Positions 1 to 47,857 of a DNA stretch of 47,857 nucleotides are shown here, piece by piece. The translations under genes and the position numbers were made by a program. Position 1 is the first letter of the stretch. Each line of letters opens with the position of its first letter. A model generated the notes under the pieces. It saw nothing but the letters and a program-made list of their open reading frames with translations. It was not told the DNA's origin and did not search any database. Origin of the DNA: a virus; the IMG/VR virus record IMGVR_UViG_3300032029_000002, positions 1-47,857 of that record; one strand, given 5' to 3'.

Positions 1-130
1 GTCTGTCGTCATATCCCCTGCGGATATGCCTATTTTCTGAACTGCATCCCAGTTGAAGGCACTGTCGCCTGAATCATAGTACCATTGCCCGCTTCTCCGG
101 CTCGCCCCGTTGAGGGTGATGTCTTGGTCG
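1..130. repeat. Terminal direct repeat, left copy (circular overlap)
   Basis: Bases 1-130 match 47728-47857 except at 127 (G) versus 47854 (A). The hub gene is open in the same frame on both sides (404 codons separate the ATG at 1224 from the shared codon at position 12). The repeat therefore reads as assembly overlap of a circular or circularly permuted genome, not as two functional copies. The mismatch changes GAC to GAT (Asp, silent) in the hub gene, which suggests population variation. Confidence 0.9.
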
Positions 131-1224
131 TCTCCATAGTACCAATAGATTTTACTCCATTTACTCTTCGTGACATCCTCTGTGTTGCCTTTCTCTTTTC
201 CGCCGCCCCCCTTAGCTCGGTGGAAGTATATCCGGTTCCCGCTACTGTCCTCTAAATATGGGCGGATGACTACATTCGGGGTAGCCGCCGCGTTCTCCCA
301 GCGGACAAGCCAGTATCCTTCCCCGTTTTTGCTGAGGTCTACGGTGGCTTGACTGTATCCTGCTGTAGCTAGGTCTATGTGGGCTGCGAGGGCATCCGCG
401 TTATCGCTGCGTGTGAGTTTGATGCTTGATTGCCCCTTTAATACAAGTATCTTCGGGGTTATCGAGGTTTCGTCCGCTATCGTTACGTTTGCATCGTTTC
501 CCGTCCAGTCTCCGCTGTTATCATCTGTCCAGTGGTCGCTGAGTGTCCCGGCGTAGACATCCACATAGTTAGCTATGTCGAATCCTATGCGTTCGCCCTT
601 CTCTATGCTGAGGATATTATTTGTGATACTGTTCTCAACGAGGTCTAGGTCAACATCTGCGCGTGCCCCTCCGCCGTCTAGGTAGAAGGAGGTGCTTCCA
701 GTGCGGAATAGTTTGAGTTTTGGAGTGGCGTCCAATGTTATGTAGTAGTCATAGTTGTTTTTCTGGCACATCTCCTTGAACTCGTCTATGAGGTAGCCAC
801 GTTTAAACTCGTGGGATATTACTGCTCCGGTTGTCTGACTCGTATAAGTTATCTCCGCCGTTGCAGTGCTCAGGGCATCATCGAATACGTCATCTATTTC
901 AGTATCCTTGTATTTCTTGGTGATGTAGAGCTGAGCTAGGTCGAAGGCTTTGTCGCGTCCATATATCTTTGTTAGAGGAAGGTTGTTGAACGTGGGGTCG
1001 TTATATGGTTTCACGTCGTCAACGTATCCACGGAAAACAGTGTCAACGCCGACTATGATGAGGATGGCGTCATCTGGCTCGAAGTCGTCGCCCCACTCGT
1101 TCGCTTCATTAATGATGGTTATCTCGCATCTGCCGACAGTGAATACCTCTTTATAGATGTCTATCTCTAGTACGTCGCCGGTGACTGTGTGGCCTCCCAC
1201 GGTGACGGATATTGTCTGAGTCAT
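1..1224 (-). CDS. Tail hub / receptor-binding protein, N-terminal part (gene continues across the contig end)
   Basis: First 408 codons of an 864-residue protein whose remainder lies at 46357-47727. The start ATG at 1224 overlaps the stop of the upstream gene (ATGA). Residues 1-190 look like a tail hub of the gpD/late-control type: they open MTQTISVTVGGHTVTG, then a short beta-rich domain with the segment VFRGYVDDV and a second domain around GYLIDEFKEMCQKN. From about residue 225 a beta-sandwich-like region begins (SDHWTDDNSGDWTG), typical of carbohydrate-binding inserts. The position after the tape-measure candidate fits a hub. Function is inferred from position and fold-like features, not from a search. 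Confidence 0.75.
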   Translation of the reverse strand, partial: MTQTISVTVGGHTVTGDVLEIDIYKEVFTVGRCEITIINEANEWGDDFEPDDAILIIVGVDTVFRGYVDDVKPYNDPTFNNLPLTKIYGRDKAFDLAQLYITKKYKDTEIDDVFDDALSTATAEITYTSQTTGAVISHEFKRGYLIDEFKEMCQKNNYDYYITLDATPKLKLFRTGSTSFYLDGGGARADVDLDLVENSITNNILSIEKGERIGFDIANYVDVYAGTLSDHWTDDNSGDWTGNDANVTIADETSITPKILVLKGQSSIKLTRSDNADALAAHIDLATAGYSQATVDLSKNGEGYWLVRWENAAATPNVVIRPYLEDSSGNRIYFHRAKGGGGKEKGNTEDVTKSKWSKIYWYYGDDQDITLNGASRRSGQWYYDSGDSAFNWDAVQKIGISAGDMTTD

Positions 1225-1766
1225 ATTGGAACCCTCCCGCGTAACGCATTGTCCTCTAGCCGCCTTCGGCTCTCATACTCTTTATGCGTCCACTCCGCGT
1301 AGTATCCTCGGATGAGGTCTTCATACTGTTTACGTTGACGCTCCATCTCCTTCTGGCGGCGAAGCACAAGTTGAAGTAAGACGACGGCGGTCGCTAACAG
1401 CGTTATCTGCCCCATTAAGCCGCCCATGATTACTCCCCGTTGTAAACGTTTGATGTTAAAGTATTGCCGGATAACTTGATGCATCCCGGGAACCTGCCCC
1501 AATATTAGTCGCATCTCACGGTTTATGCCGGGAAGTTTCTCCTCGGTTATTAACTCCATCATCTGAGGATTCTGGTTCTCGACGGCGCTCATGGCTATGA
1601 TGAATCTCTGCCAATCCGTTATCTTCTTCTGCGCCGCTCTACGGGATGTTCTGCTGGGTGTGACTCCGGTGAGTGCGGCTTCTTTGGATAACGCCTCGTT
1701 CAACTTGGCGATGTAGATGTCTATCTCCGTGATCCCTGTCACGGTTACGTCTATTCTCTCAGCCAA
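1221..1766 (-). CDS. Short tape-measure-like protein with one membrane segment
   Basis: 181 residues located between the tail assembly chaperones and the hub, where the tape measure normally lies. The N-terminal half is helical and charged; residues about 112-135 form one hydrophobic segment (GVIMGGLMGQITLLATAVVL); the C-terminus is a charged helix rich in R, E and Q. Tape measures have such hydrophobic patches but are usually 600-2000 residues, so this would specify a very short tail. It could instead be a membrane-penetration or injection protein. The start overlaps the chaperone end by 8 bases; its stop overlaps the hub ATG. Confidence 0.5.
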   Translation of the reverse strand: MAERIDVTVTGITEIDIYIAKLNEALSKEAALTGVTPSRTSRRAAQKKITDWQRFIIAMSAVENQNPQMMELITEEKLPGINREMRLILGQVPGMHQVIRQYFNIKRLQRGVIMGGLMGQITLLATAVVLLQLVLRRQKEMERQRKQYEDLIRGYYAEWTHKEYESRRRLEDNALRGRVPI

Positions 1767-2196
1767 GTGTCTCCCTCAATAACTCTTCATGAAGCCGATC
1801 ATACAGTATTTCTGGGAAGTTCATCCAAAAGAGACTGCACCGGCATTCTCCTTTGAGCCATGGATTATCTATATGTACTTGTGGATGCACTTCTTTTGGT
1901 TTCTCTCTATATGTGTTTGATGGGAACTTTGTTGAAATCTCATCTCCGATAAACAGGTGATCTAAATCATTTGCTTCACATATAGGACAAACTTTTTCAT
2001 CTCTCTGGCTTCGGTACTCCCAGTATTCGTCTGCGAGGAACTGGCTCCAACCTATGGCGTCCCTCATAGCCATTTGCGCTCGGATGCGTGAAAGAGTGTC
2101 CCGGACTGTTCGCAGCGACCCAGCTACCCTAACTACTCTTGACAATGTGTTCCCCCCAAACCGTGTTCCACCCGTAGGGTTCCTCCGGTGTAACAA
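1759..2196 (-). CDS. Tail assembly chaperone frameshift extension with Mu F-like Cys/His motif
   Basis: Open frame overlapping the preceding small gene, best read as its frameshift extension; it has no ATG until residue 42 (at 2073) and TTG at 2196. Residues about 65-130 carry DEKVCPICEANDL, a histidine pair in EVHPQVH, and ECRCSLFW. This pattern resembles the metal-binding C-terminal motif of Mu gpF / SPP1 gp7 minor head proteins. The location between major tail protein and tape-measure candidate fits a G-GT type product. Coordinates give the open frame; the fused product would start at 2350 and be about 196-197 residues. Confidence 0.6.
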   Translation of the reverse strand: MLHRRNPTGGTRFGGNTLSRVVRVAGSLRTVRDTLSRIRAQMAMRDAIGWSQFLADEYWEYRSQRDEKVCPICEANDLDHLFIGDEISTKFPSNTYREKPKEVHPQVHIDNPWLKGECRCSLFWMNFPEILYDRLHEELLRETLG

Positions 2197-2350
2197 TCAG
2201 TCTGACGATTTCATCGGCATCCATAGAAAGCGTGTCATCCGGGTCTATTCCCTTCACGGCGGCTCTGAACATGACTGCTAGAAGGTATTCCTCCGCCTGC
2301 TCCGGGTAGCCTAGCTCTGATAACTGGGTTAGAAAGTCTTGGAACAGCAT
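2129..2350 (-). CDS. Tail assembly chaperone (short product)
   Basis: 73 residues, acidic and helical (opens MLFQDFLTQLSELGYPEQ), directly after the major tail protein, with only one base between the genes. Size, composition and position match the short G-type tail assembly chaperone of siphoviruses. Its last codons run through a six-G slippery tract (minus strand, 2157-2152), where a shift into the next frame would make the longer product. Identity is from synteny. Confidence 0.55.
   Translation of the reverse strand: MLFQDFLTQLSELGYPEQAEEYLLAVMFRAAVKGIDPDDTLSMDADEIVRLIVTPEEPYGWNTVWGEHIVKSS
2151..2160 (-). promoter_or_regulatory. Probable programmed frameshift site (TTTGGGGGGA)
   Basis: The minus strand reads TTTGGGGGGA. 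The short chaperone frame is TGG-GGG-GAA and the extension frame is TTT-GGG-GGG-AAC. A P-site glycine tRNA on GGG can re-pair after a +1 or a -2 slip and both lead into the extension frame. Conserved frameshifting in tail chaperone genes is established; phage Mu uses a -2 shift. Confidence 0.6.
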
Positions 2351-2351
2351 T

Positions 2352-3290
2352 TTAGTACACTGAGCGTGTGCCTATGCAGACAAGCTCATATGTGACGGGG
2401 TTACGGGTCGCCTTCTCAACGGTTTCGCCGTCAACGTTAGATATATAGCATTTGCTTGTCTCATAACTATGAACCTGTGTGCTACCTGCGGCGGTCTTCA
2501 TCACAACATTCACGACTGCGGCGATAACTGGGTTAACCGCGTCATCCTCTATATAACTGTCAAAGATATCTGTGTAGCTGTCGAAAGTTAGTTTAAGCCG
2601 CCAATGTTTGCCGCTCCACTCAGTCACCCCGACACCTTCATAGGTGTTAGGCGTGGTGCGCACATCAAGGATGTCTGAGCCGTCTGGGCCTACGAACTCC
2701 CACTCGTATTCCAGTATGTTTACGGCGGTTGTGTTTGCTCCCGCGTTGAGGACTACGCTGCTTATTCCAGTATATTGAACCTCTTTTGATGCCCCCCCTT
2801 TAGCGGTGATATCTGTGTTTCCCACCGTCTTGTTTCCTCGGCATATTAGGCGGTAGATGGTGGGGTTCCTCTCGGTGCCTTTCTCGTTGCTGACGCGCCC
2901 AGATGCTCCCGTCAGGTAGACTCTCTGCGTCTCGTAGAGGTAGCTGACTGTGGCTCCGGCTGTGTCCTTGAGGTTGACTATGAAGTAGTCTATCCGTCCG
3001 TTGGCTGCGGAGTCTCTGAGCGCCCTTGAAGTCGCTACGCCGCTCGTCACTTGCTGATCGTAGAACATGCTGTTGTCGCTGTCAAGCTCTAACTCCATTT
3101 CATAGTAGCTGGCTCGTTGCCCCACTGTCGCTGGCTTCACCGTGTTTATGACGCTCACTGGTTCAACCATGGCTCCGTCTGGGGATACAAGTCTGTCGCT
3201 GAACCGCACTATGGCTAACGCTGTATCCGCGTTTGTGGAGTCGTACCCTAACGCAACCTTGGTTACGTAATCAATTTTCACGTCGGTCAT
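2352..3290 (-). CDS. Major tail (tube) protein with internal duplication
   Basis: 312 residues, beta-rich, next to the tail terminator and before the chaperones, as expected of a tail tube protein. Two halves share a pattern: RVYLTGASG...ERNPTIYRLICRG around residues 130-160 and KCYISNVDG...ATRNPVTYELVCIG at the C-terminus. This suggests two tandem tube domains, each ending with the same strand pair. No catalytic motif. Start ATG at 3290; the upstream gap is only 24 bases. Confidence 0.7.
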   Translation of the reverse strand: MTDVKIDYVTKVALGYDSTNADTALAIVRFSDRLVSPDGAMVEPVSVINTVKPATVGQRASYYEMELELDSDNSMFYDQQVTSGVATSRALRDSAANGRIDYFIVNLKDTAGATVSYLYETQRVYLTGASGRVSNEKGTERNPTIYRLICRGNKTVGNTDITAKGGASKEVQYTGISSVVLNAGANTTAVNILEYEWEFVGPDGSDILDVRTTPNTYEGVGVTEWSGKHWRLKLTFDSYTDIFDSYIEDDAVNPVIAAVVNVVMKTAAGSTQVHSYETSKCYISNVDGETVEKATRNPVTYELVCIGTRSVY

Positions 3291-3314
3291 GTTTGTTCAA
3301 CCTAAACTATTATT

Positions 3315-3773
3315 TTATTGGCTGTCCTCGTAGAGCACGTCGTAGCGGAAACAATACATGTAGTACCCTGAGACTCTTCGGTGGTCTGGTCTGCCGCTTG
3401 GCGTGGTGAGCGTGTACTGCGACCCCTGAGCCGCTGCCTCGATGACGCTTTGGAGTTGGTCTCGCATCTTGTCCTGCATCTTGCTGCCGGTGGCGATGAG
3501 TGTCGGCGTGGCGTCGAATTTGTCGATGGTGCAGATGCTTACTGTGAAGTATTCTTGGTGGTGTACGGGTACGTCCTGTAGTTCGCGGATGCTTCCGTAG
3601 CGTCCCTCAGTTATCTCCACCACTACGTCGTAGTCGTCTGTGATGAATAGCTCCTTCCATGTGTCGTTGCCTCCGCTGTAGTGCACGAGGATTGACGCTG
3701 CCGTTGTGTCGTCGTCTATGGTGGTCGCCATGTCGTCTAGGATGGCTTCCAGCGTCGCCTTCGGGGTACTCAT
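3315..3773 (-). CDS. Tail terminator / tail completion protein
   Basis: 152 residues with an alpha/beta pattern: a helical N-terminus (PKATLEAILDDMATTI), a central strand DVVVEITEGRY and the segment EYFTVSICTID. This resembles small gpU-like tail terminators. The gene lies immediately before the major tail protein, which is the usual place. Function is inferred from order and size. Confidence 0.5.
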   Translation of the reverse strand: MSTPKATLEAILDDMATTIDDDTTAASILVHYSGGNDTWKELFITDDYDVVVEITEGRYGSIRELQDVPVHHQEYFTVSICTIDKFDATPTLIATGSKMQDKMRDQLQSVIEAAAQGSQYTLTTPSGRPDHRRVSGYYMYCFRYDVLYEDSQ

Positions 3774-3782
3774 AGAGACTGC

Positions 3783-3953
3783 CTACTGTTCTTCGACTGT
3801 AACCTGTGTTACCTGAAACTGGGGGACACGAGCATTTAGTTGCCCTACGGCGAGTCCTTTCGCGTACTCGGGGTTCTCCGCTGCGACTTGGATTGTGAAT
3901 CCCCCGAATATCTTCACGAGATAGTTCTTTGGTTTGGGTGGTTCTTCTGCCAT
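3783..3953 (-). CDS. Small tail-region protein, unknown
   Basis: 56 residues starting MAEEPPKPKNYLVKIFGG and ending VTQVTVEEQ. It opens with an acidic/proline stretch and then a short alpha/beta unit. The ATG at 3953 lies two bases after the previous stop (TAA at 3958-3956). No recognised family; its place between fibre and tail terminator suggests a minor virion or assembly role. Confidence 0.6.
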   Translation of the reverse strand: MAEEPPKPKNYLVKIFGGFTIQVAAENPEYAKGLAVGQLNARVPQFQVTQVTVEEQ

Positions 3954-3955
3954 GG

Positions 3956-4231
3956 TTATGCCTCTAGTTCAGTCTCCACGTTGTCAATAGTCTGTATGCT
4001 TATCTTATAGGGTTTAGCGTCCACAAGGATTGTCTCCTCTATCTTGGTGACGGTGACGAGTCCCTCCCAAGTGGTTCCGCCGAGGTTTCTCAGTCCTCTG
4101 CATACGATTTCCTTCATCCGTTGCTTTAACCCAGGGATGCTGTCTGCCTGTACCTCGCCGCCAGATGTTATGCTGTTGCCGAGTTCTGTTTCGTTGCTCC
4201 ACTCTCCGTCGAGCCAATATCTGTATTTCAT
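3956..4231 (-). CDS. Small tail-region protein, unknown
   Basis: 91 residues starting MKYRYWLDGEWSNETELGN. An in-frame upstream start at 4270 exists, but ATG 4231 follows a good ribosome site (AGGAAGG about 7 bases upstream) and lies just after the fibre stop. The C-terminus is beta-rich (LVTVTKIEETILVDAKPY). Likely a minor structural protein; not recognised. Confidence 0.65.
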   Translation of the reverse strand: MKYRYWLDGEWSNETELGNSITSGGEVQADSIPGLKQRMKEIVCRGLRNLGGTTWEGLVTVTKIEETILVDAKPYKISIQTIDNVETELEA

Positions 4232-4244
4232 TTCTATTACCTTC

Positions 4245-5354
4245 CTACGGGTCTGCCGCCATAAGCCCATACACTTTTAATGCGTCTATCAACGTGGCTA
4301 TTGCTGCGCTGTTCTCCGCCTCGTTACCTGGGTCGGCTAGATGGGCAACTTGAGAAGCGGCGGTTACACCGAAGAACCCAATCTTAGCGGACTCTAGTCG
4401 CAGAATCTCTTGACGGTCAAAGGATGCGTCGTCTACTTTTATCTGTAGGTAGGGGTTGTCGCCGCTTATGAGTTGAAGTGTTGCTTCTACTAAACTATTC
4501 GTTGGATCTGTCCATTCGTTACCCTGTAGATATATGGTTGGGCTGTTGCCGTTTGCGCCCGTCGTAATATTATCTATCTCAAGATTACCAAGAAGTTGCT
4601 GTTTCTCGCTTCTGAAACATGCAATCGTTGTAAGTGTGCTGTCAGTCCCAGATTCCTGTGTTAGAATCTCTAGGTATGGATTACTACCGCCGCTAACCCT
4701 GATCTGTGACTGTATCTGATAGTTATTTGGGTCATTCCAATAGTTACCGCGAAGATAAATTGAGGGGCTGGTTCTTGTAATACCAACCTCAGAGTTATCC
4801 AATATCAAGTCAGGCGGCGTGGCTCCTTGGATTGTGACATTTCCGCCTAAACTAACACTGCCATTATGATAGAATTTATTTTCTTGTGAAGTTCCAAAAC
4901 TGAAATATGGTTCAACACCGCCTTGAGCGCGAGCAACCTCAATCCTAGACACGCCGTTATCTCTCGCTCTTATTGTAATATAATCGTCATCGGCATTTCC
5001 TGTTAGTATTCCAAAAGTATCTCCTATTGTAATATTGTTACTGAATACCGTTCCGGCTATCTTTGTTACGGTTAAAGTGTCACCGCTAAAAGTGAAGTCA
5101 CTATCATCACCGAGCAACCCACCTGTGCCGACTATGGGGATACGCCCCACCGTGAGAGAGGGAAGCGTTATCGCATTATCCTTGAGGAGAACACCGTCAA
5201 TGGTGACTCCTGTCGCGCCCGTCTTCTCGCTGATGACGTCAACCGTTATCGGACCAGCCGCACCCGTGCCCAATATAGATTCAAGGGCATCTATAACTGC
5301 GTCCCAGTCAGTGTACTTAATCTTCGTCGGAGGATAAGGCTTAGGAAGACTCAA
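4245..5354 (-). CDS. Virion fibre protein
   Basis: 369 residues, rich in G, T, D and N with short beta repeats, typical of trimeric fibres. Residues about 200-340 hold two copies of a unit of roughly 75 residues: SIYLRGNYWNDPNN...NPYLEIL and TIYLQGNEWTDPTN...NPYLQIK. The C-terminal segment SQVAHLADPG...IATLIDALKVYGLMAADP resembles trimerising tails of phage fibre proteins. Placed between head completion and tail genes, it may be a neck, head or tail fibre. The stop is followed by a Shine-Dalgarno motif for the next gene. Confidence 0.6.
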   Translation of the reverse strand: MSLPKPYPPTKIKYTDWDAVIDALESILGTGAAGPITVDVISEKTGATGVTIDGVLLKDNAITLPSLTVGRIPIVGTGGLLGDDSDFTFSGDTLTVTKIAGTVFSNNITIGDTFGILTGNADDDYITIRARDNGVSRIEVARAQGGVEPYFSFGTSQENKFYHNGSVSLGGNVTIQGATPPDLILDNSEVGITRTSPSIYLRGNYWNDPNNYQIQSQIRVSGGSNPYLEILTQESGTDSTLTTIACFRSEKQQLLGNLEIDNITTGANGNSPTIYLQGNEWTDPTNSLVEATLQLISGDNPYLQIKVDDASFDRQEILRLESAKIGFFGVTAASQVAHLADPGNEAENSAAIATLIDALKVYGLMAADP

Positions 5355-5740
5355 GTCAACTTCACCGCCACATGCCTATAGTAGATAACTTCACCATGAT
5401 ACACCATCTCTGGGCCTGTCTCAATCTGATACGTCTCTCCGCCCCACACAAGCCTGTTACTTATATTCATCGCCGTATCACCGAATATCTCATATCTCTG
5501 AGTCACTGCGTCTCCCGCTCCTGTCTCCTTGCTGTCACTCTGAACAGGGAAACATAGTATGAATACGGTGTTGTTGCTCCACGTCTCAGGGCTATGCCCC
5601 GTCTCACTGTCCTTGACTCCGCGTGTGCGCTTCATCATGTTCGCCACGACTCCGAAGCGTTGCAGCGCCCGCGTGAGGCTTGAAAGAACCACTCCTCCTA
5701 TGTCGAAGCCGATGCCGAACTGGTTTCCGTCGAAACTCAT
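5351..5740 (-). CDS. Head-tail joining (head closure) protein, copy 2
   Basis: 129 residues. It is a paralogue of the next upstream gene: both share a block KRTRGVKDSETGHSPETW / RRQRGSKDSESGHSAETW, then FILCFPV / FILSFPV, and end YYRHVAVK / YYRHIVVK. This small beta-barrel pattern fits head-closure (stopper) proteins. The two genes overlap by ATGA (5737-5740), so the pair is probably translationally coupled. Confidence 0.6.
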   Translation of the reverse strand: MSFDGNQFGIGFDIGGVVLSSLTRALQRFGVVANMMKRTRGVKDSETGHSPETWSNNTVFILCFPVQSDSKETGAGDAVTQRYEIFGDTAMNISNRLVWGGETYQIETGPEMVYHGEVIYYRHVAVKLT

Positions 5741-6090
5741 GAACGCTTCACCACTATATGCCGGTAATAGAGGCTGCCGTTATAGATGTGTACGGGTTGG
5801 GCGTCCTGCTCCACCTCATATGTCCCGCCATCCCACACCAAACGGTCTCGTACACGGAACGCGGTGGATGCGTGAACCTCATGACGCTCCTCGTCAACCC
5901 ACCCCGCCTCAGTGTACCGTCCACTCACGTTAACCGGGAAGCTGAGGATAAACGCGGTTGTAGATGATTTCCATGTCTCGGCGCTGTGACCCGATTCGCT
6001 GTCCTTGCTGCCCCTCTGCCTTCTCCACCACGTAGCCCCCACCCCATGTTTCTGTAGGTAGCGGTCTGCGGCGGCTTCTATGACGCCCAT
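5737..6090 (-). CDS. Head-tail joining (head closure) protein, copy 1
   Basis: 117 residues, paralogue of the gene downstream (shared KDSE-GHS-ETW block and YYRH-VVK ending). It lies between the connector/adaptor gene and its twin. One copy may serve as stopper and the other as tail-side joining protein; which is which cannot be told from sequence. Confidence 0.6.
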   Translation of the reverse strand: MGVIEAAADRYLQKHGVGATWWRRQRGSKDSESGHSAETWKSSTTAFILSFPVNVSGRYTEAGWVDEERHEVHASTAFRVRDRLVWDGGTYEVEQDAQPVHIYNGSLYYRHIVVKRS

Positions 6091-6402
6091 CTAGGCTCGC
6101 CTTATACTCATCTTCTCTTGTCGAATTGTGTCCTTTATGATGCGACGCCAATCCGCGACGCGTTCACCGTAGTCTGACTCGAATTGTCCCACCCGTAGTC
6201 TCGTCGGGTCACGCCCCGCTATCGCTATGGCACTCTGTAGGGACGCGACTAGGCGGAACGCGGTGCTGTTCAGTGAAGCCCCTGAGAGCATTACGGTGAT
6301 GTATTGTTCGGCGTCGTTGATGATGCCGTTGAGGTCCGCCGTTGATATTCCCGAGGTGTCCACGTAGCGTGCGACGTGGGTTGTACTTGTATATGTAGGC
6401 AT
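6091..6402 (-). CDS. Head-tail adaptor (connector) protein
   Basis: 103 residues, all-helical, starting MPTYTSTTHVARYVDTSGI. The segment LNGIINDAEQYITVMLSG and a basic C-terminus match gp6/gp15-like adaptors that bind the portal. ATG 6402 is preferred because GAGTGAT precedes it; the GTG at 6411 is part of that ribosome site. Precedes the two head-closure genes. Confidence 0.6.
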   Translation of the reverse strand: MPTYTSTTHVARYVDTSGISTADLNGIINDAEQYITVMLSGASLNSTAFRLVASLQSAIAIAGRDPTRLRVGQFESDYGERVADWRRIIKDTIRQEKMSIRRA

Positions 6403-6427
6403 AACTATCACTCTTTAAATCAAACTG

Positions 6428-6658
6428 TCAGACGAGGCGTTTCTGGATGCCTGTTCCGAGTAATCCGCAGTCCTTCCACATGAGGCACTGCTTGACTCTT
6501 ATCGGCTCATCTCCCTCAACTGGAATCTCTACGGTTCCAAGCTCTATTGGTCCGGGGTAGGTGCAGCAGCGTGTCCTGACTGTTCCTTTTTGGAAGCGGA
6601 GCCAGTAGCAGTTGCTACAGTTTTTCTGGTCGTTACTCATCTTCGGTGGGCTGAACAT
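6428..6658 (-). CDS. Cys-rich small protein (metal-binding), unknown
   Basis: 76 residues with cysteines in NCSNCYWLRF, RTRCCTYPG and QCLMWKDCG. This suggests a zinc or iron-sulfur site. It overlaps the upstream gene end by 26 bases and follows AAGGATGAAAG as ribosome site. It lies next to the radical SAM gene, so a partner or substrate role is possible but unproven. A shorter start at 6640 is also possible. Confidence 0.6.
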   Translation of the reverse strand: MFSPPKMSNDQKNCSNCYWLRFQKGTVRTRCCTYPGPIELGTVEIPVEGDEPIRVKQCLMWKDCGLLGTGIQKRLV

Positions 6659-6974
6659 CTTTCATCCTTGCCTCATGTAAATCTACTATTGTTTTCCCGA
6701 GGTCTTTCATGTAGCTCGTTATGACTCCTATGAAGTTGCACTCCGGGTCATATGGCACGTCTGTTGGGTCATAGTATATGCCGTGTTTCTCTCCCTCTGT
6801 CTTAACCCATTCCTCGGGCAGATGGGTTGACAGCATTATTCGCGGGTTAAGCCATAATCGATACATGGTTCCCCCGCAGTTCCGGCAGATGCTTTTCAGC
6901 GGCATATCTGGGGGAAGCGTCCGCTCGTAGAGGGTTTTCCGTTGCTGCTCTAGCTGCTCCACAGATTTATCCAT
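6633..6974 (-). CDS. Small protein with CxxC knuckle, unknown
   Basis: 113 residues; one CRNCGGTMYRLW knuckle near residue 30 and a later single Cys (DPECNFIG), with a helical acidic tail. It overlaps the end of the radical SAM gene by 25 bases, so the two are probably co-translated. Function unknown; association with the radical SAM enzyme is by context only. Confidence 0.6.
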   Translation of the reverse strand: MDKSVEQLEQQRKTLYERTLPPDMPLKSICRNCGGTMYRLWLNPRIMLSTHLPEEWVKTEGEKHGIYYDPTDVPYDPECNFIGVITSYMKDLGKTIVDLHEARMKDVQPTEDE

Positions 6975-7882
6975 TCAGGGTGCTCCTCATATCTCCACAC
7001 GGTGCAGTCTCGGCACAGCGGTATCTCGTCGAACCGGCGTTCAATATGCATTTGCCGGAGTTTCTCCATCTTCGCTCCACGCCAGATGTCATGCGGCTCA
7101 TCCTCCATGATGTTACTGAGAGGTATTGTATTATCATAGTCTATGCAGCAGGGAACTACGTCGCCGTTGCTTAACACGTTGAAGCTCTTCCATAGGCGGC
7201 TGCATGGGAGACGCTCTGGGTTTGGTTCCCCCCAGTATTTGCGTTGAAGTTCGTCTGGTAGGCTCGGCATGTCTCCGTGGAAGTTGTCATAGTGGACGTA
7301 GTATATGGCGTCTACGACTCCGCGCCACTCGTTGAAGAACGTTTCAGCGTTCTCCGCCAGCAGAGGCATGACGATGTAATGCATCTCCACGGATGGCTTA
7401 GTGTATCCTTTCTCGTCTCGGTACTTTATGAATCCACGGATGTTCTGTTTCGTCTGCTCCCAGTCCAGCCCCGGCTGTACCTTGTTATAGATTTTCTCTG
7501 TAGGCCCATAGAAGCTTATGGCTAGTTTGTCGAGGCGCTGCTGGTCTATTATGGCTTTCGTGTAGTTGTGGTTCATTAATGCCATGTTGGTGTAGACGGT
7601 GATGCTGCACTGGGGGTTAACTACTTTAATGTTGTTAAGTATCTTAAGTAGCCGAGGCTCAGTCAACGGCTCTTGCATGAGAAAGGGGCAGCATGAGGTG
7701 GCTGTCGGTATGACTGTGTCTATTATCCTTGTGAGTGTGCTCCACTTCGCGTCTGGGCGTGGCTTCATCTTCCGATGGGCACACATGATACACGACGTGT
7801 TGCATTTTGTCCCTGTCTCGAACTGGCAGAACCCTGGGAGATAGCTGCTGCCATATAGTTGGAAGGCTTCTTCGCTGCTCAA
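6950..7882 (-). CDS. Radical SAM/SPASM-domain enzyme
   Basis: 310 residues from TTG 7882 (MSSEEAFQLYGSSYLPGF). The frame stays open up to 8029, but that part lies inside the glycosyltransferase gene and looks like shadow sequence. Residues 27-34 carry the radical SAM motif CNTSCIMC (CxxxCxxC). The C-terminal part has a SPASM-like set: CSRLW, then NGDVVPCCIDYD, then PLCRDC. SPASM enzymes carry extra Fe-S clusters and usually modify peptides or proteins, sometimes sugars. The substrate is unknown; two Cys-rich proteins follow and a glycosyltransferase precedes. Rare in a virion operon. Confidence 0.85.
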   Translation of the reverse strand: MSSEEAFQLYGSSYLPGFCQFETGTKCNTSCIMCAHRKMKPRPDAKWSTLTRIIDTVIPTATSCCPFLMQEPLTEPRLLKILNNIKVVNPQCSITVYTNMALMNHNYTKAIIDQQRLDKLAISFYGPTEKIYNKVQPGLDWEQTKQNIRGFIKYRDEKGYTKPSVEMHYIVMPLLAENAETFFNEWRGVVDAIYYVHYDNFHGDMPSLPDELQRKYWGEPNPERLPCSRLWKSFNVLSNGDVVPCCIDYDNTIPLSNIMEDEPHDIWRGAKMEKLRQMHIERRFDEIPLCRDCTVWRYEEHPEWINLWSS

Positions 7883-8727
7883 AAATTCTCGCCCGTAGTG
7901 TGAATGTGAGGCACCCGATACTTCAGGTCTACTATCGTCTTGTATCCCGCTAGGTTGACTTGGTTGAACCAGTGGAGGTCTTCGCTGTGGTATCCGAGGT
8001 TCCCGCCCACTATCCCTGGGAGACTCCACCCGATGTTCTCGATTACTTCGCGCCGCGTCAGACAGTTTCCGTCGCCCCCCGCCACGGTTGTCATGGTCTT
8101 GTAGCGTTTCCAGTTAGGTATCGCCCATATCGGCACATATAGTGTGGCGTTGAGGAACGCGTTCCTGAAATGCTCTAGCTTATCCAGTGGAAGATTATAT
8201 TTTTTCAGTTCGTCCATTGTCCACGCGTATTTCCATACCATCGGGTATATGCCGAGCGCCCTATCCCGTTCTGGGCGTTGATATGATACTCCGAACGCCA
8301 CATCAGCGTCCAGCTTCAGCAGGCGTTTAGCGGCGTCACGTAGAGGCGGGTTGTCTCCACCCACCATCATGAAGTAGTCGGCGTCCCCGTCTAGGAAGTG
8401 TCCGCGTAGGTATTGGCGGTTCTTGAGGATGGGCATGAAGCCGGTTCCCGCCTGCTTCTGCGATATATACACCTTGTTTATGCTCCATGGGCAGTCTATG
8501 TGCGCTGTCTCCATGAGGCGGGTGACTCTGTTATAGTATGCGTCCTGTGTCTCGTCTAGCTCCGGCGTGTCTTTCACGGTTGTGATTGCCCACGTTATCT
8601 CCATTCTGTCGTGGGGGTAGTCTAGCCACTCTAAGGCGGCTATCATGTAGAGGAGAACGTAGTCCTTCACATACCCAGTCGGGATAACTACCTCGATCTT
8701 TGGGTATGTTGCAGCGTCTTCTTCCAT
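7879..8727 (-). CDS. Glycosyltransferase, GT-A fold (GT2-like)
   Basis: 282 residues. The N-terminus YPKIEVVIPTGYVKDYV matches the first strand of GT-A enzymes; residues 113-117 give DGDAD as the metal/nucleotide DxD site, followed by YFMMVGGDNPPL. No membrane segment is visible, so a cytosolic enzyme is likely. It overlaps the upstream small gene by 40 bases; its stop TGA overlaps the TTG start of the radical SAM gene. Probably glycosylates a virion protein or a glycan; the acceptor is unknown. Confidence 0.75.
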   Translation of the reverse strand: MEEDAATYPKIEVVIPTGYVKDYVLLYMIAALEWLDYPHDRMEITWAITTVKDTPELDETQDAYYNRVTRLMETAHIDCPWSINKVYISQKQAGTGFMPILKNRQYLRGHFLDGDADYFMMVGGDNPPLRDAAKRLLKLDADVAFGVSYQRPERDRALGIYPMVWKYAWTMDELKKYNLPLDKLEHFRNAFLNATLYVPIWAIPNWKRYKTMTTVAGGDGNCLTRREVIENIGWSLPGIVGGNLGYHSEDLHWFNQVNLAGYKTIVDLKYRVPHIHTTGENF

Positions 8728-8927
8728 AAGTCCAGCATCTCAATCATTATGTCGGTTGTGTCTTCTGTCAGAGGCGCTGACGGTGTGAAGGACTGTGTTA
8801 TGGGTGGCTCGCTTCTCTCGTTTGTTGACAGCGTTTGTGAAAGGTTTCTATAGAAGTCATCGTAGGGGTTTTCCTCCCTGATTGGACGAGTCTTTATCTC
8901 TGTAATCTCTTCTAGTTCTTCACCCAT
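8688..8927 (-). CDS. Small acidic protein, unknown
   Basis: 79 residues (MGEELEEITEIKTRPIREEN...), with a serine/threonine/proline-rich middle (SFTPSAPLTEDTTD). First gene behind a TATA box that would make its mRNA leaderless. It overlaps the glycosyltransferase start by 40 bases. It might be a substrate or accessory protein of the modification cassette; no family recognised. Confidence 0.55.
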   Translation of the reverse strand: MGEELEEITEIKTRPIREENPYDDFYRNLSQTLSTNERSEPPITQSFTPSAPLTEDTTDIMIEMLDLWKKTLQHTQRSR

Positions 8928-8948
8928 AACGTTATCCCATTGTTTTCC

Positions 8949-8960
8949 CTGTATATAAGT
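8949..8960 (-). promoter_or_regulatory. Archaeal promoter for the modification cassette
   Basis: The minus strand reads ACTTATATAC with its centre about 28 bases before the ATG at 8927, the spacing expected for a leaderless archaeal transcript. It would drive the small acidic gene, glycosyltransferase and radical SAM genes separately from the capsid genes. Confidence 0.5.
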
Positions 8961-9311
8961 TTATCGCTGACGGAACATACGCTGGTTCCTTGGAAGCCGG
9001 TTCTTAAAGTATTCCTTCCATGAGAAAGGCGGGTCAGTTATCCACACCGGAACCTTATACACGTATTTGCTATGAGTAGAGCAGTATCCGGTAGCGTTCC
9101 TCTTATCGTCACCCCTATCCTTAGCCCCCGTGTGAGCGCCCTCGGGCCACCCGAAGTCTCCCGACCAGTTATACTCGGATACTGAGCAGTCCTCCTCTCT
9201 TTCACCGTTCTCACAGATGAGGTGGCAGTCGCATAGGCGGTTGCTGTAGGCTGGTATGTTCCACCATTTGCCGCATTGGGGACACTGGACTCGGCAGACT
9301 GGGTGACTCAT
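8961..9311 (-). CDS. Zinc-ribbon-like protein, unknown
   Basis: 116 residues with CRVQCPQCGKWW at the N-terminus, CDCHLICENG near residue 30 and further cysteines (EDCS, GYCSTH). Directly follows the second capsid gene. The C-terminal half is basic and aromatic (PPFSWKEYFKNRLPRNQR). Likely metal-binding; role unknown. Confidence 0.6.
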   Translation of the reverse strand: MSHPVCRVQCPQCGKWWNIPAYSNRLCDCHLICENGEREEDCSVSEYNWSGDFGWPEGAHTGAKDRGDDKRNATGYCSTHSKYVYKVPVWITDPPFSWKEYFKNRLPRNQRMFRQR

Positions 9312-9313
9312 TT

Positions 9314-10387
9314 CTATGCGGTCTCGGTTAATACGTATATTGCGTCTTTGTGCAGTGTTACGCTGTCCTGCCGTGATGTGACCGTTGCCCCGACTAGGTC
9401 TTCAACTGGTTTGCTGTAGTTCTCTATAGCGAGCCACCGTTTACGCCCTGTGAGTAACGCGTTTCCCCTGTCAAACACGATGGTTTTGCATACCGTGAAT
9501 GCTCCTGCCGCGTCCGTTGCTAGGTGTAGGGCGTTGCTGTTGTTAAGGAGAACGTCTATATTCTGGAACTTCATGTGATATTCTGGGCTTGATGGGGGGT
9601 GGCTTGTTAATCCGTTCAGCACCGCTGCGACTCCTGTGAGGGATACGCTGTGCTGCCACGCCTCCGAGGTGATTACCATGGTGTCCGCAACCCATTTATC
9701 CAGACCCACTCCTTGAATGGCGTCGTGTACGTCTGCTGTTGCTCCGCCGGTGTACTTGGTCTCAGCGGTGTCACCTGTAGCGGATGAGTTAAGGGTGCCG
9801 TCTCCGTCGGCGGCTGCTATTAGTGCCGTCAACGCTAAGTCGCTTGACTTCACACCCATGATTTCCCCCGCTGTTCTAACCTGCCACTCTACGAGGTTCC
9901 AGTTACCGTCTTCCAGCATCTCATTGTTTACCGCTAGGTTCCAGCCGAACGCCTTCGGGCTTATCGTCGCCTTCACAGTCTCAGGGGTTCCAGACGGGAT
10001 TTCTCCGCCTGAGCCATAGTCGTTGGCTTTCCATGAATCCTTCACCACAATGTCAACCGTTAAGTCGCCTCCCTCCCACCCATCAATAATATATGCGCTG
10101 ATTAGAGGTACAACATCTCTGACTGTCGCGGTGGCTATAAGTATGTCATTTATCTTTGTGGGGACAAGGTACGCTGCCCCTGCCAATCCGGTTGAACCTG
10201 ACTTCACTAGGAACTCTCTGAGAGGAATGTTTCTGATGCTCTCCCGTAGCTCACGTTCCACGCTTCGCTTTAACCCCATGAAGATGTTCGCATTACTATG
10301 AACATATGAGCCGTAGCTGTCCATATGCTCCTCCACGAGCTTCCGTGAGGGTTCGGTCTTCTCGACCATTTCCTGTATTCCATACAT
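9314..10387 (-). CDS. Major capsid protein, HK97-like, copy 2
   Basis: 357 residues. The N-terminus is helical (residues 1-60), then SGSTGLAGAAYLVPTKINDI begins the HK97-type core, with GWEGGDLTVDIVVKD and a C-terminal segment KRWLAIENYSKPVEDLVGAT. The same landmarks occur in the neighbouring 371-residue gene, so the two are paralogues. It has its own GTGGTGA ribosome site (7 bases before ATG), suggesting high expression. One copy may make hexons and the other pentons or a minor shell protein. Confidence 0.8.
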   Translation of the reverse strand: MYGIQEMVEKTEPSRKLVEEHMDSYGSYVHSNANIFMGLKRSVERELRESIRNIPLREFLVKSGSTGLAGAAYLVPTKINDILIATATVRDVVPLISAYIIDGWEGGDLTVDIVVKDSWKANDYGSGGEIPSGTPETVKATISPKAFGWNLAVNNEMLEDGNWNLVEWQVRTAGEIMGVKSSDLALTALIAAADGDGTLNSSATGDTAETKYTGGATADVHDAIQGVGLDKWVADTMVITSEAWQHSVSLTGVAAVLNGLTSHPPSSPEYHMKFQNIDVLLNNSNALHLATDAAGAFTVCKTIVFDRGNALLTGRKRWLAIENYSKPVEDLVGATVTSRQDSVTLHKDAIYVLTETA

Positions 10388-10495
10388 CTGTTTTCACCAC
10401 TATACAATGGTTTTATCCGATTTCGACCCCTACAGGTCTCAACGGGCAGGCTGTAACTCCTGCGATCAGAAAAAAACGTATTGATAATATAACGA
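10388..10495 (-). other. 108-base gap between the two capsid genes
   Basis: Contains a GCAGG/CCTGC hairpin (loop AGTTACAG) and a T-rich run on the minus strand shortly after the stop of the upstream capsid gene, then GTGGTGA before the next ATG. It may end part of the upstream transcripts or set the ratio of the two capsid proteins. No open frame with coding character. Confidence 0.35.
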
Positions 10496-11611
10496 CTACT
10501 GTTCTGTGATCTCACAGGACGCGTCGTTATAGATACAGCTAGCTTCTTGTCTAGCTGAAATCACTGCACCTACGAGGTCTCGTACAGGATCGCTGTAATT
10601 CTCCATCTTAAGCCAGCGCTTCCGCACCGCCAAGGAGGCGTTCGCCTTGTTTAACACAAAGCTATGCCACTTGCTTGACAGGTACAGCGCACCGTCCCCG
10701 GAGCTTCTGTTAACGGGGTTTATGTATCCCTTCATGCCGAGGAACGTCCCGAAGAACATGCTCCCCGCGTCCGCTATGATGGGTGCCCCATTCATGCTCC
10801 ACTTAGTGTGGAACTGGTCGCTGTATATCGCTGCGCTTGCGTCCTGAAGGATGTCGCTAACCGGCCCTGGGCCTATGATGAACACGTCGCTTACGAAGCC
10901 GTCCTCAAGGTTGAGGGCGAACGCGTCAAGTAGGTCTCCGAGGTCGGTGGTTGTGGCTGCTCCCGTTGTCAGCGCGTTCTGTGTGCCGTCACCGTGGTTG
11001 CCCGTGATGAGGCGTGCTAGGAACTGGTGGGACGAGAACTCGCCCATCTGCTCCGCTGCGCGTCTCAGGTGCACCTCGATGAGGTCGAACTGACTGTCCT
11101 CGATCAACTCGTTATTGATCTCCGGCCTGATGCCGAAGAGTTTCGGGGTGATCGTGACTTGGGTTGGCTCCATCGTCTCCGTGGGAAACGCTCCGCCGCC
11201 TCCGCTGTAGTGGGCGACGAACTGTCCGTCTACCTCGACATCAACCTTTAGGCTGCTGCCGGGGCAGGTGACGATGTTGCTTGCCTGTGGCACTAGGTCT
11301 GTCTCTGCCGCTGCGGTGAACAAGATATCGTATATCTTGTCCGGTATGAGGTAGGCGGCTCCGGCTATGTCTGTGGTGCCGCTTGCCCCAAGGTACTCCT
11401 GTATTAGTTTGCTGAGGCTTGCTCTGTCGAGCAGTTCCTTGGTTGCTGCTTTGTCGTCTTCCTTCAGTCCCTTATAGATAGAGGCATCAGTGGGGTGGAA
11501 GAAACCTGAGTTAAGGGTTTCCCTAACCTGTTTCCTCGGCTCCTCTGTGATTGCGAGAACTTCCTGTAGGTTTTTTCTTGGGTATGCTGTTTTGCTAAAA
11601 TCTCCTATCAT
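10496..11611 (-). CDS. Major capsid protein, HK97-like, copy 1
   Basis: 371 residues; core landmarks GASGTTDIAGAAYLIPDKIY, the strand SSLKVDVEVDGQFVAHY, and C-terminal KRWLKMENYSDPVRDLVGAV. Follows the decoration genes and precedes its paralogue. The first 70 residues are helical and may be a delta-like region cleaved by the prohead protease, or retained. The HK97 fold is inferred from gene order and these landmarks. Confidence 0.8.
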   Translation of the reverse strand: MIGDFSKTAYPRKNLQEVLAITEEPRKQVRETLNSGFFHPTDASIYKGLKEDDKAATKELLDRASLSKLIQEYLGASGTTDIAGAAYLIPDKIYDILFTAAAETDLVPQASNIVTCPGSSLKVDVEVDGQFVAHYSGGGGAFPTETMEPTQVTITPKLFGIRPEINNELIEDSQFDLIEVHLRRAAEQMGEFSSHQFLARLITGNHGDGTQNALTTGAATTTDLGDLLDAFALNLEDGFVSDVFIIGPGPVSDILQDASAAIYSDQFHTKWSMNGAPIIADAGSMFFGTFLGMKGYINPVNRSSGDGALYLSSKWHSFVLNKANASLAVRKRWLKMENYSDPVRDLVGAVISARQEASCIYNDASCEITEQ

Positions 11612-11621
11612 TTCTAGTCAC

Positions 11622-12068
11622 CTAGAATGTTCTTCCTACTAAGACAAGTATTTCGTCGCCCGTTGTTGATGCCGCTTGCAGGGCTACTCCGAGGCGTTGC
11701 CTTGTGCCAGTCCAGTTAAGCCCGCGCCACTCCACGAATTCATCGCTTGTGGTGTCAGGTATGGGAAGCACATAGGTTCCAACCGCGTCATTCTGTAGCA
11801 TGTCCATCGCTGTGATGGTGTCTCCTGCATACATCTTCACGACGCCTCTGAAGCACACCGGGATATAATCTCCGGCTGCTCCCGCCTTCAGGGTTACTGC
11901 GAAGCCGTCTCCATCCGCCGCTGCGGGGGCGACGCTTATCGCGCCGCTCACCGCTGTGCCGTGGACGTAGACTACTTCGTGTATCTCCACCGCTGCCTGC
12001 ACTTTACAGAAGCCTACGACATGTCCGTCGCTTATGTAGCCTTCTTCGTCTGGGTATAGGTCGGTCAT
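11622..12068 (-). CDS. Capsid decoration (cement-like) protein, copy 3
   Basis: 148 residues, beta-rich, opening MTDLYPDEEGYISDGHVVGF and containing AGAAGDYIPVCFRGVVKMYAG and GLNWTGTRQRLGVALQA. One of three tandem paralogues resembling DUF2190-type head decoration proteins. Copy 3 is closest to copy 1 in the middle part (SVAPAAADGDG). Adjacent genes are separated by 0-1 base, so all three are probably made from one mRNA. Confidence 0.65.
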   Translation of the reverse strand: MTDLYPDEEGYISDGHVVGFCKVQAAVEIHEVVYVHGTAVSGAISVAPAAADGDGFAVTLKAGAAGDYIPVCFRGVVKMYAGDTITAMDMLQNDAVGTYVLPIPDTTSDEFVEWRGLNWTGTRQRLGVALQAASTTGDEILVLVGRTF

Positions 12069-12518
12069 TTAGACCACCCTCCCGACTAGTACTAGCAGTT
12101 CATCTACAGATGCGGCTCCGGCTTGTAGCGCCTTGCCGAATCTGACTCTGGTTCCGGTGTAGTTTAGTCCCCTGAAACACGTCATGTCTGAGGCTCCGAT
12201 TGTCGTTATTGGTAATAGCAGGTTTGATGTTGCGTCGTTCTCAAGTATGTCGCCTTCATTGATAGCTGTCTCCGCTGCCTTCATCTTCACGACGCCGTAG
12301 AAACAGACAGGTATCCGGTCGTTTGTTGCGCCTGCTTTAAGCGCCACGCCGATACTGTCCGCATCATCCGCGCCCTGCTGAACCCATAGGTCCGTGCTTG
12401 ACGCAGGTGCCGTTGTGAAGACCGTGTAGTGGAGGTTCACTGTGCCGATGCACCGCGCGAAGCCCACCACCATTCCGTCGTCGATGAAGCCTTCCTCTAT
12501 TGGATATGTGTCAGTCAT
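12069..12518 (-). CDS. Capsid decoration (cement-like) protein, copy 2
   Basis: 149 residues; paralogue of its two neighbours (MTDTYPIEEGFIDDGMVVGF; NDRIPVCFYGVVKM; ELLVLVGRVV ending). The middle segment STDLWVQQGADDADS differs from the other copies, so surface loops have diverged while the core is kept. Confidence 0.65.
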   Translation of the reverse strand: MTDTYPIEEGFIDDGMVVGFARCIGTVNLHYTVFTTAPASSTDLWVQQGADDADSIGVALKAGATNDRIPVCFYGVVKMKAAETAINEGDILENDATSNLLLPITTIGASDMTCFRGLNYTGTRVRFGKALQAGAASVDELLVLVGRVV

Positions 12519-12519
12519 A

Positions 12520-12969
12520 TTAGATCACCCTCCCTACAAGTATCAGCACCTCGTCGCCCGAGGCTGCTGCGTGTCCGAGGCATGTGCCGAGGACGCATTG
12601 GCTGCCGTCCTGGTCGTATCCTCTCCACGCTACGAACTCGTCGTGGGTGTATGTGGGTATGGGTAGTACATATGTTCCGAGGCTGTCGTTTATCACTGCG
12701 TCGTTGGGCACCATGGCTGCTCCTGCGTACATCTTTACGATGCCGAAGAAGCAGACTGGGATGTAGTCGCCTGCCGCGCCTTCTTTTAGTGCGACGGCTA
12801 TTCCGTCTCCGTCCGCTGCCGCTGGTGCGACGCTGATGTATCCTGCTACGTTGGTTCCGTGTATGTATACTACTTCAAGAAATTCTACCGCTGCTTGACA
12901 TTTGCAGAATCCTATTACGTTTCCATCGCAAATGTAGCCCTCTTCTGAGGGGTAGTTATCTGTTGCCAT
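12520..12969 (-). CDS. Capsid decoration (cement-like) protein, copy 1
   Basis: 149 residues; first of the tandem trio (MATDNYPSEEGYICDGNVIG; GDYIPVCFFGIVKMYAG; VLILVGRVI ending). It carries cysteines (FCKCQ) absent from copy 2. Preceded by two GNRA-loop hairpins in the mRNA leader. ATG 12969 fits the conserved start of its paralogues; an upstream out-of-frame ATG is ignored. Confidence 0.65.
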   Translation of the reverse strand: MATDNYPSEEGYICDGNVIGFCKCQAAVEFLEVVYIHGTNVAGYISVAPAAADGDGIAVALKEGAAGDYIPVCFFGIVKMYAGAAMVPNDAVINDSLGTYVLPIPTYTHDEFVAWRGYDQDGSQCVLGTCLGHAAASGDEVLILVGRVI

Positions 12970-12993
12970 TATTTGTCGTCATGTTTGTTTTTA

Positions 12994-13069
12994 AGACGGT
13001 TTCCCGTCTATTACCTCCCCTTTCGGGGGTTTAGTAACCGTGAAATAAGTGATTACCCCTTTAAGGGGT
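12994..13069 (-). promoter_or_regulatory. Three hairpins between scaffold-protease and decoration genes
   Basis: In minus-strand RNA: a hairpin ACCCC/GGGGT overlapping the stop of the protease-scaffold gene (13055-13069), then CCCC-GAAA-GGGG (13017-13028), then AGACGG-GAAA-CCGTCT (12994-13009). The last two have GNRA tetraloops. They could stabilise or process the mRNA for the abundant decoration and capsid proteins, or attenuate upstream transcripts. Confidence 0.55.
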
Positions 13070-14819
13070 CTTTGGAGAGATCGACAACTGGTTTATTATC
13101 GGTCTCGGTGAGGCTTTTCTCGGGTGCCTTAAACCCTGCCTTGACATGAGTCTCGAGATTCTCAAGTTTCTCCTTGAGTATCTCTAGCTCGTCCACTGTC
13201 TCCGTGATGGGTTCCTGCGGTTCCTCTGGCTCGGGAGGTGTTTCAAGGGCTTTTATCCTGTCCTCGTATCCCGCCACTGTCTCGGTCATGGAGTCCGTTT
13301 TCTCGTTCAACGCGTCTATGGAGGCTAGTTTCTCCTCCCTTCCGTCAACAGTTTCCTTCAAGGAATCTATTTTATCAGAGATGTTATTCAAGTCAGATTT
13401 CATAGCAGAGTTCGCCTTTAATTCATCCATGTCTTCAGTCATCTTCACCAGTTTTACGCCATATTTGTTTGCCCCCTCTTGGTATGAAGCAAAGTCTGTT
13501 CCTAATTTAGTTATTTCAGCCCATATTTTTTCAGCGTGTTTCGTGAACTCGTTTGGGATATTAGATATTATTCCTCTTGTTTCAGTAATTGCGGTGCGGT
13601 GTTCTGACGTAAATTCATATATTTGTTTAAGCATTTCTTTCATTGAGTTTACGTCAGTTTTTAGTTCGTTAATGTCGTTTTTCATGGCACTGTGTTCTGC
13701 TTCGTGGATTTTGTCTTTTTGCTGTTGTTCAAATATTGCTTTCTCCTCAGCTAACTTCGTTTGCAGGTTTTCTTTTTCATCAATGGTTTTATTTTGTTCT
13801 TTGAAAGAGGGAATTTTAATCGGTTCTAGCGGTTTCAACGACTCTGCCTTTATGTCGAGCGGCGTGAATGCTGGAACCGATTCCTCTACAGGCGGCTCTT
13901 CCTCCGTCTCGCCCTCTACCTTGTGTTTAATGCTTCCACAGTAGGCTTCCGGATCATCCTTGTCTTGGTTCTTCGCGACACAATCAGCGAAGCTAGTATA
14001 GTCCCCCATGGGTTCTCCTATGTCGGCGGGTTCCTCTGCCTCCTGAACCGCACCGACCTCTAAAGCATCATCATACTTTCTTGGGTCGTGTGCAATCTGG
14101 AAGACCGGCTCAATGGAGTAGTTTCCCCGCTCCTGTTCCGTTGTCATCTTAGATAACACATCCTTGTTATACGTCTCATAGACCTTCGGAGCGAAGTCCC
14201 GTAGGAACAATCCTGTTATCAGGACTTCCTGCGATGACTTCTCCCGTATGGTTTCCATGAGTTCGATTGTCGTGCCTTTCACCCCAGGTAGCTCTGGGTC
14301 TTCCACTAGGCTTAACCGCACGAACTGTATGCCTAGCGGCGTCTTCTGCTCTGTCGCGTCGTTCTCGTTGTAGCGGTAGTTGGCGCTTATGCTGACGCCG
14401 TGGATGGGTTTCTTGCCCCATTTCTCCATGTACCACTGCTCTGTACGTTGACCGTTTTTAACGAGGTCTCTGTCCTTGAGTTTCGCCACGTATTCGCTGC
14501 TGTTTACCTCTGCGACGTACTCGATGTAGCCGTCCTCATAGTCCGCGTCCAGTACGTGTCCTTTGAAGCTCGGCTCGACTCCTCTCTGCTCTGATGCGAG
14601 CCATCTGTCGTACTCGTGGTTTACGTCGATTGGTTTCCCCGCAAGAGTCCTTGCGCTACGTAGAAGCTCCTCCTCTATGTATTCGCGGTTGTTCCGGGAC
14701 ACCGTTGGGAAAAGCGCTACGCCTTTTATGCGTATCTTGCTCCCTATCTGGCTCGTGGTTTTAAAGTCGTCCCTGAACCACCGGAAGGCTTCGTATAGTT
14801 TCTGTGTCAACGTTTTCAC
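13053..14819 (-). CDS. Prohead protease fused to scaffold
   Basis: 588 residues. Residues 1-210 look like a herpes/HK97-type prohead protease: candidate catalytic His68 in GKPIDVNHEYD and Ser143/Ser145 in PIHGVSISANY. Residues about 330-570 are a long charged coiled-coil with repeated K, E and D, typical of scaffold, ending TETDNKPVVDLSKDPLKG. The protease-scaffold fusion and its position before decoration and capsid genes are standard for tailed viruses. The start overlaps the end of the sugar epimerase-like gene by four bases (ATGA-type). Confidence 0.75.
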   Translation of the reverse strand: MKTLTQKLYEAFRWFRDDFKTTSQIGSKIRIKGVALFPTVSRNNREYIEEELLRSARTLAGKPIDVNHEYDRWLASEQRGVEPSFKGHVLDADYEDGYIEYVAEVNSSEYVAKLKDRDLVKNGQRTEQWYMEKWGKKPIHGVSISANYRYNENDATEQKTPLGIQFVRLSLVEDPELPGVKGTTIELMETIREKSSQEVLITGLFLRDFAPKVYETYNKDVLSKMTTEQERGNYSIEPVFQIAHDPRKYDDALEVGAVQEAEEPADIGEPMGDYTSFADCVAKNQDKDDPEAYCGSIKHKVEGETEEEPPVEESVPAFTPLDIKAESLKPLEPIKIPSFKEQNKTIDEKENLQTKLAEEKAIFEQQQKDKIHEAEHSAMKNDINELKTDVNSMKEMLKQIYEFTSEHRTAITETRGIISNIPNEFTKHAEKIWAEITKLGTDFASYQEGANKYGVKLVKMTEDMDELKANSAMKSDLNNISDKIDSLKETVDGREEKLASIDALNEKTDSMTETVAGYEDRIKALETPPEPEEPQEPITETVDELEILKEKLENLETHVKAGFKAPEKSLTETDNKPVVDLSKDPLKG

Positions 14820-15679
14820 CTTTGACTGTTTTCCATGTCGAACGCGGTGCTCCTTATCCCTAGTTCAAGGTGCATCCTCGGGTTGTATCCGAGTCCCCGC
14901 GCCTTAGTTATGTCGAACCAGCTACGCGGCAGGTCATAGGGGCTGTACTCAGCCTTCACGTACTCTATCGACGTAGACGGGTATATCTGCTGCACGATGC
15001 CTGCAACCTCGGCGACGCTGTGCTCTTCACCGAACCCGAGGTTGTAAATGTGTCCCCGTTGTCCCCGTTCCTGTACGAGTTCCATGCCGCGCACAACGTC
15101 TTCAACGTGCACGTAGTCCCGCGTCTGACTACCGCTCCCATGGACTGTGATAGGCTTCCCGTTTATGGCTTGCCGGAGGAACACGTTCACTGGACCGGCT
15201 CTGCGTCCGGGTCCGTATATGCTGCTGAACCGCACTATCTTGGCGTCTACTCCTCGTGTGCTGACCCATTTCTGTAGGTATAGTTCGGCTGCTAGTTTCG
15301 ATATTCCGTAGTTGCACATTGGGCGACATGCGGAGTCCTCTTTGTGGGGTACTTCGCTGAGTCCGTAGACGGCCCCGGTGCTTGTGTAGATGAGGCTTAT
15401 GTCGGTATTCTCTGTGAGGCGTAGGAGGTTTATCATTCCCTTCGCGTTTACGTCGAGATCATTGTACGGGTTCGCTTCCCCAGTGTTGAGATAGGCTTGC
15501 CCTGCGAGGTGGTATATCTGGTCGGGCATCCATGTGTCTACGACTGCCTTGAGTTGCCCGTAGTCCCTGAGGTCGTGTCCGTCGGCGATGTCGTATCCAT
15601 ATACTTCGTGATGTTCCTTGAGATGATTCTCTAGGTGGGTTCCGATGAAACCCTTGTTCCCTGTAACAATTATGCGCAG
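14816..15679 (-). CDS. NAD-dependent sugar epimerase/dehydratase (extended SDR)
   Basis: 287 residues if translation starts at CTG 15679, giving RIIVTGNKGFIGTHL with the GxxGxxG NAD site (Gly7, 10, 13). The first ATG (15529) would remove this whole Rossmann strand, so the non-AUG start is preferred; GGTGA lies 7 bases upstream. Catalytic set: Ser100-Thr101 in IYTSTGAVYG and Tyr124/Lys128 in NYGISKLAAE. Family members are nucleotide-sugar 4-epimerases or 4,6-dehydratases. It overlaps the aminotransferase end by 10 bases and probably makes the keto-sugar or epimer for the cassette. Confidence 0.8.
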   Translation of the reverse strand: MRIIVTGNKGFIGTHLENHLKEHHEVYGYDIADGHDLRDYGQLKAVVDTWMPDQIYHLAGQAYLNTGEANPYNDLDVNAKGMINLLRLTENTDISLIYTSTGAVYGLSEVPHKEDSACRPMCNYGISKLAAELYLQKWVSTRGVDAKIVRFSSIYGPGRRAGPVNVFLRQAINGKPITVHGSGSQTRDYVHVEDVVRGMELVQERGQRGHIYNLGFGEEHSVAEVAGIVQQIYPSTSIEYVKAEYSPYDLPRSWFDITKARGLGYNPRMHLELGIRSTAFDMENSQR

Positions 15680-16479
15680 GTTTCTCTCACCCGTTTAGAT
15701 GAACTCTCCGCGTTTGGGCATCCCGTGTTCACCCACAGTCCCTTGTTGTCCTGATACCATGGGTGCTCGTAGACGAGGTACTTGTAGTATCCGTTGGACT
15801 CGTCATAGGTTCCTAGTTCGGCTTCTATCGCCGTCTTATGAAGTTTAAGGTACTGCCAACCATGAAAGGCATTATTATATGGGATCTCATAATTATAGCC
15901 CATTGTCACCATGACGCCGTCCTCGTTCATCCCATGGCGGCGAATATATTTGCAGTTCTGGTAGACATCTTTATGGGGCGTCGCTATTGCTCCACCTTGG
16001 TAGGCGGGGAGGTTCTTGGTTGCGTAGAAGCTGTAGGTTCCCGCATCTCCAAAGGTTCCGAGTTTCTTACCCTTATACTCTGCCCCGAAGCCCTGGGACG
16101 CATCCTCTATTATCTTTACGCCGTATCTATCCTTTAACGCGAGGAAAGCATCCATATCACAGCTTCTGCCGAATAGGTGGACTGGGAGAACTGCTCGAAC
16201 CCTCATGCCTAGCCCTGTTCGGAGTATCTGCTCCACTTTCTCTGGGTCGAGTAGGTTGCTTTCATCCACGTCTACGAAGACAGGTATGGCTCCCATCATG
16301 AGGATGGTGTTTGCAGTGGGGGGATATGTGTAGGGTGTAGTTATCACGTAGTCCCCGTACCGTATCCCTGTGGCGAGGCCTGCTGTGTGGAGCGCCGCTG
16401 TTCCGCTGTTAACCGTCGCCACATATGGAGAGCCGAGGTACTCCGCTAACTCCTGCTCGAACAGCGTCACGGGGTTCAT
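15670..16479 (-). CDS. DegT/DnrJ/EryC1-type sugar aminotransferase, shortened
   Basis: 269 residues; PLP lysine is Lys155 in FYATKNLPAYQGGA, with NSGTAALHTAGLA (phosphate binding) and EDASQGFGAEYKGKKLGTFG typical of the family. Usual length is 360-400 residues; here the region between about 210 and 235 is compressed, although the C-terminal landmarks YEHPWYQDN and CPNAESSSKRV remain. It may be a minimal enzyme. Its ATG overlaps the acetyltransferase stop (ATGA). Expected reaction: transamination of a nucleotide keto-sugar. Confidence 0.75.
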   Translation of the reverse strand: MNPVTLFEQELAEYLGSPYVATVNSGTAALHTAGLATGIRYGDYVITTPYTYPPTANTILMMGAIPVFVDVDESNLLDPEKVEQILRTGLGMRVRAVLPVHLFGRSCDMDAFLALKDRYGVKIIEDASQGFGAEYKGKKLGTFGDAGTYSFYATKNLPAYQGGAIATPHKDVYQNCKYIRRHGMNEDGVMVTMGYNYEIPYNNAFHGWQYLKLHKTAIEAELGTYDESNGYYKYLVYEHPWYQDNKGLWVNTGCPNAESSSKRVRETCA

Positions 16480-16844
16480 CTGAGCATCATACTTCCTTCG
16501 GACAGGCTCTTCGTGACTTTTATCCCCGCCCCTACGAAGCTATTATCCCCTATTTCTACACCAGGGAGAACTAGGGTTCCTCCTCCTAATCGGACGAATC
16601 GCCCTATCTTCGGCGGCTGTAGAAGCCCATTCATATACTTGTCGTTCAGTATGCGGACTCCGGGGCCGATGAATGTTCCGTCCCCCACTGTGACGCCGTT
16701 GCTGATTGATACGTGGCACTGGATGTTCACCCCCTTTCCGATTACTACGTTTCTGCCTATGTCGCAGAATGCTCCAATCTGGCAATTTTCCCCTATCTCT
16801 GCGGATTCGTGGATGTAGGTTGGCTGGTATATTTTAGGCTTCAG
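16476..16844 (-). CDS. Left-handed beta-helix (hexapeptide) sugar acetyltransferase
   Basis: 122 residues from CTG 16844, giving LKPKIYQPTYIHESAEIGEN. Hexapeptide repeats follow throughout: EIGENCQIGAFCDIG, VVIGKGVNI, VTVGDGTFIGPG, then VLPGVEIGDNSFVGAGIKV. The GTG at 16730 would cut off the first coils, so the CTG start (AAGGTGA 9 bases upstream) is preferred. The pattern fits 3- or 4-amino-sugar N-acetyltransferases (FdtC/WbpD type), pairing naturally with the aminotransferase downstream. It starts inside the last codons of the portal gene. Confidence 0.75.
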   Translation of the reverse strand: MKPKIYQPTYIHESAEIGENCQIGAFCDIGRNVVIGKGVNIQCHVSISNGVTVGDGTFIGPGVRILNDKYMNGLLQPPKIGRFVRLGGGTLVLPGVEIGDNSFVGAGIKVTKSLSEGSMMLR

Positions 16845-18138
16845 GCTGTGGCTTCACCTTTTTGATGTTGTCACCCATCTTATCATCTATTGGCTTCTGC
16901 TGCTGACTCTGCTGCTCCTTCTCTTCCCGTTGCTTCCAATATTCTTCGTCGTAGTTCTCGTTCAGCGCCTCAGCAGCCTGCGCAGGGGTGACTATCTCGT
17001 TCTGCACAAGCTGCACATAGTAGGCAGCTATCTCGTTCTTACCCGCCTCCGGTGCCTCAAACATAAGGTCAGGCACCACACGCCTACTGTACCCCAAGTC
17101 CTCAAGGTAGGGCCAGTAGACTTCGTTCTCCATGACGCTCTTAATGATCTCTTGTATCGGTATGATGAGGTTGGCTCGAGTGTTCTCAAGTACCTTTGTG
17201 ATGCTTGCCTCAGTCGCCTGCACCTGTAGGCTGATGGGGGGCATCATCAACCCGTCGTCTATCTCCCGGCTCACCTGATCCATGAACTCTGGGACAAGGT
17301 TGGACTCCACCTGTCCGGGTCCGATGCTCTTATGGTTTATCGGGTATCCTGTGACTAGGTCTTCTCCGGGTTGACGGTTTTTTACCTTACTCGTTATTGC
17401 GTCGATATCGTCTGGGCCGGGGTGAAACTCTGCGTCGCCTACCTGCATGAGGTTACTTGCGTAGGCTTGGCGCTCCACATAGGCGTTAGTGTTCCTCTTG
17501 ATGGTTTTGAGGCTGTCTAGGTCTGTGCCAAGTCCCACCATGAGGCTTGTTCCGTAGGGCGTATTCTCATCTACATCCCATGGGAACATGGCTATCTGAG
17601 AGGTGTTGAACGTGGCTATTGGCTGTCCCCACTTCTTACCGAGATCCCATCCGTTGAGTCGGTTTCCGGCGGTGCTCCACCGAGGCTTCATATATTTCTG
17701 GTTTGGCATCAGTCTTATGTCGAAGAACGGGTCGAAGGTTTTCTCTGTGAAGCAGGTGCCGTACTTTACCATGCGTTTAGATACGTCGTTGAGGAACCGT
17801 TTTATCTGTATCTTTTTGTTGATTTTTTCGCATTGTAGCCATCCTTCAACGCTTTCAGAGTAGTTTTCCCATCTTTCTGCGTCTTTATTATACCTTTTAG
17901 CGGGGACGAGGAATATGCCGTCGGCTACGACTTGTCCGGCTATGCTGAGGATGGCTTGCTTGACCTTCGGGAACTCGTTGTAGTAGCGGCTCATGGTATC
18001 GCTGTATTCCTCGAAGTCAAACTGGGTGAATGAGATCGGTGAATCTACGCTATGCTGTGGAACTGACTTAAACGCCTCTAGGAAGCCCTGTCTGCCTCTC
18101 CGGGCGAGGCGAAGCAGCGGCGCTAACGGTGAACTCAT
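16834..18138 (-). CDS. Portal protein
   Basis: 434 residues after the large terminase (ATGA overlap at 18135-18138). Portal-like features: a middle with PWDVDENTPYGTSLM and the long helical region TEASITKVLENTRANLIIPI followed by a basic/glutamine-rich tail. Order terminase-portal-protease-capsid is the normal head module, here interrupted by three sugar genes. Confidence 0.75.
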   Translation of the reverse strand: MSSPLAPLLRLARRGRQGFLEAFKSVPQHSVDSPISFTQFDFEEYSDTMSRYYNEFPKVKQAILSIAGQVVADGIFLVPAKRYNKDAERWENYSESVEGWLQCEKINKKIQIKRFLNDVSKRMVKYGTCFTEKTFDPFFDIRLMPNQKYMKPRWSTAGNRLNGWDLGKKWGQPIATFNTSQIAMFPWDVDENTPYGTSLMVGLGTDLDSLKTIKRNTNAYVERQAYASNLMQVGDAEFHPGPDDIDAITSKVKNRQPGEDLVTGYPINHKSIGPGQVESNLVPEFMDQVSREIDDGLMMPPISLQVQATEASITKVLENTRANLIIPIQEIIKSVMENEVYWPYLEDLGYSRRVVPDLMFEAPEAGKNEIAAYYVQLVQNEIVTPAQAAEALNENYDEEYWKQREEKEQQSQQQKPIDDKMGDNIKKVKPQPEA

Positions 18139-19385
18139 CTGAAATACCCCTGTGGTCTACTGTGAAGCCCCCACGCTGCCAACGCTAAGCTGTTTACACA
18201 GTCGTCGTGCAGCCCCTCGGGGGCGTTGTATCGAACGTTGCCTGTCCGCGTCACCTCATAGGTGAACGCCTCAAGCTCGTTTCTCATGATGTCCCCATAT
18301 ATAGGATGAGTTTTAGGGACCATTACTTTCTGTTCGTCAAAGCAGAGCATAAGGTTCTCTATTAGCTCCTTCTTGCTCTGCGCCGTGTATTTGAACGGTC
18401 GGACAAGGATGCCATCTTTGCGTAGCCGCTCATAGAACTGGTCTCCGCCGATGCTGGTCGCGTCAAGCCACCATGTTCCGGGGAACCTTTTGTCGAAGCT
18501 CTTTATCTTGGCGTGCTGGGTGCTCCACTCTAGTTCACGCCACCGGTCCATGGCGACTAGGTTCCCAGTCAGGTTGTCGAGGGCGGTGGCTACGGTGAAG
18601 TCCTCTGTCCGAGCTATGTCGAGTCCCTTAGTGTAGCGGCGCTCATGCAGCCCAGAGTTGATATAGTCTCCGCCGTAGTATGGACGGAATACTGCACCTT
18701 CGTCTGTGAGGAACTCCGCCATTATCTCCTGTCTACGGATGATCTCTGGGAGGTTTCCCGCGATCTCGTCGATGCTGTCTTTCTTAATGTATCCGCCGCG
18801 TTCAAACGTGTTCTCGTAGCTGCTGAACTTCCACGACGCGTAGTTTGGATAAGTCTCTTGGTCCTGTCCTTTAAGCCATCCCTCGTAGAACCAGTTGCGT
18901 CCTTTGGGGGTTCCGATTGCTAGAACCCATCCACCGTAGTCCATCAATGAGGGTAGGAGTTCCTCGTTGTATCGTGCCTCTGGGAAGCTGCCTGCCTCAT
19001 CTATGACCATGCCGTTAAGTCCGCTTCCACGGAGGCTGTCCTCTGTGTTCGCTGAGTGAAAATATATTTCGGTGCCGTTCTGTAACTCTATGTATGTGTA
19101 GACGTTCTGCCGCGAATAGAACCGCTTAAAGAACTCAGGCGGAGTCGCTCTGCGTATCGTCTGGCTCGCTGGAACTAGCTCCCTGTTTATCGGCGCTACC
19201 CACCAGTACAGCCCCGGTGACTTGCTCGGATGTTTCAGTCCCTCTAGGAGAAGCTTCATCCATGCGACTTCGTTTTTGCCGAAGCGCCGCCCAGCGGCGA
19301 CGAAGTTGAATTGCTTGTCGCTTTCCAGTATGGGTACTTGTTTTGGGTGTGGACGCCACGTTAACTCCACTACGTTACTCTGCAT
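18135..19385 (-). CDS. terL: Terminase large subunit (packaging ATPase-nuclease)
   Basis: 416 residues. ATPase: Walker A AAGRRFGKNE (residues 30-39, with Asn where Thr/Ser is common), Walker B NGMVIDEAG (Asp129, Glu130), coupling motif AIGTPKG. RNase H-like nuclease acidic residues: Asp256 in TKGLDIART, Asp308 in WWLDATSIGG, Asp394/Asp395 in GLHDDCVNSL. All expected motifs are present, so it is probably active. It overlaps the small subunit candidate by 11 bases. Confidence 0.9.
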   Translation of the reverse strand: MQSNVVELTWRPHPKQVPILESDKQFNFVAAGRRFGKNEVAWMKLLLEGLKHPSKSPGLYWWVAPINRELVPASQTIRRATPPEFFKRFYSRQNVYTYIELQNGTEIYFHSANTEDSLRGSGLNGMVIDEAGSFPEARYNEELLPSLMDYGGWVLAIGTPKGRNWFYEGWLKGQDQETYPNYASWKFSSYENTFERGGYIKKDSIDEIAGNLPEIIRRQEIMAEFLTDEGAVFRPYYGGDYINSGLHERRYTKGLDIARTEDFTVATALDNLTGNLVAMDRWRELEWSTQHAKIKSFDKRFPGTWWLDATSIGGDQFYERLRKDGILVRPFKYTAQSKKELIENLMLCFDEQKVMVPKTHPIYGDIMRNELEAFTYEVTRTGNVRYNAPEGLHDDCVNSLALAAWGLHSRPQGYFR

Positions 19386-19746
19386 CGGTATCGAACTTGG
19401 GTTTCTCGATTATTATCTTTAACTCTGTGTTTGCCTCTATCTGCTGCTCCTGTTTCGCGGGCATTATGTAGCGTGTCATCTGGACTAGGTTGCTGTCACT
19501 CATCGGCTTCTCATCATCCTCTAATCGCTGCTTAAGCCGCTTCCCTATGAGGTCACGTATCTCTTGTATCAATCCTTCACCCAACTTCCTCGCCTCACGG
19601 TTAACACCCAGTCTGACAATGTTAGCCCGCGCCTCATCTAGCCCAGTTATCCTCATAACGTCCTCTGTCGTGGGAACTCTGCCGGTCTCGCCCATCCATG
19701 CAACTACTTTGAGGCGGTGCGCGTCAGAGTTCTTCACTATATCCAC
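19375..19746 (-). CDS. Terminase small subunit candidate
   Basis: 123 residues, basic-helical, with an N-terminal region DVMRITGLDEARANIVRLG that could form a helix-turn-helix, then a helical oligomerisation-like stretch. It sits immediately before the large terminase, the usual position. Assignment rests mainly on position and size. Confidence 0.55.
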   Translation of the reverse strand: MDIVKNSDAHRLKVVAWMGETGRVPTTEDVMRITGLDEARANIVRLGVNREARKLGEGLIQEIRDLIGKRLKQRLEDDEKPMSDSNLVQMTRYIMPAKQEQQIEANTELKIIIEKPKFDTDAE

Positions 19747-19955
19747 CCAAACCGTATCGCTAACCCGAATATCGCTAAACTCACCGAGACAAGGGCTGCC
19801 GTGAACTTCATTAATAGGTTGCTGAAATCGATTTTCTGCTCAATCGCCGCAAGTTTAGCGTCTCGTGTCTTCTCTACCCCATTTACTCGTAGAAGGCATA
19901 TGCGTTCCTGATGAATTTGATACTCCTTAAAAGAATCCTCTGTGACGTACCCCAT
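19737..19955 (-). CDS. Small membrane protein, XhlA/holin-like
   Basis: 72 residues: a charged coiled-coil-like N-terminus (about 45 residues) and a C-terminal membrane segment (FTAALVSVSLAIFGLAI). This layout matches XhlA-type lysis accessory proteins. The ribosome site lies in a GGTGAT triplet repeat just upstream of the ATG; a TATA-like box sits near 20000. Confidence 0.5.
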   Translation of the reverse strand: MGYVTEDSFKEYQIHQERICLLRVNGVEKTRDAKLAAIEQKIDFSNLLMKFTAALVSVSLAIFGLAIRFGWI

Positions 19956-19997
19956 CTCACCATCACCATCACCGACTATTATATCCGTTCACTCCTA

Positions 19998-20008
19998 TAA
20001 GTTTTTGC
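19998..20008 (-). promoter_or_regulatory. Possible internal late promoter
   Basis: Minus strand ACTTATAGG about 45 bases before ATG 19955. It could boost the terminase/portal part of the late operon. The spacing leaves a leader of about 20 bases holding a tandem GGTGAT ribosome site. Confidence 0.3.
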
Positions 20009-20018
20009 TTAACCAAAT

Positions 20019-20678
20019 TTAGAGACTAAAGCCGGGAAACCACAGCGCACGCGGACGATACTCCTCCGGCGCATCCTCCACCAGCGACACGAACCGCCCA
20101 TTCTGCGGCTCATACACCCACATCTCCTCATCACTGTCTACCACGATGTTGTAAGCATGAGTGCTGCTCCACGCAACAAGCAGGGCACCCTGACGGTCAA
20201 GCCCCGCCCGCTGAAACGCTATGCTCATGAAGTCATACATGGTGGTGGCCCAGTTGTCGCAGTCTGAAATCTCCCTTATCCACCGCCTGCGAACCTCCCT
20301 GACGACAGGCTGAACCAACCCGAGGGCAGCCACCCACTCATCATACTGGTACGCGTAATACTCCTCGTCCGCTATCTTAACGTCGCCCGCAGGCAACTCG
20401 GCGATCCACGGGTCATATAGGATAGGCGTCCCCAGCACACACCCTATATCCGGTATCTGTATCGAAGCGTCCAGCGCTTCGCGGAGGTGAAGGTTGCAGG
20501 CGTACTGGGAGTCAAGCTCCCTGAGAAAGTCCCTTGCGAGCCGTATCTTCTCCGCGTCACACTCAACCAAGTCATCCGTCAACTTGTTGACGCGAACCAG
20601 ATAACCGTCTCTCTCAGATTTGACTCGACTTAACTCAGACCGGACGCGCCCACAGAAAAGACTCTCCCAGAGACTCAT
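20019..20678 (-). CDS. Putative cysteine peptidase (lysis candidate)
   Basis: 219 residues; N-terminal 60 are a coiled coil. The C-terminal domain has SDCDNWATTMYDF (Cys140), SSTHAYNIVV (His174) and MWVYEPQNG (Glu190), spaced like the Cys-His-acid set of papain/transglutaminase-like hydrolases. It overlaps the membrane protein upstream by 4 bases; with two small membrane genes around it, a role in lysis or cell-envelope cleavage is plausible. It could also be a non-catalytic relative. Confidence 0.5.
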   Translation of the reverse strand: MSLWESLFCGRVRSELSRVKSERDGYLVRVNKLTDDLVECDAEKIRLARDFLRELDSQYACNLHLREALDASIQIPDIGCVLGTPILYDPWIAELPAGDVKIADEEYYAYQYDEWVAALGLVQPVVREVRRRWIREISDCDNWATTMYDFMSIAFQRAGLDRQGALLVAWSSTHAYNIVVDSDEEMWVYEPQNGRFVSLVEDAPEEYRPRALWFPGFSL

Positions 20679-20953
20679 CCAGACTCAACCAAGTTCTCAA
20701 TAGTATCCACGGCACTCAACCCAGCGGTCAACGCGCAGACAGCCAGCGCCCGAAAATCCGGGAACAACGCTGTAAGCCATATCACTAGACCCGCCGCGCA
20801 TCCGAGGAAAACCTCGTTCTTCAACGCGAAGCCGGTGCTAAGCCACACGCCGTCACGTTTATACTGGACACACATACGGAGAACCGAACCCAGCCCCCCG
20901 AAGCCCAGCGCCACCACCAGATAAACCACGTCCCCCATCCAAGGCTGCATCAT
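20675..20953 (-). CDS. Small membrane protein, holin candidate
   Basis: 92 residues with two or three hydrophobic segments (VVYLVVALGFGGLGSVL; VFLGCAAGLVIWLTALF; ALAVCALTAGLSAV). Directly before the putative peptidase (4-base overlap), so a holin-like role is plausible by context. Confidence 0.5.
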   Translation of the reverse strand: MMQPWMGDVVYLVVALGFGGLGSVLRMCVQYKRDGVWLSTGFALKNEVFLGCAAGLVIWLTALFPDFRALAVCALTAGLSAVDTIENLVESG

Positions 20954-21138
20954 ACCAACAACTCCAACTCAACGTCACCAGGATATCTATACACACACTT
21001 ACTGAAGCGACAACCCCGCCCAACCAGACCAGGGCAATCCCCACTACACGGATAGAAAAGGAAGACACCCCGGCTATGATCCGCCATAAACTGTCGGTGA
21101 GCCAACCCCACCGCCTCATCCCACTTATCCGCAATCAA
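20950..21138 (-). CDS. Small Cys-containing protein, unknown
   Basis: 62 residues (MIADKWDEAVGLAHRQFMAD), with four cysteines in the second half (PCSGDC, RGC, SKC). Overlaps both neighbours by 4 bases (ATGA), so it fits tight translational coupling. Chosen over a competing frame (20859-21134), which lacks such coupling. Confidence 0.55.
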   Translation of the reverse strand: MIADKWDEAVGLAHRQFMADHSRGVFLFYPCSGDCPGLVGRGCRFSKCVYRYPGDVELELLV

Positions 21139-21407
21139 ACCCCACGCCTCTGAAGCGACCCCTCACCACGCCCATCCGACAACACCTCACCCACGATGAA
21201 GCCCCGGCTCACAACGTCAGCCACAGCCCAAACCTCCTCCACGTCCCGACACCACGAAAAACACTCACATAGGAAACCGCAGAGCAAACCATCATCCACG
21301 ACGTTCACAGACTCACCGAGCAGAACATCCACATAGCCCCGCCCACTCAAGAACCGCCGAGCCTCCCGAACCATCGCATAGAACAGCCAGCCACTCATAG
21401 TATCCAC
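21135..21407 (-). CDS. First late gene, unknown
   Basis: 90 residues, starting MDTMSGWLFYAMVREARRF; cysteines in LLCGFLCECFSWC. First gene leftward of the divergent promoter; ATG 21407 lies about 65 bases from the late TATA box. The plus strand is strikingly C- and A-rich here. No family recognised. Confidence 0.5.
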   Translation of the reverse strand: MDTMSGWLFYAMVREARRFLSGRGYVDVLLGESVNVVDDGLLCGFLCECFSWCRDVEEVWAVADVVSRGFIVGEVLSDGRGEGSLQRRGV

Positions 21408-21469
21408 TGACTCTCACCCAGAACTAGAGATGAGGCACTAAACACCAATACACCAGTAGATACAACGAA

Positions 21470-21482
21470 CTCATATATAAAG
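21470..21482 (-). promoter_or_regulatory. Late (leftward) promoter TATA box
   Basis: Minus strand CTTTATATATGA, a strong archaeal TATA match, facing the late operon. The predicted start of transcription is near 21450. The adjacent operators begin 4 bases away, so a bound regulator could occlude it. Confidence 0.6.
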
Positions 21483-21485
21483 CTA

Positions 21486-21512
21486 TTGGTAAACTACCAA
21501 GGGTAAAATACC
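21486..21512. promoter_or_regulatory. Paired operators in the divergent promoter
   Basis: Two inverted repeats in tandem: TTGGTA-AAC-TACCAA (21486-21500) and GGTA-AAA-TACC (21502-21512). Centres are 14 bases apart. They lie between the leftward and rightward TATA boxes, next to the HTH gene, so autoregulation is likely. Confidence 0.6.
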
Positions 21513-21518
21513 AATAAA

Positions 21519-21537
21519 CATATAAATCCTTAAATAC
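21519..21537 (+). promoter_or_regulatory. Early (rightward) promoter
   Basis: CATATAAATCC followed by CCTTAAATAC. The second box is centred about 33 bases before ATG 21567, giving a leader of about 8 bases, with GGTGA near the start codon. Confidence 0.5.
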
Positions 21538-21566
21538 TTAAATGACTAAAACTAGGTGACATAAAA

Positions 21567-21947
21567 ATGTTGACTATGGAAGAAATAGAAGCCATCAAGA
21601 AACTACATTCAGAAGGATACTTCGATAATAAAATAGCCCAAAAACTAAATCGACACCCAGAGACAATACGTAAATATAGAAGAAAAATGGGTCTCCCAAA
21701 CAACTTCACCGCAAACATAAAAGAAAACATGCATAAAATACTCCGCAATAGACACCTACGAACACAGAAAAAAATAATTACAGAGTATAATAAAAACAAC
21801 TGGGAAACATGGGAAGAACTATCAGAAAGACTAAACATGAAACCCCAAAAAATAAAAGAAATCGTAGGCAGACACCTAACAGAAAAATGCAGAGCCGACG
21901 AGAAAAGCCCATTTAAACCATTACTACCAGAATACAAACAACCATAA
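21567..21947 (+). CDS. HTH transcription regulator of the early/late switch
   Basis: 126 residues. Residues about 4-42 form a helix-turn-helix of the resolvase/transposase type (EEIEAIKKLHSEGYFDNKIA, then RHPETIRKYRRKMG), followed by a basic second helical domain (TWEELSERLNMKPQKIKEIV) that may be another HTH. Located beside paired palindromes in the divergent promoter, it is the best candidate for the switch protein. Confidence 0.7.
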   Translation: MLTMEEIEAIKKLHSEGYFDNKIAQKLNRHPETIRKYRRKMGLPNNFTANIKENMHKILRNRHLRTQKKIITEYNKNNWETWEELSERLNMKPQKIKEIVGRHLTEKCRADEKSPFKPLLPEYKQP

Positions 21948-21957
21948 ATATAGAAAA

Positions 21958-21968
21958 CCTTAAATACA
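21958..21968 (+). promoter_or_regulatory. Leaderless promoter
   Basis: ACCTTAAATAC centred 26 bases before ATG 21989. Confidence 0.55.
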
Positions 21969-21988
21969 ACCTAAACAAAGAAATAGCG

Positions 21989-22321
21989 ATGACTACCTTC
22001 GAAGAATTCATAAGAGCACTAAGCTACAGACAACCCCTAAGACAACACCTAGACCAACTCGAAGCCATAGACAACTTCTACAAAGACTCAACAAACTTCC
22101 TAGAAGACGCCACATCAGACTTCCTAAAACTAGACGAAGAAAAACACCTAGACAAATACATCCTATACCTCAGAGAAAAAGAACAGCAAATAGAACAACA
22201 AATACAAGAAGACATACAGAAACTCCTACCAGAACAAATATACAGACACACAATAGACTACTATAAAGACAAAACAACCCAACCCACACCACCCAACATA
22301 GGAGACACATGGCCACGCTAA
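21989..22321 (+). CDS. Small helical protein, unknown
   Basis: 110 residues, highly helical and charged (FLKLDEEKHLDKYILYLREK), no recognised family. The mRNA would start at its ATG. The coding strand is extremely A/C-rich (in 22201-22260: A32 C14 G6 T8). Last gene before the composition reversal. Confidence 0.6.
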   Translation: MTTFEEFIRALSYRQPLRQHLDQLEAIDNFYKDSTNFLEDATSDFLKLDEEKHLDKYILYLREKEQQIEQQIQEDIQKLLPEQIYRHTIDYYKDKTTQPTPPNIGDTWPR

Positions 22322-22538
22322 ATAACCAACCATTAAACAAAACCCAAAACTCTTTCTGAATATAACCAATAACTCCTATAAGCCTTGTTTTGGGTCCCAT
22401 TATTGTTTTTTGATCGTTAGGGGGTGGGGGTGTTGTTGTTGTTTGTGTGCTGTGTATAGCTGTGTGCTGTGCTGTGTATCTATGGATCAATGTATCTGTG
22501 CTGTGTGTTATATGAGAAAAAGGATAAAGAAAGAAGGG
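22322..22538. other. Convergent gap with inverted repeat and GT-rich tract
   Basis: ACCCAAAAC (22342-22350) pairs with GTTTTGGGT (22387-22395), followed by a T run, a possible terminator between the converging genes. Bases 22430-22510 are low-complexity with repeated TGTGCTGTG units. The plus strand switches here from A/C-rich to G/T-rich. No convincing gene. Confidence 0.5.
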
Positions 22539-22727
22539 TTATCTGTGGATGGTTTGCACGCTTAGGGTTGTGTATCCGTTCGCGTCTAATGGCTCTCCAT
22601 CCCTGTATGGTTTGGGTTTAGCTAGCTTGGCCCTAAGATACTTTACGCACCAGGGATCGTTCAAGTCCTCTAGGGGTATATTCAGTTCTTGGGCTTTGGC
22701 TTCTAGCTGTTCCTTTGTTATCTTCAT
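22539..22727 (-). CDS. Small protein, SAP/HeH-like start, unknown
   Basis: 62 residues, MKITKEQLEAKAQELNIPLE...; the start resembles the short helix-extended-helix seen in SAP-like DNA-binding motifs. One of only two minus-strand genes inside the early block; its ATG overlaps the stop of the 22724-22900 gene. Confidence 0.55.
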   Translation of the reverse strand: MKITKEQLEAKAQELNIPLEDLNDPWCVKYLRAKLAKPKPYRDGEPLDANGYTTLSVQTIHR

Positions 22728-22900
22728 TTTCTTGTTTCACCTATGTACTCTTTTAGGTTGAGAGGATTTAAATGTTTCTGTGCATACAGTAGGTTATCTA
22801 TCTCTTGTGTCCTGTCTATGGCCCTGTTAAGCTGCTCATCTAAGCATTGAATTAACAGCTCTAGTACAGTTATCTGCTCAGTATACCGAAATTCACTCAT
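22724..22900 (-). CDS. Small coiled-coil protein, unknown
   Basis: 58 residues (MSEFRYTEQITVLELLIQCL...), a single amphipathic helix with regular L/I spacing. Stop TGA overlaps the next ATG. Forms a two-gene minus-strand unit; partner function unknown. Confidence 0.6.
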   Translation of the reverse strand: MSEFRYTEQITVLELLIQCLDEQLNRAIDRTQEIDNLLYAQKHLNPLNLKEYIGETRK

Positions 22901-23011
22901 AGATCAAAGAATATATCTGTACAGTATAGGGTTTATGGAACATGGATATAGGTTATTGGTTTGTATTATTGGGTGTCCAATGTTAGAAATTGTTTACATT
23001 TTGGTTAAAAA

Positions 23012-23020
23012 GGTTTATAT
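23012..23020 (+). promoter_or_regulatory. TATA box
   Basis: GGTTTATAT about 38 bases before ATG 23054; opens the rightward run after the minus-strand pair. Confidence 0.4.
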
Positions 23021-23053
23021 TTGTGTTGTGTGTATAGGGTGTAGGTGTATAAC

Positions 23054-23218
23054 ATGGAAATAGAGATTAGCCGACATGAAGATTTAAGGCTGTTGTCTCA
23101 TATAATAGATGTTGATGTAACCGAAAATAAACTAGTTAGAGTCTTTCAAGACTTTAGTTGTAAATGGACAGATGAGCCCGTTTTGTTTCAGCCTTTCACG
23201 GCCTTAACCAAACATTAA
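23054..23218 (+). CDS. Small protein, unknown
   Basis: 54 residues starting MEIEISRHEDLRLLSHIIDV. Has a short predicted leader (about 12 bases) and no recognisable motif; alpha/beta mix. The stop is followed by a T tract. Confidence 0.5.
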   Translation: MEIEISRHEDLRLLSHIIDVDVTENKLVRVFQDFSCKWTDEPVLFQPFTALTKH

Positions 23219-23315
23219 CCCTTTTTTTCTCCAATAGTTTTTTATATTTGTTTGTTGTAAAGTGTCAAAACGTCCATAAGTGTTAAATATCTATGAGACT
23301 ATTATATGGTGATCT

Positions 23316-23438
23316 ATGATGAAGTGCGAGAAATGTGGATCACCAACAGTGAAAAGAAAATATAAGATAATTGGAAATGATGGTATAGGTAGATCAGTTT
23401 ATCTTTGTACCAAATGCCCTCACGCAACATTAAAATAA
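23316..23438 (+). CDS. Zinc-finger miniprotein
   Basis: 40 residues with CEKCGSP and CTKCPH, one two-knuckle zinc ribbon. Two ATGs in tandem (23316, 23319); GGTGA at 23308 is better spaced for 23319. A TATA-like TTTTTATATTT lies near 23240. Confidence 0.6.
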   Translation: MMKCEKCGSPTVKRKYKIIGNDGIGRSVYLCTKCPHATLK

Positions 23439-23450
23439 TCTTTTGACGCA

Positions 23451-23472
23451 AACAGTCACAACCTTTAAATAG
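23451..23472 (+). promoter_or_regulatory. Promoter with AACAGTC upstream element (1)
   Basis: AACAGTC at 23451-23457, then AACCTTTAAATAG. The same 7-mer lies at the same distance from the TATA box at 28001 and 28181. TATA is about 35 bases before ATG 23502 (nearly leaderless). Confidence 0.6.
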
Positions 23473-23501
23473 TGTTTATGGTTCTCTGGTATCGGTTAAA
23501 C

Positions 23502-24095
23502 ATGACCACTAGAAAAGCGGATAGTCTCCGCGTTGATGCACTTCTGTTAACTCCGATTGATTACGATTGGAGTGAACATGAATACGAAAGGGAATGGGAA
23601 GTTATCCAACCTTATGATGATACTGACTTCGAGGAAATATCTGGGGACGCTTACGAGTATTCAGATAAATGTGAGAGAAAACTAGGGTATGGTAGTTATG
23701 AGGACATGGAAGAATCTAATCAGCCTATGATGAACTACGTTTATCCGTTGCCAGATTCTTATGACCCCGGGGATGCCAAGAAACTTAAAGATGTAAACCT
23801 ATGCCTCGTTTACTTCGCACAAGATAATACTTACGGCATGGCTCTAACTGGTGGAGGAATGGATCTAAGTTGGGATATATGCAGAGCCTATATAGCATTA
23901 GGACAGTACCCCCCGATTCACTTCCGTTTACCACGATTCGCCGGTATGTCTAAGAGCAAAAGAAACCTTGATGTGATAAGAGCTTGTGTTAAGGGCCGAC
24001 GTATTGTTAAGCAGTGGATCGATAACGATATAAAAGACTTCAAACGAGTTAAGGATGGGCTAGTGAAGAGAACTAAGGGACTCACTTCCAAATAA
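23502..24095 (+). CDS. Conserved-looking acidic protein, unknown
   Basis: 197 residues from ATG 23502 (MTTRKADSLRVDALLLTPID). Acidic N-terminal half with many Tyr/Glu, then a more basic C-terminal helix (VKRTKGLTSK). Driven by an AACAGTC-type promoter. No family recognised; a DNA- or host-protein-binding role cannot be judged. A TTG at 23472 would extend it into the promoter and is rejected. Confidence 0.65.
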   Translation: MTTRKADSLRVDALLLTPIDYDWSEHEYEREWEVIQPYDDTDFEEISGDAYEYSDKCERKLGYGSYEDMEESNQPMMNYVYPLPDSYDPGDAKKLKDVNLCLVYFAQDNTYGMALTGGGMDLSWDICRAYIALGQYPPIHFRLPRFAGMSKSKRNLDVIRACVKGRRIVKQWIDNDIKDFKRVKDGLVKRTKGLTSK

Positions 24096-24145
24096 TCTAA
24101 TCTCTTTTTTAAATTCTTTATTGTGCATAAACTTTTATAATCACA

Positions 24146-24157
24146 AGTCTTAAATAA
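24146..24157 (+). promoter_or_regulatory. Leaderless promoter
   Basis: GTCTTAAATAAT centred about 28 bases before ATG 24180. Confidence 0.5.
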
Positions 24158-24179
24158 TTCATAACGGTTAATAAACTAA

Positions 24180-24392
24180 ATGCCTAAATGTCCTCGGTGT
24201 GGTAAATCTGAGAATGTTCACTCCGACGAGCTTCATGTTAAGTGGATTCATATGTGTTATAATTGCGGTAAACAATGGTGGACTGATAAACCAAGAGAAG
24301 CCTGGATTTCACGAGATCAACCCACTCCCCAAGACATAGAATATAATAAATGGTTAAAACAACATTTAGAGAATCAGAGACAAAAATCTTAG
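24180..24392 (+). CDS. Zinc-ribbon protein
   Basis: 70 residues with CPRCGKSENVHSDE and CYNCGKQWW, a classic two-knuckle ribbon, and a helical tail. Leaderless. The 3' end carries AATCTTAGTTC, a sequence repeated at other gene ends. Confidence 0.7.
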   Translation: MPKCPRCGKSENVHSDELHVKWIHMCYNCGKQWWTDKPREAWISRDQPTPQDIEYNKWLKQHLENQRQKS

Positions 24393-24407
24393 TTCAGATT
24401 AAACAAT

Positions 24408-24418
24408 AACTTTATATG
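24408..24418 (+). promoter_or_regulatory. Promoter of ncRNA candidate 1
   Basis: AACTTTATATG centred 26 bases before 24440, where the RNA's closing stem begins. No open frame follows. Confidence 0.55.
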
Positions 24419-24439
24419 TTGACTAGGCTTATACTCTTT

Positions 24440-24560
24440 GGGTGAGACTTTGGATAACCAGGGGGTGAAAGGGTTTTACGCATATCTTTCGCGGTTTTCC
24501 CCTTCCACATACACACCTATCCGCTACACCTATCCTGGTGATGAGTGTGGCCTCACCCAC
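24440..24560 (+). ncRNA. Structured non-coding RNA candidate 1
   Basis: The predicted +1 is the first base of GGGTGAG (24440-24446), which pairs with CTCACCC (24552-24558). Inside, ACCAGG (24457-24462) pairs with CCTGGT (24534-24539), extended by GGTG/CACC (24464-24467 with 24527-24530). A direct repeat ACACCTATCC (24513, 24526) offers an alternative pairing partner. The region lacks coding character. The 7-bp end stem recalls a tRNA acceptor, but no T-arm or anticodon arm is visible. Function unknown. Confidence 0.6.
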
Positions 24561-24608
24561 CCCCCAAAAAGTGATAAGAAGTGATTGGGGGTTAGTGTTT
24601 CACCGAAA

Positions 24609-24620
24609 CCTTTTTATATT
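24609..24620 (+). promoter_or_regulatory. Promoter
   Basis: ACCTTTTTATAT centred about 35 bases before ATG 24650; leader about 8 bases. Confidence 0.5.
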
Positions 24621-24649
24621 TTTTTAACGCTCTTAGTTGTGGATAAACA

Positions 24650-24838
24650 ATGAATAAACAAATATTATATCAGAGATATGTAGAAAGTAACGGGATCAGA
24701 AAATATGACATAAGGACAACGATGCAGTTTGATGATGATCTCATATCAGAAGATAATGCTAGGGCCATGTTCCTCGACTTTCTAAAAGATCGCATCAATG
24801 ATCCCGAACCTCTTATAATAGTTGACATTGAAAGGTGA
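24650..24838 (+). CDS. Small protein, unknown
   Basis: 62 residues (MNKQILYQRYVESNGIRKYD), an acidic alpha/beta unit. First gene of a run of coupled small genes; its stop overlaps the ribosome site of the next. Confidence 0.55.
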   Translation: MNKQILYQRYVESNGIRKYDIRTTMQFDDDLISEDNARAMFLDFLKDRINDPEPLIIVDIER

Positions 24839-24843
24839 AAATG

Positions 24844-25029
24844 ATGAAGGCATATAGATTCAAAGCACAAGACGAGGACGGGGAATATTACTCTGTTATG
24901 TATGCTAACTCTGAAGAGGAGGCAAAAGAACTAATCGAGGAAGAAACCTTGGAATTTGATTGGTTCTGTGAGTTTGAAATAGAACTTGACGAACCCAAGG
25001 TTCTGATGATCGCAAGTTATGATACTTGA
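24844..25029 (+). CDS. Small acidic protein, unknown
   Basis: 61 residues, MKAYRFKAQDEDGEYYSVMY..., with SEEEAKELIEEE helix. Tandem ATGs; AGGTGA is best spaced for 24844. The beta-hairpin plus helix pattern resembles small DNA-mimic or host-takeover proteins, but that is only a guess. Confidence 0.55.
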   Translation: MKAYRFKAQDEDGEYYSVMYANSEEEAKELIEEETLEFDWFCEFEIELDEPKVLMIASYDT

Positions 25030-25041
25030 GGTTAAACAAAG

Positions 25042-25254
25042 ATGACTTTAACATGGGAAAACAAACTTTTTGACCTTGATCACTGTTACGAGATTATTAG
25101 ACAAAGCGAAACCTATGGTATGAAGGGGGTAGCTAAGACAGAGACGATTCAAGAGTTGTTCGATGAGGCGGTTATAAGGGAGTTAATAATGAAGGGACGT
25201 ATCTGGTCCCCCCGCCCGGGATTCCTAAAAATCCTAGTTGGTGCAGAACAATGA
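25042..25254 (+). CDS. Small winged-helix-like protein
   Basis: 70 residues; the second half (TIQELFDEAVIRELIMKGRI, then WSPRPGFLKIL) reads like the recognition helix and wing of a winged helix. Stop overlaps the next ATG. Confidence 0.5.
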   Translation: MTLTWENKLFDLDHCYEIIRQSETYGMKGVAKTETIQELFDEAVIRELIMKGRIWSPRPGFLKILVGAEQ

Positions 25255-25535
25255 ATAGCGAAAGATCGAAACTCTGTGAAAACTGCAAAATATTTGGTAT
25301 ATGTCATGAACCACAAAAATATATTGCTCAATCCTGCATCCACTTCGTCGGAAATTTACCACAAGGCTTCGTAAAATATAGAAACGTCGCCATAAAGTTT
25401 GTTCCTAATAATTGGAAGGGACATAGGGGTTATTTTGTAAGAAAGTGGGGGCGCGAATGGATTATGCCTAATACTTGGGAGTGGAACGTAAGGAATGGCG
25501 ATATTAAACTATCTACAACGATAGATGATGAATAG
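25251..25535 (+). CDS. Cys-rich small protein, unknown
   Basis: 94 residues with CENCKIFGICHEP and SCIHF, a likely metal site at the N-terminus, then a Trp-rich basic region (GREWIMPNTWEWNV). Overlaps the previous gene by 4 bases. Confidence 0.6.
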   Translation: MNSERSKLCENCKIFGICHEPQKYIAQSCIHFVGNLPQGFVKYRNVAIKFVPNNWKGHRGYFVRKWGREWIMPNTWEWNVRNGDIKLSTTIDDE

Positions 25536-25554
25536 TTATAATGGAGGTGAAAGA

Positions 25555-25851
25555 ATGAATTGGAAATGCGTGTTGGGTTCTCATAGTTGGGAACATAAAC
25601 TTATGCCTGTTGTGGGCTTGTTTAGAGATACCCAAGTTAGGGTTTGTATACGTTGTGGGCGACATGAAACGATGAACAGAAACATGGTTTACCAAAAACT
25701 TGACCCATATGAGTATGACTTAATTGCTTACAAGTATTGGGGTGCGGGAAAATGGGGGCAATGGTTAGACGAGAAGTTTCTAGGTATTTCACATAATGAA
25801 TTTACTTTGGAAGAGGTGGAAAAGGAATATGGAAAACAGATATTATCATAA
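25555..25851 (+). CDS. Small protein with CxxC, unknown
   Basis: 98 residues from ATG 25555, chosen because a perfect GGAGGTGA lies 5 bases upstream; MNWKCVLGSHSWEHKLM, then VCIRCGRHE. The C-terminal part is acidic. Function unknown. Confidence 0.6.
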   Translation: MNWKCVLGSHSWEHKLMPVVGLFRDTQVRVCIRCGRHETMNRNMVYQKLDPYEYDLIAYKYWGAGKWGQWLDEKFLGISHNEFTLEEVEKEYGKQILS

Positions 25852-25981
25852 TGTTTACTACGACTTTAAATGGTGTCCAAGGCTTGAGAAGTGGATTCGC
25901 CCATTTGTTGCTGAAACTCAATGTTTTCCAACAACAAAACCACCATGCAAAACATGTGTGATAGTTGATACTAAAGAATGA
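25829..25981 (+). CDS. Cys-containing miniprotein
   Basis: 50 residues (MENRYYHNVYYDFKWCPRLE) with PPCKTC near the end; Cys pattern suggests a metal site. It overlaps the previous gene by 23 bases and the next by ATGA. Its 3' end (ACTAAAGAATGA) recurs at 38641. Confidence 0.55.
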   Translation: MENRYYHNVYYDFKWCPRLEKWIRPFVAETQCFPTTKPPCKTCVIVDTKE

Positions 25982-26079
25982 AAACCGTTAAGCTCTTTGT
26001 TTTGGTTTTGAAGTGGTTTGCACTCGGATTCATAGCAACCACATTCCTATTAGAATCAGGGATATGGAAACCTTTATAA
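25978..26079 (+). CDS. 33-residue membrane peptide
   Basis: MKTVKLFVLVLKWFALGFI..., a single hydrophobic segment after a basic start. ATG overlaps the preceding stop. Its last codons form the TATA box of the next gene. Confidence 0.5.
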   Translation: MKTVKLFVLVLKWFALGFIATTFLLESGIWKPL

Positions 26080-26080
26080 A
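26070..26080 (+). promoter_or_regulatory. Leaderless promoter
   Basis: ACCTTTATAAA centred about 26 bases before TTG 26102. Confidence 0.5.
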
Positions 26081-26101
26081 CTCATAATCTTACTGTAAGA
26101 T

Positions 26102-26320
26102 TTGACCAAAATGGGAAAAACAGTTTATCTGTTAGTTGAAGGAGAAGACCTATATGCGCATAACAGTATAGATGAAGCATTAGAGCGACATAAGACGCTC
26201 TCTAGCTTTATCTTGAGTGATGCGAGCTTGGTATCTTTATCCTTCAATAAGAAAGAAGAGAAACTTGAACCGATTCAAGTTGATCTTAAGGAAATAGCCA
26301 AACACTACAACGGTGAATAA
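26102..26320 (+). CDS. Small protein, unknown
   Basis: 72 residues; either leaderless from TTG 26102 (MTKMGKTVYLLVEGEDLYAH) or from ATG 26111. Acidic alpha/beta. It precedes and overlaps the ParB-like gene by 8 bases, hinting at a linked role. Confidence 0.55.
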   Translation: MTKMGKTVYLLVEGEDLYAHNSIDEALERHKTLSSFILSDASLVSLSFNKKEEKLEPIQVDLKEIAKHYNGE

Positions 26321-27332
26321 TTTGCCGTATGTTGAGGTTCCAATCGACAAGATTGAAGACAACCCATTTCAGACACGTAAAGAATATGACAAAGACGCCG
26401 CTCTTAGTATTGGCACTTCAGTTTTAAAAGCACGGCATGGATTACTTCAAGCACCATTAGCGCGCCCCCACCCTGAGAAGACGGGTTTTTATCAACTTGG
26501 TTTTGGACATGGACGCATTGCAGGATTAAAAGAGGTTGGAGTAGAAACCGTTACTCTTAGAGTAGAGGATATGACTGACTCTGAGATGAAAAAATATGTT
26601 CTTATAGAGAACGTTAATCGCAGTGATTTAACTGATGACGAGATGTGGGACGGGTTAGAACAATTCAGAAAAGATAAAGGCTGGTCGGGAAAAGAACATA
26701 ATTTCCAATCTATGATGACGACTGAAACGGGGGTTGACCCCACCACAATTCTTAGACATTATAGAACTAAACCAATTTTAGATGCCTTAAAACTCTTCCA
26801 TGGAAGAGTTTCAACTAGATATGCCTCTATTGTTCTGCCAATTTCTAATCAATATGATAATGAAATAGCTGTAAAGGTTCTTGAATGGGCTACCAAAAAG
26901 GATTGGGGGGCAGTTACTTTTGATAAGGTGCAACAAAATCTTAGAAAGTTTGATGAATCCGTCTTCTATGATATCCTCGAATTCAAGCCGGGAACCGAAG
27001 TCATAGCAAAACTAACTGAAACAATAGACCTGTTTACCCCCGAAGAACAGAAACAAATCCTTGAACAAATACGAGTGCGACGATACAATCAAGAGGATGC
27101 AATAAAATTCATTGATCGTGTAATCAAAGGAGATATATCCCAAACTACTGAAGTAAAAAACGAAGCCGAACAAATCATGAAAGATTTCAACGATGTGGCA
27201 ACAGATATTGTGGGGTGGGGATTCAATCATTTTATGATCCTAGGAGAACAAAGGTGGCAAGAAGCCTGTGAAATATTCACAACAATCGAAGATAAGATGC
27301 GGTGGTTAAAAACTAGGGGATGGGAGAAATAA
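26313..27332 (+). CDS. ParB/Spo0J-like DNA-binding protein
   Basis: 339 residues from GTG 26313. The N-terminal ParB fold is clear: VEVPIDKIEDNPFQTRKEYD, then LGFGHGRIAGLKEVG (the usual GxxR motif region) and IENVNRSDLTDDE. A helical DNA-binding middle follows and the C-terminus is unfamiliar. Viral ParB-like proteins act in partition, replication or, in some groups, as CTP-dependent clamps. No ParA is nearby. A palindrome in the 45.25 kb region is a possible site. Confidence 0.7.
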   Translation: MNNLPYVEVPIDKIEDNPFQTRKEYDKDAALSIGTSVLKARHGLLQAPLARPHPEKTGFYQLGFGHGRIAGLKEVGVETVTLRVEDMTDSEMKKYVLIENVNRSDLTDDEMWDGLEQFRKDKGWSGKEHNFQSMMTTETGVDPTTILRHYRTKPILDALKLFHGRVSTRYASIVLPISNQYDNEIAVKVLEWATKKDWGAVTFDKVQQNLRKFDESVFYDILEFKPGTEVIAKLTETIDLFTPEEQKQILEQIRVRRYNQEDAIKFIDRVIKGDISQTTEVKNEAEQIMKDFNDVATDIVGWGFNHFMILGEQRWQEACEIFTTIEDKMRWLKTRGWEK

Positions 27333-27979
27333 GTTTAGTATCACGGCTAGAGGATGAAGTCAGTTTTATGTTAACTGATTTACTTGAAAAAGGGTTGAAC
27401 CCAACAACTCAACAACTTATGCAGATTACGTTTCAATCACAATATAACTCTGACTCACGAAAACAGCGAGACACAATTTATGGCATAATAATAAGACGAA
27501 GGGATGCAGCTATCTTAGACTTTGAATATTATGCCGCTTCTCCCGAATTCACAAAGGATATGGCATCTATAGACTATTATAATCATCCCGAAGAAATAAC
27601 CGATGAATACGCAGAATATGATGCAAGACTTTATGAAGGATTCTTTGGGACAGAAACAAAAACATTAAAACAATTTAATGAAGAATTAAAATCAGTTGCT
27701 ATTTTATGGGACAAAAAAATAAAGGAGTTCTCTGAACAAGGAAATAATCTTGTAGTTGCTACGGGTGGTCCTAAATCTCGATGGAAAATCCCTAGTTATT
27801 GGGGATGGGCTATACGAGAACGAGATTTATATGTGATAAGTGCAAAAATAATAGTAAAGCAACTCAAACGAGGAATCGGCACTAAGGCGCTACCTAATAC
27901 AACCCAAACACGAGGCGCATTAACATTAACTACTGAGGTACAAAAGGCACTAGAGTATAAATCCAAAATACCTCAATAA
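27320..27979 (+). CDS. Helical protein next to ParB-like gene, unknown
   Basis: 219 residues, overlapping the ParB-like gene by 13 bases. N-terminus FMLTDLLEKGLNPTTQQLMQ looks like a short DNA-binding helical unit, and QRDTIYGIIIRRRDAAI is basic. No known family. Coupling suggests a partner of the ParB-like protein. Ends in a T-rich stretch. Confidence 0.6.
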   Translation: MGEISLVSRLEDEVSFMLTDLLEKGLNPTTQQLMQITFQSQYNSDSRKQRDTIYGIIIRRRDAAILDFEYYAASPEFTKDMASIDYYNHPEEITDEYAEYDARLYEGFFGTETKTLKQFNEELKSVAILWDKKIKEFSEQGNNLVVATGGPKSRWKIPSYWGWAIRERDLYVISAKIIVKQLKRGIGTKALPNTTQTRGALTLTTEVQKALEYKSKIPQ

Positions 27980-28000
27980 CTTTTTTCTTAGTTGTGTTAG

Positions 28001-28022
28001 AACAGTCATAACATTTAAATAG
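28001..28022 (+). promoter_or_regulatory. Promoter with AACAGTC element (2), ncRNA candidate 2
   Basis: AACAGTC at 28001-28007, then AACATTTAAATAGG; TATA centred 26 bases before 28042. Confidence 0.6.
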
Positions 28023-28041
28023 GTCTTAAACTATTTTATTC

Positions 28042-28161
28042 TTGTCTAGCGTAAAATTACCGGTGGCATCCCTTAGCGTCGGTGGGGCGCTTCAAACCAC
28101 AGAGCACGACAGAAGCCGACTGCTCTCATGTTTATGGTGGGAAGTGTGGGTTGCTAGACAA
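28042..28161 (+). ncRNA. Structured non-coding RNA candidate 2
   Basis: About 120 nt. TTGTCTAGC (28042-28050) pairs perfectly with GCTAGACAA (28153-28161), and the predicted transcription start is its first base. Internal elements: hairpin AGCGTC-GGTGG-GGCGCT (28074-28090), hairpin AGAGCA/TGCTCT (28101 onward) and AACCACA pairing with TGTGGGTT beside the end stem, giving a multi-branch fold. A possible pseudoknot joins GTCGG and CCGAC. No long open frame with coding character. The next gene has its own promoter starting 20 bases later, so this is a separate transcript. Confidence 0.65.
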
Positions 28162-28180
28162 CTTATCTTTGTTGTACTTG

Positions 28181-28203
28181 AACAGTCGCAACCTTTTTAT
28201 AGT
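28181..28203 (+). promoter_or_regulatory. Promoter with AACAGTC element (3)
   Basis: AACAGTC at 28181-28187, then AACCTTTTTATAG; TATA about 30 bases before ATG 28227. Confidence 0.6.
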
Positions 28204-28226
28204 TGTTTAAACTTAATGATTCTGAT

Positions 28227-28862
28227 ATGTCTGAGCAGACGTTTGAAGACAAAGTGGTTCTACACTTAGAGACCATTGAACGGAACATCACACAGATATT
28301 CCAGAAAATAAACGAAGTAAACGGAACCCTAGATTATCTGCGTGAACAGTCTCTCGATAAAGAGTTTAAGACACCGAAGCCACCGAAAGAGCCAAAGGTA
28401 GAGGATCACGTAGACACGGGGCCGCCCACCAAAGATGACCTTATTGCGGTTCTCGGGGACGGCGTGTTTGATACAGACTTGGAGTATGTGGCGGGAGGGT
28501 TGGCGATAAAGACGCGTAAGTATCTCAAAGACCTTTGGGATGGTTACAATGATACACTTAAAGAGTTTAAGTATGGCTGGCATAGTGACAAGGAAGCCAA
28601 AGTGTATCAGTGGGAGTATGAGTACAAGAAGGCTTCCGATAGGCCCAAAGGTGAGCCTAAGAAGGCAAGCCAAGACTGGAAAAAGATGAAGGGAAAAGGC
28701 AAAGGCGGAACATGGAACTACACTGATCAGCAGCCTGAGATAGTGGATAAGATGAATGAGAAGAACCAGTACGAGGACGCGGATTATCGCTACAGTTTAT
28801 ATGGTGACGTTCTTCCTGAGACGGGGCTTCCTAAGTTTATAAGTCGTTGGCCCAAGGATTAA
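28227..28862 (+). CDS. Coiled-coil, lysine-rich protein, unknown
   Basis: 211 residues from ATG 28227 (MSEQTFEDKVVLHLETIERN), leaderless or nearly so. N-terminal coiled coil, a proline/lysine linker (KTPKPPKEPKVE), then a basic low-complexity stretch (KMKGKGKGGTWNYTDQQP). Possibly nucleic-acid binding. A TTG at 28203 would overlap the promoter and is rejected. Confidence 0.6.
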   Translation: MSEQTFEDKVVLHLETIERNITQIFQKINEVNGTLDYLREQSLDKEFKTPKPPKEPKVEDHVDTGPPTKDDLIAVLGDGVFDTDLEYVAGGLAIKTRKYLKDLWDGYNDTLKEFKYGWHSDKEAKVYQWEYEYKKASDRPKGEPKKASQDWKKMKGKGKGGTWNYTDQQPEIVDKMNEKNQYEDADYRYSLYGDVLPETGLPKFISRWPKD

Positions 28863-28867
28863 TCGAT

Positions 28868-28880
28868 ACCCTTTTATATT
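28868..28880 (+). promoter_or_regulatory. Leaderless promoter
   Basis: ACCCTTTTATATT centred 26 bases before ATG 28902. Confidence 0.6.
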
Positions 28881-28901
28881 TCCTTAACTCTTTTCTTAAT
28901 C

Positions 28902-29228
28902 ATGAGTGAAGAAGAGAAACAAAAATATATCAGAGTCTTTGACATAGAGCAAGCCAACAAACGGTACGGGGAAGGCTACCGAGTTCATTCATCCATCGTC
29001 AGAGTCTTTCAGGAAGACTTATCGGGATGCATTATTTCTGATATCAGTTACCTTATGAGTCTCACTAGCGAAAGCAAATATGATAACATCTCAAACCTAT
29101 TAGATGTGTCACCGGAACAGGTTGACGAATACTTGGCGAAAGGCTACATTGTGACTGACTCATGGAGTAAAGTTGTCAGGATGGTGAAGAAAAACGCAGT
29201 CAGTGATAGAGAAGTTCAAGAGGGATAA
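28902..29228 (+). CDS. Helical protein, unknown
   Basis: 108 residues (MSEEEKQKYIRVFDIEQANK). The middle ISNLLDVSPEQVDEYLAKGY has a UBA- or HTH-like helix pattern. Leaderless start at the predicted +1. Followed by another HTH-like gene. Confidence 0.55.
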   Translation: MSEEEKQKYIRVFDIEQANKRYGEGYRVHSSIVRVFQEDLSGCIISDISYLMSLTSESKYDNISNLLDVSPEQVDEYLAKGYIVTDSWSKVVRMVKKNAVSDREVQEG

Positions 29229-29258
29229 CTGGGAGGAAACAGAGGACGCTGACAGACA

Positions 29259-29726
29259 TTGGCTGAAAACCACCTTAATGAGCTTGAGAACCTCAACAAG
29301 CTACGCAACTACTTCCAACCCCCAATCACGCAGCACGAGGCGGCGAACACCGTGAACCAACTGATAGCGGCGGGATACGTCCAACAATTCATAGCGGATT
29401 ACGTCGGAGTGGCACCCTCAACAATCACCTACCTCAAAACAGCAGGCCAACACATCACAGAGGAACTGTGGCCCCACATCGAGGAGCAGGGATGGGCGCT
29501 ACAGAAAACCTATTTCATCAGCTTCCTACCCCCGGAGCAGCAGTTGAAGGTTATGAGACATGAACAGGAGTACGGGGGGCTTGAGGAGGAGGGATGGAAA
29601 AAGTTCATGGGGTTTGATAAATACGGAACCACTCCGATCCAGGATGGTGATCTTGTGGGTGACTCGATTAAGAGAAAGATAAAGTTAAATAATGGTTCAA
29701 AGCAAACTATCACGGAGGAAAAGTGA
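29259..29726 (+). CDS. HTH protein, unknown
   Basis: 155 residues from TTG 29259. Residues about 38-62 form a helix-turn-helix (QQFIADYVGVAPSTITYLKT). The coding strand is C/A-rich in the first half and G-rich from about 29530. The stop overlaps the next ATG. May be a DNA-binding partner of the preceding product. Confidence 0.6.
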   Translation: MAENHLNELENLNKLRNYFQPPITQHEAANTVNQLIAAGYVQQFIADYVGVAPSTITYLKTAGQHITEELWPHIEEQGWALQKTYFISFLPPEQQLKVMRHEQEYGGLEEEGWKKFMGFDKYGTTPIQDGDLVGDSIKRKIKLNNGSKQTITEEK

Positions 29727-29887
29727 TGGTGTTCATTGTTAGGTGTCGAGACTGTAAACATTGTGTAGAACAGTTTGATGATGATTATGGTCCCGCGCTG
29801 CCTTGGACTTGGAAATGCGCCAAGGGACATGGTTATCGTCACGGAGACGAATATTCCTGTGTCGAGGACTTCAAGGAGAAATCATAG
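29726..29887 (+). CDS. Cys-rich miniprotein
   Basis: 53 residues: RCRDCKHCV, WKCAKGHGY, YSCVEDF, a compact zinc-binding pattern. TGATG overlap with the previous gene; ends with EKS before TAG. Confidence 0.6.
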   Translation: MVFIVRCRDCKHCVEQFDDDYGPALPWTWKCAKGHGYRHGDEYSCVEDFKEKS

Positions 29888-29905
29888 TTTAAGGAGAACA
29901 AAGAT

Positions 29906-30262
29906 ATGATTGAGACGGGTTATTTTGCGAAAATAAAAACTTATCCTGAGACAGATTGGTTACTATGTGTTGCTAGGAAATATCCGTGGTTCGTGAAACA
30001 AGGTAAGATGACTCATATGATTGAACTTGCACCAAGTAACGAATTACTGAAGGATTGGAAAGAAGGCAGTATAACTTGGGAAGAATACGAGGAAAGATAT
30101 AGATCAGAATTATCTTCCTCTAGTTTAGCCAGAAATGGAATTGCTTGGATAGGATTAAAAGACGCCCAAGGGGAAACGGTGAGGCTTCTCTGTTGGGAAA
30201 AGGAACCACCGTGTCATAGGTTCATCCTTAAAGACATGATAGTTGATGGTGAAAAGTTATAA
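29906..30262 (+). CDS. DUF488 family protein
   Basis: 118 residues. YFAKIKTYPETDWLLCVARK and the closing LLCWEKEPPCHRFILKDMI (LLC-E-CHR) are hallmarks of DUF488. Function of the family is unsettled. AAGGAG lies about 10 bases before the ATG. Unusual cargo for a virus. Confidence 0.65.
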   Translation: MIETGYFAKIKTYPETDWLLCVARKYPWFVKQGKMTHMIELAPSNELLKDWKEGSITWEEYEERYRSELSSSSLARNGIAWIGLKDAQGETVRLLCWEKEPPCHRFILKDMIVDGEKL

Positions 30263-30420
30263 AACAAAATTTAACAACCCTTGAAAAAGACATAATCCGA
30301 GACTACTATGAAGAATTACAACTACCCGAGTTCTCAGACGATCCCCACGAAGCCTTAGAGATAACTCAAAGCCTATTAATCCATTTAATCAAAGAACATG
30401 GATTATTCAAGGAATCATAG
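30259..30420 (+). CDS. Small protein with probable AUA start
   Basis: Frame open from a TGA at about 30251 to TAG 30418, without ATG, GTG or TTG at a plausible place; ATA 30259 follows GGTGA by 6 bases. The product, IKQNLTTLEKDIIRDYYEEL..., is acidic and helical and ends KES like many neighbours. The unusual start makes it tentative. Confidence 0.4.
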   Translation: MKQNLTTLEKDIIRDYYEELQLPEFSDDPHEALEITQSLLIHLIKEHGLFKES

Positions 30421-30433
30421 TTGGGGGTAAAAG

Positions 30434-30544
30434 GTGAAACGTGATACCAAGGCTGTTCTAGTTCTTCTAATTCTTGACACTCTTTTCTTTCTTTATCTCT
30501 TCATCCAGAAATTGTTAAGATACTATAAGGGAATAAATATATAA
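30434..30544 (+). CDS. 36-residue membrane peptide
   Basis: GTG start; basic N-terminus, then VLVLLILDTLFFLYLFI membrane segment, then a basic end (LLRYYKG). GGGGGT precedes it. Ends in the AT-rich promoter of the RHH gene. Confidence 0.5.
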   Translation: MKRDTKAVLVLLILDTLFFLYLFIQKLLRYYKGINI

Positions 30545-30546
30545 GG
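30534..30546 (+). promoter_or_regulatory. Promoter of the RHH-MCM operon
   Basis: AATATATAAGG followed by repeats of GGTAAATAAAGTAAATAAGG-like sequence; about 54 bases before GTG 30594. Confidence 0.4.
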
Positions 30547-30593
30547 ATAAGGTAAATAAAGTAAATAAGGTAAGGTATAGGAAGTAGAGTATA

Positions 30594-30827
30594 GTGAGTA
30601 CACAGTTTACAGGATACGTATCCTCTGAATCAATAATAGAGACATTTAGATTGGTAGCTAAACAATCAGGGAAAACCATGACTGCTTGCTATGATGAAGC
30701 CCTCATAGAGTGGATAAAGAAAAACAAGGGAGAGAACATCACCCTCGTATTGGAGCCACGAGCCAACGAGGACTTGGTTGCACTTGCCTCCATCGTCTAC
30801 GAAATGCTTAAAAACCGTGAGGAATAG
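30594..30827 (+). CDS. Ribbon-helix-helix protein
   Basis: 77 residues. The strand FTGYVSSESIIETFRLVAKQ followed by SGKTMTACYDEALIEWI matches the RHH pattern of small DNA-binding regulators. GTG start. Eight bases before MCM, so it may control helicase expression or replication initiation. Confidence 0.65.
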   Translation: MSTQFTGYVSSESIIETFRLVAKQSGKTMTACYDEALIEWIKKNKGENITLVLEPRANEDLVALASIVYEMLKNREE

Positions 30828-30835
30828 TCTACTCC

Positions 30836-32773
30836 ATGGAAAGCGGGTTCTACGATTTTATTCATGATGGTGGCAGATATGAGGAAGAGTATTTCTCAAA
30901 TAAACCCTTTTTCACGATAGATTATCATGATCTCTATGAGTGGAACCCAGATTTTAGTTTAGTTATCCTAAACATATTTCCTCGGCAGCTACCGAGGCTA
31001 GAGTCCACCACAGGGAAACCCATCCGGTTCATCAATCTCATAGAGACTACGCCAATACGGAATATTAACAGCGGCAACATCAATCAACTCATCCAGACAC
31101 AGGGAATCGTGACCCGGGCCACCCTCGGCAGAAGCCAACTAAAAACGGCGACATGGATATGTAGAACCTGTGGTGGGAGGCAGGAAGTTGAGCAGGACAC
31201 CCAGTTTCTCAAGAAGCCGGTTGAGTGTAATGTCTGTCAGAAAAAGGTTCAGTGGGAACTCGATTTAGAGCGAAGCAAATACATCGATTATCAAGAGGTA
31301 CATATACAGGAGTCACCCGATCAACTGCCACCGGGAGAGACACCTATCACTTTCTCAGTCACCTTATTAGGGGACTTGGTTAAATCTGCGAACCCAGGGG
31401 ATAGAGTTAACATCGTCGGCGTGGTGTCTGTTGAGCAGGCTTCACCGACGGATAAGAAACTTGAGCTTAAACGAACCCTCATCGCCAACAACGTTGAGGT
31501 TATTAACAAGGATTTAGAGCTTATGGATTTCACCGAGAAAGACCTATCAGAGATAACAGAGTTAACGAAAGAGGATTATCTCTATGAACATATCGCACAC
31601 AGCATCGCACCAAACTGCTACGGATATGATCACATCAAGAAAGGAATAGCATTAATGCTCGCCGGAGCGGAACGGGAGCAGCAAGGACTTACGTGGAGAC
31701 GAGGAGACAGCCACATCCTGCTCGTAGGTGATCCCGGCGTCTATAAGAGCCAGTTTCTTCAACTCACAAGCAAAATAGCCCCACGCGGGATGCTCACCAC
31801 GGGACGCGGCTCAACAGCGGCGGGATTGACGGCGGCAGCCATCAGCGACGGCGACGGATGGGTTATAGAGGCAGGGGCTATGGTGCTTGCGGATAAGGGC
31901 GTTTGCTGCATTGACGAGATGGATAAGATGAAGGCTCGTGACAGGGATGCGATCCACCCCGCTATGGAGCAGCAAGTTGTTATGAAGAATGCTGCGGGTA
32001 AGAACGTTATCCTGAATAGTCGTTGCAGTGTGTTGGCGGCGGCTAATCCCATTCATGGGCGGTGGAACGAGTATCAGACTGTGGCGGAGAACCTTAATCC
32101 GAAGAAGTTTCCACCCACCCTTCTAAGCAGATTCGACCTAGTATTCATTATCCTTGATAAACCCGATAAAGAGGCTGACCGCGAGGTAGCTCGGATAATA
32201 TTGAACACTAGCACCCGACCCACTATGGAGCCGATACCGCCAGCCCTTCTCAAGAAGTATTTTAGTTATTGTAAACAGGTTAAACCAAAGATTAATGAAC
32301 AGGTTATGGGCTATGTGGAGGACTACTATGTGGAGCTTCGCCGACGTAATAAGGATAACAGTGCAGTCGCCATAACGCCCCGCCAACTAGAATCTATACG
32401 TCGCCTCATATTCGCCTCAGCACGGCTTCATATGAGGAAGGTGGCTACGCTTGAGGACGCTAAGAACGCGTTAGAGCTATTCGAGAAAAGTATGACAGAT
32501 GTGGGCGTAGACCCGTTGACAGGCAAAATGGATATAGACTTGCTTGAGGTGGGTCAGAGCAAAACCATGACAGACCTCATACTAGTCATAGAGCGCACCG
32601 TTAAACAGCTTCGCGAGGAGTCCTCGGATGGGCGGTGTGGGGAGGATGAACTTGTGATGCGGGTTAACCGTATGGGTGTGGAGGAGGATAAAGTCAGGAG
32701 CATGTTGAGGAAGATGGAGCGGATGAGGCCGCCATTGATCTATACTTCGATGGGCTGCGTGTATCCCTGCTAA
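30836..32773 (+). CDS. mcm: MCM replicative helicase
   Basis: 645 residues, full-length MCM. N-terminal zinc site Cys109/112/131/134 (CRTC, CNVC); ATPase with Walker A GDPGVYKSQ (Lys304), GSTAAGLTAAAISD helix-2 insert, Walker B VCCIDEMDKM (Asp360-Glu361), Arg finger SRFDL (431-434). The C-terminal winged helix is likely (DELVMRVNRMGVEED). No Orc1/Cdc6 is visible in the window, so the virus must use its own initiator (RHH, ParB-like) or the host's. Confidence 0.92.
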   Translation: MESGFYDFIHDGGRYEEEYFSNKPFFTIDYHDLYEWNPDFSLVILNIFPRQLPRLESTTGKPIRFINLIETTPIRNINSGNINQLIQTQGIVTRATLGRSQLKTATWICRTCGGRQEVEQDTQFLKKPVECNVCQKKVQWELDLERSKYIDYQEVHIQESPDQLPPGETPITFSVTLLGDLVKSANPGDRVNIVGVVSVEQASPTDKKLELKRTLIANNVEVINKDLELMDFTEKDLSEITELTKEDYLYEHIAHSIAPNCYGYDHIKKGIALMLAGAEREQQGLTWRRGDSHILLVGDPGVYKSQFLQLTSKIAPRGMLTTGRGSTAAGLTAAAISDGDGWVIEAGAMVLADKGVCCIDEMDKMKARDRDAIHPAMEQQVVMKNAAGKNVILNSRCSVLAAANPIHGRWNEYQTVAENLNPKKFPPTLLSRFDLVFIILDKPDKEADREVARIILNTSTRPTMEPIPPALLKKYFSYCKQVKPKINEQVMGYVEDYYVELRRRNKDNSAVAITPRQLESIRRLIFASARLHMRKVATLEDAKNALELFEKSMTDVGVDPLTGKMDIDLLEVGQSKTMTDLILVIERTVKQLREESSDGRCGEDELVMRVNRMGVEEDKVRSMLRKMERMRPPLIYTSMGCVYPC

Positions 32774-32778
32774 CCGAT

Positions 32779-32792
32779 AGCCTTTTATATTT
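32779..32792 (+). promoter_or_regulatory. Leaderless promoter
   Basis: AGCCTTTTATATTT centred about 27 bases before ATG 32814. Confidence 0.6.
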
Positions 32793-32813
32793 GTTTAAAC
32801 CTCTTTTTGGTGG

Positions 32814-33014
32814 ATGACAGTACAAGAAGTTGAGATATTCATCAGAAGCACAGAAACGGGGCAAGTTACGGAGAAACGAAAAACAGTTTATGATATAGCC
32901 ATCGGAGAATCCCTTGAGATATGGGTGAATGATAGGCTAGAGTATGAGCATAAACCAGAGGAACCGTGGATTGTAGAACCTAGCGCCGACAAGGAGTACC
33001 GAACCAAATGGTAG
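32814..33014 (+). CDS. Small protein, unknown
   Basis: 66 residues (MTVQEVEIFIRSTETGQVTE), beta-rich with an acidic, proline-containing tail. Leaderless. Overlaps the next gene by 7 bases. Confidence 0.55.
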   Translation: MTVQEVEIFIRSTETGQVTEKRKTVYDIAIGESLEIWVNDRLEYEHKPEEPWIVEPSADKEYRTKW

Positions 33015-33178
33015 AACGCGAACTAGATTTCCACACCAAATACGGCATACTCTGTGCTACGGTGAAGCGGGTACGCCAGATATGTGACAGACACGACTTC
33101 AACATATGGCAGGTCTACAAGGAGATAGAGAACGCGGTGTTCACCGACGATGTGGAGGAGGCTATAAAGTATGAGTGA
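33008..33178 (+). CDS. Small helical protein, unknown
   Basis: 56 residues: MVERELDFHTKYGILCATVK..., probably two helices; overlaps both neighbours. No motif recognised. Confidence 0.55.
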   Translation: MVERELDFHTKYGILCATVKRVRQICDRHDFNIWQVYKEIENAVFTDDVEEAIKYE

Positions 33179-33377
33179 TGAGGACAAACAATCAGAAAAA
33201 CAATGTAAACGTATTGGGGAATGTCCATGTTTAATATCTGAGTTTGTTTATAGAATGGCGTGTTTAGGTGGAATGAAGTCTACTTATTGTCCATTGAATT
33301 ATCGCACGAATCACAGGGTTCCCCGTGAATGGAGAAATCTTAGTTCTGTATCAAAAGAGATAGCGGGGGAAAGTTAA
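33171..33377 (+). CDS. Cys-rich small protein
   Basis: 68 residues with QCKRIGECPCLI, MACLGG and TYCPLNY, suggesting a metal site. Overlaps the previous gene by 8 bases. The 3' segment (AATCTTAGTTCT then CAAAAGAG) is repeated in other genes. Confidence 0.55.
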   Translation: MSDEDKQSEKQCKRIGECPCLISEFVYRMACLGGMKSTYCPLNYRTNHRVPREWRNLSSVSKEIAGES

Positions 33378-33583
33378 TGGGATTCTTGGGAAAACTATGG
33401 AATGCAGTTATGTATTGGTTTTGCTGGACGGCGTGGGTTACGCTACTTCTAATTGCTGTTGATTCAGCGATAAAAGGCAAACTTTATACTGTCTTTGATG
33501 GCATCATTTGGCTTATGCTATTTTCATTATTTTCTTTTGCTTCATACATGATATTGAAGGAGGATATAAAAGATGAGTTCTGA
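33377..33583 (+). CDS. Small two-segment membrane protein
   Basis: 68 residues, hydrophobic segments FCWTAWVTLLLIAVDSA and IIWLMLFSLFSFASYMI, charged ends. ATG overlaps the preceding stop. Role unknown; could be antiholin-like or a host-membrane effector. Confidence 0.55.
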   Translation: MGFLGKLWNAVMYWFCWTAWVTLLLIAVDSAIKGKLYTVFDGIIWLMLFSLFSFASYMILKEDIKDEF

Positions 33584-33623
33584 CAGTTCATATTCAAAAG
33601 AGATTTCGGAGGAGGAGAAATGA
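33573..33623 (+). pseudogene. 16-codon remnant of the 38012 gene 5' end
   Basis: ATG frame MSSDSSYSKEISEEEK. Its first about 25 bases match the start of the gene at 38012 (MSSDSSYPK), including GAGTTCTGACAGTTCATA. It looks like a duplicated gene start that now runs into another junction. Confidence 0.45.
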
Positions 33624-33946
33624 GAAAGATAGAAAGATATGAAGACGAGTCCGATGAGGATTGGGCTGAACGATTCGCTGAGGAGATGGAAATAGCCAAT
33701 GACGTAGAGTACACACAGTATATGGTTCATCAAGACGATTACGAGGAAGATAGACTTATCATAGAATACGTTGGCAAAGACAGTTGGACATGGAAGGAAT
33801 ACCCAGAAGGCTCATTTACCTGTAAACAGGTTCTCGAATGGAAGCGGAAAGCAGAGCAATGTGATATGATTCTTCCTATGTTAAAGAAGCTAATTGGTGA
33901 CTCTGAGCCTCTTATAGATATCCTAGTTCAGAAGGAAGAATCATAA
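33620..33946 (+). CDS. Acidic protein, unknown
   Basis: 108 residues (MRKIERYEDESDEDWAERFA), strongly acidic N-terminus and a helical C-terminus ending LVQKEES. GGAGGAGG precedes the ATG. Stop-start TAATG with the next gene. Confidence 0.55.
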   Translation: MRKIERYEDESDEDWAERFAEEMEIANDVEYTQYMVHQDDYEEDRLIIEYVGKDSWTWKEYPEGSFTCKQVLEWKRKAEQCDMILPMLKKLIGDSEPLIDILVQKEES

Positions 33947-34122
33947 TGACCCTTGAGGAATACCGTGAAAAACTATTAAAGGACATCCGTTTCTGGAACC
34001 GAATATTAGAGGAACCCGACGGATCGGATAAACAAAAATATGCCCTTCAAGAAATGATTCATGTAGCCACATCAATTTATTATGATTTGGGAAACATCAC
34101 AATCCGGGAGGAACAATCATAA
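33946..34122 (+). CDS. Small helical protein, unknown
   Basis: 58 residues, MTLEEYREKLLKDIRFWNRI..., two amphipathic helices; ends REEQS then TAATG into the next gene. Confidence 0.6.
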   Translation: MTLEEYREKLLKDIRFWNRILEEPDGSDKQKYALQEMIHVATSIYYDLGNITIREEQS

Positions 34123-34292
34123 TGGCATCTTATGGTGGACACTGGTTACTGAAATATAGTTGGTTTTATTGTCCCAGGTGTGGCGAGAAACACGACGCAA
34201 CTGCTAATAAGTGTAGGAAATGTGGATTAGATTTCACCGTAAAAGAGGATAAGACTTTGGGAGAAAGTGTCATAGATGGTAATATCGTTTAG
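34122..34292 (+). CDS. Zinc-ribbon miniprotein
   Basis: 56 residues: FYCPRCGEKHD and NKCRKCGLDF, a two-knuckle ribbon. Overlaps the next gene by 17 bases. Confidence 0.65.
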   Translation: MASYGGHWLLKYSWFYCPRCGEKHDATANKCRKCGLDFTVKEDKTLGESVIDGNIV

Positions 34293-34602
34293 CGTCCCCG
34301 AAGCTAGAAACCAACTACTCAACGAAGGCGAAGTTTACACCTACCGATGGCACCGAAGAAAGACTACGGGAAATAATTGGGCTAACTCTGGGCGAGGAAC
34401 TAAGAAAATCGCTGACGTGTGGATATGCGAATATTTCCAAGCAGAACCTAATACAGCATTAGCACCCTATCAACATAAAAGCGGATTCAAGAGTCTAGAA
34501 GAATGGCAACAAAAAATCCAGAACATGAAGCCAAGGAACCAAGATGACCCTGGTTGGCTTTATCATGTGATAGTTTACCCTAAAGTGAGAGATAATGAAT
34601 GA
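34276..34602 (+). CDS. Small basic protein, unknown
   Basis: 108 residues, MVISFSVPEARNQLLNEGEV, with YRWHRRKTTG and WLYHVIVYPKVRD. The beta-rich fold resembles ASCH-like small domains, but this is not certain. Its 3' end contains a linker sequence found at two other junctions. Confidence 0.55.
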   Translation: MVISFSVPEARNQLLNEGEVYTYRWHRRKTTGNNWANSGRGTKKIADVWICEYFQAEPNTALAPYQHKSGFKSLEEWQQKIQNMKPRNQDDPGWLYHVIVYPKVRDNE

Positions 34603-34756
34603 ATCTGATGCCGCTGGAACCATTGCGTTAATAAACTTCATTATAACCATGATTTTTGGTTATTTTGTTCTTTGGCTTATTAAGGGTGTGTGTAAAGATG
34701 CGGTACGAGAAGTCTTAAAAGAAGAAAAGTTGACTGTTGTAGATGAACAGTCATGA
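34595..34756 (+). CDS. Small membrane protein
   Basis: 53 residues with one hydrophobic segment (TIALINFIITMIFGYFVLWL) and an acidic helical tail ending VVDEQS. Overlaps both neighbours. Confidence 0.55.
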   Translation: MNESDAAGTIALINFIITMIFGYFVLWLIKGVCKDAVREVLKEEKLTVVDEQS

Positions 34757-34911
34757 ATTGTTATATCTGTGGAAGAAAACTTAATATAAAAAACGTGATT
34801 CATATGGCGATCTACGAGAACTATGGTGGACGCATAGATTACATGTGTCTAGGTTGTTATAAGAAAACCAAGAAACTTAAGAAATTCTTAGTTGAGGCAG
34901 AACCCTCATAA
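34753..34911 (+). CDS. Zinc-finger miniprotein
   Basis: 52 residues: NCYICGRKL and YMCLGCYKK, then a lysine-rich helix and the ending EAEPS. Confidence 0.6.
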   Translation: MNCYICGRKLNIKNVIHMAIYENYGGRIDYMCLGCYKKTKKLKKFLVEAEPS

Positions 34912-34916
34912 ACGAT

Positions 34917-34927
34917 AGAGTTATATA
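34917..34927 (+). promoter_or_regulatory. Leaderless promoter of HNH gene
   Basis: AGTTATATACG centred about 27 bases before ATG 34950. Confidence 0.5.
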
Positions 34928-34949
34928 CGCCGTGATATTATTGATAAAT

Positions 34950-35435
34950 ATGAAAACCTGTACCAAATGCGGTGAAACTAAACCCTTATCAGAGTTTGGT
35001 AACTCAAAACATACAAAAGACGGTAAGACAGTTTGGTGTCTTCAATGTAAGCGTGATTATGCTGCGGAATATAGATTAACGCCTGCGGGGGTTTATCAGA
35101 ATATTAAGGGCGGCGCTAAATTTTATGGAAAACATGAGTGTAATATATCTCAAGAAGATTTTGTTGAGTGGTATGAAAATGAACTAAAGGTCTGTGCATA
35201 TTGTGGGGTTCCAGAAGAATTATTAGAAAGATTCCTTAGCCAATATACTTCTCGTTATGCTAGGTTTACTATTGATTGTATAAATCCAGAGTTGGGATAT
35301 ACAAAGGGTAATCTTGCTCTTGCATGTGATAAATGTAATGCTACGAAGAATAATATATTTTCTTTTGATGAGATGAGGGAAATAGCGCAGAAATATATTA
35401 AACCCAAGTGGAAAAGGTTGGCAGAACAATCATGA
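34950..35435 (+). CDS. HNH endonuclease (homing-type) with zinc ribbon
   Basis: 161 residues from ATG 34950. N-terminal ribbon MKTCTKCGETKPLSEFGN...WCLQCKRDY; HNH core VCAYCGVPEELLERF, ARFTIDCINPELGYTKGNL, ALACDKCNATKNN, then FSFDEM. This layout is common in free-standing phage HNH enzymes. The gene is more AT-rich than the structural genes and has its own promoter, so it may be a mobile insertion. ATG at 34932 is excluded by the promoter position. Confidence 0.75.
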   Translation: MKTCTKCGETKPLSEFGNSKHTKDGKTVWCLQCKRDYAAEYRLTPAGVYQNIKGGAKFYGKHECNISQEDFVEWYENELKVCAYCGVPEELLERFLSQYTSRYARFTIDCINPELGYTKGNLALACDKCNATKNNIFSFDEMREIAQKYIKPKWKRLAEQS

Positions 35436-35590
35436 ATATAGAATTAAAGGAATTGATAGAAAAGTTTCTAGAAACGGAAACCGACGAACCACTCATACCA
35501 GACAAGTTCTATGAGTGGGCAGTAGAACAAGCAGACTTTCAACTAAAATTAAGAAAAGCATTAGAGATGTTGGCTGAGGCAGAACAATGA
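35432..35590 (+). CDS. Small acidic helical protein, unknown
   Basis: 52 residues, MNIELKELIEKFLETETDEP..., ATG overlaps the HNH stop. Lies between two HNH genes and ends EAEQ. Confidence 0.55.
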   Translation: MNIELKELIEKFLETETDEPLIPDKFYEWAVEQADFQLKLRKALEMLAEAEQ

Positions 35591-35877
35591 AACTGTTTGA
35601 AGAACAGGAACCTTGTTATTTTTGTGGTGGAGTGGGAATAAAGCATCATCATCATATAATTCCTAAGAGCATGAGAAAATATGTTGAGGGTGATTATGAA
35701 CTTACCATACCTTTATGCCCCACATGTCATGTGAAATTACATGGATTAATGAAGCCCTTAGAAGCTGGGATAACCGAACTAGCTAGGAAACAGTTTGAAT
35801 TAAAAAAGTCATTTTTGGAGCCTTGGACAGAGACGCAATTATTTAAATTGGCGGTAAATATGCATAAGACGAAATGA
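35587..35877 (+). CDS. HNH endonuclease-like protein
   Basis: 96 residues: PCYFCGGVGIKHHHHIIPKS, IPLCPTCHVKLHGLM give CxxC, HHH and CxxCH of the HNH fold. Second HNH gene within 1 kb. Overlaps the previous gene by 4 bases. In many tailed viruses an HNH protein assists DNA packaging; homing is the alternative. Confidence 0.7.
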   Translation: MKLFEEQEPCYFCGGVGIKHHHHIIPKSMRKYVEGDYELTIPLCPTCHVKLHGLMKPLEAGITELARKQFELKKSFLEPWTETQLFKLAVNMHKTK

Positions 35878-35894
35878 TGGTTGTGAATTAAAAT

Positions 35895-36080
35895 ATGAAA
35901 GACAAATGGTTCAAGAAATTCATAGGCTACTGGTACGTAGCAACCGGCGGCCTACTGTTCATGCTAGGGTTCAGCTACCCATATTACGCGATCACCCCCT
36001 ACACGATGTGGGGCACCCTCATGATGGGGTGGGGCTTAAACAAAATCTACGAAATAATGGTCTGGGGAGAAGACCAATAG
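35895..36080 (+). CDS. Small membrane protein, two segments
   Basis: 61 residues: YWYVATGGLLFMLGFSYPYY and YTMWGTLMMGWGLNKIYEIM, basic N-terminus, acidic end. Unknown role. Confidence 0.55.
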   Translation: MKDKWFKKFIGYWYVATGGLLFMLGFSYPYYAITPYTMWGTLMMGWGLNKIYEIMVWGEDQ

Positions 36081-36083
36081 AAA

Positions 36084-36095
36084 CAAATATATAGA
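36084..36095 (+). promoter_or_regulatory. Leaderless promoter of recombinase gene
   Basis: CAAATATATAGA centred about 27 bases before ATG 36117. Confidence 0.5.
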
Positions 36096-36116
36096 GGCTT
36101 CTCCCTTATAAACATT

Positions 36117-36947
36117 ATGCCGACTCTGCCAAGCGATACTGCTATCTGCAACCGAATAGAGTCCCTCAAAGACACCCATCTACGCATGATGTTCAAATAT
36201 ATGAAGAAAACCCTCGGCAGAGTCAGCGAAGTCGCAGGCAAATACGCTCCCCACCGAGACGACGTATTCTATGACACCGATGACAGAACAGGGGAAGAGT
36301 ATGTGTTGTTCGCCGTCAAGACGGCTAAACGCAAAGGGCGGCTCCGACCCGTGTGCAGACCGATCTCAACAAAATATGATGCATGGGTAAAAGAGGTAGC
36401 CGAATATTTCTCAGGATATGAATCTGAGCATCCTTGGCTTCTCCATGAGAACCCTGAGACCTCTAAAAAATATGCTATGGATTATGCTAGTGAGATGCTT
36501 GACGGACTTCACTGGAACATGATCGACTACACAAAATCCATTGAGATACCCTATACCAAGGAACAGGTTCTTCATGAGCGGCTTGGAGACAGCGGCTACC
36601 CAGAGTGGCTCATCGACCTCGGCGACGGAGTGAGGGCGTGGACGCGTTACCGAGACTATGTGAAGCAAAGCATGAAGGTGGAGCAGAGATGGAAACCCGC
36701 GACGAGCCACGTCCTACGGAAACGGGAGAGCCTCACCCTCGACATGGATTACGGTTTCGACCCAATCGATCTCGCATATATTGGGGGGTGGACAGAGCAC
36801 AGCCAACAGGACAACGTGCCAGCCGCCTTGAAGCACTATCTCTTCCTAGACCTTCAGAGCGCCAAGGACACACTGCCTATCTTGAAGCGTCAAGGTATGC
36901 GGTATTTCCGCAAATTATTAGTCCCATTAGACGTGCTGAACCGATAA
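36117..36947 (+). CDS. Divergent tyrosine recombinase (integrase-like)
   Basis: 276 residues. Candidate catalytic set in order: Arg35 (LGRVSEVAG), Lys71/73 (TAKRKGRLRP), His198-x-x-Arg201 (SHVLRKRE), GGW (223-225) in place of the LGH box, and Tyr241 (LKHYLFLD). Spacing fits archaeal integrases lacking a long N-terminal arm domain. If active it would integrate or resolve genome dimers. No tRNA 3' end (attP) is visible nearby. Leaderless promoter. Confidence 0.6.
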   Translation: MPTLPSDTAICNRIESLKDTHLRMMFKYMKKTLGRVSEVAGKYAPHRDDVFYDTDDRTGEEYVLFAVKTAKRKGRLRPVCRPISTKYDAWVKEVAEYFSGYESEHPWLLHENPETSKKYAMDYASEMLDGLHWNMIDYTKSIEIPYTKEQVLHERLGDSGYPEWLIDLGDGVRAWTRYRDYVKQSMKVEQRWKPATSHVLRKRESLTLDMDYGFDPIDLAYIGGWTEHSQQDNVPAALKHYLFLDLQSAKDTLPILKRQGMRYFRKLLVPLDVLNR

Positions 36948-36948
36948 C

Positions 36949-36962
36949 TTTTTATATTCGCT
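36949..36962 (+). promoter_or_regulatory. Promoter of winged-helix gene
   Basis: ACTTTTTATATTCG centred about 31 bases before TTG 36986. Confidence 0.5.
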
Positions 36963-36985
36963 AAACTATTCTACCGTGGTACAGT

Positions 36986-37381
36986 TTGAAACTAGACCTA
37001 TCAAAAAACGGATTAAACGCACTCTACCTCCCATGGCAACAAACCCTCCTAAGACACCTCACCACACCACCCTACCCCGAACAGAACAGCAGAGACCTAG
37101 CCGAATACCTAGAATCCCAGGGACAGGGGCGCTCACAGGCGAACATCGTCATATACCTCAATGGACTCTACGACGAGGGGCTGGTAGAACGCGCAGAGGC
37201 ACGCGGCCCCGGCGGAAAAACCTATCTATATAGGGCTAAGGGGAACCTGCTTGAGCTTCTCACATTGATCCATGGCAAATATCTGTATTGGTATAACGGC
37301 TTTTTCAAGGAGGTGTGTCCAGGGGAACCTTATGAGAAGGGTATAGTTAATCATGGTTTAAAGGGAAGTGTCATAGAATGA
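36986..37381 (+). CDS. Winged-helix transcription regulator
   Basis: 131 residues from TTG 36986. LPWQQTLLRHLTT, NSRDLAEYLESQGQGRSQAN, IVIYLNGLYDEGLVERAEA and GPGGKTYLYRAK trace a MarR/PadR-type winged helix with wing. The first half of the gene is C/A-rich on the coding strand and changes near 37210. Likely second regulator of viral transcription. Confidence 0.7.
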   Translation: MKLDLSKNGLNALYLPWQQTLLRHLTTPPYPEQNSRDLAEYLESQGQGRSQANIVIYLNGLYDEGLVERAEARGPGGKTYLYRAKGNLLELLTLIHGKYLYWYNGFFKEVCPGEPYEKGIVNHGLKGSVIE

Positions 37382-37686
37382 GTTTTAAGAGTACGGAACA
37401 TGAGTTTGAATCTGGGAACGACATTATAAAGATAATAGAGTTTCCGTTCTATCCAAGTGAAAAAACACGCGGGGAGTTCCTTCCTTATAAGGGTTATGTT
37501 GATGAAGTTCATGTCGGGGGGAACCCTGAAATGGAGCAGACGCTTTTTCTTGGAACAGATGACTCTTTATTTTGGGTGAAGGGAAACCATGAATTTATCC
37601 AAAAACTAGAAGATGCTATAACCAAGTGGAAGGAACAATGGAATCTTAGTTCTAATCAAACAGAGAAAAGTGAAAATAATGAATGA
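37378..37686 (+). CDS. Small protein, unknown
   Basis: 102 residues (MSFKSTEHEFESGNDIIKII), beta-rich. Its C-terminus WNLSSNQTEKSENNE shares the repeated 3'-end segment AATCTTAGTTCT. ATG overlaps the regulator stop. Confidence 0.55.
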   Translation: MSFKSTEHEFESGNDIIKIIEFPFYPSEKTRGEFLPYKGYVDEVHVGGNPEMEQTLFLGTDDSLFWVKGNHEFIQKLEDAITKWKEQWNLSSNQTEKSENNE

Positions 37687-37852
37687 TGAAGAATTATTAG
37701 CGGCAATCTTAGAAGGGATGCCAATACTCCGTTGGTTTGAAACAAGAGAAGAAATAATAGACTTTCTTAAGTTAAACATCGAGACAATAAATAGTACAGA
37801 TACAAGTTATGATAGTTTATCCGAAACAAAGACAAAGGAGTTAGATAAATGA
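37679..37852 (+). CDS. Small acidic protein, unknown
   Basis: 57 residues starting MNDEELLAAILEGMPILRWF; start chosen at ATG 37679, overlapping the previous gene by 8 bases. No motif. Confidence 0.5.
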   Translation: MNDEELLAAILEGMPILRWFETREEIIDFLKLNIETINSTDTSYDSLSETKTKELDK

Positions 37853-38022
37853 GGGCTTCTAGTTATAAGAACTACACAGTTAGTATAGTGGATAGATCAT
37901 GCAACGCCATCACGACAGAGGGGATTTATATCTTTGACTCCGAATATAAGGCTAGAATGTTTTTTCTTCTTTTATCTGAATTGGCTAAAGAAGTTGAGGG
38001 AGAGTTAAAAGGTGAGTTCTGA
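37849..38022 (+). CDS. Small protein, unknown
   Basis: 57 residues (MRASSYKNYTVSIVDRSCNA); ATGA overlap with the previous stop; alpha/beta. Ends GELKGEF, where the 38012 gene begins. Confidence 0.55.
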   Translation: MRASSYKNYTVSIVDRSCNAITTEGIYIFDSEYKARMFFLLLSELAKEVEGELKGEF

Positions 38023-38248
38023 CAGTTCATACCCAAAAGTCAAACAACTGATGAATATGGGGTTCACTAGACTTTGGATAGATGATGACTTTGAGGGATA
38101 TATTCAATTTGATGGCACCAGTCACTATGATATATTCACTAAAGAAGGAGCAATCATTGGAAGCTTCTGTCCACACGGTTTAGGTCATATAAAAGAAGGG
38201 GAAATTTATGATAGTTCACCTACAACAATCACGGAGAAAGAAGAATGA
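38012..38248 (+). CDS. Small protein, unknown
   Basis: 78 residues from GTG (MSSDSSYPKVKQLMNMGFTR). Gene start is duplicated at 33573. C-terminus TTITEKEE resembles TITEEK of the 29259 gene at DNA level. Confidence 0.55.
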   Translation: MSSDSSYPKVKQLMNMGFTRLWIDDDFEGYIQFDGTSHYDIFTKEGAIIGSFCPHGLGHIKEGEIYDSSPTTITEKEE

Positions 38249-38487
38249 AATGTAGTGTTTGTTCAGAAAAAATAGACTCAATACAAACAATTCTTGATTC
38301 CGTTTCTCAACCCTTATTTGATGATGAAACGAGAGAATGGGTTATCTGTATGGGATTCCTTGAGAAATGTCAACCATGTGGTCATTTTATAGGGGAAGGC
38401 TTTGGGGATGTAGAATATTTTAAAACTCAATTAGAGGCTCAAAAATATGGTGAATCCTTGGCACCTAAAAGAGGACAGGTTGTATGA
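38245..38487 (+). CDS. Cys-rich small protein
   Basis: 80 residues: KCSVCSEKID and ICMGFLEKCQPCGHF; likely zinc site. ATG overlaps the previous stop. Confidence 0.6.
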   Translation: MKCSVCSEKIDSIQTILDSVSQPLFDDETREWVICMGFLEKCQPCGHFIGEGFGDVEYFKTQLEAQKYGESLAPKRGQVV

Positions 38488-38511
38488 TACTTTATACCAA
38501 AGTGAGATAGA

Positions 38512-38652
38512 ATGAATGAAAAACTAAAAAACAGAATACGGGGATTGATTGGTGCATCAAAGAAGGGACCCATAACCCATTTCACAGGAGAACCAACATC
38601 AATTCCCGAAACACCACAACCGAAACCAATCTTTGTTTCTACTAAAGAATGA
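38512..38652 (+). CDS. Small basic protein, unknown
   Basis: 46 residues (MNEKLKNRIRGLIGASKKGP), proline-rich second half. Preceded by the recurrent junction linker AAGTGAGATAGAATGAA. Confidence 0.5.
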   Translation: MNEKLKNRIRGLIGASKKGPITHFTGEPTSIPETPQPKPIFVSTKE

Positions 38653-38683
38653 TAGTTCTAGGTAAAGAAGGAGAGGTGAAAAC

Positions 38684-38815
38684 ATGGGAAGAAGACAGAG
38701 TAAGGGAACCCCGAAGCACGACGGCTCAGGCAAAGGCACCAGAGCCAACAAGGGACGCGGCGGCTGCGAGGAACCGGAGAAGACGGGGAAGGGACGACGA
38801 CTCACATCCGAATAG
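38684..38815 (+). CDS. Small Lys/Arg/Gly-rich protein
   Basis: 43 residues, MGRRQSKGTPKHDGSGKGTR..., very basic, possibly nucleic-acid binding. Chosen over a longer overlapping frame (38649-38861) because GAGAGGTGA lies 5 bases before its ATG. Confidence 0.45.
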   Translation: MGRRQSKGTPKHDGSGKGTRANKGRGGCEEPEKTGKGRRLTSE

Positions 38816-38832
38816 AGTATTGGGACAGCAGC

Positions 38833-38961
38833 ATGATGGGATGGAAGCCGATGCCTGTTGAGAACATTCAGCACTGGGAGGGAGAGATAATAGTTAAATA
38901 TGGGAGGTTCCGTATATTGGTGGAAGGAGAGATAGTATATGACTCTAGAGGATACCCCTGA
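38833..38961 (+). CDS. Small beta-rich protein, unknown
   Basis: 42 residues, MMGWKPMPVENIQHWEGEII...; overlaps the next gene by 23 bases. The frame is open upstream into the Arg-rich region, so the start is uncertain. Confidence 0.4.
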   Translation: MMGWKPMPVENIQHWEGEIIVKYGRFRILVEGEIVYDSRGYP

Positions 38962-39181
38962 AGTCCCCCGAAACAAATTGGAGTTAGGTGACGCCGTGGT
39001 GGAGGTTCAGCCCGGAATAGCGAGCGACATCATGCCCCAGTTACATATTGCCAATCATTACAGTTTCCCGATCTACTATTATGTACAGGTTATTGACGCG
39101 AACCCAATTTCAGGCACCGAAGAACACATAATCATACATTTTGGGCCTATCAGTAGGCGTGATGACTTTGCGCCACCATAA
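38939..39181 (+). CDS. Small beta-rich protein, unknown
   Basis: 80 residues (MTLEDTPEVPRNKLELGDAV); GGAGAGAT upstream. Pattern of strands (HIANHYSFPIYYYVQVIDAN) suggests a beta-sandwich. Confidence 0.5.
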   Translation: MTLEDTPEVPRNKLELGDAVVEVQPGIASDIMPQLHIANHYSFPIYYYVQVIDANPISGTEEHIIIHFGPISRRDDFAPP

Positions 39182-39182
39182 T

Positions 39183-39193
39183 ACTTATAAACT
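39183..39193 (+). promoter_or_regulatory. Promoter of phosphoesterase gene
   Basis: ACTTATAAACT about 42 bases before TTG 39230. Confidence 0.4.
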
Positions 39194-39229
39194 CAAGCGT
39201 AGTTTAACTAACGTTGGGTTGGGCTAATT

Positions 39230-40081
39230 TTGAAGGTTATTAAGGCAATACATAACTATGAAAGCAGAGAGGACTCTACAGCCCACGTCGTCGGGTTCGG
39301 AGACTTTCACCGAGGAAACCCGTGGTTCGATGAAGACCACTTCTATAGAACCCGTGACTGGATCGCAGAGAATAATTGTTATGTTGTGTGCATGGGGGAT
39401 TATGGGGAATGCATAAACTCTAAAGACCCTCGACATGACTATAATGCGATAGACTGGGAGTACGCGACACCTGATAAACAGTATCGTAAAGTCTTAGAGG
39501 ATTTAGAGCCAATTAAAAACAAGATCATTATGATGCTGGACGGAAACCATGACTACGGTTTCTGGAAACGCCATAACCATAACTATGTGAATTGGTTGGC
39601 AACAGATTTAGGCGTCCCCTACGTGGGTGTATCAGGATACATTCTCTTCAACTTCACCAGAAAAATAGGGAAGGGAAAAGAAAGCCACATCTTCCGAATA
39701 TTCGCTCACCACGGGTGGAGTGGGGGGCGTACAGATGGGTACAAGGTTAAAGTCATTCACGACATGAAAAACATATTCAGCGACCCACACCTATACCTCA
39801 TGGGTCACACACATATGAAGGGCGAGGTTTTCCCCACAACCCGTCTCTACGTGGACGCCAGAACCGCCAAGATAAGGGAATACACACAGAAATACTTCTA
39901 CACAGGCTCATACATTAAAGGATATGAGGAGGGAATCGGCAGCTACGTGGAGGCTCGGGCCTATCCGCCAACACAGATCGGTTCCCCCATTATAGAGGTT
40001 AAGCCAAACCGCGTGGATGGGCATAGAAACAAGAACGCCCCACCGTTCTATGTCCGTGATACAGACATTCAGTGGATGTAA
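39230..40081 (+). CDS. Calcineurin-like metallophosphoesterase
   Basis: 283 residues from TTG. All signature motifs are present: GDFHRG (Asp25, His27), GDYGE (Asp57), DGNHDYG (106-108), AHHGWSGG (160-161) and GHTHMKGE (193, 195). Close to Mre11/SbcD-type nucleases in fold; with RadA nearby, a DNA end-processing role is plausible. No Rad50 partner is seen. Confidence 0.8.
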   Translation: MKVIKAIHNYESREDSTAHVVGFGDFHRGNPWFDEDHFYRTRDWIAENNCYVVCMGDYGECINSKDPRHDYNAIDWEYATPDKQYRKVLEDLEPIKNKIIMMLDGNHDYGFWKRHNHNYVNWLATDLGVPYVGVSGYILFNFTRKIGKGKESHIFRIFAHHGWSGGRTDGYKVKVIHDMKNIFSDPHLYLMGHTHMKGEVFPTTRLYVDARTAKIREYTQKYFYTGSYIKGYEEGIGSYVEARAYPPTQIGSPIIEVKPNRVDGHRNKNAPPFYVRDTDIQWM

Positions 40082-40087
40082 CCACAA

Positions 40088-40101
40088 CCCTTTTATATTT
40101 C
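40088..40101 (+). promoter_or_regulatory. Leaderless promoter
   Basis: CCCTTTTATATTTC centred 26 bases before ATG 40121. Confidence 0.6.
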
Positions 40102-40120
40102 TTTAATCCTCTCTCTATGT

Positions 40121-40282
40121 ATGGAGCCGCGTTACTGTCCACGGTGCAGCGCCGAGATGAGATATGGGCGATGCCATCCACGTTGGTATATTGTCGATGA
40201 GGAGACGGATAGGATTCTGGTTGCTTGGGCTTACTGGTGTCCTGAGTGTGGGAAGGCGGAGCTTGAGTGGAGAACCGAATAA
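40121..40282 (+). CDS. Zinc-ribbon miniprotein
   Basis: 53 residues, MEPRYCPRCSAEMRYGRCHP, then YWCPECGKAEL: two CxxC knuckles. Leaderless start at the predicted +1. Confidence 0.65.
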   Translation: MEPRYCPRCSAEMRYGRCHPRWYIVDEETDRILVAWAYWCPECGKAELEWRTE

Positions 40283-40304
40283 TAGTTTGTGGAGAAGAAT
40301 CATA

Positions 40305-40457
40305 ATGGCTATAACTCCCTGTAGACGATGTGGAACCGATACTCATGATGTCTGCGTCTGCCCCAACTGCGGGTCAACCGACATAGAGAATCTAGTCAAC
40401 ACCGTTATGGCTAGTCAAGTAGGGTTCGAGGTGAGAGAGGATAAGCACAACCGCTGA
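40305..40457 (+). CDS. Zinc-ribbon miniprotein
   Basis: 50 residues: PCRRCGTDTHDVCVCPNCGS, a compact ribbon, then a short helix. A junction GAAGAATCATAATGG precedes it, like the one before 33946. Confidence 0.65.
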   Translation: MAITPCRRCGTDTHDVCVCPNCGSTDIENLVNTVMASQVGFEVREDKHNR

Positions 40458-40605
40458 CGACGTATTTCTAGCGGGAGTCGCCGTAGGTTATCTCTACTCG
40501 TTATCTCGCCTCATATTATGCTCTGACATATTCACGTTAATAAAGTGGTCTCTAATATCCTTTGAGTTGCTCTTCTTGTTAGGTGTGTCGGAGAGAAGGA
40601 CATGA
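40441..40605 (+). CDS. Small membrane protein with probable AUA start
   Basis: 54 residues with two hydrophobic segments (DVFLAGVAVGYLYSLSRLIL; WSLISFELLFLLGV). No ATG/GTG/TTG is possible at the start; ATA 40441 follows GGTGA by 6 bases. Its TGA overlaps the next ATG, supporting it as a real operon gene. Confidence 0.45.
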   Translation: MSTTADDVFLAGVAVGYLYSLSRLILCSDIFTLIKWSLISFELLFLLGVSERRT

Positions 40606-40844
40606 AGTGCCCATTCTGTGACGGCTACGACTATAAGACGCCGGGGGGCTTCATCAATCACATGGTGGAACATGGGTGGGTTGAGAATCAGAGTCTCATG
40701 TATTACAGTGAGCCGTGGACCCTAGAGGTTTATACCTATTGCCCCGTCTGCGAGAAACTGGTGCTTAACACAGTTATCTGCCCCCTCTGCGGGTATTGCC
40801 TCGATAGAAATATAAGGGAGTTAGCGGAGAAGTATAAACGATGA
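40602..40844 (+). CDS. C2H2 plus zinc-ribbon protein
   Basis: 80 residues: CPFCDGYDYKTPGGFINHMV (C2H2-like finger), then YCPVCEKLV and ICPLCGYCL (ribbon). ATG overlaps both neighbours (ATGA), immediately before RadA. Confidence 0.65.
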   Translation: MKCPFCDGYDYKTPGGFINHMVEHGWVENQSLMYYSEPWTLEVYTYCPVCEKLVLNTVICPLCGYCLDRNIRELAEKYKR

Positions 40845-41800
40845 CAGAGATAAACCCAGAAGCCTTCAGCAGCACAGACAGCAGACTAGCAGCCACAACC
40901 ATCAAGAAACTAGCCGACGCAGGCATCACCACCATGGAGCAACTAGCCTACACCACCCCACGGGAACTCGTAGACCTCACAGGAATCGGAATAGACACCG
41001 CAGAGAAAGCAATAGCACTCTCCTACCTGATAGCGTCCCCAGGATACATCACCGCCGAGGAGCTTCATAATAAACAGGTTGGGAAGCCTAAGTGCAGCAC
41101 CGGCTCAGAGGAGTTTGACCGCATCCTTGGAGGAGGCATACAGGTGGGGGCCATCACGGAGCTTATCGGGGAATACGCGTCAGCTAAGACCCAGACCTGT
41201 TTCACGCTCAGCGTCATAGCGCCCCACATGGAGTTAGGTGGATTCGGTAAAGACGTGGTGTACATCGACACAGAGGGAACCTTCGAGACTGAGCGCGTCA
41301 TGCAGATAGCTGAGGCACGCGGCGTGCCTAAGGATGAGGCGCTTCGCCACATCATCTGGGCTAGGGCGTACAGCAGCAACCATCAGGTTACGTTGATAGA
41401 TCACCTTGACAAGATAATCTCGGAGAACGACATATGTATGATCATTGTGGATAGCATGATGGCTCACCTACGTAGCGAATACCTCGGTAGAGCCATGCTT
41501 GCGGAGCGTCAGCAGAAGCTCGGGAAGATGCTGGGGAAGCTTCTGCGAATCGCGTCGGGAAACAACGTGGCGGTGGTGCTTACGAACCAAGTGATCTCGA
41601 CGCCCGACTCATTCTATGGCGGCGACCCGAATAAGCCGACGGGAGGCAACATCATGGCTCACGCCTGCACATACCGCGTGAAGTTTCAGAAGGGACGCAA
41701 GAACACTCGTCTTGTGCAGGTTATTGACAGCAGTTGGCTTCCGGACGAGAAGATTAGGATAGCGATAACGGAGAAGGGGATAGAGGATGCCGACGGCTGA
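40841..41800 (+). CDS. radA: RadA/Rad51-family recombinase
   Basis: 319 residues: N-terminal helix-hairpin-helix (residues 20-62), then FDRILGGGIQVGAITELIGE, Walker A region GEYASAKTQ (110-118) with Ala112 and Ala115 where the family normally has GEFGSGKTQ, Walker B ICMIIVDSMM, L2 region and NQVISTPD. Lys116 and Thr117 are retained. The codon style changes near 41050 from C/A-rich to G-richer. Likely recombination and genome maintenance. Confidence 0.9.
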   Translation: MTEINPEAFSSTDSRLAATTIKKLADAGITTMEQLAYTTPRELVDLTGIGIDTAEKAIALSYLIASPGYITAEELHNKQVGKPKCSTGSEEFDRILGGGIQVGAITELIGEYASAKTQTCFTLSVIAPHMELGGFGKDVVYIDTEGTFETERVMQIAEARGVPKDEALRHIIWARAYSSNHQVTLIDHLDKIISENDICMIIVDSMMAHLRSEYLGRAMLAERQQKLGKMLGKLLRIASGNNVAVVLTNQVISTPDSFYGGDPNKPTGGNIMAHACTYRVKFQKGRKNTRLVQVIDSSWLPDEKIRIAITEKGIEDADG

Positions 41801-41996
41801 GGAGTTCATAGAGTTTATATCAAAGAAGGCCCCAACATCTGATGCAGTTAGGTCAAACCGTTATTGGTTGAATGAATGGTATAAGGAGTATTCGTCTACG
41901 GATTGGGCGGATTGGATGGACCTACATGAAACGTTTATCAGGGATGAGGAGTGGCTTAAATGGCTGAGAAAGTATCGGGGCGAGATAGAGAGATAG
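41787..41996 (+). CDS. Small acidic protein, unknown
   Basis: 69 residues (MPTAEEFIEFISKKAPTSDA), Trp-rich (WADWMDLHETF). Overlaps RadA by 14 bases. Confidence 0.5.
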   Translation: MPTAEEFIEFISKKAPTSDAVRSNRYWLNEWYKEYSSTDWADWMDLHETFIRDEEWLKWLRKYRGEIER

Positions 41997-42112
41997 CTGA
42001 GGCCCATTGGGAGTACACGGAGAAGGTAATACTGAAGTTGTTGGAATTATCGAAGCAACTGTATAAGGATGCGTTCATACATGGATTAAAGCATGGTAGG
42101 GAGGAATCCTAG
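41960..42112 (+). CDS. Small helical protein, unknown
   Basis: 50 residues, MAEKVSGRDREIAEAHWEYT..., one long helix, ends REES before TAG. Overlaps the preceding gene. Confidence 0.5.
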   Translation: MAEKVSGRDREIAEAHWEYTEKVILKLLELSKQLYKDAFIHGLKHGREES

Positions 42113-42271
42113 TTGTGTACAAACAGTTATACGAATGAAATACATTCAAGAACCATTCCATGTAAAAGATGTGGAGTTAAAGGAGACACTATCAAGATAT
42201 GGGCTGGATGGTATTGTCAAGACTGCCTTGATAAGATTCAGGATGCATTTGATCAGAAAAAGGGGCTGTGA
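42113..42271 (+). CDS. Zinc-finger miniprotein
   Basis: 52 residues from TTG 42113: IPCKRCGVKGDT and WYCQDCLDK. Preferred over an overlapping frame (42093-42284) that lacks a motif. Confidence 0.55.
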   Translation: MCTNSYTNEIHSRTIPCKRCGVKGDTIKIWAGWYCQDCLDKIQDAFDQKKGL

Positions 42272-42274
42272 CTG

Positions 42275-42547
42275 TTGGATATAAACAAAGATAAATTAGA
42301 CTTCACCAAAAATAATATAATAGAGATAGTTGAACGCGACTTTAAACCAATTTGCTGTGTTTGTGGTAAACCATGTAAAAAGGACAGCTTCTATATTGGC
42401 GGGTATCTTGATTGGTGTCATCCAAAATGCGCTGAGTATGCAGAAACAGCCGTGGAGCTTTATCTTAAGTGGCTTACTTTAAGTCATGTTGGTATAACTA
42501 ATTTTGCTAAACATCTTCTTGAAGTAGTGGAGGGGTCTGACAGTTGA
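42275..42547 (+). CDS. Cys-rich small protein
   Basis: 90 residues: ICCVCGKPCKKD and DWCHPKCAE, treble-clef-like pattern, then a helix. TTG start. Confidence 0.6.
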   Translation: MDINKDKLDFTKNNIIEIVERDFKPICCVCGKPCKKDSFYIGGYLDWCHPKCAEYAETAVELYLKWLTLSHVGITNFAKHLLEVVEGSDS

Positions 42548-42822
42548 GTGCAAACCAAGATTTTCCTGAGAAATGGCGTTCCAAGGGAGAGTACGGCGAG
42601 ATAGATGTCTACTCCAAGAACGCTGTTAACGATTGGTTTAAGAGATGTATAGACGATTTTCCAATATACCCCGTTATCGGCAGAGGCGAATCGTGGACCC
42701 ACCGTGAATACGAGGCGTGGTTTAAGAAATGGTTTGGACGGTTTATCTTTGTTCCATCTAAACAGTCAGAGGATGGCTCTTATGAAACTGAGTGGGATGA
42801 GGAACGGGGGAAATATAGATGA
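42544..42822 (+). CDS. Small protein, unknown
   Basis: 92 residues from TTG 42544 (MSANQDFPEKWRSKGEYGEI); Trp/Tyr-rich, alpha/beta. Start overlaps the preceding stop. Contains TCTGACAGTT near its start, shared with two other junctions. Confidence 0.5.
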   Translation: MSANQDFPEKWRSKGEYGEIDVYSKNAVNDWFKRCIDDFPIYPVIGRGESWTHREYEAWFKKWFGRFIFVPSKQSEDGSYETEWDEERGKYR

Positions 42823-43214
42823 AGAGTGAATCAAAAATAGGTTCCGTGTCACAAGTAATAGAAGCACAGTGTAGAAAATGTAGGTATTGGCATGAAGACG
42901 TTATAGATGAAGACGGCTTGGAATGGGCGCCCTTCTGCGATCTGTTTCATGGAAACGGTTTAGCCTATCCTTGCGAACAGTTTGTACCTTCTTCATCACA
43001 AAGTTCGGTAAACCTCGAACCTTCAGGTGAATACCGAACGTCAGAAGTACCCCCACCACTACCTAGTACCCCCACCCCTACATGTCCTGAATGTGGCTCA
43101 ACCAGAGTCCGCATAGTCTACAAAGATGACGAGGCAACAGAGGTAGACTTCTATGATTGCACGATCTGTTCAACCGTATTTCATGATAGTTCTATGCCAA
43201 GTGAGATAAAATGA
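42819..43214 (+). CDS. Protein with two metal knuckles and proline linker
   Basis: 131 residues: QCRKCRYWHEDV and FCDLFHGNGLAYPCE in the first half, a proline/serine linker, then PTCPECGSTR and YDCTICSTVF. Ends at the recurrent linker (CCAAGTGAGATAAAATGAA). Confidence 0.6.
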   Translation: MKSESKIGSVSQVIEAQCRKCRYWHEDVIDEDGLEWAPFCDLFHGNGLAYPCEQFVPSSSQSSVNLEPSGEYRTSEVPPPLPSTPTPTCPECGSTRVRIVYKDDEATEVDFYDCTICSTVFHDSSMPSEIK

Positions 43215-43387
43215 AATGTAAAGAATGCGGAAAGTTCATGGCTGAGGGGCTTGAAGTAGATAGTCCCATTGAAGATGAGGTTATTCGTTGGTGGTTTTGT
43301 AAATGTGGGAACGAATATCCAGAACATCTATACTTTAAATCATCTATTAGAACCAATCTTAGTTTACCACGAAGTGTCAAAGAATGA
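43211..43387 (+). CDS. Zinc-ribbon miniprotein
   Basis: 58 residues: KCKECGKFM and FCKCGNEYPE. The C-terminal NLSLPRSVKE uses the repeated AATCTTAGTT segment. Confidence 0.6.
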   Translation: MKCKECGKFMAEGLEVDSPIEDEVIRWWFCKCGNEYPEHLYFKSSIRTNLSLPRSVKE

Positions 43388-44001
43388 GAGTCTTAGTGGC
43401 CTGTGAGTTCAGTGGGCGAGTAAGAGACGCCTTTATCAAACGAGGGATTGCCGCAGTTAGTTGTGATCTTCTACCCACAGACTCCCCCGGACCACATTAT
43501 CAAGGAGATATAAGAGACATTCTTGATGATGAATGGGATTTGATGATAGCACATCCACCATGTACATACCTAGCCAACAGCGGGGTATCTTGGTTATACA
43601 GACAGGAGGGGAGGTGGCAGAAAATGGTGGATGGTGCCCAGTTCTTTAAAATGCTTCTTGAAGCAGATGTTCCCCATATTGCTGTCGAGAATCCTATTAT
43701 GCATAAATACGCGGTTGAAATAATTGGACGAAGACAGAATCAGTTAGTACAGCCCTATATGTTCGGGCATCCTGAACGAAAGGCTACCTGTTTCTGGTTA
43801 AAGAATCTGCCTCTTCTCAGAGAAACAGATAACGTAAAAGCAGAAATGGAGAGTCTTCCAAAATCTAAGGCACAGAGAATACATTATACGCCTCCATCCG
43901 AGGATAGATGGAAAATAAGAAGCATCACCTTCCAAGGAATTGCAGAGGCTATGGCGAGTCAGTGGGGGGACTATATTATGACAGTTGGTGTTAAAAGATG
44001 A
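43384..44001 (+). CDS. C5-cytosine-methyltransferase-like protein
   Basis: 205 residues. VACEFSGRVRDAFIKRG (SAM-binding FxG-like motif), SCDLLPTDSPGPHYQGDIRD, AHPPCTYLANSG with Cys60 in the PPC motif, and AVENPIMHKY (ENP-like motif IV-VI region). Shorter than typical C5 MTases, lacking an obvious target-recognition domain. May protect viral DNA. The overlapping ATGA links it to the next gene. Confidence 0.7.
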   Translation: MRVLVACEFSGRVRDAFIKRGIAAVSCDLLPTDSPGPHYQGDIRDILDDEWDLMIAHPPCTYLANSGVSWLYRQEGRWQKMVDGAQFFKMLLEADVPHIAVENPIMHKYAVEIIGRRQNQLVQPYMFGHPERKATCFWLKNLPLLRETDNVKAEMESLPKSKAQRIHYTPPSEDRWKIRSITFQGIAEAMASQWGDYIMTVGVKR

Positions 44002-44159
44002 CTGAATGCCCGTTTGCTGAAGGGTGGAAGAACCGCGAAGGGTGGCTCGTTACAGGAAACGGCAGGCTCGTCTGTCTCGACTGGGACGAATACTGCACCA
44101 AGTGTCGAGTGGACGATTCAGAGGATTATGTTTTCGTAGTTGGGGTAGAAAAGTCATGA
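43998..44159 (+). CDS. Small Cys-containing protein
   Basis: 53 residues (MTECPFAEGWKNREGWLVTG), CLDWDEYCTKCRV. ATGA overlaps on both sides; lies between the two methyltransferases. Confidence 0.55.
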   Translation: MTECPFAEGWKNREGWLVTGNGRLVCLDWDEYCTKCRVDDSEDYVFVVGVEKS

Positions 44160-44257
44160 AGCATTGTCGGTTCTTTGAAACCTGCGTCATCGTGAGGCTG
44201 TTCGGAAAAGAATACTGCATTGACAACGAGGATATATGCTGGTGGCTAAACGAATGA
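44156..44257 (+). CDS. 33-residue Cys-rich peptide
   Basis: MKHCRFFETCVIVRLFGKEY..., Cys at 4, 10, 21 and 28. Overlaps both neighbours by 4 bases, which supports translation. Confidence 0.45.
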   Translation: MKHCRFFETCVIVRLFGKEYCIDNEDICWWLNE

Positions 44258-44781
44258 AGGTTATTACTAAGTTTCCTTATTGGGCTTGTGGAAGACCAAT
44301 GAAAGCGTATCGGGGAGCGTACCCAGAAGGATATTTGGGGCGACTTGAAGAAATTATTCCGATGAAAAACAAACAAGTGGTTCATCTGTTTGCAGGAAAA
44401 TCATCAAGAGTCAATGATTCAGACATCACAATAGATATTAACCAAGACATAGAACCAGATCTATTAGAAGATTGTACGGGTGAAATCTCAATAGAAGATA
44501 ACTTTGCTGATGTTGTTCTTGTGGATCCTCCTTATGATACTGATAAGATGATATACGGGAAGCCTCTTTATGGAACAGATTATGTTAAACCATACTCGTT
44601 CTGTAAGGAAGCTGTACGAATAACCAAGCCGGGAGGATACATCTGCATCCTTCATCAACTCGTCTACAAAACACTTAAACACACAGATAGATACGCACTC
44701 ATCCCCATAACGACTGGGCCAAACATGAGGATCCGCGTCTTGAATATCTTTCGTAAGAAAAACCGCCTAACCGACTTTTGA
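44254..44781 (+). CDS. DNA adenine (N6)-type methyltransferase
   Basis: 175 residues from ATG 44254 (ATGA overlap). SAM motif VVHLFAGKSS (42-51), catalytic DPPY (91-94) in VVLVDPPYDT, and KPGGYICILHQLV. Compact, without a separate recognition domain. With the neighbouring PPC enzyme it suggests a modified viral genome or an RNA substrate. Confidence 0.7.
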   Translation: MKVITKFPYWACGRPMKAYRGAYPEGYLGRLEEIIPMKNKQVVHLFAGKSSRVNDSDITIDINQDIEPDLLEDCTGEISIEDNFADVVLVDPPYDTDKMIYGKPLYGTDYVKPYSFCKEAVRITKPGGYICILHQLVYKTLKHTDRYALIPITTGPNMRIRVLNIFRKKNRLTDF

Positions 44782-45252
44782 TAGTTTATGGCAAACTAAT
44801 ATACCGGTAACACTTATATACTAGATGAGTTACAGGTATATTGAATATGTCCGCCACTGTTAGCCAATGGCCTACGGTGGATTTATCTTAGTTTATTCTC
44901 TACTATAATGGTTAACTTTGGCGTATTCAACTAAGAACGGTTAATTTAGTTTTCCGAATATAGAAAATCTAAAGTGCTTATATATCATTTTCGTTTTTGT
45001 ATATAATATCTCGTTTTGATATATATCACAACATCCCTTTTTTGTGACGTTCTAATAAGAAACAACGGTTTTTCCATGATTCTATACATATGTAAGAAAC
45101 ACTAAGATCCAACGAAAAATTTATAGTTTGTGTCTTCTTAGTAAAGATTTCTGTTACCTAGTTGACATTCCTTATAACGACGCTGTACGAAACGACAGAG
45201 AATGATACATGAAATGTCTATAACTTCAAATCTTTTCCAGAAATGGGAATAA

Positions 45253-45271
45253 TATACCGTAAAACGGTATA
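45253..45271. repeat. Palindrome TATACCGT-AAA-ACGGTATA
   Basis: Perfect 8-base arms with a 3-base spacer; a related half-site is at 44799. Possible site for the ParB-like or HTH protein. Confidence 0.55.
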
Positions 45272-45376
45272 GTGTGCCACTTTTTGATAATGAACCTACG
45301 TATCGAACAATCGTTCTTTGGAAAACCCATTTTCTAAAAGAATTGTTTTCTAGAAAGTCGATTTACCAAACTTTTC

Positions 45377-45390
45377 TGAACGTACGTTCA
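45377..45390. repeat. 14-base palindrome TGAACGTACGTTCA
   Basis: Perfect palindrome, flanked on both sides by TTTTCTGAA direct repeats (45372-45380 and 45392-45400). Confidence 0.5.
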
Positions 45391-45475
45391 TTTTTCTGAA
45401 ATGATTTTGTTTCCTATATGTAACTAATTAATCGCGTATAAAAACGTATCGGAAACATATTAGTCGATACCAAAG

Positions 45476-45484
45476 AGTTATAAA
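45476..45484 (+). promoter_or_regulatory. TATA box
   Basis: AGTTATAAA about 31 bases before ATG 45511; leader would be about 5 bases. Confidence 0.4.
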
Positions 45485-45510
45485 GGAGGAAAGACTTATA
45501 AGGAAGGGTT

Positions 45511-46086
45511 ATGGAAAGTTTATCTCTCTGGGGTAGAACTGTTCGCCGTGTTGAGGAGTTCTTCAAAAGAATAATAGCCCACGATCAATGTCTCTGCCCA
45601 CTTGATAGTAGAATCCTTGGTTCTGCGCCGTGGATGTGTATAGTGTGTAGCGACTTGAGGCGAAGACTGCGCGGAGAGAAGCATCCAAGAAACGCCATCA
45701 TAACTGGTGGAAAACGTCATAACCGCCGTGGGCCGACGAGGGTGTGGCTGATGGCTCAGAGAGTTGACGAGAAATGGGTTTACCCTAGTCCAGTGATGGC
45801 TGTGACGCAGGGGTGGCTTGTATTAAAAAGACGTAAGATATTTAAGGCGTTACAGGAGAAGGCTGATGTAAATGTGACGCCTGCATTCATTACTCGGGAC
45901 GGCGTGCTGGGTCTTCTAGCCGTAGGGCTAACAAGCGGTCAGCGACGGCTTTTCCACGTTCGCTCAGACGCGATCTCCGTAGAGCTATCTGGTTCTGCAT
46001 CAATGATCTTTTTTGTTCACCCATCGCTGATCCCTTTGCCGCGAGATAGGTTTCGACTTGGTCTAGGCTCTGTTTCTCGTTCCTGA
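45511..46086 (+). CDS. Basic protein with Cys knuckles, unknown
   Basis: 191 residues; CLCPLDSRILGSAPWMCIVC early gives a CxC...CxxC metal site, then a basic middle (GGKRHNRRGPTRVWLMAQRV). The last 65 residues overlap the convergent minus-strand gene and look less coding. Last gene of the early block. Confidence 0.5.
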   Translation: MESLSLWGRTVRRVEEFFKRIIAHDQCLCPLDSRILGSAPWMCIVCSDLRRRLRGEKHPRNAIITGGKRHNRRGPTRVWLMAQRVDEKWVYPSPVMAVTQGWLVLKRRKIFKALQEKADVNVTPAFITRDGVLGLLAVGLTSGQRRLFHVRSDAISVELSGSASMIFFVHPSLIPLPRDRFRLGLGSVSRS

Positions 46087-46357
46087 GATAGCGTTGCTGT
46101 CGTTTTATTGGTAGGTTCTTGTAGAGGTGATTCTTGTCTACTATTGGGTTCACTTTTCTTATGATGGATTTGGTGCTATGAGTAATTATCTGTTGGTGGG
46201 GGTAGAGTCTGTTCAACTTATCCAGTGTTTCAGGTGACTCCTGTTCTACCTCTATAAAGGTTTTTCCGCCTCGCCTTCTAACCGCTGCTACTTTGATGCC
46301 CAACTTGTCTTCTAGGTCTTTCGCTGTTGGGCGGTGTTTTATTTCATATACTTTCAT
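45890..46357 (-). CDS. Last late gene, basic helical protein, unknown
   Basis: 155 residues: alpha/beta start (MKVYEIKHRPTAKDLEDKLG), then long basic helices (SLMQNQIALRRSRLSERGKA). Follows the hub directly (shared base at 46357). Position suggests a tail-tip, assembly or late regulatory role. Overlaps the convergent early gene by 197 bases. Confidence 0.55.
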   Translation of the reverse strand: MKVYEIKHRPTAKDLEDKLGIKVAAVRRRGGKTFIEVEQESPETLDKLNRLYPHQQIITHSTKSIIRKVNPIVDKNHLYKNLPIKRQQRYLRNEKQSLDQVETYLAAKGSAMGEQKRSLMQNQIALRRSRLSERGKAVADRLLALRLEDPARRPE

Positions 46358-47857
46358 TATGAGAAGTCACTCCAATCCAGTGTTGACACCCAGTACCATA
46401 TTATAAGTACTTTGTTAACGTTCTCTTTGCTCTCTAGGCTTATCCAGCATGGGTTGATGTTATCTATATTTGGTAAACCCTCAGTTATGTATTGTTGGTG
46501 TCCATCCACTATAAACCTGACTCCTGTGGATGGGTCATACCATGCCTCAAGCGTGTACCCTATGTTGTTAATATAACTAGCGTATATTGACGTAGTAAAT
46601 GTTCCATTATGTGTTACGAATCGGGTGATTTGTCCGGTTGATGCTGGAATCCAGTACCCGAATGCCTCCCCCGTATCCCCGTCACTTATCATCATGTAGA
46701 TGTCCATGAGGTCGTTATTATTGAAGTCGCTCATCATGACGCGTGTCTTGAATCCGATTGGGTGTTCAACAAGAGATGGGTTGAAGGTGAATGAGGTGGT
46801 TGGTGCGGTGATTAACGCTAGTGCTGCGCCCCCTACTCCTGTATGCATATGTATGTACCCTATACCATCTGTAACCGCTGCTGCTGCTGTGGTGAGCACG
46901 TCCACACCATCCAATGCTTCTCCCTCGAATTTGATGTGCTGTGTCCGCATATAGGATTCGTGGCGGCGTTCATGGATCGCGTTACCATATTCTTCTCCAT
47001 CTTCTATGGCGTCAAGGTTATAGACCCCGACAAGCTCCCAGTCTCCATTATAGAACCTGTATAATCCAGGGTAGTTCTGATCCACTTTATCTGTGAGGTA
47101 GAACAAGTCTCCGTTTTTCGCTGTGTCGGGGAAATCTGCTCCCCGGGGGATGTCTTCTCCGGCGACCCATGAAATCCCTTTTCCGCCTGTTGACGGGATG
47201 TTGCTTTTAGAGGCTTCATCCTCCTTGTTCTTCAGGTAGGTTAGGTATCCCATGCTTGGGCTGTTGAAGAACTGTTTGCGTCCATAGTCGATGTACTGTG
47301 TTGAGCCGCTTATCTGGTCTTGGACGAGCTCTAGTTCTGTGGTGAACTCTTCGGCTCTGAAGCTGCTCTCCCGCTTCGTGGCTAGGTGGTGGTGAAGCTT
47401 CAGTATCCTGTACTTTGTGTCGCCGTTTACCCCATATGGGGGTGCATTTACGTCAAGGCTCTGCCCCGTATAGAGTATGTCTGTATTTCCCTGTATCGTC
47501 AAGTTAAGTGTTCTTACTGGGTCTGCCTTTAATATCCGTAATGCGGTGCTGTAGTTATTTAGTTCTACTTGGTTAAGGATGTCCCCACGATACTCTGAAT
47601 ACATTCTAACGCCATAACTAGTTTGGCTTGCCGCGTGTTGGCTGATAGCCTTCACCTCTATATCTGGAATAGTTAAATCATCGAGATATAATACATAGTT
47701 TGCGTCTGCCGTCGTGTCAACGCCGTCGTCTGTCGTCATATCCCCTGCGGATATGCCTATTTTCTGAACTGCATCCCAGTTGAAGGCACTGTCGCCTGAA
47801 TCATAGTACCATTGCCCGCTTCTCCGGCTCGCCCCGTTGAGGGTGATGTCTTGATCG
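46357..47857 (-). CDS. Tail hub / receptor-binding protein, C-terminal part (gene begins at 1224)
   Basis: Codons in frame with 1224-1 through the overlap; stop at 46357. This part finishes the first beta-sandwich (YVLYLDDLTIPDIEV), returns to hub-like sequence (NTDILYTGQSLDV), then has a linker ending in DWELVGVYN. The last about 200 residues look like a concanavalin-type lectin domain (GEAFGYWIPASTG, TLEAWYDPSTGVRF). A hub carrying two carbohydrate-binding-like modules is a good candidate for host-surface recognition. The true length is 864 residues once the ends are joined. The next minus-strand gene starts exactly at its stop. Confidence 0.75.
   Translation of the reverse strand, partial: DQDITLNGASRRSGQWYYDSGDSAFNWDAVQKIGISAGDMTTDDGVDTTADANYVLYLDDLTIPDIEVKAISQHAASQTSYGVRMYSEYRGDILNQVELNNYSTALRILKADPVRTLNLTIQGNTDILYTGQSLDVNAPPYGVNGDTKYRILKLHHHLATKRESSFRAEEFTTELELVQDQISGSTQYIDYGRKQFFNSPSMGYLTYLKNKEDEASKSNIPSTGGKGISWVAGEDIPRGADFPDTAKNGDLFYLTDKVDQNYPGLYRFYNGDWELVGVYNLDAIEDGEEYGNAIHERRHESYMRTQHIKFEGEALDGVDVLTTAAAAVTDGIGYIHMHTGVGGAALALITAPTTSFTFNPSLVEHPIGFKTRVMMSDFNNNDLMDIYMMISDGDTGEAFGYWIPASTGQITRFVTHNGTFTTSIYASYINNIGYTLEAWYDPSTGVRFIVDGHQQYITEGLPNIDNINPCWISLESKENVNKVLIIWYWVSTLDWSDFS
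47728..47857. repeat. Terminal direct repeat, right copy (circular overlap)
   Basis: Second copy of bases 1-130 with one silent difference (47854 A versus 127 G). Joining 47727 to 1 restores one uninterrupted hub gene. Confidence 0.9.

Follow-up and report, generated by a model that had tools for sequence, protein, structure and literature searches.

We favour, with moderate confidence, the reading that positions 28042-28161 of an archaeal virus genome hold one of two operator-controlled viral noncoding RNA genes, the other lying at 24439-24559, and that each yields a transcript of ∼120 nt which is tied together at its ends and probably binds protein. A promoter box, an operator, an end helix, its spacing from the promoter, the length, a second copy of the layout and a common 3′ motif are all present in the sequence; from this we infer transcription of both elements (here RNA1 and RNA2), the transcript ends, protein binding and action in trans. 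The analysed DNA, called the window, is the 47,857-bp IMG/VR record IMGVR_UViG_3300032029_000002 of a tailed archaeal virus. If the reading is true, two RNA genes of one design, both behind one dispersed operator, would open a concrete way to test gene regulation and RNA biology in Bathyarchaeia viruses, a group known from metagenomes.

Layout and promoter of RNA1

The features of the RNA1 region are:
27986..28008, operator-like palindrome core TCTTAGTT-N7-AACAGTCA, precedes the RNA1 TATA box
28010..28021, plus strand, BRE/TATA box of RNA1, AACATTTAAATA
28042..28161, plus strand, RNA1, noncoding RNA candidate of 120 nt with end helix 28042-28050 / 28153-28161
28135..28149, plus strand, 3′ motif TGGTGGGAAGTGTGG of RNA1, common to RNA2
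28166..28188, operator-like palindrome core TCTTTGTT-N7-AACAGTCG, 3′ of RNA1
28190..28201, plus strand, promoter AACCTTTTTATA of the next gene
28227..28862, plus strand, next gene, leaderless ATG at 28227, 211 aa

On the plus strand an operator is thus followed by a BRE/TATA box, a helix arm, about 100 GC-rich bases, the second arm, a T-rich/operator stretch, AACCTTTTTATA and the ATG. The GC content of the RNA1 island is about 0.5-0.65, compared to 0.2-0.3 in the flanks. The perfect 9-bp end stem of the original prediction is present (TTGTCTAGC at 28042-28050, GCTAGACAA at 28153-28161); it can gain one G-U pair, and its inner pairs have a pairing probability near 1.0. The first helix base lies 22 nt past the TTTAAAT core of the TATA box TTTAAATA (28014-28021), a correct promoter distance that recurs in RNA2 and matches the geometry of the promoter and leaderless gene at 28190-28227. 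The stem had been placed exactly at +1. It does follow a good archaeal TATA box, but since the usual archaeal spacing predicts a start at about 28042-28047, "exactly" was too strong.

The next gene has, as was claimed, its own promoter, and this bears on whether the element could instead be a structured 5′ leader of gene 28227, attenuator- or riboswitch-like, with the first promoter reading through and the second giving a leaderless mRNA. RNA1 and gene 28227 share a strand, the end helix is 66 nt from the ATG, the 3′ side of RNA1 can re-pair in longer context folds, and RNA2 too has a gene behind it. However, each downstream gene carries a complete AACCTTTTTATA box directly before it, T-rich sequence separates RNA1 from AACCTTTTTATA, and by inspection the proteins encoded downstream bear no relation to each other, neither having a family (none was found for the 211-aa product of gene 28227). 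We therefore regard a leader as rather unlikely. The T-rich sequence at 28162-28176 could mark the end of an RNA1 transcript.

One frame of RNA1 is open, running for 75 codons from a TTG at 28042 (28042-28269), and its start at the predicted +1 would suit a short leaderless protein gene. The start codon is TTG, though, and the codon score is −0.10 against 0.13 ± 0.13 for the virus genes (off-frame −0.20 ± 0.16), which is within about 2 sd of genes; by this score no frame of RNA1 looks convincingly coding. The frame also crosses the next operator and TATA box into the next gene, and it leaves the inverted repeat unexplained, so that a protein gene appears very improbable.

Chance controls and the fold of RNA1

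Folding against shuffled controls, a check proposed with the original prediction, went against it: the whole RNA1 fold (−39.8 kcal/mol) has z = −1.18, equalled by 27 of 200 shuffles, and is not more stable than composition alone would give. As a pseudoknot candidate, only a 4-bp UCCC/GGGA pairing is visible. A perfect inverted repeat of at least 9 bp occurred anywhere in the 248-nt spacer in 39 of 400 shuffles (about 10%), with its 5′ arm at the +1 slot in 16 of 1500, and, when the repeat at this slot had also to span 90-150 nt, in 6 of 2000. The chance of the helix at its place is roughly 0.3-1%.

The ordinary fold and the ease with which a repeat of this length arises somewhere in the spacer are what a DNA-level or neutral feature would predict, either a chance inverted repeat between two operator-promoters or a DNA site for replication or partition, with no functional RNA. 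Genes for a ParB-like protein (26313-27332) and an MCM helicase (30836-32773) are close by. RNA2, however, keeps the exact TATA-to-helix spacing and also the length although its helix differs in sequence, which a protein-bound DNA repeat would not need, and both elements have the 3′ motif in common. We consider this explanation unlikely, but it and the leader model are the chief rivals of the favoured reading.

A second element laid out like the first

RNA2 lies 3.6 kb from RNA1, in the spacer 24393-24649:
24387..24409, operator-like palindrome core TCTTAGTT-N7-AACAATAA, precedes the RNA2 TATA box
24410..24418, plus strand, TATA box CTTTATATG of RNA2, end helix 22 nt after its TTTATAT core
24439..24559, plus strand, RNA2, 121 nt, laid out like RNA1
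24439-24446 / 24552-24559, 8-bp end helix of RNA2, TGGGTGAG / CTCACCCA
24536..24550, plus strand, 3′ motif TGGTGATGAGTGTGG of RNA2
24562..24592 (approximate ends), plus strand, C-run/G-run hairpin directly 3′ of RNA2
24607..24618, plus strand, promoter AACCTTTTTATA of the following gene (ORF 24650-24838)

Both elements sit in AT-rich spacers and have nearly the same GC content (0.52 and 0.51), the TATA-to-helix distance is equal (22 nt) and the spans are 120 and 121 nt. The RNA2 fold is more stable than its composition explains (z = −2.78), and the hairpin at 24562-24592 is a possible 3′ domain or terminator of RNA2. We scanned both strands of the whole window for a TATA-like site followed at the +1 offset by an end helix that has 8 bp or more and a span of 95-145 nt. 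Two of the 52 TATA-like sites qualified, namely RNA1 and RNA2, while control offsets gave 0.37 sites on average and reached two at 7 of 116 offsets. An end helix at the +1 slot of RNA2 arose in 24 of 2000 shuffles; as RNA2 was noticed after inspection of several spacers, its p-values carry some selection. Of 31 unrelated IMG/VR places with a closely related pattern, examined as controls, none had a helix longer than 6 bp or was preceded by a TATA box.

The end-helix sequences of the two elements are wholly different, yet both are paired. The motif TGGTGnnnAGTGTGG occurs in both RNAs, where its first base is 16-18 nt ahead of the 3′ arm, and nowhere else in the window. The best 15-nt match between them has 12 identities at a near equal distance from the 3′ arm (16 of 5000 shuffles were as good). 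Beyond this no homology of the two could be demonstrated: a single-sequence covariance model of one RNA did not detect its sister element, and a structure-aware alignment of the pair scored below interior shuffles. We rejected a common cloverleaf or tRNA-like shape, the four-way junction preferred by RNA2 making up 0.7% of the RNA1 ensemble and being reached by 11% of shuffles. The second copy of the gene layout in the window strengthens the case for an independent noncoding RNA gene, which is still the best reading of RNA1 even though the part of the claim that named AACAGTC as its promoter was wrong.

RNA class and homologues

RNA1 had been described as neither tRNA, 5S nor obvious C/D RNA, and all three hold. 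ARAGORN found no tRNA or tmRNA in the window, and the T-arm GTTCRANNC is absent from the sequence; no Rfam 5S model matched at lax E-values. By inspection, RNA1 has neither a C box (RUGAUGA) nor a D box (CUGA), and RNA2 has GUGAUGA without CUGA. An H/ACA guide RNA was not found either, the sole ACA at the 3′ end sitting within the end helix rather than single-stranded, and Rfam giving no match. The Rfam/Infernal search that had also been proposed matched no family by covariance model even at lax thresholds, apart from one chance match on the opposite strand (E = 3.7).

No homologue of the RNAs outside the virus genome was found in Rfam, phages or IMG/VR contigs, and none in 36 records and genomes, in 257 Bathyarchaeia genomes, in the retrieved loci or by pattern in IMG/VR. 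The lone R1 match in the 257 genomes sits within an oxidoreductase-like ORF, and weak blastn matches in L026 and L027 are located in coding sequence; we discarded these. Antisense pairing with start regions of the virus was no better than in shuffles. We also set aside a strong hairpin at about 38539-38611 (best z = −4.7 in its spacer), which falls within a 45-codon ORF from about 38512.

The dispersed operator-like palindrome

AACAGTC, taken for a promoter box in the original prediction, is instead the right half of a dispersed spaced palindrome, TNNTNGTT-N7-AACNANNA; the BRE/TATA box that follows serves as promoter. A weight matrix of the palindrome finds 46 sites in the window; the true matrix gave 92 matches on both strands, compared to 0-4 for column-permuted matrices. 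The strict pattern occurs 24 times at spacer 7, once each at spacers 3 and 10 and at no other spacer of 4 to 12, and dinucleotide shuffles contain it 0-1 times. The sites span positions 3284-44913, mostly in the early region (23.2-44.9 kb). The majority lie at gene junctions directly before start codons, and only some are then followed by a TATA box; the distance between the two, start to start, is 34 nt at 23430, 27980 and 28160 and 30 nt at 24381. The halves complement each other no more than permuted halves do, and the palindrome therefore looks like a protein-bound DNA site rather than an RNA hairpin, that is, a putative stoperator- or operator-like element. Among the candidate DNA-binding proteins of the virus, the one encoded at 29259-29726 weakly matches a regulator.

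In the nearest relatives the palindrome is absent or nearly so. Across IMG/VR, TTATCTTTGTT-N7-AACAGTC matches in five contigs, in three of which it lies at a terminase gene start and is no operator; the promoter pattern AACAGTCnnAACnTTTwwATAG has no IMG/VR match. At 44773-44913 a third operator is followed by a TATA box (AACACTTATATA, 44809-44820), then by a hairpin in the vicinity of 44850-44881 and a further operator. This unit opens an AT-rich stretch of 729 nt that lacks ORFs (z about −2.7); it may represent an origin or one more small RNA unit, the third.

Proposed function

We propose that a separate BRE/TATA promoter, preceded by a copy of the dispersed viral operator, drives transcription of each RNA, and that a viral or host regulator could, given this operator placement, switch each RNA along with the early genes. 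Transcripts would start at the 5′ helix arm or a few bases into it and end in the T-rich or next-promoter region past the 3′ arm. The helix would join both RNA ends, shield the RNA and display its inner arms together with the 3′ motif UGGUGnnnAGUGUGG, a surface that most likely binds protein as trans-acting regulator, decoy or scaffold. A more speculative extension, to which we give little credence, is that the two RNAs are founders of a fast-evolving family of structured, operator-controlled and trans-acting RNAs of Bathyarchaeia viruses. Members would keep their identity through the end helix, the overall length and the 3′ UGGUGnnnAGUGUGG motif, not through the sequence as a whole. They might act in trans, for example, as decoys for an RNA-binding or defence protein of the host or as parts of a viral RNA-protein machine.

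Comparison with known systems

The packaging RNA of phi29 is also about 120 nt long, and an end helix joins its 5′ and 3′ ends. The elements described here resemble it in length and end helix, but they match neither its sequence nor its model, lie in the early region and not beside the terminase, and are two in number. Orphan structured RNA candidates of phages and archaeal viruses, which have no Rfam family, are alike in being short GC-rich intergenic genes in an AT-richer context with their own promoter and an end helix. In contrast to these, one virus here carries two copies with different sequences and one layout, again with no Rfam match at lax thresholds. The accessible portions of the literature on Bathyarchaeia viruses, archaeal small RNAs and an archaeal-virus transcriptome yielded no counterpart RNA, nor did those on archaeal viruses, including Bathyarchaeia viruses, yield a virus-encoded structured noncoding RNA.

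For the operator part the closest parallel, by analogy and as far as the available part of that report goes, is the promoter-bearing intergenic repeats of halovirus HF2, 58- or 29-bp blocks with a promoter inside, nine in all (PMC8707807). These too are dispersed intergenic elements of an archaeal tailed virus, lie at early genes and contain or adjoin BRE/TATA boxes, whereas the motif found here is a 23-bp spaced palindrome in about 46 copies, only some of them then followed by a TATA box; the same part of the report mentions no RNA element beside the repeats (PMC8707807). Mycobacteriophage stoperators, too, are regulator sites scattered in many copies over the viral genome, but asymmetric ones (PMC9283540). 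The putative protein site described here shares the many genome-wide copies and is a spaced palindrome.

The virus and its likely host

The gene set includes portal, terminase, MCM helicase, RadA, a ParB-like protein and two major capsid paralogues. The viral MCM best matches Bathyarchaeia MCMs (about 40%), and relatives of the ParB-like gene, its neighbour 27320 and RadA are present on Bathyarchaeia genome contigs; a Bathyarchaeia host is therefore likely. No close relative of the virus was found in the collections searched. The ParB-like query and the gene downstream of RNA1 found no relatives in IMG/VR, MCM found only those of 26-39% without useful common neighbours, and the major capsid protein found relatives of 31-54% that cover late genes only. 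The nearest cellular relative is a Bathyarchaeia genome contig, L163 (ParB 36%, RadA 45%, partial match to gene 27320), with relatives of window genes at L163:1-1303 and L163:9685-10701; it ends just short of the expected RNA1 position.

A tyrosine recombinase-like protein is recognisable by eye at 36117-36947 (...HVLRKRESLTL...DLAYIGGWT...Y), for which no family matched at the thresholds used; the virus may therefore be temperate. The two major-capsid paralogues, in tandem and 37% identical, occupy 9314-12969 together with an adjoining minus-strand tandem of three related proteins, each about 149 aa long, and L026 retains two capsid paralogues and one protein of the ∼149-aa type. Within the late (virion) block, 6950-8727 and 14816-16479 hold genes that by eye are radical-SAM-, glycosyltransferase-, sugar epimerase- and DegT-aminotransferase-like; related radical-SAM-like and glycosyltransferase-like copies are found in L027, L028 and L030. 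The switch region between the late (minus) and early (plus) blocks contains a low-complexity GT-rich stretch at 22420-22520 (TGTGCTGTGTATAGCTGTG...).
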